Assembly: GCA_963669155.1 (NCBI GenBank)
Contig: OZ022588.1
Coordinates: forward strand, 18,158,438 to 18,222,437
DNA: 64,000 nucleotides
Direction: 5' to 3'
From: Arbacia lixula
Taxonomy: Eukaryota; Echinodermata; Echinoidea; Arbacioida; Arbaciidae
Position numbers and translations under genes: made by a program. Positions 1-64,000 of this stretch are shown piece after piece. The notes beneath the pieces were generated by a model, which worked only from the letters and a program-made list of their open reading frames with translations, was not told the origin of the DNA and made no database searches. How positions within the stretch are numbered: the first letter of the stretch is position 1; each line of letters starts with the position of its first letter.

Positions 1-106
1 TCAATGGGAACTACCATGGCAACAGCCAATGAGCTCTCATTATTGCATCTGTTACCATTGATGGTAAGTTTGCAAGGATTGTAAACCTGTATGCAACATG
101 GCCTAG
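1..106. mobile_element. small foldback MITE, family 5, cut by the window edge
   Basis: ACTACCATGGCAACAGCCAA, TTACCATTGATGGTAAGTTT and GTATGCAACATGGCC match the elements at 19,576 and, more loosely, 17,469. Confidence 0.65.
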
Positions 107-1411
107 GTGATTAAACAAAAACTTTGAGGTTGTAAGAAGAAAACCCCTGCAGTCATTTCGGTTAACAACAGTGGGACAGTGATAAGTTCTCAAGCTTTCT
201 TTTCTGCATGAACATTTTAGGCTCAGAAGTGCAAAACGTTACAGTACAATATGTTACACAGCGATGCATATAGTGGCACTTGGAGATTAGTTTAACATGC
301 TATACATTTTTTTTAACTTTTCATGTAGACCAATTAAAAAAAATATGAAGATTTGTACCTGTGTGCTTTTTCGTCAATGCTGGAATTTATTTGTTTTTGA
401 AGAAGCTAGACTCTGTATTTGTAGTTTTTCCCGTCATATGTATAATCTTCCAAATTTGATTATCCGTAGTGAAACATTACACTACATGTAACAAAAACGA
501 AAATAATCTCAACATTTTTCAGAAAATATGATAATTAAGTATTAGACATTGTGTGTTCTGTTCAGGGAATTTTTTTCAGTTTATGATTTCTCAATTTCAC
601 ATCGACAGCATGCTCAGTATAGAAATGTTTTATATCTTGTATTAACAGAAAATATGTTCTACCTAGTTGGAAATTAGAGCCATACTAATTACAGTGATAG
701 TCATATATCTTCTGTATTATGAGAGAGTCTTATACTATATTGTACTCCTGACATAAGAGTTTACAAGGAATATGCATGGAATTATTTTATCATCATAAGC
801 CATTACATTTTTGTCACACTGCAGATGCACAGTAATTGGATTTCATTTTGGATGTTTCTATGCCAGCATCTACTTCATGCAAACCTAGGAAAAACACGGG
901 GCTCCATGAAGAAAATTAAAATAATGGCAAAATATGGAGGACTTAAGCTTTTATACATTTACTTGACTTCACTTAGTGACTTGACAAGATACATGTTGCT
1001 TCTTGTTGCCTTTTCATTCGTGCTTTGCAAGTTCTATCAAGTACTTATTCTGAAAAGTTAACAAATTTTGCACCTATTCATTAGGGGTTTATTCAACTTT
1101 TTGCCAAGAAAACGAAAAATCTTGTTGACAGCTTAGATACATGCTTATGATTATTTTTGTGTACATGTTTATTCATATTCATCATCATATGTTTTTTACC
1201 AACATTTTACACTGAAATCTATGGGAACTAATTGAAATAATTTGTGATGTATGTAATTTTATGGATCATGGACAAAGTAATGTTTCTATGTGTTGCTTTT
1301 TGTTTTCTTTCCCAATGCATCCTGGGTACTTACACCTTAATCCAGGCCCTGACGTGGTAGATGCCCTTGATAAGCCAGTTTGTAGTTACAATGTGCTAAT
1401 CAAGATATTAA

Positions 1412-1911
1412 AGGGATAGTTCACCCTGAAAATAATTTTTGATAAAAGGAGACACATGAAAGACAAATATTAGTGAAGGTTTGATGAAAATCCGTCAAAG
1501 GATAAGAAAGTTATGATCTTTTATAATGTAGTTTTGATTTTGTGACATCACGTACGAGGTCCTCTCCCATATGTTGTGTACAATTTTTTTTGAAAATGTG
1601 CATTTTCTAAAAAAATGTATCCTTTGATCTGTGCATTTGAAATACATTTTTACACACATACCGGTATGAAAAAAGAAATAATGCCATTGTCAAACACAGA
1701 AAAAAAGGCAATTTGTGTAGATATTCTGTACACAACATATGGGAGAGCACCTCGCATGTGACATCACAAAAGTTGAAATTTCAAAAGCTTTTAACTTTGT
1801 TATCGTATGACAGATTTTGGTCAAACCTTCCCAATATGTTTCTTTCATGGTTCTGCTTTTATTGGAACCAATTGGAAAAAATTGGAGTTTTTTTAAAGGG
1901 TGCACTATCCT
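1412..1911. mobile_element. foldback MITE, family 1 (AGGGATAGTTCACCC end)
   Basis: A 500-bp hairpin: left AGGGATAGTTCACCC, right complement GGGTGCACTATCCT. Inner arms match too (CATATGTTGTGTACA / TGTACACAACATATG, and GACATCAC / GTGACATC). It is flanked by TTAA on the left and TTAT on the right, so TA is the safer target duplication. A second copy lies at 24,089. Confidence 0.85.
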
Positions 1912-2852
1912 TTATTAGTGTGCCTGAGGGAAAGCTGCATTGTGTGTATTAGTGCTGAAAACATGAATATTCATGCTGGTGAAGAAAACCTAGGGTCAGT
2001 AGACCCAGTCACAGAATAGAATAAAATTGCATTAGACTTTGACCCTGATTGTACTTGTTACATGTACTAGGCAGACACAGCAATGGCTATGCAGCTCTGA
2101 AAAGGTAGTGAAAGAACATTTGGCTCTGCACACCTGCTTTTATGGTTGTCATAAACATGCTCTGCTAGTTATTACATCCGCCACCCAACACAGCGTCAGG
2201 AACAAATCCCAGTCTGCATTGTAATAACTGTTAGTTTAGGGGATTGTCTGACCATAGTGTTACTACGAACTGGTCTAAATTTCAGGGGTTTTTTAATTTG
2301 AAGAGTAAACAGGCTTACTTCAAGTGATTTGTAGGTCCAGCGGTTTTTCACTAAGATAAAGTTTCACACGACTTTACCTACGACTGGTGACCTGTTCTTA
2401 GGTGCCAAATCAGATTCTCAATGATTATAATTCCCATCAGCTTAAGATGAAATCCGATCTTTGTTCTGAACAATCGTCTGAAGACAAAGTTTATATCGGT
2501 AATTTGTCAAATTTAAAAGCGCAACATGTCACCAGTCCTGCGCTTAGTCGTGCGTAATTTATGCATATCTTGGTGAAACTGGGTCCTGGTAAAGAATATG
2601 CGCAACGACCCTCCCTTGGTCACCATTACCATATTATTGCCATCACCCTAACATCTGACATGCAAGTGTCTACTATATGGTTATGGACGTTATGTGTTTG
2701 ATGTATTCCTTTGTGTATGAATGGTCAGTGTTTAATTCTTCTGAATTGAAGTGTATTTATGTTATTAATTCTCCCTACCGTATGTAAATGAAATCGTTTT
2801 ATGATGCACCATGCAGCCACATTCAGATTTTGTTCCCAGTCATGTCCAATCC

Positions 2853-3144
2853 TGGGGGGTGTTTCACCAAGCTGTTTGTAAGCTACACAGGACTATTGAC
2901 TTGTTCTTGTGATAATTAATACATGTATAGTGGGAGTAAAGTTTCAACAATTTTAATCGAATTTGGCAAATCATAAACTGTGTATTCAGACGCTTGTTAA
3001 CAACAAGAATTTTGATTTACAAATATCTGATTTCAACCTCGGCTGATAGAAATAAAAATCATTGAGAATCTGATTTAGTACTAGAACAGGTCGTGCATTA
3101 AGTCCTTTGTAGCTTACAAACAGATTGGTAAAATATGCCCCTGG
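2853..3144. mobile_element. foldback MITE, about 290 bp
   Basis: The ends are GGGGGGTGTTTCACCAAGCT, with GTTTGTAAGCTACA just inside, and TGTAGCTTACAAACAGATTG, with GTAAAATATGCCCCTGG after it. The inner part also pairs loosely. It lies in the 3' flank of the V-ATPase gene. Confidence 0.75.
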
Positions 3145-3159
3145 TCTATCGTACTAGTG

Positions 3160-6100
3160 AGTGAGACTGGAAGTGGGCATGCCAGCAAAAGAAAAAATTG
3201 TCTGTCGCTGATCAGTGCATTGTGGGACAGTTTTTCCTTATATGCGGTTTGGAGAATTAGCTTGGTACAGGTTCCTTCTTGTTCTTGAAAATACATGTTT
3301 AATTCTGATGGGTCTTTCCTCTTTGTCATGCATACAATCCATCTACTTAGCATTTATAATTTTGATATTTGTATATGTGCATTTGAATGAATGATTAATA
3401 TATATATAACATAATTATACATGTGGATGAAATGTGCTCATCTTGAAGCTAACGTGTCATCATATACATGTACTGTGCAATAAAATTTGAAAGCAAGCTC
3501 AGCTATTCTCGAGACAGATATGTCTCAGTTTGCTTTGTCTATACTTTGCTTGTCTATTCGTGAGAATACACAACAAGTTCGGTTCACTCCAGTCTGTATG
3601 GCTTAAATCCACTAGAGTTTTAGACTTACCACAGTATATGCAAATTTCACGGCTTTATCAGATATGTGTGCTTGAATTTAAGCATACACTTCAAAAAGGT
3701 ACAATAATACATGCATGTTTGATGTACAGTGCTCAATTCACACTAGTTACTATGGTTAAGACCAAGTTTGATAAAAATAATTAAACAATACCAAGGTCTA
3801 AACCATATCGCTGTGTGCCAAATTCATCATTGGACTGGGGTTTGCACCAAATCAAGCACAGGTATCTGATTACAAGCCATGAAATTTGCATACACCATAG
3901 TCTAAATCTAACACTCCTATGTGAATTTTGGCCATTGTGTTTTCTGAGGGACACTACAGCACGTTAAAAGACACAGGCAGACCCATTGCTTAGACTGACC
4001 ACAAAGATAACATTCTATTTTATTGACCATCACACAATAGTTCACCTGACAGATTTCACCATACCTTAGTTTTTGTTTTACTTCTACACACTTCATGACA
4101 TTATATTTATTAATCACTTTACTTTTAACAGCACCATTTCACCATGATACTATAATAATGCCGATTTCACCAACTACACCAACAAAATCAAACAGTTTGA
4201 GGGCAAAATCTTAAGATTTATGCATTTCATAATAGGTACACATTCTACCGGTACACAGAGGCATGTTGTGATGAGATATTTGATACCTGATGTTACTCTT
4301 TACACCTTACACTCAGTAGACATTCTACACAGAGGTATTCTGTGTTGAGATATTTGATGGGTACCAATAAGTCAACAAAAACATTTCTTAAATGTTGTGA
4401 CTGACATACTTCTTGTGTTTTCTTTCCATACCTGGGGTGTACCTCTTTTGACACTTTTAAGAGGAACGTTCACATGAAAGTTGTTGTTACTTCTTGGTCG
4501 TAATGACAGGTTTATTGGACATTTCAGAGGGCATCTTCACTCCGACAAGGATCCTGCCCGCTTTGGTGTTAAATAAAAGGTTGCTAGATAAAAGCCAAGT
4601 ACAATCATGTATCGGTACACATTAACCGGATCTTTACTAAAACTGCATCCAGGCAGGCTGGCTTTTTCAACTCAGTAGCATGACTTCCATACAATCTGCT
4701 CTTCAGACAATAGACGACGAGCTATGAATGAACTTCAAATACTCTACAAATACAATTAAGCCACATTCCTTCGGTTACTGCAGATCCATGGCAAATTTTG
4801 ACATCATTACTGGACCAGGAATCACAAAGCCAGAAATAGTAACCGTGAGCAATAGGTTAAAATACAGGTACATCCATTTTTACTGGCAGACAACTTGAAG
4901 CCTCTGACTCATACATATAATGTGAATATATATATATATACATATTTCTTTTTTTGCAGGGGGTCTCGGATAGTTTTACGAGATAGATGACAAGGTGAAG
5001 AAGAAGGAATACATACGGGATACAAAGCGTTCAGCTGGAAACGGTATATTTCATTAAAATACAATGCTCGACCAAATAAATATGGGTGGAAATACATGCA
5101 TTTCACATTTCACAATTTCATATTTTCTTCTTTCACTAAGAGCGATTATATGGGAACCAACTAAACTTCTTAATATAGTTTGCTTTAATCTTCATCCTGT
5201 GGGTTACCAGAGTTCTCTTCACTATGCATTAAAATGAATACTAATCACCAAAAAAAGAGAATACAAAACAGTACTACAGCTATAAATATTTTTGTTTGAA
5301 ATACATTTGAAAGAGTTTTGCACATATGTAAAATGAAAAGAATACAAGATTTGAAAGAGAGCCTAAATTACACAATTGCAATTTCTTATGAAGACAATTT
5401 GGTTTTCCTGTAACCTTGAAAGTGAGTTCCATTCTCATAGCATAAGTTCTGTCCTTCAAGCCAAAGGAAACTTATCGGAAGATCAAGTGTGTTGTGTTGA
5501 TTTCTGTACAAATAATATGTAACACATACCTCTTCTATGGTATATATACTTAGAGCGTGCATATTTCATATCTTTAACTAGTCTGGAGGATGTAGAACTG
5601 GATTTGAAAAAGTTAACATTAGTACATTTACTGCAAAATCAATCACAGAGATTTCTTTCTTCCTATGCAATGAAAAATGAAGTTCTATACAAGAACCCAA
5701 ATATTCTGGCAAGTGCTTGATAGTTTATGACGTAGAAAAATGATATAAAAAGGATGTATTGCATACAATAAACTCAATTACAACTTCACCTTCTTGAATT
5801 TGTTTAAACAAAGATTAATGTCTATAACTTCTAGAAGTAGATTTGAAAGAATTTCTTCCCGTTTTCCCCTGCATATTTTCTTTTCATATGTTGGTACCCA
5901 TGTATGACATCTTGCTATGCGGCTTTAATATAAAATATAAATAAAATCATCAATTCCAATCTGTTTTGTTGAACATTTATAATGGTACAATTGCATGATA
6001 TGCCTCTTCAAAAATTTAAAAAGAATAACTGTATTAGAGATTTGAAAAGAAACTTATACACCAAGCAGTAAGGATAGCATGCTCCATCTTCTACATGTAT

Positions 6101-6190
6101 GTTTAGAGTTTAAAATTCCTACTTGTATATACAAGCTTATAATCTTATTCACAACTTTCAATCTGTGTAACATGCACAATATATCTTATC
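3160..6190. other. no gene seen; 3' flank of V-ATPase gene
   Basis: AT-rich unique sequence with only short chance frames. I see no exon-like conservation, RNA gene or clear repeat in it. Confidence 0.6.
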
Positions 6191-6198
6191 ATCAACAT

Positions 6199-7781
6199 TA
6201 TATATCGTCGGTGGGCTGATAAAACCTCGTATCTCAAATTTTTATGAAATTCACTTTTTTTGCTAAATGTCAAGTTTAAGATGTAATACATCTTGTAATA
6301 AACGCTGGAGTTGAAAATCTGAAAAGAAAAGGTCAAAATTCATCTATTTGAAAACCTCGTATCTCTTGCCTCTTCAAATAATGGTATGACACAACCTCGT
6401 AAGTCAAGATACATAGCGCAATTATGCGCAGCTAAGAGTTGGTGCGTGCCTAACTGCACGCGCAATTGTGTGCGCAACAAAAATTTGCAGCGTGCGCACG
6501 TCCGCACGGCTAGCTGTGCACATCGATCGCTTACCTAAACCTACGCTTAATGTATTTATGGCCGGGATCGATTAGATCTATTGGATTTCGTCCTGCATTA
6601 TTAAAATGAGATGCTCAGTTATTGTAAGTAATATCTGTAACGACATTTTAATAATGTATCAGCATGAAGATAAAAACATTTTGCTCAACTCTCTTCGATA
6701 GACTGAACAGGCTAGGCACTATATAACTTGCTTTACAAGCCGTGGCCTGTGGCCAAAGCTACGCGCATAAGCCAGGCCGAGTAGATGAGGCTAGCTGCAG
6801 TGCATAACGTTAGATAATCGATATCTATTTTGTCCTGTGTTAAAAAGGCAAAATGCTTGTGAATTTTTTTACTTTCAAAATTCATTCCAAGCCTATGTAG
6901 TCATCACAAATACAATGTGTATGTGTATAGAGGGCAAACACGTCAAAATATGAAGCGTTCGACTTACAACTTGTGAAAGCATGCAATATTATTTTGACCC
7001 CCCCCCCCCGAGGGGGGGGGGGGGGGGGGGGGGAGCGAGGGGAGCTACTCACAGTTGTTTCCCACGGGGGTGTGCCACTGAAGCCACCAAACCCATACCT
7101 ATCATTTTGGCGGAAAAGGGTCCCAATTATTGGGGGGGGGGGGTGTCAAGAAAACAATGTTTTGTATGCTTGAACGACAAAATGGGCGCAAATATTTAGT
7201 ATTTAAAGAAAAAAATACAAAAGTGGAGGATATGTATGTGTGTGTGTGTGTGCGTGTATACAATGTGAATGGTTATGTGTGAATATATGTGAGCATGCAT
7301 GTGTGTGTCCGTGTACATGAGTGTCACATGAACGTTAATGTGTTTAGCTGGGTTTGTATGTACTTTTGCGTCATTTTGGCCGGCGTGTGCACGTGTTTGT
7401 GTGTGTGGTTGGGTTTGTGTATGTATGTGATGTGATGTGTGTATGTGTGTATGTGTGCGTATACTATGTGCATTGGTATGTGTGTGAATGTACGTGCGCG
7501 CCCATGTGTGTGCGTGTGCATAGATCACAACATGACCGTTAATGTATAGACATAGTGTTTGCGTACGTTGACGTGTGTCACATGCATGGATACAGTGTAT
7601 GTATTTATTTTTTGCGTCTTGGGCGGCGTATGGAAGTGTATGTGTGTACGTGTGCGCGCATAGATCATAAGATTCATTAACGTTCATTTATAGTGTTTAT
7701 GTACGTTTATGTGTGTCACATGCCTAGGTTTGCACGTGTTTGTTACGTCTGTTGGCCTGCGTGTGCATGTGTATGCTTGTT

Positions 7782-7854
<73 letters not shown>

Positions 7855-8260
7855 ACGTGTATATGTGTGTGTATGTGTGTGTGTGTGTTTGAGAACGTAT
7901 GTGCGCGCAACTGCGCATATTGCACAATATTAGCATGGGATACTGTGTATGACACCGTGTGAAAACCACGTATCTCATTTTAGATCAAGTTGGAAAACCT
8001 CGTAACTCAATTTGAAATGAGAAAACCTCGTATCTCAATTTAGGACTTAGTGCGAAAACCTTGTAACTCAAATTCCCGCTATCTAAATTTTTTTTTTTGC
8101 ATTTCAACCATTCCATATTGAATTGATAATCAAACATAGTCTTTAGTTAACATAAAAACGCCTATGCACATAATTTGTAGAAATAAGAATGTTTTTTCGC
8201 TCTCCTGAACATTTTGTTTTTTTGAGATACGAGGTTTTAACAGCCCACCGACGATATAAT
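6199..8260. mobile_element. 2-kb element with inverted ends and subterminal repeats
   Basis: The ends are inverted copies of about 38 bp (CGTCGGTGGGCTGATAAAAC, continuing CTCGTATCTCAAA, at 6206; its complement ends near 8255), with ATTATAT just outside on both sides. The end motif AACCTCGTATCTCA recurs as direct variants inside: near 6351 and 6391 on the left, and 7961, 7993, 8021 and 8054 on the right. The middle is a GT-rich tandem array with poly(G/C) runs. No open frame looks like a transposase, so it is a non-autonomous DNA transposon of unknown family. Confidence 0.75.
7215..7895 (+). repeat. GT-rich minisatellite with a longer-period unit
   Basis: Besides plain (GT)n at 7,788-7,850, a block with GTGTCACATG, AACGTTAATG and TTTTGCGTC followed by GGCCGGCGTGTG recurs about every 150-200 bases (near 7,320, 7,540 and 7,680). 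All open frames here are low-complexity artefacts. Confidence 0.8.
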
Positions 8261-8569
8261 TTCTTTTATATAACTTTGTAGCTTTGTCCAAGACATAAGG
8301 TGTGATAATCATTACATTTTGGTAACATGATCTGTTTCACAGAGGAATGATGAAAGGTGAAAGGAAATTGCACTTACAGTTATTCAATATACTCTCATAT
8401 AAGTTGAATATTGATTTGTCTTTACATTGAAGAATTTGTGACATGCTTCTGGTGTTGCAAATGCTGCAGTTGGAATCTTGTAAGATATCTACATTAAACT
8501 ATGTTATGTCTCAGCCTCAAATACCTTCTGGTATATTCCTCTAACTACCCGTTGTTATAATTAAAATCA

Positions 8570-9135
8570 TGTTATCAAGGATTTTGGAGGATCTGGATGT
8601 AGCTATCTTTCCGAAGCGCAGCTGAGGAATATAGCGTATACATTCAGATCGCCGAGGAAGTGATAGTTCATCTCATTGCCTGAAACCAAAAGTGGATTAT
8701 TTGCTTTATATTCCACATCTGAAACCAACTATTTATACCAAAAATGTCAATCTGATGTACAAAAGTAATGTTTACTTCTCTACCTTACCCTGAGCCACTG
8801 CCATGGGGAACACGCCTATAGGAGGCACGTTAGTACGCGTCAGTACGAGCTACTAGTCAATTGATAGTCCAAGTGTAACGCACTTTTACTTCGCGCGTAC
8901 TCAAAATATTAATCACACGTTTAGGACTGTGAGGAGTGAAGAGATCAGCGAAACCAAAAAGTACTATCACCTAGAGTGTAATGAACTTTTCTTCTCAGGT
9001 GATCAGATGGGCAAAACTACGCTTTATCACGTAATCAACTCTTGACCAATCATATAACAGCATTCTTAGTATGTGGAATATACATCATAATAATGAATTT
9101 CGATTCATTAATATTCTGCTGGAATCCTTGATGAT
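8570..9135. other. possible decayed inverted-repeat element
   Basis: TATCAAGGATTTTGGAGGAT and ATTCTGCTGGAATCCTTGAT are inverted relatives, and the interior is CpG-richer than its surroundings. Pairing is poor, so this is tentative. Confidence 0.3.
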
Positions 9136-9926
9136 GCTAGCCATTCGGTATGAATGCATACAACTGCCCAACAATTCTGCAACACTACAACAATGAACAT
9201 ACCGGTAACCAAATATGGCATTTACTGCAGCACGAAAATGGGCAAGAACATACCCAGTCATGATTGTAGCTATCCATTTATTTTTTTAATTTTGAACAAG
9301 AATTATTTTTATTTAACTAAAAGTGTGAATCATTTTGCATCCCCTCTGCTCACATAAATGGCTGACTCTTCACTTTTCTACTGTCCCTAATGAAATGTTG
9401 AGTGTTTCTTTACTTATCTTAAACAGCAGCACTTTTCTGTAAAGAAGAGAGCATATATGGGTACATGATAGTAATAGGAATACAAATAGCAGATGTAGGA
9501 ACAAAACCAGCACAAGTAGTAGCAGTAATAGTACATGTAGCATTACAAGCACAAGTAAATGTTATCACACTCATTATTAATCAATCCTACTGTACCTTAA
9601 TTCACTCATTATTCATTCAACTTACTGTTCCTTTGAATAGACAATCACCAGAGAGTTGTTGATTACTTGTATCATATGCATGTAAAATACAATAGATATA
9701 TATAACTTCATATCACAAATCTTCTCCACAGATGTAAATACCAGCTTGATATATGTTCTATCATGCATATAAACACAGAGACAAATATATAATGCTTAAC
9801 AGTGTCACATATTCTATTTATGCGAGACTAGGGCTTGTCATATAGGATATATAGACTATATAATGGAGGATCTTGGAGCTGAAAGCTCCTGTTGACCGCA
9901 CACTTTGCAGGAGAAAGCTCCTCACG

Positions 9927-10017
9927 TTATTCCTCCTTTCCTTCCAGGATCATGGCAAAGGTGAATGGCAGAAATGGATGGCCCTCGCCATGGTAAAACT
10001 TGCTTTGGAATTCAATC
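9927..10017 (-). CDS. ATP6V0A: V-ATPase subunit a terminal exon 20
   Basis: The last coding exon completes the W codon from exon 19 (TG/G) and reads [20 protein letters not shown], then AMILEGKEE and TAA. This matches the conserved end of subunit a (HW-V/I-EFQ-KFY-G-G-F-PF-F). The acceptor is CTTCAG/GATTG at 10017. Two decayed copies of this acceptor and the first exon bases lie just upstream in the transcript (10055-10168). Confidence 0.93.
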
Positions 10018-13000
10018 CTGAAGGAGAAAACGATGGTAAAATGATAGTAAAATGATGCTAAATCTTGTTCTAGAATTCAATCATGAAGGAGAGAACGATG
10101 GTAAAATGATATTTAAATGATGGTAAAACTTGCTCTGGAATTCAATCCTGAAGGAGAGAATGATGGAAGGCTAGATCAATATAAATTTGTCACATCATAC
10201 CCTTTCATATGTTCCTATCCACATAAAACATGTAGTTATATTGTATCCTAATGTTGAGGGAGGGAAAGAGGGAGGAAAGAGGGAGGGGAAGAAGGAGGAA
10301 AGAGGGAGGGAAGAAGGAGGGGGAGGAGGAAAGAGGGAGGCAAGAGGTAGTAAAGAGTGATGAGAGAGGGAGGGGAGAGGGAGGAAAGAGGGAGGAAAGA
10401 GGGAGGGGGAGAAGGAGGAAAGAGGGAGGAAAGAGGGAGCCGGAGAAGGAGGAAAAAGGGAGGGAAGAAGTAGTAAAGAGGGATGAGAGAGGGAGAGGGA
10501 GGGGAGAGAGAGGGGAGAGAGAGGAGAGAAGAGGGAGAGAAGATGGAGGGAAGATGGGGGGAAGATGGGGGGAAGATGGAGGGATGAGGGAGGGAAGAGG
10601 GAGGGAAGAAGGAGGGAAGAGGGAGGGAAGAGGGAGGAATGATGGAGGGAAGAGGGAGGAAAGATGGAGGGAAGAGGGAGGGAAGAGGGAGGGAAGAGGG
10701 AGAGAAGATGGAGGGAAGATGGAGGGAAGATGGGGGGAAGATGGAGGGAAGAGGGAGGGAAGAGGGAGGAAAGATGGAGGGAAGATGGAGGGAGATGGAG
10801 GGGAGATGGAGGGAAGATGGAGGGAAGAGGGAGGGAAGATGGAGGGAGAGGGACAGAAGAGTGAGGGGAGGGGGAGGAAAAAGGGAGAGGGACGGAAGAG
10901 GGAGGGAGGAAAAAGGGAAGAGGGAGGGAAGAGGGAGGGAAGATGGACGAAAGAGGGAAGAGGGAGGGAGGAGGGAGGGGAGAGGGAGGGAAGAGGGGGC
11001 CGAGTTCATACCAGTGGAGCCGGAGGGTGTGGAGGAACGCTGACATGCCCTCCATAAAGAGCAGGATGCCGACGGTGAGTACAGCCCAGCCCCCAAAGAG
11101 CCCAAACGTGGCGAAGGCACCCACAATGCCTTCCTTCTGTAGACCCAAAGATAGCACCATGGTCCACAGCACGTCAGACAGCTCTGTGGTGAACAAGAGA
11201 AAAACAGTTTATATGGTGAAAGTTCACTGTGCAATATATGTACAAAATACTTTGAATGCAACAAACAAGCCCTTTCTGCAGCTGTGGAAGGACAATGGTC
11301 TACACTACCTTCTTGCCCCTCCCACCCCCCCCCCCCCTCTCTCTTCCTTCTTCCACCCTCTCCTTCTCTCTCCTTTTTGATCTTCTTTCACTCCTCTTTT
11401 TTCGCCTCCTCCTCCTCCTTCATTTTCTGCTTCTTCCAATGGTCCTTTCCCACATTTTTTCCTTAAGTTTCTTCCCCTCCTCCTACCTATTCTCCTTCTT
11501 GATAATTTCCCCTTCTCCTCTTACTCTTTCTCTACCCTTATCGGATTCCATATATCCATGCCACCTCCTTCCTTCTCTACCTCCCCTGCCCATCCTCATC
11601 CTGATCCCTCTTCTCCCCTCCCTCCCCCTCTTCCCTCATCACCTCCCTCTTACCAGAATGTGCCAAGCTGAGAGCCCAGAGTCGTAGGTAGGATGCAGTG
11701 TGTGAGATACAACCAAGGCAGTATTCTATGGTGTGGATTGCTTGGTAGACAATTGTCTCCCCCAAATCAAACTGTTGAGGAATGAGATGAGAATAGAATA
11801 ACACATTACAAGGATGTTGAATCTATGCAAGCATAACAAGAAAATTGGCATTCATACAAATTTAAAGCCATGCCTCCTATAATCCTATTTCTTTGCAAAA
11901 TGAGTTACTGTAAAACTAGTAATTTTTGTGTGAAATCAATTTTTTCACAACACAAAGCAAGGGCATATCTAATATCATCGCAAATTTAAATCCATCCTGC
12001 TACTAGTATCTTTAGCAGGCTAGACACACAAGTCTCGGGGATTCAAAAATTTCTAGCTCTGATATTCAACTCATGCATGTGTTGCATGCTGTGATGCGTT
12101 GCACAGCCATCAGCTTTTTGGTGACATTAAATGCTCATGATAATGCTTTGTTGGTATTTTAATACATCAGGTGGATTGTTTTATAGAGACTAATATTTCT
12201 TGTGCGGCAAAATAAAATCCAACGAATATGTTGTAGGTATGGCAGTGCCACGAAGAGTTGGCATCATCAATTTTCCAAACCCTTTACGTGCTAGGTAAAC
12301 TACTGCTCTATGAGGTTTACATGCATTACCCAGGAAGAAATCCCTGCATAGTGCATACAAGGTTGATGATTTGATTTGATGATGATTTAATTCATTAATT
12401 TGCAAAAGCCACACTTTCCCCTTCATTTTCTGAATTTCTTTCACTTTGTTTTTTTTTTCAATTGGAGCTCATAAAACACCATTATTCAGCTCTGAAAAGA
12501 TTAAAGTCAATTAATTGAAATGATCAAAATGAAAAAAAAAAATGTTTTTTGTGAATGATAGAAGAAGATACCTTCCACTGGGTTTGTACACAAAATAAAA
12601 AAAAAATGAGCCAAATTTGGGGTCAGATCGTCTTGCGAAATTATGCGACATTGTGATGGTATATCTGGTCCTTGTGATTTTGGTCTCAAAAGTTGCGCAA
12701 GACTACAAAGAAAAAGGTCATGAAATCTCGCATTGACATCTTTTTGTGTTTCATAATGATTGCACAAAATATTAAGCCAGCCTGATAATTGTTAACCCAG
12801 CTCAATCCTACACTGTACCTCTTGAGTGACTTCTGGTGATTGCTGTACAGGTTCAGGGATCTCAGGGTCTTCTGCATCACTATTGTTCATGGCCAGCTCA
12901 TCCTGGTTGATGACAGCGTCCGTGTCAGAGGTCATCAACCCGCTGCCGTCTGCTGGCCCCCGATTGGTGGAGAACATGTACATCTGTTATGTGACCAATG

Positions 13001-14700
13001 AGAGAGAGTTTGTTACCGTATTTTTCGGCGTATAAGACGCATGTTTTTACCTTTGAAAATCACGCCAAAGTCCAGGTGCGTCTTATTCGCGGCGTTATCA
13101 AAAGTCGGGTCTTTACAACCAACATGTATACACATGTACGGGACTATGCATTGTGTGACAACATTCAACAAAAAAATATGGCTTTGATAGCCCGACACAC
13201 TTGAGGTAACGGTAATTTGTATTAGTCTGAGACACCTCAAAGACACCGCTAAGGAGAAAGCTAAGGCTCAAACTCCAAAACTCCGTTAGATGGGGGCAGC
13301 CGTTTTTCTTTGATCTCCGGCCATACGGCTTTGTATATAGCGCCATCTCGCGGCCGGATCAAAGCCCATAATCGCCGGAGATCAAAGAAAAATGGCGGCC
13401 CCCATCTAACAGAGTTTTTGAGTTTGAGCCTTAGCTTTCTCCATCGCGGTATCTGTCTCAGACAAATACTTGTCCTGGTGCTTTCTTGGTACCGGCAATT
13501 ATGCTGGTGATGTGATTGAAATCGTATTACCGGTACGTCAATTGTTTCAGGCTATCAAAGCCATCTATTTTGTTGAACGTTGTCACATAATGCATAGTCC
13601 CATAAATGTGTATACGTGTTCGTTTTATTTATTTATTTTTTTTAATTGCGTGCTCAAAGTTGGGGTGCGTTTTATCTACGGGTGCGTCTAATCTACTGGT
13701 CGATATGGTATACAGTGGCAAAGTAGTGTGAATGCAAAGCTGTACACACGCATCCATGTATACTGCTTTGGACATGTCACTTGATTATTTGATACATGAT
13801 TGAGACAGAGACAGAGAGAGACACAGAAAGACACAGAGAGACACAGACACAGAAAGAGAAAGAGAGAGAGAGTGAGAGAGAGAGAGAGGACAGAAGTGAA
13901 ATTGAAGAATGAGATTTAAAAAACAGAGAAGAGAGGAGAAAAACAGAGAAAAGTAAAGAAAAACAAATAGAAAGTTAGAAAGAGAGGGATGCAGTATGGG
14001 CACATGTGTGTTGTGTGAGTTTCAGAGAAAAGAGAAGAGAGAGTAAAGGAACAAAGAGAGGCAGATGTGTGTGTGTTTGAGAGAAAAAAGAGAGATGAAT
14101 GAAGTGAAGAATAACAAAAAGTGAGAGAAAGCAACAAAGAGAAAGATGGATGGATGGAGTGTGTGTGAGCAAGAGAGAAGAGAAGAGAAGAGAGAGAGAA
14201 AGATGAAGGGAGAGAATAGCAACAATTAGAGCGATAGAAAGATATGGAAGAAGAGAGAGTCATACAGAGGGTGCATGAAAGTGCTTGAGAGAGAACAGAA
14301 GAAAAAGAGGGAGAGAGGAGGGGAGAGAGAGGAAGAAGTGGGGGGTGGGGGACGAAGCCCGAGAGAGAATGTAGATGTATACTTACTCCTATTGGTCGGT
14401 TTCGATGCTGAAGGTAAAGAATGACTGGCTTGACAAACAGCATCCATGGTATGCACGACACCGCTACTAACACCAGGAAAATCTGCAGCTCACCCTGTAA
14501 AACATACAAGACAATTGCAAGAGTGATTGAACCAATTTGGTATGTTGCAATAAAGCAATTCTCATTAACATAATCATCATCATCATTATCAACTTCATTA
14601 GCATAATGTGAATTATGTTTTTCATCACTATCATAATCTAAAACTTTATCATCATAACCATCACAGTTCTATTCTTTCCTTCTAATTTTTGTCTTCCTCT

Positions 14701-14740
<40 letters not shown>

Positions 14741-14785
14741 TCTCATACCCTGTCCCCCCTCGCTATATATCTATGTTTATATCCG

Positions 14786-14818
<33 letters not shown>

Positions 14819-15229
14819 TTATCCATCCTTCTTTCCTTCTTAATTTCTCTCCCTGTCTTCCTTACTCTCTCTCTCTTCTCACTCCCTTTCTCTTTTCCTC
14901 CCTCCCTTTCTCTCTATTCCCCCCTTCTATCTCCCTCTCCCTCTTTCTCTACATTTTCTTGCTCTATCTTCCTCAATCTTTCTCATGTGCACCCCCACTC
15001 TCTCATTGTATCTCTCTCCCTCCTCTCACTCCCTCCATTTCTCTCTTCACCGTCTTCGCTCTTTCTTTCTCCCCAGTCTTTCCAAAACTCATAACCATGA
15101 ATCACCATCATTAACACAATCACTATCTTTTATCTTTTTCTCTCTTATTCCTCCTCTTCTCTCCCTCTCTCTCTCTCCCACTCTCTCCCCCTACATGTCT
15201 CTCTTCCTCACTTTCTCTCCCCTTCTTCT

Positions 15230-15279
<50 letters not shown>

Positions 15280-18200
15280 CACACCCTCTATCTTTCGCCT
15301 GGCCTGTGAACATGGGAGGATCTGGAGCCCCAGAGAGCCCCATATTGATGAGCGTCAGGATGAGGCTGGGCGCTGTCATCTCTCCTTCCCTCCTTACCCC
15401 CGTCCTCTCTCTCTCTCTCTCTCTCTTTGTCCACACTCTCTTATCTCTCACCTGGCCTGTGAACATGGGAGGATCTGGCGCCACAAACAGCCCCATATTG
15501 ATGAGGGTCAGGATGAGGCTGGGCGCTGTAGTCTCGTTCCAGACATTAAAGGCCAGCCACTTAACAAAGATCAGTACCACCAGATAGCCGAAGATGCTCA
15601 TCATAAAGATCAGCTGGGGCACAAACTCACAATAGATATTGATGCGTTTCTTGAAATAACTGCATGGGAAGAAAACAATTCAAGAACAGTTGTAAGACTT
15701 TTGACATAACTGCACAAATAGAGGTGAAATCATCCTCAACATAAATATTCACTATGACATTGTATATTTTCTGTTGACCAGTCCAGTATGCAGTAGATGT
15801 ATGTCCAAATCTATCTGGTTGCAATATATTTTTTCTTTTAATTACAGGATGGACCACACTTTCCATAAAATCTTAAATATCAAGTTGCTTTAACCACATG
15901 TTTTACCAGCAATATGCACATAAATGGCAGATGTATATCCGAGGTCCACGTCACTTCAACATTATTTTGTTTAACCCTCCAGACAAAATTATGTTCACGA
16001 GGATTCAGTCGGATAAGTCTCATCAAAATTGGATGAGAGGAGAAGATATCCTTTAAACAGGGTGTTGCGTCTGGCGGCGGTCCTTTCAGCCCCTGGTCCT
16101 ACATATGTAACGCTTTGATAGTCGTGATCTCGCATGCGTGCGCTATCGACAGCAATCTCTGATACAATACGGCGCATGTACACACAATGAGTGGTATGTG
16201 CATGTGTGTGTGAGCATTGCAGCATAGCCATTCAACCAAACCTTTGTGTAGCTTTGGTCAACTTCGTGGAGTCCAATCTTTTATGTTACCAGTCCGACAA
16301 GCACGAAACGCACACGAGCAATGTGTACAGATGAACGGCCTTTCGCAAATCCTGTACGCAAATCTACTCCCCAATGATTCTGATACTTTTAAGCATACCT
16401 GTGGTTGCAAAAGCTGAGGAAAACTCCAAAGGTCATCTGGCTGATTCCTAGGATCACAGACAGCTTCATCTTGTAGGAGTTCAGGAAGTTGATTTTGTTG
16501 GCCGCCAGCTGCCATATCTATGCATTTCATAGACGAAATGAGGAGAAGCATGATAATTATATTTGGCACTGTCCCATCTAGCATTTTAGCCTGTTCTTTT
16601 TACTGAGCAGCACGATTCCGACGTAATCTGCTGAGCAGACAATACATGACAAGCAACAAACAAATTTTAAATGCCTTATAGGCCACAATTATTCATTTAT
16701 GTATTTATTTTATTTATTTCCAGTTTTGTTTAAGCAGGGTGGCCTCTTCAGTTATACAACTGCTGTCACTGAGGGCCCTGACGGATAAAAGATACATTAC
16801 AATACATAACAACAACAATAACAGATCAATACACAACATATTAACATTACAGTATACTTAAGCCAAACCCTTTGGGTTACTGCAGTTCTGTGGCAAATAA
16901 GTGCACCAGGATTGAATGAGTTGAATGTCAGTACTGGTAACTCTGGAATCCCTGATTGATTTGCGCGTCCAGCCTGCTTAAAAAAGACAGGCTGGTTTTA
17001 AATTTGTGCTTGCTCTGTGTTGCGCAAAAAGCATGAAAATAAATGTCACACCCAAATTACCAGTTTTACAGTACTGTGACTCTACAACAGGTGTTGTACA
17101 ACTGTCTCTGCCTGAAAGACCTAGAAAGGTGATGGCTGACATTTACTATGCAAGAGCCAAGCAAATCACTCAGATGAACATGACAGAGAGAGAAAAACCA
17201 TCAACAGCAATAACACTAGAGCGTTACTTACTGGATCGACACCAATCGGGTAGGTGGAACCTGTCAGGGCGTACTTTGGATCAAGACTTAGGGAGATGTC
17301 TTCCTTGAGTAGAGATTCACTGTATGGATGGAAGAGAGACAAGCAAATACAAAGATAGATAGATGGAATAGGAGAGAGATTACTCCAAGTAGAAAGATAA
17401 GGACAGATAAACATAACCATTGTAGTTGTGATGAAGCCTGCAACATTGAGTACGCCAAAGTCTCAACCAGGGCTCTGTTACATAAAATTTACCATTGACT
17501 ATGTCATCAATGGTAAGTACCATGGAAACATCACTCAACAGCCAATCAAATCCAAGGTTACCATCAAAGGTGCCATCGCTAGCACAGTTATCATCTATTG
17601 TAAGTTTCATGCAACAGGGCCCAGGTTAAGATTGTGAACACCAGTATTATCATGACTTAAAATGTCATCATCGCCATCATCACAATCTAGATTGTCATCA
17701 TGATCAATACCATCATTTCATTGTCATCACTATCTATATAATCTTTATTATCATCATTAATCTATTAAAATAGTCATCACCATCATCATCACTATCTTTA
17801 TCATCACCAATATTTCACTACAGTCAATTATTTTTTTCCTCCATTTCATCTTGATCACCATGACTACAATCAGCTCTGCAATCATCAACTGGACATATAC
17901 CACATCTCACAGACAAGTTTTGAGCAGAAGCACTTACTCATAATTCATTGCAGTCGCGTTCCATTTAGAGCCAAAGATATTGAACGACTTGGAGAGACAG
18001 TCGTTGTAGAGGAAGCCGGAGTAGACGGAGAACAGGCCCATGAGCATGATGACGTAGCGACCACCGTACAGCATCCCAAACATCTATGAAAGGTCAAAGG
18101 GTTAACACAGGTCAATATAGAGGAAGGCTGGTTAGATGGAGTCATTAGAATCACGACATAGTGGGGGATGAGGATCAACAGATGTAACAAATTTTGGATG

Positions 18201-21200
18201 AGAAACAGGGATGATACACCAACTTCTAACAATGGAATGTCTGTCATGATTGTCATCTTTTAGAGAGCATATACGAATAATCCAGAGCCTGGGATTTTTT
18301 GCATCTTTCTATCAATAAAACAAGGGCTTAATGGCACCCCTTCAGGTAGCCTGACCACCACAAATGTGAGCTCATATGTAACCTGTGATGAAATGTCTCA
18401 GTAACGTTATCAATCAATCATGCCAATCTATGATAATAAATTTGTATTCCTTATAACTCTGCTAAATTTAGTTGCTAAATACTAATTTCAAGCAAATATC
18501 TCATTTGATGACCTGCCCTGAGCCCACACATTAAATTTGTTCTCTACTGCTCACCTCATGGTTGGCGAGTGAGGCGTAGAGCTGCTTCTCCCTGACGATG
18601 AGCCAGAGGCCGAAGAGGAACATGATGAGGCCATGGCCACAGTCACCGTACATCACAGAGAAGAGGAATGGGTAGGTGATGATGGTGAAGGGCGCTGCAA
18701 AACAAAATATCAATGGGAGGGTAGCATTAAAGGAGAACCAAACCCTAAAAACAACTCGATTAGGAAGCAGACTGGTGAAAGTAAGAGGCATTCATCTTTT
18801 TCACGACTGGAGTATATGATAGCATATATAAAATTGTACTACCGGTAAGAAACACTATGTAGAAAATAGTAAAAATTAGTAAAACTTAGAAAAATAGTAA
18901 CACATGGTATTACCAATGTCACTATACTTCCATACCTGGGTTGACCTCTCTGTAGTTGGCCACACCATAGGCATTGACCAGACTCTGGTAGACGCAGGTG
19001 AACTTGTTGGTCTTATTGTAGGTGGGCGGCTCCTCGTTGGTGGCGATCCTGTTCAGGATGGAGGGCACCGAGGATCCACTCACCTCCTGAGGGCAGCAGA
19101 CAGGGTGGAACGAGGGTGTCGATCAATCAAAAAGTCAACCAGTGAAAAATTCTCAATGTCGCAAATAACTATGAAATATTAACGCTTTACAAATTTTTGG
19201 CGTGTAAAGTGGTGAACTGGGCACTTCCGGTTCTATTAGAACGTTACACTTGCCTTTCCCAGTAACCCACTTTTCCAGAGGAATTCTTCCTGTAAGTTGA
19301 AGAGTTGGACTGTTGAAGAACTGAGAACTTTCTTGACTAAAAGAGGGGTTCCTTGAAATGATGCAAAGCACTGTGTGCCGGACTACAAGACCGGAAGTAT
19401 ACAGGTCAACAAATGCGACTGAAAAACTTATAGCTCTGTGTAAGGTAATATTTCACAGTTCTTTGCGATATTAAGAATTACATGGGTGCTAAGAACGATG
19501 AAGCCCCGTAAGGCAAAAAAGGAGCCCATGTTTCTCTTATAGTATAATGTACAGGGGGTCATTTCATGACATCAGGACCATGTTGCAGAATAGGTTTTCA
19601 ATTATTGTAACTTGCCATTAATGGTTACTACCATGGCAACAGGTGTAATAATGAGAGCTCATTGGCTGTTGCCATGGTACTTACCATTGATAGTAAGTTA
19701 CAGTAATTGAAAACCTATATGCAACATGGCCCAGGCTTGAAAATAACCCTCACAATTATTTAACCAGCACTCAATGTGCCTTTCTGGAGTAATAGTCAAA
19801 GGTTTAAGTGATTGAAATAATACCCACTGGTGTCAATCAAATTCAGCACCATCTTGAACTAAGATGAGGGATAGCAGTGGTAAAGATTATGGGCCCTTTA
19901 ATCATGGCAAGATTGCTTTGCCGTGACCACAGATACCATTTTCGATTCACTTGAAGCAATCATCTCAGAATTATACAATTATTGAAATCGAAGGAAGACA
20001 GGACCCGGAATGACAATTCATCCTTGATAATCATTACCATTATTTCCCTCATGAAAATAATTCTGTCCTTTGATTGATTAAGAGCCTTGCATGTGACCAA
20101 AGATATTCATACTATCTCTGATAAAGATACTACATGCCCTCTGAGCCCTAAGGAAATAGTACAATCATTTCACTGGCTGCTCCCGATGTGGCACATATTT
20201 GTATACTACTGCCCTTTAACTGAAACCCTTAATTGTCCATAATTTGTCCAGTCCCTTTCAACACTGATATTCACAGATTGAGTAATGATATATCAAAGAA
20301 TAAAAGGAGAGACTGACCGTGCCCCTCCGGAGGGCCAGCTTGATCTGGTCAAGGTCCGAGACGGGGCACCAGCACTCGGCGATGAGGCACTTCTGAGTGA
20401 CGTCCAGGTTGAAGAGGTTGAGGGTGTGGTAGATGGCCTTCAGTTTGCGCACCTTGATGAACCACACACGCAGACTCTTGGAGGCCAGAGAGAGAAGGCG
20501 CTGTCTGTGCTCCTCAGTCTGGCTCAGAACCTGGTGCAGGGAGATAAAGAGGTCAACAACATTAGGTGGAGGTGCACTGGTTTGTGTACAATACACAACT
20601 ACAGATGACAAGGCTATGGGTTCAAAACTCGATGAACCACACACATAGGCTCTCAGAGGCCAGAGAGAGAAGGTGCCGTTTGTGCTCCTCAGTCTCGCTT
20701 AGAACCTGTCACACGGAGATAACGATTGTAGTAGTTTGTGGTAGAATTACAATAAGGTTATTGATTCAAACCTTGATGAACCACACACATAGGCTCTCAG
20801 AGGCCAGAGAGACAAGGCACTGTTTGTGCTCCTCAGTCTAGCTTAGAACCTGTCACAGGGAGTTAGTGATAGTTGTACTGGTTTGTGGTTCAACACACAA
20901 CTACAGATGACAAGGTCATGGGTTCAAACCCCCCAAAAGAAAGGGTTACTACATACCTTCTGGAGGTCTTCAAGCCGGGTAAGTACGGCGATAGAAGTCT
21001 CGTTTCTCTCAGCAGCAGTCTCATTGCACGGGTACAGGGTAGCACGGAACCTGCGGTCGAGAAATATAAACACATTACAGTACTGGGTAGGGTTACAGAC
21101 AAAACATTTCAAACACTTTCATAGTCAATATCACATCCAGATGAAGGAGTTAAATCTATCATTCCAAAATATTTTTTTGTGAACAGTGTATAAAAAGAGA

Positions 21201-24200
21201 AAAGGAGATTTCTGTAAATAATGTGAACATATACTGTTCAAGTTGTTTGTGTCACAAGGTTTTGATAAATTGTGAAAATCGCAAATCATTGTATGGTCGC
21301 GAATCTAAATACACAAATATTGCCACACAATCTTGATGCATTTTGCTGTGCAAAAAGATATAAATAAGTCATAAGCACCATGTGTCTCCAGCTTACATCT
21401 GGCCTACCTGTATGTTTTTTCTCAGTCACATGTGTATACCCGTGCAGCGAGTTGCGGGGAGTGTACATGCAAACACACATGCACATTCTAACATGTCACA
21501 GAGCACACTGAATGAGATGGTTAGTTTTCCCAAGATCTTACCCCTCACAGATCTTCTTGACTCTGATCTTGAGCTGGTCTCCCTGGAAGAAGATGATGAA
21601 GACTGACTTCCATACCTCTTCTCCCTGCGGAAAGCAATCATACAAACAGCAAACATTACTTTCTCACTATCATAAGTGGGGTTGTGGAGCAACAGGAATA
21701 GGACACCAATGAATTGCATGTGAATGGGTCATTCCATGGGGTTGGGGCAAAGTTTTCATGCAATGTCCATATAAAAGAGGTATCAAACTTTGCAGTTCAC
21801 CACAAAGATCAATTCAGATGTGGTTAAGTTTGCTCTCTTTTCTCAGTAATAGACGTTAGAATTGGAAATCTTTTATGGATTTGAAGCAAGAGGCATATAA
21901 AAATATATCACTGTTACTACCGGTACATGGACATAATATTGTTTTTACATGGACAAGAAATTTTCAGAAGTCAAATTGCAATATGCCATGGTCTTTGAGA
22001 AATAATACTGGATGGGTACCCATTTTTTTGTTCATGCCATTCTTGGGACTATATTTGCCTGGTTTGAAAAAGATATGGATTTGGAGTTGTGGTATGTCAC
22101 AAAAATTGCCCCAACCCCATGGAATCACCCTAATGTGGCCGTTGCCTGAGGGTTGGGCAGTTAGCCCCTTTATTGGGAAGCTCTGATTGAAGCCATCCAT
22201 ACACAACCAAAATAAAGCCTTCAACATGAGCAGAATGACAATAATGAATACAAGTAAAAGTATACTTCTTTTCTCCAGAGTATACAATCAAATACCTCTC
22301 CGCGAGGCAGCCAAAGTAAAATCCATATTAGCAGATTCTGAATTGTAGCTTAAAACTCTAATCATCATTTTATTCTGATTTTTTGTATCCATTGCTAAAC
22401 TTTGTCAAAGAGACTAAAAACAATTCCTGAGTTCTCTGACACACCAAATCCTGAGACATCCTGCTTGGAATGTAGCCCATTTCAAACAATTTTTTTTTTC
22501 ATATTTCACCTGACGTGTATACCATTTGCTGGTGAAGAATCAACAGAATATCCAATATCCTTACAATATGAGTAACATAACAGTTCAAAGTTTCCCATAA
22601 TAAAAAAGGATACCTTAAGTACTGAAAACTGGTACTTAGATTTTCTTTAATCCCCACCATGTGCAAACAGCACTCTCATTTATGGATCTATTCTTTAGCA
22701 CCACAATAGCCTTGTGTCAATACACTGTATGCACAATCAATATTTTCACCTCATTAAATTCAGCAGTTCGGTCATTCCCTGATCTTACTGTCATTATATA
22801 AACATTTCAAAGTCCATGTTGTTAGCATCATATTTCAATAGTGGTACGTTAAAGGTCAGGGGTAGGAGAGGCAATGATTATGTGCCGTGATCATGACAGA
22901 GTTTTCCTGCTTGGTCCGTATTTTCTTTCATTGTTAGAATTTTTAGATTGTTCCTTCCGGGTATCCTGAAGTTCAATCAGAATAGGAACCATGGTCACTG
23001 TAAAACGGCACTACACTTTTAATGGGTCCTGTAGTCTTTTCCACTTCTAATGTTTTGTTTTTCTTTCATCAATGTAGTTAAAGATATATTTTTTATAATT
23101 GGTTTAAAATTGATAATCAATTTTTGATAAAATTCATTTTTTGTTCAAAGGGGTCCAGATGACAAACTGGTTTGGGGGGACTCCTCCACAGTCTCAGCAT
23201 TATCATTACTATTTTTTCACTGCTTGGTGTATTTATTTGATGTATGTTTATCAAGCTATGTTTGTATTATTGTATTTACTTCCAGTTGAAAATAGAAATT
23301 CATAGAAAATAATTACAAAAATTACCAAAATCACCAGTTACCTTTAGTTAGAGAGGTAGAGAATTGTAAAGAAGCAGAGACAACACAATATACAAGTTTG
23401 GAGATTCACCATGGTCAGAAGGTTCCCTAAACTACAACATACAAGCATGCAAACAGGCTGTAATAGTGTAGTCATGCTTGTTGATATGTATCCACTCAAG
23501 CTCAGTTGTAATAGGATCACTACATGTACGATTGTATGAGCAGCTTTTCTTTCAAACTCTTAAAGACAGCCCGTCCCTTTTCAGATCACCACCAAACCAT
23601 CGAAACATTGTCAAAACATATAAAGAAATGTTAGCAAGCTGTATATTCATAATTTGAAATTGACACGTAGTGTAAAATTCAAATAATGCATGTAAACAAC
23701 GTCTGATTAATAGTCTTTACCTCAGGCTCTTAGCAGTTTGTGTTGAAATATCTGCTTTATTGATTAATCTGTTTATTAAATCATAAAACGCATTATGAAA
23801 AAAAAATTGTTCTATAGAAGGAATCATCTCCAAAGATTGGTAATTACTCATAAAATTTGGATTTCACACATGCATAATAACCACATAGATACTGTAACAA
23901 AGACTAATACTTTTTTCGTAGTACGAAAAAAGTCGGTTTGAAAAGTTAACGGCTGAAATTTTTACATATACAGAAAGCGTCAACATGCTATATTCTTAGA
24001 AATGGTCTTGAATCACACTTTCTTCAATTTACGATCGTGGTAAACGATTTCAAATTTTAAGCTTGCAAAAGGGACGGACAATCTTTAAAGGGACAGTTCA
24101 CCCTGAAATTAAGTTTGTTTCAATAATGGCAGACACATGAAAGAAACACATTAATGAAGTTATCATGAAAATCCGTCAAAGAATAATGAAGTTCATGTTT

Positions 24201-27200
24201 TTAAGTTTTGGATTATGTGATATCACATGCGAGGTGATCTTCTACATGTTGTGTACAATTCTTTTTCAAAAATGAGTATTTTCTCCAAAAAAAATATGCA
24301 TCCTTGTACCTGTGTATTTAATACATCATTAGAAATATGTTTTAATACACATACCTGTATGAAAAAAAAAATCATTCCATTGTCAAAAACAGAAAAAAAG
24401 CAATTCATGTAATTATATTGTTTATTGGAGAGCACCTCACACGTGATGTCACAAAATTGAAATTTCAAAAGATCATAACTTTCTTACCTTTGACAGATTT
24501 TTGTCAAACCTTCATTGATACTTTTTTCATGTGTGTCAGCTTTTATTGCAACCAACTTATCTTCAGGGTGAACTATCCCTGTAACAAAATAGATATGAAT
24601 GTTTCTTTATAGTAGCTACATTGTACAGTTGTATAAAGCACATTAAGGCTGATAAACAATCATCAGAACCTCATCACTTTGATTGCATGGTACAGGTAAT
24701 TTTATGCAACTTTTTATCCCATATTACATGTATTTATCTCCAAGAATGAAATCATGAAAGTAGCAATACTGCCCAAATCTTTATATAGTACCAAAGTGTG
24801 ACATCATATGGGCCATTTCATGGTCACGCGAGTCACGCATGCTGTGTCTTATGAGTCACATGTCAGGGTATAGATGATTGATTTACTTGAACGAGTAATG
24901 GATTCAGCTCCAATATTTTCTAAGTTTTGACCTCGAACCTTGTTTGTGAATTGTGTGACATGAAAAATGTGTGACTCGCGTGACATTTACATGGAATGGC
25001 CCATATGAGCATACTGTCAAGACAACTGGTTCTATCAAACTATGTGGGTAGAGCAAGCAGCAGTGATCACATCATGGACTCGCATTAGGAGTGCCCGATC
25101 TCTCTCTTGAGTGATGTTGTTATGAGACAGAAATCATAAGAATAGATTTGACGACACCACTGCAGTACGCTACAGTCCTCAAACTCGGTCAGAAAGTCAT
25201 GGTTAGGAATAACTCACATTTTTTGTGATGCAGCCATTGTTTTTTCAGCTAATCTTCGTATCTAGCATTACAGTATTTACTTTAAGATGGCTGTATTGCA
25301 GGGGTTATCTTATCTTATATAAACAATATGTAGACTCAAGTCATCGTGGAAATATTTGATCAGTGGGCAAGTCTCTTTGTACTGGCCTGAATCTATTTAA
25401 TTGGTTTGTAATCAAGTGTCTGACAACATCTCTTCTTTTGTGTTGGGAAACGTAAGCAGTATAGTAGACACCAGAGAAAAAAGTCAGGAGCCTTGATCAT
25501 GAACCTTACTAGCTCTTTATGCGGCTCCTTTGCACATTTCCATGATTGGCGCAGCAGCTTACGTGCAAATTTGCACAGATCCCCACAAGTCTATTATGTG
25601 TGCTTACACAAAAATTTATGGTAGAAGAAAATTAATAATAATTTATAAATCCTTAAAACAAATACAAATGCATGAGTGAAGATGATTATATCGATGAATG
25701 AAAAATGAACGAAATTAGTCAAACATTGGAACAAAATACACAAACCTGTAAGATTGATTAAAGACAGGGTATCCCACAGTCATGAAACTCGGCAGGAATC
25801 AGCAATATGCAATACCTACAACGTGTGTGAAATTTCAATCATAGCCTCACGAATCTTTACAGGAAAAATGAAAAATTATCCTTGTTTATGTTTGAAACCA
25901 GGTCTACTTTCACATTCGTATAGGCCCTGTCAGTGAGCGGGCCGCGGGCATGCTCCCATTGAACGCACGCACTGTGGTGTGGACCATAGTGCACAGCAGT
26001 CTCTGGTCTCTAGCTTATATGTTTCGGATGACCAGCCCAAAACCTCCTCAAAATCTAGCAATTGCTATTATTTTGCTTTAAGTCAGTTTCTAGTTTAATC
26101 ATTGGGAGCGAAGTTCTGATACAGTATCTTCTTCCATTTTCTGTGGCTTTTACACAATTTAATCTTTTTGACCTTCAAAAGGGACTCCCAGTCTTTAAAG
26201 ACGTATAACTAAATAGACTACATTTAGCCAATATTGGGATCTTACTGTGCTGGGGTCTTTGAGAGGTTCTTGAATCTCTGCTTGACGGAGGAAGACGTTG
26301 CCACGGCAAACTCGCCACAGCATCTGTTCAAAGGCTGGGATGCGCTCACGGCGGATCACTCCGGTCACAAAGCTGAGAGGGGCAGAGTACAGGGGAAAAG
26401 TTTGGACATGGTAAATGTACACCTCTTTATCCCCCCTTCGCTACATCCTTGTAACAGTGATACACATAACATTCCATTTTCATCATGAATGCACATTTTA
26501 TGCACATCATTAGCAATACATTACTAATTAGATCCCCAAAGTTTGTCAGAGGTATAGATTATCTGATACACACAACTGTTTAAATCCAAATTTGTCCAAA
26601 TGTTAAAATCTCATTAAATATTCACAGGATTACTACAAGAAAAGTAATTGATGAAATGTCACAAAATCTGCTTCGAAAAAAATTCGCATCCCTTGACTTT
26701 ATGCTATGTTAACATCAGCTGGATACAAGTTGTAATTTATTTTCAATTACTTTCCAAGATGTCTAAAGGATTTTCTTAACACCTTGTACCACACATACAT
26801 TTGGTGACTTTCCCCTGATGGTCTATAATAAAAAACAGCTTCTTACTCACCCTAACTGCATGTCAGAAAATCCAAAAGCCTCATCAGGACGATTCCCCTG
26901 CAAAAGATAAATTTTTAAAAATGAGTATAGCAGAAACAACGACCAACAAACATTGTGAAGCAAGCATCTCACATCTTCAATTTGAGTTAAGCTAGTAACA
27001 GCAACTTTCACTCTACATTGGTGTTTCTTACCTGTATAACACTTGTTGTATAACACTTTCATGATCACTGGGGTCTTACATGTTCTCTCCCCTCACCTCC
27101 CTTTCTTTCAGATCTTACATTTATCTACCCCTCCTCTCTCTCTGTCCCTCTCACTCTCTGTCTCTCTCTCTCTGTCCCTCCCTCCCTCCTTCCCTTCCTC

Positions 27201-27642
27201 ATTTGCCCACTCTCTCTCCCTCTTTGCTCACTGATTCTTTTCTATCTCTCCATCTCTACATCTGTCTACCTCTTTTTCTCTTTCCTCTCTCTCTAAAACA
27301 CCCTCATACTCCCTCTCACTTTGTTTCCACAGGACTGTCTTCCTTTTGTTCAACACGATAAATCCTTATTCTTTCAAGCTACAACTCCTCTTACCTAATA
27401 TCCTCTCTCTCTCTCTCCCTGTTCTCAGTGTTCATTCCTGTTCCATCTCTCTCTCTCCCTTCCTATCCTTCAATCCCTCTCTCTGTTTCTGTCTCTCAGT
27501 CTCTGTCTCTCTCTCTCTTTCTCTCTATCTTGCGCGCTCTCTCTCTCTCTGTCTCTCTTTCTCTCTCCCTTTCTCCATCTCTCTCCCCCCTCCCTCTCTC
27601 TCTCCCTCTCTCTGTATCTCTCTCTGTATCTCTCTCTCTCTG

Positions 27643-27712
<70 letters not shown>

Positions 27713-30700
27713 CTCACTCACACTCTCATGCATCCCTATCTGTCTTCCAGAGACGGTATGTCTTCACAAGTCTCACCTCTTGGAAGAAGGTCTGGGTGTT
27801 CTGCAAGATGTGCTTGAGTTCAGTCAGCTCCAGAAAGTTCCTCATCAGAGCCTCCTGGTTGGTATTCACCTCCTTCAACTCATTCTCTAGCTTCTCAAAA
27901 CATGCCTATGGGGGGGGGGGGGGCAAAAACAAGTTGTTATCACAATGAACAAAACACTACATCAGTTGGCAGAAACAGACAGAGAAATGGCATGGTGGTT
28001 ATGAATGTAGTCTATGGTCAGTGGTTTTAAATGTAAACAAGGATAGTTTTTCACTTATCCCAAAAATGTTTGTGAAGCTGACTGTGAGATCAAAACGCTT
28101 CAGCAGTTGGCACGAACAGACAGGATATGGCCTGGTGGTTATTAATGTAAACTATGGTATGTGTGTTTTAAAGGGCCCCTGTCATCAAAATGTATGTTGA
28201 GTTTTGTTGATGCAACTTAATACATATATAACAAAATCACTAAGTGTTCAATGGAAATATGTGTCTTAGATTTTAAAATAATTTTTCTATATTTTTTCTC
28301 AGCACTAATAAGCCCCGCCTCCAAAATATCCTCCAACTCAAGATTCCCCTTGTGACATCATCAAAGGTAGAAATTAGCAGGATACTAGACATAATTTATG
28401 CACAAACTAAACATTGCAATAACTACCTGCAAGTGCGTTTAATAGCATCACATAGCTTCCACATTTCTGACATAAGGAAACAATTATTCGCACATGAAAG
28501 GCTGTTAGATGGTATTGTGTGAAGACATGTGTTGCTCCTGTGGGCAGGTGGAGGTAGTCAGTGCAATCTTTAGTTTCTGCATAAATTCTGCTTATTTTCC
28601 TGCTAATATCTACCTTTGATGATGTCATAGGGGGAATCTTTAGTTGGAGGATATTTGGAGGCGGGGCTTAACAGTGCTCAGAAAACATAAAGAAAAATTA
28701 TTTTAAAATATAAGACACATATTTCCATTGAACAGTTAGTGATTTTGCTATGTACATATTATGTTGCATCAACATAAGTCAACATACATTTTGATGACAG
28801 GGGACCTTTAAATGTTAACAAGGATAGTATTTCACTTATCCTGAAATATTTGTGAAGCTATGGCTGTGAGAACAAAGCACTAAAGAAGTTGGCAGGAACA
28901 GACAAGAAATAACCTGGTGGTTACGTCACTACCCAATGAGGAGAAGATGCAGGTTTAAATCCTTCTGGTTCCAACATTTTTTCTTCTGAATTGCTTTTAA
29001 TTCATCAATAGAATGGAACATGATATCCTTATTATTGGATGTATTCTGTTTCAAGTTAGAACAAGTAAAGTTAAGGAATGTTGGTAACACACTTTACATC
29101 ACTTCATCCTTAAGGTTGTTATGATTATGTGATCATAATATACATGTGTAGTACATCAGATCACGTGTCTAGATCACAAGTGAAATGTTACAAAATGCAC
29201 TGTCATGCAACATCTGCATGTCCTTTTTCATCATATCAAAAAAGTTTTGATTATTTTCTAATCAGCTTGACCCTTTGTTTGCCAGATAAATTACTGCTCT
29301 ATGGAATCCATGTGTAATACTGGTGAAAAGAATACAATATATAGCAAATAAAGAGTTCTTACCTCCAGATCGATCATCTCCCTAGGGGCGGGGGCATTGG
29401 GGTTCTCTCCCGTGTTCAGGATGGAGATGCCGCTCGAGGTGACCTCCTTCTCAAAGAAACCTGTGCAATATTCATGTCAAGGGAAATGTTGGAAATTTCT
29501 ACATGTAGTTAAATGGACTCTACAGGAACCATCATTGCATACATTACAAATGGTTCACCTGCTCAAAACCAACAATCAGTCGCAAATACAGCAATGGAAC
29601 AATCCATGAGATGACCTCCTTCTCAAAGTAACCTGTGCAATATTCATAAAGTCAAGAGAAATGTTGGACATGACTAGCAAAATGGACAATTCAGGTACCG
29701 TCATTGCAAAGTACAAATATATACGTGACCCACCTACTCAAAATCAGCAAGAAGTCGCAAATGCAGCAATGTAAAGGGGCTATTTTCTCTGAATAGACAT
29801 TATTGATGCGTACTTCTTTGTTTAAATGCCACAAAGTTTGCTTAAACTCAGGACTTAATCTCAAACTCCTTTGTGAATTTCGGCCTTAGAGGTTACTTAC
29901 GCAGTCTCCGCTCCATCTCGTCACATCTTCGGACCTCACTGACAAACTTGCGCTGAAATGCATTCACATCTGGATTCAACTGCAGGAACATATGAAAAGG
30001 GAAACAACATGATGTATTTGGTATAATCATAATGCCTGGCATTGGCAAAACAAATAACAACCTGAGTTTATAAGTTTTATGAAAGTTTAAAGGGAAATTA
30101 GTTGTATGTACATGTACGTGTATGTTTGCAAAATCAATATAAGTAACTCTTCTATTTTCATTTAATACATTCCGGGCAACATCAATGTCACACATTTGTG
30201 AGTAGTTCTTAATACAGTCTTCTTTAAAGATTGTCCATCCCTTTTGCAAGCTTAAAATTTGAAATCGTCTATCACGATCGTAAATTGAAGAAAGTGTGAT
30301 TCAATACCATTTCTAAGAATATAGCATGTTGAAGCTTTCTGTATATGTTAAAATTTAAGCCGTTAAATTTCAAACCGACTTTTTTCGTACTACGAAAAAA
30401 GTATTAGTCTTTGTTACAGTATCTATGTGGTTATTATGCATGTGTGAAATTATTATTTTATGAGTAATTACCAAACTTTGGAGATGATTCCTTCTATAGA
30501 ACAATTTTCTTCATTACGCGTTTTATAATTTAATAAACAGATGAATCAATAAAGCAGATATTTCAACACAAACTGCTAAGAGCCTGAGGTAAAGACTATT
30601 AATCAGACATTGTTTATGTGCGTTATTTGAATTTTACACTACGTATCAGTTTCAAATTATGAATATACAGCTTGCTAACACTTCTCTATATGTTTTGCCC

Positions 30701-31153
30701 ATGTTTCGATGGTTTCATGGTGATCTGAAAAAGGGACGGGCTGTCTTTAAAATAACACTGCCATACATATAATTTATTTGTATAATACACAAAGCACAGT
30801 TCTTGCAAGTTACTTAAACATAAACTGTATCAATGATTCAAACACATTTCCATGACAACATCTACAATAACGATATATGTAGATTACTGGATGGTCTACA
30901 GCAATTTCAATTGCCAACAACCACTTCAGTGAAAGAAGAATGTTGCTCATCAGGATACTGGTAAATTAAACAACTTAAAAAACAGTAAAAAATGCACCAC
31001 TGGCACACAAAAAGTTCATTCATGGATCTGACTTACATCTCTAAACTGGACAAGACCGAGCTCTCCTAGTTCTGCTACGCAGGAATAGGCCGCCTCTGAT
31101 TGGAGGAAAATCTGTGCCAGGCACATCTCCTCGCTGCGATAAAGGGATCCCAT
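9927..31153 (-). CDS. ATP6V0A: V-type H+-ATPase V0 subunit a (116 kDa), 20 coding exons
   Basis: Membrane stator/proton-channel subunit a of the vacuolar ATPase: its N-terminal half is cytosolic, and its C-terminal membrane domain forms the proton half-channels beside the c-ring. Exons in transcript order: 31153-31037, 29979-29901, 29460-29363, 27905-27777, 26897-26851, 26372-26246, 21624-21542, 21050-20957, 20530-20318, 19086-18936, 18694-18555, 18083-17938, 17319-17232, 16517-16399, 15659-15452, 14494-14387, 12983-12819, 11771-11654, 11183-11012, 10017-9927. Every junction is GT-AG and the phases close to about 830 residues, the normal family length. Landmarks are GSLYRSEEM at the start, VWFIKVRK in exon 9, [13 protein letters not shown] in exon 11, and [14 protein letters not shown] in exon 18 with the arginine matching yeast Vph1 Arg735. 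The protein ends EGKEE and stop. The start ATG has A at -3 and G at +4. After that motif it reads SELSDVL where most homologues have AQLS. Which paralogue (a1-a4 type) cannot be told. Confidence 0.96.
10055..10168 (-). repeat. decayed tandem copies of the exon 20 acceptor border
   Basis: A 65-bp unit covering the last intron bases and the first about 28 bases of V-ATPase exon 20 (9,990-10,054) is repeated at 10,055-10,119 and 10,120-10,168. The middle copy has lost the AG. The outer copy keeps CTTCAG/GATTGAATTCCAGAGCAA and would splice in frame from exon 19, giving a tail [20 protein letters not shown], then PS and a stop, instead of the conserved end. Confidence 0.88.
10255..11005 (+). repeat. 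polypurine tract, about 750 bp, V-ATPase intron 19
   Basis: Nearly uninterrupted G/A sequence of GGGAGGAAGA and GGAAGATGGA units, starting a few bases after the exon 19 donor in the transcript. The sense RNA is therefore a pure C/U tract. Long open frames on both strands here are artefacts of base bias. Confidence 0.9.
11325..11640 (+). repeat. polypyrimidine-rich tract, V-ATPase intron 18
   Basis: A C/T-rich stretch with a poly(C) run at its left end that reaches the donor of exon 18. The sense RNA is purine-rich. Confidence 0.8.
11654..11771 (-). CDS. ATP6V0A: V-ATPase subunit a exon 18, essential-arginine helix
   Basis: This exon encodes 39 codons and one extra base: [20 protein letters not shown], then [19 protein letters not shown]. 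The family needs the arginine in YLRLW for proton release from the c-ring, and it is present. The acceptor is CAACAG/TTTG and the donor is G/GTAAGA. The sense-strand intron after the donor is purine-rich for about 300 bases. Joining to exon 19 gives SLAHSELSDVL. The usual family text is SLAHAQLSEVL, so the A and Q positions differ here. Confidence 0.95.
13011..13710. mobile_element. foldback element, about 700 bp, V-ATPase intron 16
   Basis: It starts CCGTATTTTTCGGCGTATAA, then GACGCA, a terminus I recall as common in MITEs of many animals. The right end is a decayed complement (TGCGTCTAATCTACTGGTCG, then ATATGGTA). A strong central hairpin has arms of about 65 bases (13,257-13,321 and 13,376-13,441; CTAAGGCTCAAACTCCAAAA / TTTTTGAGTTTGAGCCTTAG). 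Outer arms also match (TGACAACATTCAACAAAA / TTTTGTTGAACGTTGTCA). Confidence 0.8.
13795..14345 (+). repeat. GA-rich tract, V-ATPase intron 16
   Basis: AGAGAGA-type sequence reaching to about 40 bp from the exon 16 donor. Open frames in it are low-complexity artefacts. Confidence 0.85.
14685..15295 (+). repeat. CT-rich tract with (CTAT)n, V-ATPase intron 15
   Basis: (CT)n, a (CTAT)n run at about 14,786-14,820, and more CT up to the decayed exon 15 copy. Confidence 0.85.
15301..15384 (-). repeat. decayed copy of the 3' part of V-ATPase exon 15
   Basis: In the sense strand it reads [20 protein letters not shown], then PMFTGQ, nearly identical to the last 26 residues of exon 15 (15,454-15,537), at a period of 153 bases. 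The donor in the copy is GC (CAG/GCGAAAG), not GT (CAG/GTGAGAG), and the copy has no acceptor beyond GA-rich sequence. It looks like a tandem duplication of the exon-intron border. Confidence 0.88.
16690..16870. other. repeat-like stretch in V-ATPase intron 13
   Basis: TTTATTTATTTTATTTATTT is followed by GCAGGGTGGCCTCTTCAGTT and GAGGGCCCTGACGG. This looks like the reverse complement of the 3' end of a dispersed repeat (A/T tail first), but I cannot name the family. Confidence 0.35.
17469..17624. mobile_element. small foldback MITE, family 5, V-ATPase intron 12
   Basis: The ends are GGGCTCTGTTACATAAAATT and GTAAGTTTCATGCAACAGGGCCC. It has internal TTACCATTGAC / ATCAATGGTAAG and a CCATGG-type core. 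It lies about 150 bp from the exon 13 acceptor. Confidence 0.7.
17640..17830 (+). repeat. CAT/ATC-rich simple repeat, V-ATPase intron 12
   Basis: Repeated CATCATC and TCATCA words, no gene. Confidence 0.7.
19576..19733. mobile_element. small foldback MITE, family 5, V-ATPase intron 9
   Basis: A near-perfect 158-bp hairpin: GGACCATGTTGCAGAATAGG and AACCTATATGCAACATGGCC, with inner TTACTACCATGGCAACAG / CTGTTGCCATGGTACTTACC. The motif with CCATGG near the loop is shared with the copies at 1 and 17,469. Confidence 0.85.
20605..20860 (-). repeat. two decayed copies of the 5' part of V-ATPase exon 9
   Basis: The exon 9 border and first about 75 coding bases (20,457-20,530) are repeated with starts at 20,631 and 20,775. 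The copies read [20 protein letters not shown] and VLS, stop, [13 protein letters not shown]; both hit stops right after VWFI. Both keep an acceptor-like CTGTGACAG. The intervening intron text (CACAACTACAGATGACAAGG) is copied too. Confidence 0.88.
21724..22132. mobile_element. foldback MITE, about 410 bp, V-ATPase intron 6
   Basis: The ends are TGGGTCATTCCATGGGGTTG and CCCCATGGAATCACCCTA; TTGGGGCAA pairs with TTGCCCCAA. The right half, including TCTTTTATGGA and ATACTGG, is unique. It starts about 100 bp upstream of exon 7. Confidence 0.75.
23564..24084. mobile_element. foldback MITE, family 2 (AGACAGCCCGTCCC end), 521 bp
   Basis: TTAA flanks both sides. The left end is AGACAGCCCGTCCCTTTT and the right end AAAAGGGACGGACAATCT. 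It carries a 19-base perfect palindrome-like core ACTTTTTTCGTAGTACGAAA. A second copy lies in the opposite orientation at 30,228-30,746. It is in V-ATPase intron 6. Confidence 0.9.
24089..24580. mobile_element. foldback MITE, family 1, intron copy
   Basis: Left AGGGACAGTTCACCCTGAA, right TTCAGGGTGAACTATCCCT. The interior matches the copy at 1,412. It lies in intron 6 of the V-ATPase gene and starts at the very TTAA that ends the neighbouring element at 24,084, so the two insertions share one target site. Confidence 0.88.
24804..25007. mobile_element. foldback MITE, about 204 bp, V-ATPase intron 6
   Basis: The ends are CATATGGGCCATTTCATGG and CATGGAATGGCCCATATG, then GTCACGCGAGTCAC / GTGACTCGCGTGAC inside. 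The outermost ten bases are perfectly complementary. Confidence 0.8.
25762..26194. mobile_element. TTAA-flanked MITE, family 3, 433 bp
   Basis: TTAA flanks both sides. The ends are AGACAGGGTATCCC and GGGACTCCCAGTCT, an imperfect 14-bp inverted repeat. The family 2 ends are similar (AGAC-G---TCCC). It ends about 50 bp from the donor of exon 6 in the V-ATPase gene. Confidence 0.65.
27115..27715 (+). repeat. CT-rich microsatellite tract, V-ATPase intron 4
   Basis: Mainly TCTC repeats ending in a run of about 60 bases of pure (CT)n at 27,645-27,708, directly next to the exon 4 donor. Confidence 0.85.
27958..28925. repeat. tandem units of about 135 bp, split by the family 4 MITE
   Basis: CAGTTGGCAGAAACAGACAG...TGGTGGTTAT at 27,963 recurs at about 28,100 and, beyond the MITE, at about 28,887 (AGTTGGCAGGAACAGACAAG). 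AACAAGGATAGT and TCACTTATCC recur at 28,035 and 28,820. The array lies in V-ATPase intron 3. Confidence 0.75.
28172..28807. mobile_element. foldback MITE, family 4, 636 bp, inserted in a tandem repeat
   Basis: The ends are AGGGCCCCTGTCATCAAAA and TTTTGATGACAGGGGACCT, with TTAA on both sides. Inner arms pair too (AAGCCCCGCCTCCAAA / TTTGGAGGCGGGGCTTA; CTCCAACT / AGTTGGAG). It interrupts a repeat of about 170 bp: sequence before 28,168 continues after 28,808 (AACAAGGATAGTATTTCACT). Confidence 0.88.
28905..28995 (+). repeat. possible tRNA-related SINE remnant
   Basis: CCTGGTGGTTACGTCACTAC resembles a Pol III A box and GCAGGTTTAAATCC a B box, about 35 bases apart, followed by TTTTTT. Similar B-box-like text (GGGTTCAAACCCC) occurs in the repeats near 20,924. 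The evidence is weak. Confidence 0.3.
29611..29780 (-). repeat. decayed copy of the 5' border of V-ATPase exon 3
   Basis: GACCTCCTTCTCAAAGTAAC, then CTGTGCAATATTCAT, copies 29,441-29,475 (exon 3 start and its acceptor). The following about 140 bases of intron 2 (ending GTCGCAAATGCAGCAATG) are copied too, at a period of 172 bases. The exon part has a stop in the sense frame, so it is not usable as written. Confidence 0.85.
30228..30746. mobile_element. foldback MITE, family 2, inverse copy, 519 bp
   Basis: TTAA flanks it at 30,224-30,227 and 30,747-30,750. It aligns along its whole length to the reverse complement of 23,564-24,084. It lies in V-ATPase intron 1, so with the other copy the pre-mRNA could form a long intramolecular duplex across exons 2-6. 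Confidence 0.9.
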
Positions 31154-32159
31154 GATGCCTTGCGTCACACGTTCTCAAGCTGTGAGATAATCTAGGTTGA
31201 TGTACAGGTATGATGATGCTAACTGCAGTTTTTGCAGTATTGAAAATGGGGCGCTGCCCTTGGTGGGTAGAAGTTGTAGTTGATCAGCTCATGAGAAGCA
31301 TTGCAATATATTTGTCTGCAAAGAGAGAGAAACACAAACAAGGTTTGACAAGCTGTATTAGGGGACCTCTGCTCTCCACAGTACCAGTATACACATTGTA
31401 CTATAATACACATACAGTACACACACATACAGTGTTATGTACACATACTACATGGTATCATGTGTAATGTAATATGAGACTCACTTTAAACTTTGAATGG
31501 TACCAGCATACATCATTATATTCCAAATGGTCAAAAACTCACACAGCTTTGAAACAGTTAAAAGTTATACTGTTGTTAAATATTTATTATCTTACACAAT
31601 ATCATATAACTACATGTACCTTTGTGTGAAAGGAGGGGGGGGGATTCATTAATATAATTTTCATTAATCATAATGATTAAAATTTGTCCAATACAAAAAA
31701 TTATATCCTGATGTACATGTATACATCTGATTTGACAAATCTGTGCCTTCTAAAACATTCATCAAATGATCACCCCAACCAAATCAGAGTACACATATTT
31801 CACTACATAAAACATGTACACTGCACCTCACTGTGGTAATAACTAATAAGCCTTGAAAACAATGCAAATTATAGGCCTACTAAACTGCTCAAATCTTAAC
31901 ACAGCACAATCACACAATCAATAATGTACATGTAGCTCACTTTTAAATGATTTTTCATTAAATTGTGTGCCTTTTTCGCAGTGGTTGAGATAAATTTCTG
32001 TAAAAAACAACAAGTGAATCAAACAATGAAACTGTGCTTCATTGACAAAAACATGTTTACTGAATATGATAATCCCTGTTCTGTAACTGTGTACAATGTA
32101 TTTCAAAGATAGCCCCCCCCCCCCCCCCCCCCCACCCCACCCCCTCTTGCCTTAAAGAC

Positions 32160-33160
32160 ATGCAAACAAATCTAGGTTATACGTTTTGGTTTGGGGATAG
32201 TGTTACCCTCCAATCTACAGCAGACAAGATGACACTTACAACAGCTGTCTGTTTGATGCACCTGAATGCACTACTACACATTGACATTTTATTACCTACA
32301 GGAATACACCCCACTCTGGATGTACATACTTATGTACACCATGCATTTAATAAATAAACTGAAAAATATAAATGCAAACAAAGTCAGATAATGCCATTTT
32401 GGTTTGGGGTTAGCATTACCCTCGAAATATACAGGTAGTCCATCTATACATTTTCAACAGCTTCCCACTTGAAACACCTGACTTTTGTATACTACACACA
32501 TTCACAAGAATACTGTACATAATACTGATTAATACAAAATTGTATTTTGTACTAAATCTAACTATAAATATGCAATTCAGATTTTGATTTGGGGATATTG
32601 TTACCCAACTGATCTAGCCCAGATGACATTTACAACAGCTGTCTGTTTGATATACCCCTCTTCACTACAGAACATTGACAATTTACTACAGAAATACATC
32701 CCTCAGTTTATAAGACCCTAGATGTACGTACATGTGTATTTGGAGATTCTATGCATTAATATCTATGAACTAAAAAGATTTTTAAAATTATGCAAACAAA
32801 TTGTGTCATTTTGGTTTGGGGATATCATACTGTTCAGCTCAAAATATACATGTAGCCCAGTTACAACAGCTGCCCACGAATTGATGTACTGGTAATTACA
32901 TGTACCTACATGTAAAGGAATAAATCCCTAGTATGTTCATGGAGCACTTTCTATACACTAACACTATTTAGAAAAAAGAATGCAAAAGCAAGTCAGATTG
33001 TGCCAGTTTGGTTAAATGGTGACAATGTTTTCGTTCAAACATGTCTAGATGACATTCACACCGGCTATAAATGTTCACAAGCACTACTACATGTACAGTA
33101 TACATTGGTGTTTATTAGCTACAGGAATATAACACCCAGTGCATGGAGAGCATAATAAAA
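32160..33160. repeat. diverged tandem array, five units of about 185-227 bp
   Basis: TTTTGGTTTGGGGATA or variants recur near 32,189, 32,399, 32,583, 32,810 and 33,005. ACAACAGCTGTCTGTTTGAT and CAGGAATACA blocks follow in the same order in each unit. It lies upstream of the first coding V-ATPase exon. Confidence 0.8.
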
Positions 33161-34713
33161 CAAAGCACTGTACATGTTCTTTATGGGGGATTACATAATG
33201 AATTTTCTTTTAACAGCCAAACTGCTTCATTAACTGGACATGGTACACTACACTCTACTCTGCAGGCTGCAAGTGTGCATCTAATTACAGGGCAGCACCC
33301 ATCACATTATGAATTGTACATAGAGCGTGCTGTGCATGTACGTTAAGTGTATTAAGTGTACTACTATCGTGTGTACCAGTGCATGCGTACATGTATGTGT
33401 GTGATGTGTGTGCATGCATGTGCGTATATTGGATTGGTATCTATATGTGTGTGTGTGAATGTGTCTGTACGTCATACATGTACAATGTATGTCTTGAGGA
33501 AAAATAGAAATATTATTTGCAGGGGTTCTTTTCCAACCATAATTCTGATGTCACAAGACAAATGTAAGAATCGCCAATCCACAAGAGACCATAGCAAATA
33601 CAGCATTTTCTGAGTGATTCTCATTCATATATGGGCTTTCTGTAAGGCATCGGCAAAATTGACACAAATGTTGCGCTCATTTTATAGAAAGGTAGTGTAC
33701 AATATATGAATGGGCCTTATGGAAAAAAAAAAACATACACACACACACAAACTTCTTCTTCCTTCATGTTCTTAGACCCCTACCCCCTTTCCATTTTTTA
33801 AGATGGAAAGAGTAACTTGACTAATATTTCCTAATATTGGAGATTAAGTGCATTCGTTTCTTGGTCTTCTCCTTTTCCTTCTTCTTTCCCTTCACCCCCT
33901 CCCATCATTCTTCCCTATCCTTCCTTTACTTTATTTGTTTTGTTCTTGAGCTTCTTCTTCTTCTTTGTTCCATCTCTTTCTTTTCTTGATTTTATTTTTC
34001 CATTCTTCACCGACATGTAAAAAGAAAAATTGTTTGGCATCTTTTTCATCATATATGATGAAACTGCAATAGAACTGATGTAAAATGACATCTCCTGACA
34101 TAATCTGTCACTTCTTCTTCCTTCCTATGTGTACACTGTATACATGTATGTAGATGCTATAGACATTGGAAAGGAGTTTAGTTGTGGAGGTGAGGAGGTC
34201 ATGTTTCTGTGATATTGGATGAGCGCTATGCGGAATATTATTAACGAGCATTTAAGAAGACACATGTTTAAGATTCATTGTTGATCGTGTTGTCCAGTAT
34301 ATATGATTTCAAAATGTATTTTTCTAAGTTGTGATTTGAAAATGCTTAGGCTGAGAGATATTGATATTGAGGCTAAGAGAGTTCCAGTAGTTTGGCCAAG
34401 GAAAAGACCTGTAAGCAAGAAGAGGATACTCATTTTTAGAGTTTACGGGTGTGTGGTGCAGTGTGTGTGTGTATGTAAGATCGTATTGCACGGACACTGA
34501 TCACACGCCATAACTCTACTTTTATGTACAAGGAAGCGAGGTTGTACAGCAATAAAACAAACAATACATTGTATTCCCTTTTCATTGGTTTATTGAAGCA
34601 ATGACTGTGCACACGCAAGTGCAGTCATGCGAATTAGAAATATGAATATTGCACGAATGATATTAAATTGGCCAATATAAAAATGTACATGGATAAATGG
34701 GATGGACCAGGAA

Positions 34714-35442
34714 GGTGTTAGAACTGGAGTCGGCATAATTTAAGAATAATTTATTCCCACACCAGTCGCGATCATTGATAGCACAATAGAATATTTGACG
34801 AATTTGGTTCTTTGATCCAATGACGATCGCCGCCAAATATGCAAGACGAATTTTGGATGCATTTAGAGGAATTTATATTTTGTATGCGCAGAAGATTTTA
34901 GAACCACTTCATGAACTGAAGTGCATGTGCAGTAGTAGTATCTTATAGTGATACGATTCTGTGAATTTCGAATTATATTGTTGCTTCGTTTTTGTGATAA
35001 AAGTAAAATAATGTCGAAAACATGTCAGAGAAATGCCTCCTTATTGCACATTGGGCAATCATATTTCCTTAAAAATATCTTGTAAATCGTTTATTGAGTG
35101 TTTCATCTTCCATGGAAACAACATCAATGTCATGTCCGGAGGTGTCCGAAAAAGTTTTGGATCAAAATCTTTCTACAATTTTATCAAAATTTTCATTCGC
35201 TCACCCCAAAACTAATTCATAGTGTGTGTAAAAAGATCAGCTATAAACTCCCAGCAAAGGCTGAACGGTTGACATATTTCTCAAACCAGATTTTCTTTAG
35301 TTATTCAGAGGAAGGCACTGCCTAATTAGAAATACAGCTAATTGTTTAAAACACCTGAATGTCTTGAATTTTTATGAGGTGGCGGTCATCATAGATCAAA
35401 GGAAGTCTATCCGAGCACAGTCCATCCATGCTAGGTCCATGG
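34714..35442 (+). repeat. left arm of the 4.6-kb foldback element
   Basis: This arm of about 730 bp pairs with 38,612-39,339 in inverse orientation, with small indels and substitutions. No reading frame of note. Confidence 0.8.
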
Positions 35443-35639
35443 ATGGACTAAATAATGCTTATGCAAAGTCCAGTAAAAATGAAATTTTAACTCCGCGCTA
35501 AAACTTCAGCGGTGACCGAGCGATGCCCTAAAATCAAGCGGTGCCCAGGCGGACGCTGCTCGGTGCCCTGCCGGAATTGGCTAAAAACTGGCCGCTCGGC
35601 CGCCGAGCAGGCTACTTTTGGGGGTTGTGACCATAGCTT

Positions 35640-35890
35640 AATCCACCTCTTCCTACGTCAGCCCACGATCTGTCCTTCACCACGCACCTCCTACCACCGC
35701 CTTCCTCGTTCTCAACCCTCTATGCACCCCAAGTTGTCACTCTCAATCTACAACTGATAAACAAGCTCCACAACTCTTTCCTCCTAACCACAATGCTCGC
35801 CAATCCCCCGCCTATCCCTCCACAGAACAAGATCCGTACATCCCAGGGCCTTGCCCCAATCTCCGGAGTAAGGAGAATAATAAGAAGAAG
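35640..35890 (+). repeat. possible second LINE 3' tail, plus strand
   Basis: A C-rich stretch is followed by GGGCCTTGCCCCAATCTCC and a run of AGAATAATAAGAAGAAG. This resembles the 3' end of LINEs of the same group, in opposite orientation to the LINE at 36.1-38.0 kb. No reverse-transcriptase motif is attached. Confidence 0.35.
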
Positions 35891-36306
35891 ATGCACCACA
35901 TCAATTTTAACATTTTAACATACATCAGCATCAGACACACAAACTTGACAGTCATTGGCAGAAAAAGCTGTGCCAATTTGATCAAATGAAAGGCTTTCAC
36001 AACAAACAAAGTTACTTGTCACTCAGGACTAAGGCTTAGGCTAGAATGATGTAGACCGAAACATCAGTCTAGGACATTGGATCCGCTGAGATTGCATCTG
36101 GCTCCTCTTCTTCTTCTTCTTCTTCTTCTGGTAACAGTACAGGCCACCGTCTGGTGTATCATCGTACTGGTGAAGTGCAGTGTGCAAGTGTATGTACAAT
36201 GTCTGATAGAAGATTGCTTACAGCGTGCAAGTAAAAACAACCACCGCTACTAACGGAGCTGGGTCTTTTGTACCTCTTGTTTAAAGCTGTGAAGAGAGGT
36301 ACAATT

Positions 36307-36687
36307 CTCCCTATCGCATATAGCCCTCCGAATCTGAACGTGTGTGGCGCTCTAATTATTTTACCTTTAATTCTTGGGATACGAACTTCCGGTCCACGTA
36401 CATCCCGTACAATAGGGACCACGGTTTCCCACTAATTTTATGAATTTTAACTCTAAAGCTAACCCTGACCCTTACCCTAACCCTAAACCTAATTCTATAC
36501 CTAACCCTGACCATAACCTTAACCCTAGATAAATTGTTCACTGATTAATTCATCCAAAAAAAGCGATTTCTAGATCGCTTTGCGCCGACAACAAACTCTT
36601 ACCGGAAGTATATGTTCCAAGAGCAATCGATCAGATATCGGTATCGCGAGGTGATATCGCTGGATATCGGCTATATGCGATAGGGAG
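36307..36687. mobile_element. 381-bp inverted-repeat element inside the LINE, AATT target duplication
   Basis: The ends are inverted repeats (CTCCCTATCGCATATAGCC at 36307, its complement ending at 36687). AATT flanks both sides (36303-36306 and 36688-36691). Removing the element and one AATT restores the LINE reading frame, which supports a real insertion with a 4-bp duplication. A second inverted pair lies inside (AACTTCCGGT / ACCGGAAGT). The core at about 36,455-36,530 is a degenerate telomere-like run of CCTAAC units. No coding capacity. Confidence 0.75.
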
Positions 36688-36691
36688 AATT

Positions 36692-38041
36692 AACAGTGCT
36701 TTGAGGGAGGGAGTTCCAAAGTCTTATCGCATCTGGGAAGAAGCTCTTTTGGTACACAATTGATCTGGCAAAGGGAACAAAGATCTTCCGAGAATGACCT
36801 CTATGTAAGGATGTGGATGGCGTGATGAACGAAGGTGGAATGTCAATGAGTGCATTGGAAATGCAGTAGATCATCACCACCTTGGCTTGTGCCCTACGCT
36901 CTTGTAAAGTTGGCCATTTGAGCTGGTTCAGCATGGTTGCTACACTGCTTGTCCTACGGTGGTCGTTAAAGATGAAGCGTGCGTAGCGTCGCTGCACCAT
37001 TTCAAGCTTTTTTATATTTGCTTGCGTGTGAGGGTCCCATATTATGCTGGCATACTCCATGATTGGTTGCAGGAGGGCTTTGTAGCATAGTTCTTTGACC
37101 TTTCTTGGACATGGCCGGATATTTCTCTGAAGAAAGGCACGTGTGGAGTTGGCCTTTTTTGTTACAGCATTTATGTGTTGATTCCAGCTGAGGTTCCTCT
37201 GCAGCTCCACACCAAGATACTTTGCTGTGTTTTTGTCAGGTATGGTCTGTCCATGGATAAAGTAAGGCTTGGTGATGGGTTTGCGCTTAATTGTGACATG
37301 AAGCACTTGACACTTCTGTGGATTGAATTCCATCAGCCAATCACGCTCCCATTGTTGCAGGGAGTCAAGATCCTCTTGGAGATGTACGGCATCTTCCTCT
37401 GTCTTGATGTTGGCATAAATCATACAATCATCAGCAAAGAGCCTTACTGTTGAGTTGTTGGAGAGGCACTCTGGCAGGTCATTGATGAAGATGAGAAAGA
37501 GCATTGGCCCAAGGACACTGCCTTGCGGAATGCCTGATGTTACTTGGCTGGTGTTGGAGATGGATCCATCCAGTACAACTTGTTGGGTCCTGTTGCTGAG
37601 GAAGTCTGCAATCCAATGGTGAATATGATCTCGGATTCCATAAAATTGAAGTTTGTGTAACAGGCGTCCATGCGGTACTTTGTCAAAAGCTTTAGTGAAG
37701 TCAAGAAGTACCATATCCAGTTGCCCCTTGTCATCAATGGTTCGAGCAAGGTCTTGGACCGCAAGGATGAGCTGAGAAGCACAGGATCGTTTCTTTCGAA
37801 AACCGTGTTGTGCATCAGACAATACATTGTGGACTTTGAGGTGGGTCATGATGTCACTAAGAATGATGTGCTCTAGAACTTTACAGGTCACAGAAGTCAG
37901 AGAGATAGGCCTGTAGTTCTCTGGTTTACTTTGGTCACATTTCTTGAAGATAGGGGCAACGTTAGCCATCTTCCATTCAGAAGGAATGATACCTTGATCG
38001 AGGGAGGCTTGAAAGAATATGGAGAATATTGGTGAACGCCT
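36692..38041 (-). pseudogene. LINE reverse transcriptase fragment
   Basis: The frame of about 450 codons is open up to the nested insertion. It contains PSEWKMANVAPIFKKCDQS, ENYRPISLTSVTCKVLEHI, AQHGFRKKRSC, DFTKAFDKVPH, GIPQGSVLGPMLF and the catalytic box LFADDCMIY. These are reverse-transcriptase motifs of the CR1/L2/jockey group. The KLEMVQRRYARF and RLWNSLPQ motifs follow. There is no endonuclease upstream, and the C-terminus is cut by the nested element. Confidence 0.88.
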
Positions 38042-38611
38042 TGTTGTCCAAAAATGTAATTTCAATTAAAGAATGCCCCAAATGAGATGGTTATTCCTGT
38101 CTAGTACTGGTATGATGAGGATGCATGCAGCTACATAATTTTACTGTGTCCTTGGTAAATTTGCTGGCCAAGTTAGTAGCAAGGTTCTAAAGCAGTCAAA
38201 AGGTGAGCACACAGAACATAATTATGTAACCCTCCTAAGGTTTAGCCCCTATTTCAGTATTTGCTCAATTCCAGTTGTATTACTCTATTCACAACCTATT
38301 ATTTATTATGTATTACTCTATTCACAACCTATTATTTGATCGATCATTATAATATTGGATAACAAAGACGAGGATAGACCCCTAATAATTGCCGAAGCGA
38401 AGGCAGCCTAGGCTAGCTAGGTCAATTCAACCTGCAACCCAAATAATGTGCAAGTTAATTTCAGACATTATTCTCTCAGTTTCTCAGATATATTTTCAAT
38501 TCAGCCTAGACTCTACAAATATTCTTACCTTCTACTACTAGAGCATGTCGAGTACAAACATGACAAGGTTTAAACTTATTATTTTTAGTTATAACTTAGA
38601 CTAAGCTACAC

Positions 38612-39339
38612 CATGGACCTATCATGGATGGACTGCGCTCGGATAGACTTCCTTTGATCTATGAGGTCCGCCGCCTCATAACAATTCAAGACATTCAGGT
38701 GTTTTAAACAATTAGCTGTATTTCTAATTAGGTAGTGCCTTCCTCTGAATAATAAAAGACAATCTGTTTTGAGAAGCATGTCAACCGTTCAGCCTTCGCT
38801 GGGAGCTCGTAGCTGATCTATTTACACACACTGTGAATTAGTTTTGGGGTGAGCGAAGGGAAATTTTGAAAAAAATTGTAGAAAGAATTTGGTCCGTAAC
38901 TTTTCCGGACACCTCCGCACACGAAATTGAGATTGTTTCCATGAAAGATTTAACACTCAATAAACGATTTACAAGATGTTTTTAAGGAAATATGATTCGG
39001 AAATGTGCGATATGGAGGCATTTCTCTGGCATGTTTTCTACAGTATTCTCCTTTTATCACAAAAACAAAGCAACAATATAATCTGAAATTCACAGAATCG
39101 TATCTTTATAAGATGTAATACTACTGCACATGCACTTCAGTTCATGAAGTGGGTCTGAAATCTTCTGCGCATACAGAATATATATTCCTCAAAATGCATC
39201 CTACATTTTGTCATGCTTGTTTGGCGGCGGATCTCCCTCGATCAAAGAGCCAAACGCGTCAAATATTCCATTGTGATATCAATGCACGCGACTGCTGTAG
39301 GAATAAAATACACTTCGTGCTGACTCCATTCCTTACACC
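38612..39339 (-). repeat. right arm of the 4.6-kb foldback element
   Basis: This is the inverse copy of the left arm. It ends about 240 bp from the candidate V-ATPase first exon, so the element may sit close to that promoter. Confidence 0.8.
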
Positions 39340-39579
39340 TCTCTGGCTACACTAAACAATAGTACACATGTTGTTGTTGCTGGTTCATTTTAGGGGAAAG
39401 TGTGATTGTCTCTACCTATTTGATTTGTACTTTGACGTTGTTTACATAACAGAACAGAAGAGGAAACCTAACTGAGACTAATTTAAAGTTAATTAGACAT
39501 CTGTATCGGCTCAAGATTACTACGTTTATAAATTGTCATTATATTACATGTTACTCTGTCAATTTCAACGATTTCTTAC

Positions 39580-39900
39580 CTTCTTTACAGGAAAACCGGT
39601 GAACTTCGTCTGGCGCTATTCCAATCCAAGACAGGTTTGTGCAATGAATGAATACTAGTACTGCTTGCGAACCGTACAGTACCGTAGCGCTGAATGCATC
39701 TGACTCGATTGCGCGGTAGTGCACTGGCTATGTAACGTGCCCCGTGCAGTCGTCTAATCGAGGCTTCACCACTGAGAACTCAGTGGGCGTCACACACGAA
39801 TACACCCCACACACAAAACACACACGATACCGCGCGTGTAATTTCTACGAGGATTCACGCCCCCTAGCAGACTCGACTCGACCCAGCGGAAAGTAGCACT
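39580..39900 (-). promoter_or_regulatory. candidate V-ATPase promoter and non-coding first exon
   Basis: Upstream of the first coding ATG there is an acceptor (TCTCACAG/CTTGAG) with its border at 31179, leaving only 26 nt of 5' UTR in that exon, so a non-coding exon must lie further upstream. At 39579 the minus strand has a strong donor, AAG/GTAAGAAAT. It is followed on the upstream side by about 300 bp that is unusually GC- and CpG-rich for this window. I infer that this is the promoter and first exon, making an intron of about 8.4 kb that contains the first foldback element. No transcript evidence is available, and another first exon is possible. Confidence 0.35.
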
Positions 39901-40088
39901 CTCTCTCTCTCTCTATTTGACCCCCTACCCCCCCCTCTCTCTCTCTCTCTCTCTTTGACCCCCTACCCCCCCCCCCCTTCCCCGCTATTAGTCTCTTTAT
40001 ACAGCTAGCTCGCGCTGCTTGTTTCTGATCTGTCTAGACATTGTTACTCCCTTTCTGGCCAATCAGAATAACCCTATTTTATTGTATC

Positions 40089-40120
40089 TTGATATTAACA
40101 AAAAATCTTCATGCCAAATA
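40089..40120 (+). repeat. left 32-bp direct repeat bracketing the foldback structure
   Basis: The segment beginning TTGATATTAACAAAAAATC is repeated in the same orientation at 48,703-48,734, with two mismatches and a small indel at its end. It could be a long target duplication, or remnant of a repeat the structure inserted into. Confidence 0.7.
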
Positions 40121-40249
40121 GACTGTGGGCTACCTGGACCCCCATCCCCCCCATTAGCCACAATTTTCTTTTGGGTTTTTATCTTAGCCAGGACCCTAAG
40201 CTATCAGAATCTGCCTGTTTGCCATTGTGCTAGTGGTGGGTGTGGCCTA

Positions 40250-41690
40250 CAGAGCCGTTGCCATGGGAACGCATCAGTGAAATATTGGAATTTTAGAAAT
40301 TGCCACCCTCCTCTCGAATGTTAACATAAAAAAACAAAATTTGTGTCTAAGTATACATTTCACAACTTGCCCAGTTGATTCTGATAGGAATTTAAGCCAT
40401 TTGAGGCCACTATCATGCGTAGAAAATGGTTATTGTCATGGAAACGATCAGAAAAATGCATTATTTTAGTAACAATTCAATTATATGTTAATAGCCAACT
40501 CAAAGCCAAATCGTCGCTTCTAAAGGTGTGAATATTAAGATATCAGACTCATATCAATGAAGACTGAGGTGTTTTTAAGTGCGAACAGTCATGCATAAGA
40601 GCACCGTTGCTATGACAACACCATGGTGCAAGAAATACTGAAATTACAAAAAATAAGAAATTGCCATACATTTATTATATGGTGACCTAAAAACACAAAA
40701 TTAATGTTCAAGTATGCATTTATTAAGGTGCCCAGTTGATTCAGATTGGAATTTAGTTCATAACAGATCACGATAATGCCTAAAAATGGTAGTTGCCATG
40801 GAAACGATATGAACCAAAAAGGCAATTTTGTTAGAAAACCATTCAAATATATGTACATTCAAAGCAAAAATCCTAACCCTAGTTTCATTTTTTATGCATA
40901 TTTAGATGACAGAATAGTAGCAATCAAGATTAAGTCATTTCTAAGTGATAACTATTACACATAAGATGACTGTTGCTATGGCAACACCATGGTACCCAAA
41001 ATATTGAACTTACAGAAATATAAGAAAGTGCCATATATTTTTCAAATGGTAACATAAAAACACAATATTAGCGTCTAAGTATACATTTATCGAGGTGCCC
41101 AGTTGATTCTGATTGGAATCTAAGTAATGTAAGGTCATGATCATACCTAGAAATCGTGGTTGTTATGGAAACGATATATCAAAACAATATTTTCTTTTAG
41201 AAAAAACATTCAAATATATGTAATTACACAGCAAAAACCTAATCCTAGTTTATAGTTTGATGAATATTTAGATGACACAATAGTAGCAATCAAGCTTGAC
41301 TCATTTCCAAGTGATAACTGTCACTTATAAAATGACTGTTGCTATGACAACGCCATGATACTGAAAATATTGAACTTTCAGAAATATAAGAAACTGCCAT
41401 ATATTTCTCAAGTGCTAACATAAAAACACAATATCAGCGTCTAAATATACACTTTGCAAGGTGCCCAGTTGACTCTGATTGAAATCTTAGTCAATTAAGG
41501 TCAAGTTCATGGGCAAAATATGTGTATTTACATGTATATGGTAACGATACGAAAAAAGGGTGATTTTAGTGCAAAAAATAGCACAAAACTTAATCCCAGT
41601 TTGCAGTATTATGATGGCTTATATTTTCAAATGATTTGAACCAATAGTATTGAATTCTTAGGTTCTTATGGTCATGCCTATTTTGCAATC
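40250..41690 (+). repeat. left tandem array, four units of about 367 bp
   Basis: The landmark GTTGCTATGACAACACCATGG or a close variant recurs near 40,253, 40,612, 40,974 and 41,340. The rest of each unit (GTGCCCAGTTGATTCTGAT, then a GGAAACGAT block) recurs in the same order. Units are clearly diverged from each other. Confidence 0.85.
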
Positions 41691-41754
41691 AATGTGAACT
41701 ACTTGGTTGTTAGCATACGCAATGTATCACTGACATATATACATCTCACCCCAT

Positions 41755-42145
41755 TAGCACCAAAAGACACACTGAAAGTACCGATGCCGTCGTGGTTGAC
41801 CTCATCAACACAAAGCTCGCGGTTGAAATCACGGAGAAGGACCTCGATCGGAGCCATCGCGTCACGCCCCGAAACCCCATCGAAGGAGGTCGACCACGAC
41901 CGATCATCGTCAAGTTTGCTCGACACAACGTTCGCGAGAAAGTCTACAGCGCCAAATCAAAGCTCAAGAGAACAAATGTCTTCATTCGCGAAGACTTGAC
42001 AACAAGGCGCCAACGTCTGGTGCGCGAGAGCTTGAATCACCCATCAATCACCAGGGTTTGGACCATCGACGGACGAATCCGAGCGCTGACGAAAGAAAAC
42101 CAGGTAGTGAACATCAGAAAAACCAATGACTTAGATCGTCTGTAA
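41755..42145 (+). pseudogene. LINE ORF1 C-terminal fragment (RRM-like, L1 ORF1 type)
   Basis: The open frame upstream of ORF2 reads KDLDRSHRVTPRNP, RPIIVKFARHNVREKVY and NVFIREDLTTRRQRL, then WTIDGRIRAL, and ends with TAA at 42145. This is the C-terminal nucleic-acid-binding part seen in L1-type (transposase-22) ORF1 proteins (DIDRSHR, RPIIVKF and NEDLT motifs). The N-terminal part, coiled coil included, is missing because the LINE copy is 5'-truncated. The spacer to ORF2 is 44 bases. Confidence 0.75.
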
Positions 42146-42189
42146 AAAGTAACTGAGACACTGAGAATTCCCTTCGCCTAATTATATTA

Positions 42190-45100
42190 ATGGTTGTACA
42201 TCCATGCTCATGTTGCTCAAGAACAGTAGCAAATAACCAGAAAGCTTTATTATGCACAGACTGTTCTCTATGGACACATATCTCATGCGGACACGTTACA
42301 AGAAAGCAATATGATGATATTAATGTATTGTTTGAAAACTGGAAATGCCCAAAATGCACTTTACGTATTTTGCCATTTTGGGGTGAGGACGTAATGATAG
42401 AAGATTGTATTAACGAAACTAACACTAATTTGGTTAGGAATATATCTGTTGAGAATGATAGATCAACTAAAGTTTATGATGCACTCGATGACAAAGTAAA
42501 TAAAGGATTTAAGATATCACATTTGAATGTACGAAGCTTGAGGAAGAAGGTGGATCACATTGCAACTTTTTTGTCTTCTAATCCGATTGATGTATTTACC
42601 ATGTCGGAAACATGGTTGGATGAGTCTGTTTGCCTAAATTTAGCAATAGATGGTTACTCATTAGAAAGAAGAGATAGAGATTGTCAAGGAGGTGGGATAG
42701 GTTGCTACATTAAGTCTTCTATATGCTATTCGCGCCGCAGAGATCTTGAATGTAATGATATTGAAATCATGTGGGTAGAAATTAGAATACCAAACGCAAG
42801 ATCTTGGCTTATTGGCATAGTTTATCGTGCACCAAGCTCCCATGTTGATTTCTTTAGTAAGTTGGAAAGTAATGTTGAAAATGTTTATAGTGAGACACAT
42901 AATATTGTTCTTACTGGTGATTTGAATTGTAATGTACTGACTGACAATCCTTCACATCAGAAACTGAATTTGCTATGTACTATGTTTAATCTCAAGCAAT
43001 TGATTGATTGTCCAACTCGTGTGACACCGCATAGCACCACATGCATTGATTTGGTTTTTGTACCAGCATTTAAAAATAATATACAATCCGGAATAATTCC
43101 AATCGGAGTTAGTGATCATTCACTTGTTTTTATTAATATGCACAAATTCAAAGTTCAATGCAAACCAAAAATAAGTAAATTTAGGAGCTTTAGACGGTTT
43201 AATGTTCCTAACTTTGTAAGGGAAGGTGAATCTCTTTTCGGGCATGATTTTTACAATACACATGATGTTAATTATTTGTGGAAACACTTCAATGATGCCT
43301 TCATAAAATTGTGCGATAAGTACGCACCATTTGTGTCAGTTCGCAAACGGGTGAATGGAGCACCATGTTTGACGGATGAATTTTTGGATTTATCTAGACA
43401 GCGTGATTTTTTAAAAAGACAATTTGATGAAAATAAAAGTGAAAGTAATTGGTCTGATTATAAACACGCAAGAAATAAAGTGAATAATTTAGGCAAGCGT
43501 TTGAAGAAAGATTATTACATTGAATTGTTTGAAAATAGTATTGGTGATACAAATCGTACGTGGAAAACTTTGAAAAGTTTGTCGAGTCAGACTAAGTCCG
43601 CAAATTGTACAGGGTTACGTTCAGAATCTGGGCTATTAACGGGAGACACTGACATAGCTAATGCCTTCAATGAATATTTTGTCCAGGGTAACAATGCCAA
43701 TGCAGTTGAGCGTGATAACAATGATCAAGTAACTGACTCTACCTTTCAATTTAAGACGATTACGGAAGACTTCGTCGCTAAAGAGCTACACAACCTGTCA
43801 GTGCGTATGTCAAGTGGTCTTGATAACATCCACCCCCGTTTATTGAAAGAAGCAGCGCCATTTATTACAAAACCTTTAACCCATATTTTCAATGCAACAA
43901 TAACCTCAGGATCCATTCCAAAAGATTGGAAACGAGCTAAAGTCACTCCCATTTATAAATCTGGTGCAAAGGATCAAACTAGTAACTATAGGCCTATTTC
44001 TGTTTTGTGTCATATCATGAAAATACTTGAAAAAGCTATTCATGCTCAACTGTACCATTATTTTACCACCAATGATTTGTTAAGCCAATGTCAATCTGGA
44101 TTTCGTCCTTTACATTCAACTACGACAGCATTGATTGATGTTAATGACTATTTATTGAGTAATATTGATAATGGGTATATAATTGGAGGTCTATTTCTTG
44201 ATTTTAAAAGGGCATTTGACTCAGTAAATCATAGTATATTATTGAATAAATTAGAAAAGTATGGTATTTGTGGTTCCGAGTTAGCTTGGTTCACTAATTA
44301 CTTAACGGACAGAAACCAGTGTGTGTGCTACAATGGAAAACTATCAAGCTTTCGGAAAGTTCAAATGGGTATCCCACAGGGGTCAATTTTAGGTCCATTG
44401 TTGTTTGTTATCTTTATAAATGACATGTGCGATTTGTTATATTCTGATTCAACTAAATTGAGTCTCTATGCTGATGACGCTGCCCTATTTTGTAAAGGTC
44501 GAGATTATTTATCCGTTCAAACGAAATTGCAAGCTGAACTGAATAGAGTTATGCAATGGGTAGATAAAAATGAACTACAGTTAAATACGAAAAAATGTAA
44601 AGTTATGTTGATTGGCACACACAAAAAAGTACACAGTAAACAAATTGTGCTGAAGCGCAAAGAGGATATTATTGAACAGGTGAATCAATTTAAGTATTTA
44701 GGGGTCATACTTGATAACACTCTCAAGTTTGATAAACACATTGAATCGGTATGTGCTAAACTAGCTAAAACTATTGGGTGTATTAGACAAATAAAGAAAT
44801 ATTTACCGAAACAAGTTTTGACTCTGCTATATAATGGTTTATTTCTCCCACACATTGATTATGGTTTGATTATATGGGGAACCTCTGCTAAGTTTTTGAT
44901 TTTGAAAGTACAGCGTCTTCAAAATCGTTATGCTCGCCTGATTCTGAATGCGGATTTTCTTACACCTCACTTGATAATGTTGAAACGGCTAAATTGGCAA
45001 TCTGTTCTACAAAGAGTTAATTATCAATTTTGTTTGTATATGTTTAAAGTTATAAATGGACTTTCACCTCAATATTTAAAGGGTATGGTCATTTTTAGAA

Positions 45101-45297
45101 CTCCCAATATATTCACAAGATATGCTATCGATAATCCATTATATGTAATCAAGCCAAACAAAGACTATATGAAAAGATCTTTTCAATATATTGGTTCAAA
45201 AATCTGGAACAATCTCCCACTTTGCATTAGAAATATCAAATCAATCTATTCTTTCAAAAAGCAATGTAAAATATTATCACTTACTGATCGCATCTAA
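42190..45297 (+). CDS. LINE ORF2: PHD finger, endonuclease, reverse transcriptase
   Basis: The 1,035-codon open frame has an N-terminal C4HC3 zinc finger of PHD type (C6, C9, C22, C25, H30, C33 and the WKCPKC pair near 53-56). An apurinic-like (EEP) endonuclease follows, with HLNVRSL, SETWLDE, GGGIGCYI, GIVYRAPSS, TGDLN and SDHSLV. The reverse transcriptase has FLDFKRAFDSVNHSIL, GIPQGSILGPLLF and the catalytic box LYADD at about residue 760. The C-terminal part ends with the KIWNNLP-type motif. No stop or frameshift is seen, so the copy may be active or recently so. Only the upstream ORF1 is incomplete. Confidence 0.93.
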   Translation: MVVHPCSCCSRTVANNQKALLCTDCSLWTHISCGHVTRKQYDDINVLFENWKCPKCTLRILPFWGEDVMIEDCINETNTNLVRNISVENDRSTKVYDALDDKVNKGFKISHLNVRSLRKKVDHIATFLSSNPIDVFTMSETWLDESVCLNLAIDGYSLERRDRDCQGGGIGCYIKSSICYSRRRDLECNDIEIMWVEIRIPNARSWLIGIVYRAPSSHVDFFSKLESNVENVYSETHNIVLTGDLNCNVLTDNPSHQKLNLLCTMFNLKQLIDCPTRVTPHSTTCIDLVFVPAFKNNIQSGIIPIGVSDHSLVFINMHKFKVQCKPKISKFRSFRRFNVPNFVREGESLFGHDFYNTHDVNYLWKHFNDAFIKLCDKYAPFVSVRKRVNGAPCLTDEFLDLSRQRDFLKRQFDENKSESNWSDYKHARNKVNNLGKRLKKDYYIELFENSIGDTNRTWKTLKSLSSQTKSANCTGLRSESGLLTGDTDIANAFNEYFVQGNNANAVERDNNDQVTDSTFQFKTITEDFVAKELHNLSVRMSSGLDNIHPRLLKEAAPFITKPLTHIFNATITSGSIPKDWKRAKVTPIYKSGAKDQTSNYRPISVLCHIMKILEKAIHAQLYHYFTTNDLLSQCQSGFRPLHSTTTALIDVNDYLLSNIDNGYIIGGLFLDFKRAFDSVNHSILLNKLEKYGICGSELAWFTNYLTDRNQCVCYNGKLSSFRKVQMGIPQGSILGPLLFVIFINDMCDLLYSDSTKLSLYADDAALFCKGRDYLSVQTKLQAELNRVMQWVDKNELQLNTKKCKVMLIGTHKKVHSKQIVLKRKEDIIEQVNQFKYLGVILDNTLKFDKHIESVCAKLAKTIGCIRQIKKYLPKQVLTLLYNGLFLPHIDYGLIIWGTSAKFLILKVQRLQNRYARLILNADFLTPHLIMLKRLNWQSVLQRVNYQFCLYMFKVINGLSPQYLKGMVIFRTPNIFTRYAIDNPLYVIKPNKDYMKRSFQYIGSKIWNNLPLCIRNIKSIYSFKKQCKILSLTDRI

Positions 45298-46263
45298 GTC
45301 TCCAGTCAGAGCAAAGGTTTTTCGTTGTTTTGTTTTTGTTTTTGTTTGTTTTTATATATATATATATTTTTTTTTATGAAAGTAGTTGATAGATATCTCT
45401 GACATTGTTTTATGAACTAGTTCATGTATGCATTCGTTTTCGTTTGTATTTATCTCATATTTTGTTGTTGTGTTAAAAATGTGAATTGTATTGTTTTTTA
45501 TTGTGTGCAGGACCCCTTGGGAGATCAGTTCTTTAACTGAAAGGGCTACCCTGTTGAAATAAAACGTTAATAAAAAAATAAAAAAATATAGAGCTATGAA
45601 TTCCAAGCTTTCCAGACGAATGCCTTCAAGATTTGTTGTCAATTATGGTCCTCGTCATGACAAATATTGTTGTTTTAGCAAGTACATAACAAAAATACAA
45701 ATTATTAGAGAATTCAACCTAGGAAACACCACAAAACATATAGAAAGTAACAAGGCACATGTATATGACTGTAACTGTGCTTATGATTGTACATAAGATC
45801 CGGAAATTCAAGGTTGTCGAGGTCATGCGTAATTGCCAGTTAGAATGTCGATACACTGGTGCAAACATTGAACGTATTATACCAGAATATCATGTATTAC
45901 GCTACATTTATGTTATACATGTATATATACATATGTAGACTTATAAACTCAATAGTAAAGTGAAAACATAATACCATACAATTAAATTTTAATTGTCACC
46001 TTCATCACTGTTACCATCCACAGACTCTCCCTGCACATCGTAAAACATGTATCTTAGTATGCTGGACATCCTCATCCTGAGCATGCAACATACATGTACC
46101 ATGGTGAGATACCATGACAATGGCCCAACACCAACATCCAAAACCAGTTGAAAAGAAAACACACAGATAACGAGATACATTCGCCAAGGCGATAAGAAAG
46201 CACAAGAGATGAAAGTGCCTCACATCATCTTGGTATCGCTTTGTATGTGCTTAGGATATCAAT

Positions 46264-48640
46264 TTTATTTTTGCCGCCATGGTGTTGTCATAGAAACAGT
46301 CATTTGAGGTATGGCAATTATCACTTAGAAATAATTCGATCATGATTACTACCATTCTGGCATATAAATATTCATAATACTATAAACTAGGATTAGGTTT
46401 TAGGCGATGTATTTACATATATTTGAATAGTTTTCTAACAAAATTGCCTTTTTGGTTCACATCGTTTCCATGGCAACTAACATTTTTAGGCATCATCGTG
46501 ATCTGTTATAACTTAAATTCCAATCTGAATCAACTGGGCACCTTAATAAATGTATACTCGAACACTAATTTTGTGCTTTCAGGACGCCATATGATAAATA
46601 TATGGCAATTTCATATAGTTCTGTAATTTTACTATTTCTGTCACTATGGTGTTGTCATAGCAACGGTGCTCTTATGCATGACTATTCACACTTAAAAATA
46701 CCTCAGTCTTCATTGATCATGAATCTGATATCTTAATATTTACAATTTTAAAAGCGGGGATTTGGCTTTGGGTTGCCTTTTAAAACATATTTGAATTGTT
46801 AACTAAAAATGCTCTTTCTGATCGTTTCCATGGCAATACCCATTTTTTACGCATGATCTTGTCATTAAATGGCTTAAATTCCTATCAGAATCAACTGGGC
46901 AACTTGTGAAATGTATACTTAGACACAAATTATGGTTTTTTTTTATGTTACTATTTCAGAGATATATGGTAATTTTGTAACTTCCTCAAATTCCAAAATT
47001 TAATTGAAACGTTACCATGGTAATAGCCCTGGAGGCCGCACCCACCACCAGTGCAATGGCAAACAGGCAGATTCTGACAGCTGAGGGTCCTGCCTAACAT
47101 AAAAACATGGTTTGAAATTGTGGCTAATGGGGGGGGGGGGGGGGGGGGGAGACCTTTTCGGTTTGCGGCCCATGACCTACATATATTTGAATGTTTTTCT
47201 TACAAAATCGCCTTTCTTGTTCACAGCGTTTCTATGGCAACCACCATTTTAGGCACAATTGTGATCTCTAATGAATTAGATTACTCTCAGAACCAACTGT
47301 GCACTAAAATAAATGTATACCTAGACACATATTTTCTGTGTTTAAGTTACCATATGAGAAATATATCAAACTTTCTTATAATTCAGTGATTTCGGTTTTT
47401 TTGACATCATGGTGTTGTCATAGCAATGGTATTTTTTTGCACGACAGCTATCACATATAAATGACTTAAGCTTTTGTGTAACTATTCTGGCATGTAAATA
47501 TTCATCAAACCTTAACGAAGAGGTAAGTTTTGTGCTGTGAATTTACAGATATTTCAATACTTTTCTAACAAAAATGCCTTTTTCACACGTCGTTTCCATG
47601 GTAACGACTATTTTAGGTAAGATAATGACCTTACATGACTTAGATTCTGATCAGACTCAACAGGGCGCCTTGATAAATGCATACCTAGACGGTAATATTG
47701 TGTTTTTATGCTAACATTTGAGAAATAAATGGCACTTTCTTATATTTCTTTAAGTTCAATATTTTGGGTACCATGGTGTTGTCATAGCAACAGTTATCTT
47801 ATGGGTGACAGTTATCACTTAGAAATCACTCAATCTTCATTGCTACTATTCTGGCAACTAAATATTCATAAAACTATAAACTTGGATTAGGTATTTTGCT
47901 GTGTATTTACATATATTCGAATGGTTTTTCTAACAAAATTGCCTTTTTGGCTCATATCGTTTCCATGGCAACTACTCTTTTTCAGCATCATCGTGATCTG
48001 TTATGACTTAAATTCCAATCTAAATCAACTGGGCACCTTCATAAAGGTATAATTAAACACTTATGTTGTGTTTTTAGGTCGCCATATGATAAATAGATAG
48101 CAATTTCTTATTTTTCTGTAATTTCAGTATTTCATGCACCATGGTGTTGTCATAGCAACGGTGCTCTTATGCATTACTGTTTGCACTTAAAAATACCTCA
48201 TTCTTCATCGATATGAGTCTGATATTTTAATTTTCACACTTTTTGAAGCGGCGATTTGACTTTGAGTTGCCTATTAACATATATTTGAAATGTTAATTAA
48301 AAAAATGCATTTTTTCTGATCGTTTCCATGGCAATAACCATTTTCTACGCATGATAGTGGCCTTAAATGGCTTAAATTCCTATGAGAATCAACTGGGCAA
48401 CTTGTGAAATGTATACTTAGACGCAAATTTTGTTTTTTTATGTTACTATTTGAGAAATATATGGCAATTTTGTAACTTCCTCAATTTCCAAAATTTCACT
48501 GACATGTTACCATGGCAACAGCCCTGGAGGCCACACCCACCACCAGCGCAGTGGCAAACAGGCAGATTCTGACAGCTGAGGGTTCTGCCTAACATAAAAA
48601 CTGGGTTTGAAATTGTGGCTAAGGGGAGGGACCTTTTCGG
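46264..48640 (-). repeat. right tandem array, at least five units and two terminal segments
   Basis: The same units run in inverse orientation (CCATGGTGTTGTCATAGCAA near 46,277, 46,650, 47,405, 47,772 and 48,141). Terminal-type sequence (GGCAAACAGGCAGATTCTG) appears twice, at about 47,060 and 48,555. The right arm therefore looks like two arms placed end to end, separated by a poly(G) run at about 47,130-47,148. Confidence 0.85.
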
Positions 48641-48702
48641 TTTCTGGCCCATGGCCTAAAATAACGTCGTTTTGAAATATAACCCCAACATGCACCTCTT
48701 AA

Positions 48703-48734
48703 TTGATATCAACAAAAAATCTTCTTGCCAAAAT
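48703..48734 (+). repeat. right 32-bp direct repeat bracketing the foldback structure
   Basis: Partner of the repeat at 40,089. The following AAAATAACGTCATTTTGC echoes AAAATAACGTCGTTTTGA found 80 bases earlier at about 48,659, so this end has a further short local duplication. Confidence 0.65.
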
Positions 48735-49019
48735 AACGTCATTTTGCAAAGACGGTGTCTTCCCTCCGATCGCTATCTCTCCCTGGGCTGCCCTCTCTCT
48801 CCTCCGGGCCCCCTCCATCCCTCTCCCTTCCTTCCTTTCTCTTCCTCTCCCTTTTTTTGTCTCCCTCTCTTTCCCCGATCTCTCTTCCTCATTCCTTCCT
48901 CTCCCTCACCCTTGCTTTCTCTCCCCATCCCTCTCTCTCTTATTACACACCCCTATCTCTCTCCCTGGCCTCTCTACCTATACCAATGATTCCTTCATTC
49001 TTGCGATCTCTCACTAACT

Positions 49020-50990
49020 TTAAAACATATGTATCTGCCCCTCAATCTCTCATATAATTAATCCCCATTTCTCTTTGATATATCAAGGGTATAGTTCCGG
49101 TCCAGAAAATGGAAGCAGACAAATTCGAGAAGCAGGACTACAAATGTTTGAGGAAAATCAGAGATCTACCATGCATTTTACTGAGAAAGTTATCATGATT
49201 TTAATGATACAAGGATGCTATTATTTGGAGGCTATAAGTGACAAAATGGTTATACAGTGTATCAGGATATAATGGCATAGGGTCACTCACCTTAAGTTCT
49301 TTGTACGGTTTGATATTCAAAATTTTGCAATATTTATTTATGATATGATTATAATTCATTTTATATATCAGTAAACTCCTAATTTTCTGAAATAAAAATT
49401 ATAAGACAAATATACATCAGACAACCATATGAAGTAATACAAAGAATTTATTTTTTCACACATATATTCACAAATGTATGTATTCTCTTCCATCTGGAAA
49501 GGATGAAGCAAAATGACGTCGCTCTTTCAGGGTACGCATTACTCAATCACCCTAAAAACAGTATATATAGCAAAGAAATAGTAAGGAAAGAGAAGATGTT
49601 TAGTGATACAATTTGTAGTTATATCAATATGTACGGGATGTTGTGGAGAGGAAGGGGAAAAGACAATTACATGTACCAGAAAACAGATTAAAAAGGCATG
49701 AGGGGGGGGGGGGGGGGGGAGGTGGCGGATTGCTCTGATAGTGACAACACACTGGCACATTCAAATATCAGATTCATGGATACAATTAAGAAACAAGACA
49801 TAGTGAAATTTGTGGCTTTGATTATAGAAAGAAGGTGGGATTTGGGAGGCAATTCAGGATTAATCTCCATAACCTCTCAATCGTATTTCATTCCCTGAAA
49901 GATTGATTTGCAGTTTTAATCAATACTATATCCTGCAAACCATACCTGTAGAAAATGTGAAATAACAGATGTGATCCATCAAAATTGTACCATTCCTTTT
50001 AGGTTTTATGTAAATCGTTTCCTGCCATACAGCACCCTATAGCTGCAATAGATGTACTCAGGAGAGAGCTCAATAGCATGCTAGACCTGTGCTTGGTTTA
50101 TGAGAATTAATATATTACTAGATTAATACATCTTTGTTTTGCTTACTTTTGTAAAATCACAACTAAAACAGAAAAAAAAAGAAGACAAGAAATAGACCTG
50201 TAAGTCTATTGAGTTAACATAGGTATCCAATATTTTCCTTGAACAAAACTGGCTAACTACCATTAACACATGTGCACCCAAGTAAAGGTGTGTGGGGCAG
50301 CTCCTTGATTCATTTAACTGAATTAAGATATTCTTAAGTTTTGGGGTTGAGATTTATTTTGATGTTTATCCAGATACAGCCTGTATCAATTTACACTCCC
50401 CTCCCCCACCCCCATCCCCTCCCCAAACAGAAAAGCACATCTTCCCCTATAGTTCATCATATCAATAGTTTGTTAAATGACAAATTTCAATACTCACACC
50501 CCTCTCCCCTATTGGTAAAATTGGTAATGCTATATCTGCTTATATACTTTAGGCAATACCCAAAGATATGAATAGATTACCATGCATATATGAAAGACAA
50601 AGTCCAACTGTATGTTATAATATATATGTAATGCCTAATGATCATAAACAAACTGGTTATAGACATGAATTACACAATCCTGAAAGACTATGAATAGGGG
50701 ATGCCCCAACACACAATGTACAAAAGAGCATATTGGCAACTTTGGCTACAATTCGGAAATAAAGTCCCTTACATTCATGCCAAATAGGAAAGGACTCCTG
50801 CAAAATGTTGGAAATTCAGAAATAATGAACAAAGCAAGAAAAAACATCCATACAACATACTAATATATGTCAAAATAAACTTTAAACCATATTTTTTTTT
50901 ATAGAGGAGTCTTTGAAGACAAGATCAACCACTGGTATATATCAACCTTATCTTTACCCATCATAGATAAAGGCTTTAGCAATCGATATG
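49020..50990. other. no gene seen between the foldback structure and the unrecognised gene
   Basis: AT-rich sequence with one poly(G) run at about 49,703-49,718. This may hold the 3' UTR of the gene that ends at 51,135, but no polyadenylation site is chosen. Confidence 0.55.
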
Positions 50991-51004
50991 CATGGACACC
51001 AGGA

Positions 51005-51100
51005 GAGGAGAGAGGGGATTGAGAACCCGTAATAGGATACAACTCATCAGAATCACTGCTATATGCCTAATACCCCCCCCCCCCCCCCACCACTTTACAA
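51005..51100 (-). repeat. copy of part of the last exon of the unrecognised gene
   Basis: CTCATCAGAATCACTGCTAT, then ATGCC, at 51,043 repeats 51,231 in the last exon at a period of 188 bases, with flanking GAGAACCCGTAATAGGATAC against GAGAATCCCTATTGGAGGGG. The copied sense text is TATAGCAGTGATTCTGATGA (YSSDSDE). Confidence 0.75.
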
Positions 51101-51134
51101 ACCATGTCAACTATTTTCCAATCATATATTGGCG

Positions 51135-54100
51135 TCAGTACATCCTATGTCTGGACATGAGGGGCGGACTAGGTGTCTCCGAGGGTGGAAAGGGTGGAGG
51201 GAGGGGGTAGAGAATCCCTATTGGAGGGGACTCATCAGAATCACTGCTATATGCCTTAAACCTCCCCTTCACCATCCCTTTCACTCTATCCCCTCCACCC
51301 ATGGGGGGAACACCGTGCCCCCTATTGGATCTAGACAGGGTGTGATCATGGAGGTGGGGTGGGTAGATCAAGGTGGGTGGGGGGATGCCAGCCTCAACGT
51401 AGTAGGGGTCTGGGTAGGTGAGGCTGTCCTTGCTACTGCAGCTGAGGTGGATGTAGTCCAGGATGTCCCCAGTATACTCCTCTGAAAGCACCTATAGAAT
51501 AAGAGAGGAGACAGGGGGGTCAGGAAACTGGAGGAAGACTACCATCAAGCAGAGATATATTATTATTATTATTATTGTTATCATCATTATCATCATTATC
51601 TTTATTATTATTAATATTAAAATTACTAACATTATCATTAAGATTATCATTATTGTCATGTCATTATTTTTACTATCACTCATTACCATTATCAATATTT
51701 TATCACTATCATTATCATTGTCATAACAATCATGATTATGGTTATCGTTATCATTATTATCATTATCATTGTTATTATTGTTATCATTCTTATTATCATT
51801 GTCATTTTTACGATCTGGTAGAGATGGAGGATATTCACTGTGCCATTCGTGATATTTTGCCCAAGCAATACATACAAATCCCATAAAGCTTGCCCATAAC
51901 TTAGCAATCACACTCTGGACCAGGCCACAGCCACATGCATGCTTCACAACCTACCTGAGTCTCCACTTTGGGGAAGAATCCCTCGACCAAGATGTCATCT
52001 GGAGGCTGGTGCTGCAGCTTCAATGTGCACTCTTCAAAGGCATTGACACCTGTCGCCATGGGGGCGGTATGAGGTGCAGTGTTTGGGGCGTTGGACCAAG
52101 AACCTGATGGTCCAGGCGGAGAGGGGTTTGGAGGCTCATCCTAAACGGGTACAAAACAAGTTATAAGTTATTTAGTGTTTTGTATGCCAAGTTTTGCCAT
52201 TGGCCCAAGACAGTAACAATACTTTCATATAGGGCATTCTTTAATAGAAATTATGTTCTTAGGTTAATTGTTTGAAGGAACAAGATGCAATCTCAGCAGA
52301 CACAACAGCATTACAGAGACTGAATATATTATCTTCGATTGGCCATGATATGAATAAACTTTTTTAAAACACCCAACAACTGAGACATATAACTAAAAAA
52401 ATAGTCAAACTACTCAGCAATATTTTTAATCATGCCAAACATAACTACATGATCAATACTACAAAGTTACAAGCATGAATCCTATCAGAGTACAGAATGA
52501 GAGATAATATTCTGCATTATCCTGTAGGGAAGGTGGGGTGCATTAAAAAAGGACACACACCCCATGCCAAAATATGATATGGCACTATGAAACAAATTTC
52601 TATGCTAAAACTTTATGTTCTCTGAATTACTAGGGGATAATCTCTTTCTATCTTACCTTAGAGTGTAAATCGGTGCGTTTTACTACATCCCCTTGCTGCA
52701 AACTCCTATCAATAGATTTCAGTATAGGTTCTGTATTTCCTGCAAATGAAAAACAAAATCCAGAAAGGCAAAGTATGAATTACTTGCTTGTATGCAGATA
52801 AATTATATTTGAAATAGGTATTAACTATTCACCCCTTATGGCACAACATTCTGTTGAAAAATTCAATCTTGCAGTGGTGTTAATTGTCCATGTTTGACAG
52901 CTCTCTACATTGGTATACTGAAGACAAAAATTAGATTTTGAATTAATAATTCCCCGATAAGTCATAACTGTAATTGGCCTATTGCTACAGTTTATGACTT
53001 AAGACAGTCCTCAGAATATACATACTTAGCTATTAGACTATTAATTTAGTTTCTTTCAGGATATCTCACCCGACTGTTGAGCAAAGTCCTTGCTGAGGTT
53101 CTTTCTGACGGAGGAGTGGTGCTTGGATGGGGCGCGGCTCTTCCGTGGAGTCTGCAGAGCAAAACTAGAATATCAAAGTTAACAAAATGTTTATTTGCAT
53201 TGCGCCATATAACGTCCACTAGAGGTTCTCTTCTTTTTATGTTAAATGCAAAAACATTGCAAATACTTTGTTTACTATGTAAACATCAGCTAGCATATTG
53301 AAACTTGCAGCATGAAAGAAAACTGCAACCCTGGATGGATGGGTATTCTTGATTAACTCTTCATATCCCATTAAGGCCATTTTGCACCAAAAACCATAGA
53401 GCAGCCATTTGTTTGGCACCCAATGGGTTAAAGCATGCTTGGGGGACTAGTGCTAACCACTGGTAAACTACAATACACTGTCATAGAGGGCAACATACAC
53501 GCTTAATTTTGTATTGCATTGTCATAGATGATCAATCCTTGAACAGAACAAGTTAGATATTGGAGATATGTACCTCTGTTTCTGTTTCTGCAGCTTCTGG
53601 ACTAGACCATCTTTCACTTCCTGGTAGTAGTCTGTCATGCATCCAAGATCGAAAAATAATATCTTGCCAGACTTAATATGGATTATAGCATTTATACAAT
53701 TTTATTTCAGGATCATTTGCACAATAAAGTGGGTATGGGGAAGATACAGTTAATGTGCAAAGTGTGATTCTTCAATATAGTTTGAATGTATGACAGTATG
53801 TACATACATGGCCTACACTGAACTCACCCAACAATTAGACCCATTGAATGCTTAGAACAATGAAAAACATGAACTGGTTCATGAACTTTAGAAAATAATC
53901 ACCCTTCCTAGGGCAAATATGTTTTAAGGAGTACCTAATGACTATGTGACAGGCACTGTATTGCAACCTTGGTAGCTGCCTTTTCAAATTTTAAACCAAA
54001 ACTGAGAAAATATCTCCATGCAATGAAATCTATCAAAAATATTTTAGTACAATGCCATACAAACATATTGGCATATTCTCCTGTTTTGTTTAATACATAG

Positions 54101-57100
54101 AATGGAAGTGAGATAGTTGTGTACTTGTTATGGTCAATTAAAACCCAGAGATATTCTGAGGGCATCTCTTTACTTTATGATTTGGAAGTGTTTTCTCTTT
54201 ACCTCTACCAGGAAAGATACTTTTCAGACTGAAGGTTCTATGCAGTAGCTCTGCAGCTTCAGAAACAGGAGACAGCTGTGAGATGGACAAACATGAGGTT
54301 ACTATGATTACCATTCAGCAATTTGAGACAGTGCGGCCTGTCACCATTGCAACTTTATCATAACTGATAACATAATTATGGAGCAAATATCCCAAATAGT
54401 ATATGATAGACACAACTTTTTCCCTGTCTTTGCTGCATGAATCAAATGCAAAAAAGGCCAGGTGAATTTCATTTACATTATTTAAAAGAATGTAGAAATT
54501 TAGATACTGCAATATGAATTAATAACTTGTGAATTCAAGCTGTGAAGTTCATTATAAACTCAGAATTTTTTGGCCCTACGTGCCCACAAAAGGAAACATA
54601 TAGGATGAAGCAATGGTATGAATTTACAATGGAGATGAGCCTTTTACTAAAAAAAAAAGTCAAGGTAGATAAGGTGGGGATTTAACAATATAACATGCAA
54701 TTAATGCTTTTAACAAAAAACATATAGGTTGATTATGTGAGCTGATGAAATTTTGAGTTACAAGACACATTAATCCTTTGTTGGTGAACAACATGTTTAG
54801 TAAGTACATTGATCATAAGTCGCTGCACAAGAGGCATATATGTGTAAAACCATGACTTCAAAAATTACTCTCAAGAAAGCGGGCATTATGCATTAGTGAA
54901 ATGACATGAAAACTGCTCGGTCAGGATTCAAATTCAGTGGTCTTTACAGGCTAGTGGTCTTTAAAGACATGGTTGAACTTTGTTAAAATATTGTCCACAT
55001 CTACCGAAGATGACATTCACATTCAAAATAAGGTGATTTCGCAATCGATAAAAAGTGCTAAGCTTTTTTTTTCAAATATTTTCACAAAAATTTCCACTTT
55101 TACAGTATTAGGTCTCTGCCGAACTTTGTTCAGGCGAGACAAAAATGTCATAAACACATGAATTTTTTCCCTTTATGTTATATTCACCAAAGAACAATCA
55201 CTCCTATTTCAGTCAGAATAAAAGAAACATACTGCAGAAATGATTACAACAACTGTTTGTTCATGTGGACAAGTGAATAAAGAAAGAGAGAGGAAGCGAG
55301 GGACATGGACAATGACAGAAGGATTTAAAATGTACTTGTAATGTGAGATAAATCACTGGCATAAGTATGTAGAAAAGGTAATCTAAAAAGATAATCCCCT
55401 GGAATTATGAAAAAATGATAATAAACTTATTTGAGCCAGTGAGATATTTCTAAATGCATAATACATTTACACAATTATTTTCAGCATCTATGTGCCTCTC
55501 TTTCCATGAATTTCTTAATGGGTTTGAATACTTGTTTACATTTAGCAATGTATTGAATTTAGTTGACTTATTGCCGATAAAATAATGAACAATGCAAGTA
55601 TACTTGTACATGGCTAGATAGCCACACTCAGCTGTGCCAACGTGGCACAGCTATTCTCCCGGAAGGGTCCAGAAAAATGTACCTCAGGACTTGTATCAAG
55701 ACCGCCATCAGAGAGGCGTGGGTACACTGTGTCTGCAATGCTCTCTCTATGACCAGTGGTACTGATGACTTGATCAGGATGGGAACTGCTGCTACAAAAG
55801 AGACACACAAAAAGAATTTCACACATCCCTGTATTAAAGTCACTCGAATGTCAGTACCGATGGGGAGTAGAGGTTTTCCGGATCTTGAAGGTGGAGCTGA
55901 TCAGACCGCCTCCGAATGCAGTGCCCTCTATAAACCGCATCGCCATCTAATAGCTCAGTTTTAGGGGCCTTTAATATGGTAAAGTGAAATTTGTTTAAGC
56001 GACCAATTGTTTGTCTTTCTACACAGGATTAGTTGTAGTATATTCAATGAAAAGTTACACTTTTAATCACAGAGCTTCTTTAGTATGGCAATCAAACAAA
56101 ATGTGGAATTTTAATCAAAGGATAATTTCAAAAAGAATTATTCTATTAAAAAAGATAATATATCTTTGTTTTAAGTAATAAAGCTTTCTTAATGTCTTTA
56201 GTAGGTTGCATCTATTTAGTTTAATCAAAGTAAGCGTACTTTAATCTTGGGGAAGTGTCAGCAGTTACAGGTGACTGACTAGGTACAATATTATGTGGTC
56301 TAATAAACAGGTCCCAAATGTTGGGAAGTGAACACTGCAGCGAGGTAATATTCTATTTATGAGGCACAAAATAAAAAGGGAACACATATATGAATATTTT
56401 GCATGTTTTGGAGAAACATATATATGTTGCAAATCTTGCAATGAAAATATCGGATTGGGGCGCCAAGAGTAACAAGAAAAGAGGACTTAAAGTACGTACC
56501 TTTTTTGATGAGTTGATGTTGATCTGACTGTGTGCACTTTCGGAGTCAAGTCAGGGTTGATAGCCACACTCTGTCTGATGTCATCTAAAATCATTGGTGT
56601 GGCTCTAGGCGGGGGAGGTAGATTGGCATCTGCAACATCCATGCCATGGTGCAGGTCATCCTTCACTGCAAGCCCTGATGGATCAAGCACTTTCAAATCT
56701 GCGAGACCAAAACAAATCAGCACTGACTCGCATCTAATCTGAATAACAATTATGAATATCCAAAAATTTACTTCCTTGAAACAATCTGGCAACAATCTCT
56801 ACAGAATAACCGTATATGTCTGTAAAAAACACATTTGTTGTTTCCCTTATCATGTTGCTCACAAATAAATGTTTAGGCTTCATGATTCCTGGTCAAGTTA
56901 GGATGTCAGAATTTGCCATGGAAATTCATTAATCAAAGGTGTGGCTTAACACTTAACTAATAGCCTGTTGTCTAAGGTCGATTTTGGTTCACAACCACTG
57001 TACTTCTTTTTCTTTGTACTTTGTATGTTGCGTTGTTCAAGCAGTGCAAAAAAAAAAACACAGGGCTCTATGTCATTTAGTCACTGTGAATAACAAGAGA

Positions 57101-59528
57101 ACCACAGTAACGCCCCTGCAATATGGTACCATGCATAAAATGGTTCAGGGTGTTTATTTCTAGTAATGACCTTGGGCTTGTAAAGTAGCCTCCATTAATT
57201 TGTACATTTGTACTTTTCTCCTTCCTTTCAACTTAACAAGTATAAAATGTCCTTAAAAGAGTTTATTCACATCTACCAAAAATAATGTTCAAGTTTATGA
57301 TGTTTTTTGTTCCAAACAATAAAATGCTACATTTTTTCATCTATGATGAAAGACAGTCAATTAATAATTTTCACAGGTATCATCTTAGATGGACGCTAGA
57401 TATGGACATTCACTGTATAGCCCAAGTCTGTATGTTAAATATATTATAGTGTTTAATTAAGTTGGGAAGTAGACATTAAGGAGATTAAATCTGAATGCGC
57501 CATTGCTGCACTTTATGACAAGTAATACACACAAGACTCATAGAATAGCAGGTTTAGGCATACAGACGGTTGAATAGTATATTTCAACATCTTCAGTAGA
57601 TTGCTCGAAGTAGCAGTATGCAAAATGCAGTGGCGCAACAATTATTTATGACGATGCTCTGTTTTATAGCTAAAAAAAAATGTTAACATATTTGCTCACC
57701 TCTGGAGATTTTACTTGATGTCTTTGCTTTGTTGTAAATACCCATCTGCAAAATAAAGAGGAGTATAAAAAAAAAAAAACATTTAAAATATAAATTGTAA
57801 CCAAAACAATTTCCTTGCATCTAGTGTGCAACTCAAATTTATTTAAACCAGTGAGTAGAATATTATTGTGAGGACAGTATTATGGAATCTAGTATTTAAC
57901 AGTTAGCAACAACACGTCATAAAACTGTTTTAAAAGAGCTACAAATCAGAAAAGAGAATTTGTTATTACTGAGAAAAAAAGTTCAAGCAAGCAAGAAAAG
58001 GCAATTGACTTGATCTGCTAACAATAATGATCATCGGATTTGATTGTATTAAGTTCTAACTTTTGGCTGACCTATTACTTACAGTGATTCTGCTTTGCGT
58101 TATAAGAGGATGTGCACTTGAATATGCAGACACATTCATCAACGAGTGGTCTTTCTGTTTCTGTAGATAGATGGGGAAGTAGAATGAGGAAGAAAACACA
58201 ATGAACATAATTGACCATAAACCTAGATGGTCTGAGCAACCGTTCAATACTTATTACTTAAAGCTCTATTATCTGTCATGTAATGTTTTTAGTTTTAATT
58301 ACATATAACTTATTCTGGCAAATATGTTGACAGAAAGAAAACATAAAAGAGCAAGTCATAATGGAGAATCTATGCTTGTTTCCAATAATTTAGCAGTGAA
58401 TAAAAAATATCTTTAAAACACAACTTGTTGCATGGCTTCTTTTTTAAAAACTTTGTACTAGATACAATGTATTAACACACCTAATGTAATAAGCAAACAT
58501 AATATAAAATACTACATTACTAGTACCTTTTCATTTTTGGCCTTCTTATTGTTTCTCTCAGCACATGTCCTTCTCCTCTTCTTCCTAGAAAGAGAAGTCT
58601 TTGTGGCCGTTGTTGTGCGATGATGGTAAACTTCTGTTTCCTTGAGCTTTTCTTGTGTTGATTTCTTCATAGCTTTGCTGGAGATGATATGAGTACAAAC
58701 CTTGACAATAAGTAAAGTCTGCTCTTAAGACCTGGGGCCACATTCATGAAACCTTTGTAGCCTAGTTAGTTCCTAAATTACATGCACCTGAATGCACTCT
58801 ATCAATGAACTATGCTTAGTAAGGTTTCATGAATATGGCTCCTGCATTGTTTGTCTATCCTGTGTGTTAAAACAGTAGACTGCCAATTGAAGATTGTTTT
58901 TCTGTTCTTTAAACTTGGAACATTCTCAACTTTATTGTGCTTTCACGTCTGAAAGCCTTAGGTTTATGTTAAACTAAGAAGAAAGATTCAAATATAGATT
59001 GGATCTAGTCATATTCAAGAAAATTGCAACTGCAATAGTATGACCATCAATAAATCTCATCATTTGACAGCTATAGTTACAGCTATGGCCTATGCAGCAA
59101 TGGCAATTTAAGTCTGAAAATGGTGGTCTAGGCCAGGCATGAGCTTAGAATTTTTAGACTACTGTTAGTGTTGGACACCAATTAGTCTATAATTATAAGT
59201 CTAGTCTAGATCGAACTTACTCAGATCTAGATGTACCGACCCATTTCTGTTTGGTTATCTAATCAAGACTTAGACTGTAGTCTTCTACAAATACAAGTTG
59301 AGACTTATGTCACTAAGTTTACTAGTACTACACTACAGTTTACCAGTTTACACGCAAGTCCCGAGGCTGGGAAATGGAATCTGCTATTTCCCTCTCCTGT
59401 GGCAGTGGATTTGACTTTGAGTTGACTTTGGCTTTGCAGACCGTCTTCTTTGGTTTCGTCTTCTCTCTGACTCTGATTCGTTCTGTCGGTGATATGCCCA
59501 ATATTTCCAAGTCAGAGTCGTTCATCAT
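51135..59528 (-). CDS. unrecognised basic, low-complexity protein, about 12 exons
   Basis: I do not recognise this protein. Exons in transcript order: 59528-59344 (start MMNDSDLEILGIS), 58677-58527, 58160-58083, 57745-57700, 56698-56500, 55791-55683, 54275-54203, 53631-53574, 53151-53070, 52739-52657, 52140-51955, 51491-51135. All have GT-AG borders. Phases close from exon 1 to 8 and from 9 to 12. The join 8 to 9 does not fit, so a small exon of length 1 mod 3 is probably missing between 53,152 and 53,573. The product is about 535 residues. Exon 2 has a strongly basic, nuclear-signal-like stretch (SRKKRRRTC and KKAK). Exon 5 contains PPPPRATPMILDDIRQSVA. Exon 8 is a short charged, glutamine-rich segment (DYYQEVKDGLVQKLQKQKQ) that may be coiled. 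Exons 11-12 carry the most protein-like text (DDILVEGFFPKVETQ, then LSEEYTGDILDYIHLSCSS) and end in a proline-rich tail. The last exon may be shorter if a later splice is used. No membrane segments or signal peptide are seen. Confidence 0.7.
51555..51815 (+). repeat. ATT/ATC-rich simple repeat in intron 11 of the unrecognised gene
   Basis: TTATTATTATTATT and TATCATTATCATTATC runs; the open frames in it are low-complexity. Confidence 0.8.
58733..58843. mobile_element. small foldback MITE near exon 2 of the unrecognised gene
   Basis: GGGGCCACATTCATGAAACC and AAGGTTTCATGAATATGGCTCC are inverted ends of a 110-bp hairpin. It lies about 55 bp upstream (in the transcript) of the exon 2 acceptor. 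Confidence 0.7.
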
Positions 59529-59529
59529 T

Positions 59530-62030
59530 TCAAATCAAGTTTGAGCCTAGCCTGGGCTTCGGCCTGATTAACAGCTTGACCGGTCAAAGTGTCATTATTA
59601 AATACCAATAAAATGATGAGCTGCGAGTTGCCGTGGTGTGAGCTGGCTGGTCCTGGCACTTGTGCATGTGCCTACTAACTACTAGTGTATTATTGCGGAA
59701 CGAATGTCGTTGCATTCCTCCAGTCCTGGGTCCGTAGACGGTATACGATATGCAGACTGCAGTGATACCAGTGATAGTTTGTGCCTCGACTCGAGGCCAA
59801 ATTTTATACATTTAATTGATATAGAGAGATTAGAGTCTATCTACAGATCAGCGTGAATCCCGTTAGTCGAGTCAAGACGAGTCATCCTGACCTGAGCGTA
59901 TACATCTTTTGTAAATTATCATCGATATTATATATTGTTGGTGTTGTTTTTGTTTGATCAATTAGCTTATCGATCCGGTGCGCGATATCGTTAGTTAGAT
60001 CGATATTCGATATCTCATTCTGATCAACATGAAAGCATTAAAAATCCGTTGGTTACAAAGTACTCTGGAATTCCCTTGTAAACGAGATCTCATCTACAAT
60101 AACAATGTTAACCATAAACAAAATAATCAGAAAAAAAAAATACAATAATTAGATAACTTTCTTTCCCCTCAACTAACGAAACGTTTCATAACAACATATC
60201 AGCATTAATACCTTTAAAATCCGAATCCGAATTCAAGATGCATGCAAGGCTTTTTATTGTTTTATTATTATATTTGTGTGTATATACTGCTATTTGAACT
60301 AGGGGGCCATGCAATTAGAAAAAAACACTTCGAATAAACTATAATGTGCCTCATAATGAGGCGACAGCCCTTCACAAGCCTCTGGACTTAAAACAAGAAT
60401 TAGACATGTGGCAATGATAAAACCTTTTTCACCTGACCTTATACATCTAAAAAAAAAAATCAATTTGAATCATTAATTTCCATTACAATCATATATTACA
60501 AACAGACAAATCAAACTCATAATCATATAATCACACAATGAGACATTTACTAGAATTTATAATGATAATCAATTACAATAGCATAACATTATTTCTAGGC
60601 CTATAGAAGAAAGTAGTGCCGTCACCAGCTTTTTTTTCAAGGGGGGGGGGGGGTGCTTTGGGGGTAAGAAAGACACACAACTTACCAATTCCGGCGTCAG
60701 ACAGCGCTCACCCATCTAAAAGACCTTAAATAATATGAATATATTACCCCCTCCCCATCAGGGGGACGGGGGGGGGGGGGTGCATTCGTACCAGGCTCCG
60801 CCCGCCCCCCCCCCCCCCCCCCCTCCATGACACACACTGGCGACAAAAAGCCTGGAAAAGCTTGATGCTTGACACTGAAAGCAAGATACTGCAAACTTTT
60901 TGTCCGTTGTCTCCGGACTCTTCCGGCCTAATCCATTATTTGTCTACCCCCGTAGATTCAATTTTGCTTGCTAGAATCTTGTTCAAATAATGCAAATTCC
61001 ATACCTTTACATGTTGTGTGTTTGTATGTATGTAAACCATAATTTTTGTGTTAATGTCACAATGTCACTAAAGGGTCCCCTGGTAGATTTAACCACTGGA
61101 GGGGCTACGCTGGGTAATTAATACAAAGGAATAATATCCGACGAATGTAGTCAAAGAAAAATAGATGCATTCAATTAATTCATTCATTCTATTTTTATAA
61201 AAGTGCAGGAATCCACTCCGTGATGTCACACAACGTACTACAGTAATATAGAGTGATTTCTTTTGAAATATATACAATAAAGACGACCATATTACTGACT
61301 TTCCGGGCCTATACTCCGAGATATTTAAGCTTACAAACATATTTCAGAAAGTGTAAAAAATACAAACTTATTTTTCCACTCTTTTATAGATCTGCACTAA
61401 GAACAGAAAAAAAACGTGCTTACAAGTAACTTTGTCTCTAAAAACAAATCAAATCGAATTAAAAATTTTAGAGAACGGGTAAGAATGGGAAGAGCAAGAG
61501 AACTTGGAGTGCGGGAGATGGACAGAAAACTATGGAAATGTTCTTTTTACACAGTCTATGTCTGTTGTAGCCTACACGTATCATAAGATTTGAAACCCTC
61601 ATGGAGTCAATAGGATGAATCCTGTTTTCTAGTCCATGGTGTGTTTGCTGGTGGCTTCAGTATATTATCAATATAATAGATGGATTCCCCTTTCCTGTCG
61701 ACGCGCGGCCTGTCTCTTTCGATCTTTCCCGCCCCAAAATGCAATGTTTTCACATCAAGCTCGAATGGAAACAGCGTGGCCTCACCCACGTATAATACGT
61801 GTACGGAATTACATGACGGATTCTCCCAAATTATATGGTGAATCCGTAGTGTGCGTGCATTTGATATTTTAGGGCGACTGGCCGTACCGCGGCATGTTGT
61901 AAGTATGGACCAGCAATAGAGCTGTGGGACTAGCCCAGCGCTTTTTGTGTTGATAAAAAAAAGTTTCGTAATAACAATAACTTTCCGAAATAGAATATTC
62001 AAACAGAATTTCCAGACGCGAGAAGTAATA
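59530..62030. promoter_or_regulatory. divergent intergenic region, unrecognised gene and POMT1-like gene
   Basis: About 2.5 kb separates the two start codons. The segments at 59,530-59,900 and 61,690-61,930 are richer in CpG and C/G than the AT-rich middle, which fits two separate promoters. The middle has poly(G/C) runs at 60,640 and 60,770-60,825. No core promoter element is certain. Confidence 0.4.
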
Positions 62031-64000
62031 ATGGCGTTCCGGTTAGGCAGTGGCGCATCTCAAGGAGAAAATCGGACCGAAACGAAACGGGATTCTGGAG
62101 AGACAGAAACTGTCGTACAGCAGCGGCTAGACACTGATCCGCCACCCGGAAGGTTCGGGGGAAAGGAAGTCACGGATGACCCCAGTTCGGCGGCTCGGGG
62201 GAGACGGTCTCCCCTGGTTTTAACCGTGAATGTCAATCTGATGCTTGTTATTCTCACCGGCTTGTCTGTTATTACACACTTCTGGAGACTGGAGCAGCCA
62301 AGGGCAGTCGTGTATGTTCTGCTTTATTCTTGTTTTTGTTTATTTACTCATTATTTAATCTGTGGACAATAATATTTCTTTTTACAAAAATGTCAAAACA
62401 ATGTCAATTCAAAAGACATTAAACCTTTATGTGGAAGAAAATTATGTAACTTAGACCTTCCCGTAACTGTTATTTAATGTTAATATCATATTTAACAGTT
62501 TCACCTGGGTAACTGAATTAGGGTAGAACTTGTGACCTGTCCTGACCTTGTCATGTTTTTTTGTTTGAGGGAATCGATTAGATGGCTTGCCAATAGAAAC
62601 GTTGCATTCTATCCTCATTTATTACATCAGTCATCACACATGTATTGCTAATTAATCCAGCTTCTCATTGCATTGACAGGAATATGTAATAAATCAATGT
62701 GGTTTTCAATGTCCGGTAAAAGCCTTTTATTTAAGGAATGCTAAAAGCTTGAAATGGCCTTAAATTCTTCATTACTTTGTTGATTTTGCTGAAATATTCA
62801 ATGATTTCCTTCACTGATTTTCCTGCTTAGTTTCAAACATTACTTTTTTTCAGTGTTAACTGGCCCTTTAATAAAATATTATTTTCTTCCATGTGTTTTC
62901 AGATTCGATGAGACGCATTTTGGTCTGTTCACAAGCTACTATATGAAGGGGATGTTTTTCTTTGATGTCCATCCACCTTTGGGGAAACTTTTGCTGGCTT
63001 TGATGGGATATTTAGCTGGATTCTCGGGAGATTTCTCATTTGAAAAAATCGGACAAGGTATGTTATCGTTCTTTACCATCGCCTTGGTGCTCTTTTCCCA
63101 GACATTTATCTTCTCAATAAACAGCACAGTCATCAGAAAGACTTAGTTTCAATATTTTAACCAACCCGAATCAGGGCGGGAAGAGGCCATAATGGACGGT
63201 AATCCTGGGTCTTATGGGGCTAAATCATTTGCACACATAAATTACCTCTAACTTCACCCAACTCATCTCAACACAATCTAAATATTAATTGGCAATAGGG
63301 GACTAGGGTATCCCACTAAACCTAACCCTGACCCTAACCCAAAGCCTAAACCTAATCCTAATTCTAAACCTAACCCTGACCCTAACCCTAGACAAAGTAT
63401 ATTTTGATGGGGTGGGGGAGGTCTATATGTTGAGATGAGTTGGGTGAAGTTGGCGGTCATTTATGTGTGCAAATAATTTAGACCCTTAAAACCCAGGATT
63501 ACCTATTGGCCCCCTCCTCAACAAGAAGATATTGCTGTGAGATTTCATGACTTTTTTCTTTGAAGTCTTGCACAACTCTTGAGATTATACCTCTCCAAAT
63601 AGCTATGATTTTGTGAGCCCCAATGAGCACATACCATTCATGTTACAGAGAAATATACTTCATTTTTTGTTTGCATTCAACAGAAGGAACATATTGTTCC
63701 CTCCCAAATTAAGTTGGACCGTCTAATATTGAGCTGAAAGTGTCCATTATTTGGGCACATTTACTTGATTGCTAAAATGCAAATAAATCACTGATCCTCC
63801 CCCCCCCCCCTTGCTTTTAAGTTGATATAATATGATGCATTAAAAGGTGTATTCATTTATGGTTTTATTCTATTGAGCACTAATATGCCTGCCATGCTCC
63901 CCCTTGTTGGGGTGTAATACATATGTATATTACACTAGTTAATCTGCTATGAAGCATTTAAAGAATTGTTTTGCTCTGTAGAGTACCCGTGTGCCCTACC
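62031..64000 (+). CDS. POMT1: protein O-mannosyltransferase 1-like, 5' part
   Basis: This PMT-family (GT39) ER enzyme transfers mannose from dolichyl-phosphate mannose to Ser/Thr, for example on alpha-dystroglycan, usually as a POMT1-POMT2 pair. Exon 1 is 62031-62311, exon 2 is 62903-63057, and exon 3 starts at 63982 and leaves the window. Phases fit (GT/A and G/AG). Residues 1-60 or so are a charged cytosolic tail. A first membrane helix follows ([13 protein letters not shown]), then [18 protein letters not shown], which contains the conserved Asp-Glu pair of PMT luminal loop 1. [17 protein letters not shown] and KIGQEY come next. The run PRAVVFDE favours POMT1 (PMT4 branch); POMT2 has CWDETHFGKMGS there. 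The ATG has A at -3 and G at +4. Confidence 0.88.
63185..63515. mobile_element. foldback element with telomere-like core, POMT1 intron 2
   Basis: The left arm (AGGCCATAATGGACGGTAAT, CCTGGGTCTTA, TTTGCACACATAAAT, TTCACCCAACTCATCTCAAC) pairs with the right arm (GTTGAGATGAGTTGGGTGAA, ATTTATGTGTGCAAAT, ACCCAGGATTACC, ATTGGCCCCC). The core at about 63,310-63,400 is a degenerate run of CCTAACCCTGACCCTAACCC type. No coding capacity. Confidence 0.8.

Follow-up and report, generated by a model that had tools for sequence, protein, structure and literature searches.

Four exons of a single gene in the sea urchin Arbacia lixula have copies of their own exon–intron borders beside them. Does a special local process duplicate exon edges in this gene, or is ordinary tandem duplication sufficient? 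We addressed the question in a stretch of 64,000 nucleotides (the window), which contains the whole coding sequence of the gene (Table 1).

The gene encodes subunit a of the V-ATPase. Its model joins 20 exons in a single open frame (coding sequence of 2,493 nt, with one stop, at the end), with AG before all 19 downstream exons and GT at all 19 donors, and extends over 21.2 kb with 38 exon–intron borders. The predicted protein matches the Pfam family V_ATPase_I (PF01496) with 1064.6 bits, and its best match in the PDB is a V-type proton ATPase subunit a (1152 bits). The 20-exon V-ATPase gene proposed in a first-pass annotation is borne out by an intact coding sequence and by the PF01496 score.

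Table 1 Features of the V-ATPase subunit a gene and its tandem duplications (TDs), in window positions
Feature	Positions	Strand	Details
V-ATPase subunit a (116 kDa, a1-like) gene, start codon to stop of coding sequence	9927..31153	-	20 exons, 830 aa
Exon 3	29363..29460	-	Gene model
Exon 3 TD unit with real acceptor border	29436..29607	-	25 nt exon + 147 nt intron 2
Exon 3 acceptor border, decayed copy in intron 2	29608..29774	-	AG kept; copy exon start 29632
Fifth TD, entirely within intron 3	27947..28923	-	Period 141; 42 nt from exon 4 acceptor, border uncrossed
Exon 9	20318..20530	-	Gene model
Exon 9 TD unit with real acceptor border	20453..20627	-	78 nt exon + 97 nt intron 8
Exon 9 acceptor border, first decayed copy	20628..20769	-	Copy exon start 20705; AG kept
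Exon 9 acceptor border, second decayed copy	20770..20928	-	Copy exon start 20849; AG kept; in-frame stop at codon 4
Exon 15	15452..15659	-	Gene model
Exon 15 TD unit with real donor border	15405..15535	-	84 nt exon + 47 nt CT-rich intron
Exon 15 donor border copy in intron 15	15253..15382	-	GT to GC; last copy exon base 15299
Exon 20 (last), coding part	9927..10017	-	Gene model
Exon 20 TD unit with real acceptor border	9990..10054	-	28 nt exon + 37 nt intron 19
Exon 20 acceptor border, first copy	10055..10119	-	AG to AT; two stops within 9 exon codons
Exon 20 acceptor border, second partial copy	10120..10166	-	AG kept; protein identical over 9 codons

Anatomy of the duplicated borders

In three cases (exons 3, 9 and 20) a TD extends across the acceptor border of the exon; in the fourth, exon 15, it extends across the donor border. 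At all four loci the copies are adjacent, on the same strand and head-to-tail (self-alignment and TRF), and the duplicated unit comprises exon, splice site and intron sequence. The periods are 172 bases at exon 3, 175 and 142 at exon 9, 153 at exon 15 and 65 at exon 20; TRF calls the last two arrays with these same periods (1.8 and 2.7 copies, respectively) and does not call those at exons 3 and 9.

Local self-alignment pairs positions 29436–29599 with 29608–29774 at exon 3 (75.7% identity with gaps). At exon 9, it pairs 20453–20742 with 20628–20889 (74.8%) and 20451–20626 with 20770–20928 (76.3%); at exon 15, 15280–15382 with 15432–15535 (89.4%); and at exon 20, 9990–10101 with 10055–10166 (86.6%) and 9990–10036 with 10120–10166 (93.6%). 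The best alignment per locus scores 119–207 bits across the four loci; the best direct repeat in 10 dinucleotide-shuffled windows reached 31.0 bits, and nothing in them was comparable to the four loci. As sequence, the four border duplications are beyond chance. When the real exons are masked but low-complexity sequence is not, an alignment between intron parts persists at every locus (60.8–159 bits), and therefore the whole border region was duplicated.

A single border is copied at each of the four loci, and a whole exon with both splice sites at none. Tandem exon duplication that gives rise to mutually exclusive exons copies whole exons with both splice sites, which selection then maintains; common to that process and to this gene is exon sequence copied within an intron, whereas here one border is copied and then decays. 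Whole-exon duplication and mutually exclusive exons are accordingly ruled out by the single border at four of four loci.

Self-alignment recovered all the border copies that the first-pass annotation had reported, and agrees with its exon numbers, its units of 65–175 bases and its description of them as part exon and part intron, never a whole exon. The copy coordinates it gave were near, but off the alignment ends by 0 to about 48 bases. Its remark on tracts also holds: the exon 15 unit reaches CT tracts, and the borders of exons 3 and 9 lack a tract when read by eye, with no TRF row there.

Decay and coding content of the copies

The splice dinucleotide is lost in two of the six copies, and all five acceptor-border copies, including the one without AG, run into in-frame stops. 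Divergence of the exon parts is unequal between copies (3.6–17.9% in six comparisons). Across the same comparisons, in which the two copies of exon 9 share several changes, the exon parts carry 14 synonymous, 19 nonsynonymous and 3 stop substitutions; on these counts we rejected constraint on the copies as the main reading, and their decay looks neutral. The alignments place 2 gap positions in exon parts (both at an alignment end) versus 71 in intron parts. Fewer gaps are expected in exon parts because just one copy is free to change, yet the contrast is large and may count against ordinary duplication.

Other duplications in the window

Duplications also occur away from borders. The fifth TD in the gene, within intron 3, is apparently split by a 646-base palindromic, transposon-like element at about 28167–28812, and outside the gene we found TDs at 32184–32877, 7504–7723 and 7958–8074, as well as 364-base arrays. 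A second gene in the window, for which two exons are inferred, has no TD.

At the other 34 borders, a search for weaker copies (at least 28 bits, distance 30–600, low-complexity sequence masked) found none; an ATC-rich part of intron 12, at 36.5 bits, was its sole other match in the gene. A CT-rich repeat at 14672–15046 (52.7 bits unmasked) was omitted from the count of TDs as low complexity. Insertion of a transposon or introner would be expected to show as similar copies scattered over unrelated sites. Except for one 26-base match (E = 0.005), the four duplicated segments have no copies in the window outside their own arrays.

A probable explanation: ordinary duplication and a splicing filter

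We consider it very likely that four independent, ordinary head-to-tail TDs of 65–175 bases happened to cross borders and were kept by a passive filter imposed by splicing. The duplications may have arisen by slippage or unequal exchange, at exon 15 between CT tracts and at exon 20 perhaps at a short repeat: inspection by eye found ATGGTAAAA at the start of the exon 20 unit and again in the intron. The same inspection by eye found no clear junction micro-repeats at exons 3 and 9.

Selection would remove a TD confined to an exon, which would alter the protein. After a TD that crosses a border, the exon would still be present in full, with a functional splice site, and the second copy of the border would land on the intron side, be spliced out and decay as intron; this is the side on which all the copies lie. 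Border-crossing TDs would survive because splicing discards the copy, and no special mechanism would therefore be needed for a long gene to carry border copies at several of its exons. The anatomy of the loci, the intron-side position of the copies and their neutral-looking decay and unequal divergence are observed; the duplication step, the filter and the lack of copy splicing in vivo we infer.

A comparable event is known from the potato RNA-dependent RNA polymerase gene, in which a TD lies across the boundary of intron 1 and exon 2 (Ma, Lan and Niu 2016, PMC4974935). The anatomy of that case is matched at exons 3, 9 and 20, and exon 15 is its mirror image, at a donor. In potato a new intron arose, and a cryptic site of the preceding exon was recruited as its donor; unlike potato, the gene model here is complete without an additional intron, and the copies lie inside an existing one. 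In the Rogers model of intron gain by tandem genomic duplication, as outlined in a review (PMC3443670), an exonic AGGT is duplicated and a new intron results. Short TDs of genic sequence that includes splice sites are common to that model and to this gene; here, in contrast, a pre-existing border was duplicated and intron gain is not evident, as the 20-exon model, for this gene alone, reads through without a new intron between copies. Ordinary duplication is supported by the potato precedent and by the TDs that touch no border, one in intron 3 and others outside the gene.

Are exon borders duplicated more often?

A process linked to exons, splice sites or transcription could instead raise the rate of short TDs at exon edges in this gene or in the genome, a mutational bias that we regard as unlikely. 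Four of the five TDs counted in the gene cross a border, compared with about 1.5 expected under random placement (P = 0.030 for at least four crossings, 0.036 by circular shift and 0.054 when scored as exon overlap, for a pattern chosen after inspection). All five lie at most 45 bases from an exon (P = 0.012, with the distance chosen afterwards), and TDs occupy 11.9% of intron positions no more than 150 nt from a border (5,641 positions) versus 2.5% of those farther away (13,093 positions). With two satellite-like array regions excluded, sliding the border pattern along sequence outside the gene met four TDs in 0 of 3,889 placements.

Against such a bias, the sample is five events from a single gene, no TD was seen at the two inferred exons of the window's second gene, and 131 of the 3,889 slid patterns (3.4%) reach four TDs when the array regions are counted. 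The excess also shrinks without exon 15, when three of four TDs cross a border against 1.3 expected (P = 0.12). The intron part of the exon 15 unit is CT-rich and invisible with low-complexity sequence masked, so that this locus is then seen through its exon part alone. At exons 3, 9 and 20, the excess does not come from detection bias, because the intron parts stay detectable with exons and low-complexity sequence both masked; detection bias through exon conservation is ruled out for these three and holds for exon 15. Clustering at borders is weakly hinted at, and no mechanism follows from it. The four events are separate, unequally diverged and affect four exons; the local mechanism that the first-pass annotation suggested is not established.

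Could the copies be functional or artefactual?

It is very unlikely that the copies work as splice sites, alternative or decoy, and so produce isoforms, although, judged from sequence, those at exons 20 and 15 might yield rare ones. Use of the acceptor in the second exon 20 copy, 130 nt upstream, would join exon 19 to position 10147 and give a different C-terminal tail. On a profile built from the gene's other 18 acceptors, this site scores 11.7 and the real one 7.5. The stop of this copy lies in the last exon, where it need not trigger nonsense-mediated decay. At exon 15, the copy donor sits 153 nt (51 codons) downstream with the frame open throughout, and its use would add 51 residues in frame; 25 of 28 copied residues are kept. 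However, that donor is GC in a weak context (0.8 versus 9.8 for the real site) and translated GA-rich intron would make up roughly half of the extra residues, while the copies at exons 3 and 9 run to stops and one exon 20 copy lacks AG.

Misjoined haplotypes or repeats are an extremely improbable source: marine invertebrate genomes are often highly heterozygous, and such assemblies do show local false duplications, but the copies differ by 6–25% with gaps and have nested periods, which exceeds usual allelic divergence, the four loci are unequal in divergence, and a transposon-like palindrome is located inside the fifth TD.

Significance

Duplication across a border is a kind of event already known from potato. 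It is quite unlikely that exon edges of this genome are a hotspot of short TDs and that the gene displays successive ages of raw material for splice variants, from nearly intact to decaying copies. The nearly intact, still spliceable copies of such a hotspot would be the better-scoring acceptor of the last exon, with its new C terminus, and the in-frame 51-residue extension at exon 15. Gene finders may label border copies as alternative exons, which calls for caution in annotation. The locus at present mainly illustrates the filter that splicing would place on border duplications; if exon edges are truly duplicated more often, new alternative splice sites would arise by copying, at a measurable rate.

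Tandem duplications at four exon borders

The window holds one complete coding region of V-ATPase subunit a, on the minus strand. Joined by reading frame and splice sites, its 20 exons give a coding sequence of 2,493 nt with a single terminal stop and 830 residues, which matches Pfam V_ATPase_I at residues 28–821 (1064.6 bits) and, as its top match in the PDB, V-type proton ATPase subunit a at residues 1–828 (1152 bits). This model bears out the exon count and numbering of the first-pass annotation, which had also reported partial copies of the borders of exons 3, 9, 15 and 20; at all four places we found a head-to-tail tandem duplication (TD) that crosses an acceptor or donor. The best alignment at each of these loci scores 119–207 bits, compared with 31.0 bits for the top local direct repeat when the masked window was dinucleotide-shuffled ten times, and the copies are therefore real.

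Tandem duplications of the V-ATPase subunit a gene and other elements (positions relative to the window)
Feature	Position	Border crossed	Period (nt)	Copies	Exon in unit (nt)
Exon 3 TD		acceptor	172	one	25
Exon 9 TD		acceptor	175 and 142	two	78
Exon 15 TD		donor	153	one	84
Exon 20 TD		acceptor	65	2.7 units in total	28
Intron 3 TD, 42 nt from exon 4	27947–28172				
CT-rich repeat	14672–15046				
Polypurine repeat, intron 19	10256–10997				
Palindromic element	28167–28812				
Imperfect palindrome, intron 16	13114–13627				
Further palindromes	1442–1862; 19575–19732				
Transposon-like pair, introns 6 and 1	23560–24090; 30222–30750				
Inverted repeat with 364-base arrays	40139–48631				
1,046-residue ORF	42157–45297				
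Telomere-like TAACCC repeats	36448–36527; 63316–63390				
Probable O-mannosyltransferase-like gene start, plus strand	61900–63100				

Four of the five acceptor-border copies keep the AG (exon 3, both at exon 9 and the second at exon 20); in the first exon 20 copy it has become AT, and the exon 15 copy has a GC donor. Read through to the real exon, with added lengths of 172, 175, 319, 65 and 130 nt, all five acceptor-border copies lead to in-frame stops. Gap positions number 2 in the exon parts (both at an alignment end), compared with 71 in the intron parts. Across six partly non-independent comparisons, the exon parts carry 14 synonymous, 19 nonsynonymous and 3 stop substitutions, a pattern consistent with copies decaying freely next to one constrained exon.

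Distribution relative to exons

Masked for low complexity, the gene contains five TD loci of at least 50 bits: the four border TDs and one in intron 3. The CT-rich repeat (52.7 bits unmasked) is excluded from this count as low complexity. When five TDs were placed at random, with the first copy forbidden from lying wholly within an exon, a mean of 1.54 crossed a border and at least four did so with P = 0.030 (20,000 trials); circular shifts of the exon map gave 1.58 expected crossings and P = 0.036, and any exon overlap as the criterion gave P = 0.054. None of the five is more than 45 nt from an exon (P = 0.012, for a distance chosen post hoc). Of the 5,641 intron positions no farther than 150 nt from a border, TDs cover 11.9%, and of the 13,093 others 2.5%; outside the gene, coverage is 9.1% of 42,773 positions and falls to 1.7% when two regions of 364-base arrays are excluded. 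The pattern of 38 borders was also slid over the sequence outside the gene: of 3,889 placements, 131 met at least four distinct TD loci when the arrays were kept and counted as three loci, and none did when the arrays were removed.

We examined whether exon conservation makes border TDs more visible. With exons masked, the intron parts align at 83.3 bits for exon 3, 159 and 70.7 for exon 9, 60.8 for exon 15 (CT-rich) and 110 for exon 20; additional masking of low complexity, the setting used to count TDs, leaves the scores at exons 3, 9 and 20 unchanged, so this bias does not explain those three loci. The exon 15 intron part gave no alignment under both masks, so an intron-only TD resembling it would be missed. 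With exon 15 omitted, three of four TDs cross a border against 1.32 expected (P = 0.12), and the border excess is no longer nominally significant once exon 15 is handled fairly. Duplications at four exons of one gene had been taken to suggest a local mechanism or a tendency of the genome; what stands is a mild excess of TDs near exons, but five events in one gene are insufficient to claim a mechanism.

Origin and comparison

Short tandem duplications are produced by slippage or unequal exchange, and the border TDs would originate in the same way. The first-pass annotation had named nearby tracts as a possible driver of slippage, except at exons 3 and 9. The exon 15 unit does extend into CT tracts, and at exon 20 a ATGGTAAAA word at the exon end of the unit recurs in the intron; inspection by eye revealed no comparable CT tract or repeated word at exons 3 and 9. 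A border-crossing duplication would keep one intact exon and splice site while the copy ends up in the intron, and splicing would determine which duplications stay visible. Given units of 65–175 nt, such a filter would explain why all copies are intron-side and none is a whole exon.

Tandem genomic duplication, with 188 events identified unambiguously, is included in a review among the mechanisms by which introns are gained (PMC3443670). As described for the potato RdRp gene, a tandem duplication over an intron–exon boundary created a new intron (PMC4974935); the border-spanning duplication is common to both genes, whereas no new intron is evident here. The V-ATPase loci are additional cases of a known kind of duplication, intron gain not being evident.

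Other elements

Within a copy of the intron 3 TD lies a 646-base palindromic element with arms matching at 82% and TTTAAA-like flanks; the intron 16 palindrome spans 514 bases (70%). A transposon-like stretch occurs in both intron 6 and intron 1, in opposite orientations and with 93.6% identity across 532 bases, and a polypurine GAGGGAGGGAA repeat of ~740 bases lies immediately upstream of the exon 20 array. Outside the gene, 364-base-unit tandem arrays flank an ORF that encodes Exo_endo_phos and RVT_1 domains; its N terminus is PHD-like (22.9 bits, slightly below the Pfam cut-off). Because these arrays are oppositely oriented and match each other (83% across 1.36 kb), the region is a large inverted repeat, evocative of the sea urchin TU foldback elements. 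The telomere-like repeats are interstitial. The second exon of the probable protein O-mannosyltransferase-like gene matches PF02366 (E = 1.9e-16); its first exon is predicted from frame only.

Candidate isoforms

The second exon 20 copy keeps its AG, lies upstream of the real acceptor and has an acceptor profile score of 11.7 against 7.5 for the real site (parent excluded from the profile). An alternative C terminus is therefore a fair prediction, with 12 residues replacing 20 after the common IEFQSKFYH. At exon 15, use of the copy's weak GC donor would lengthen the protein by 51 in-frame residues.
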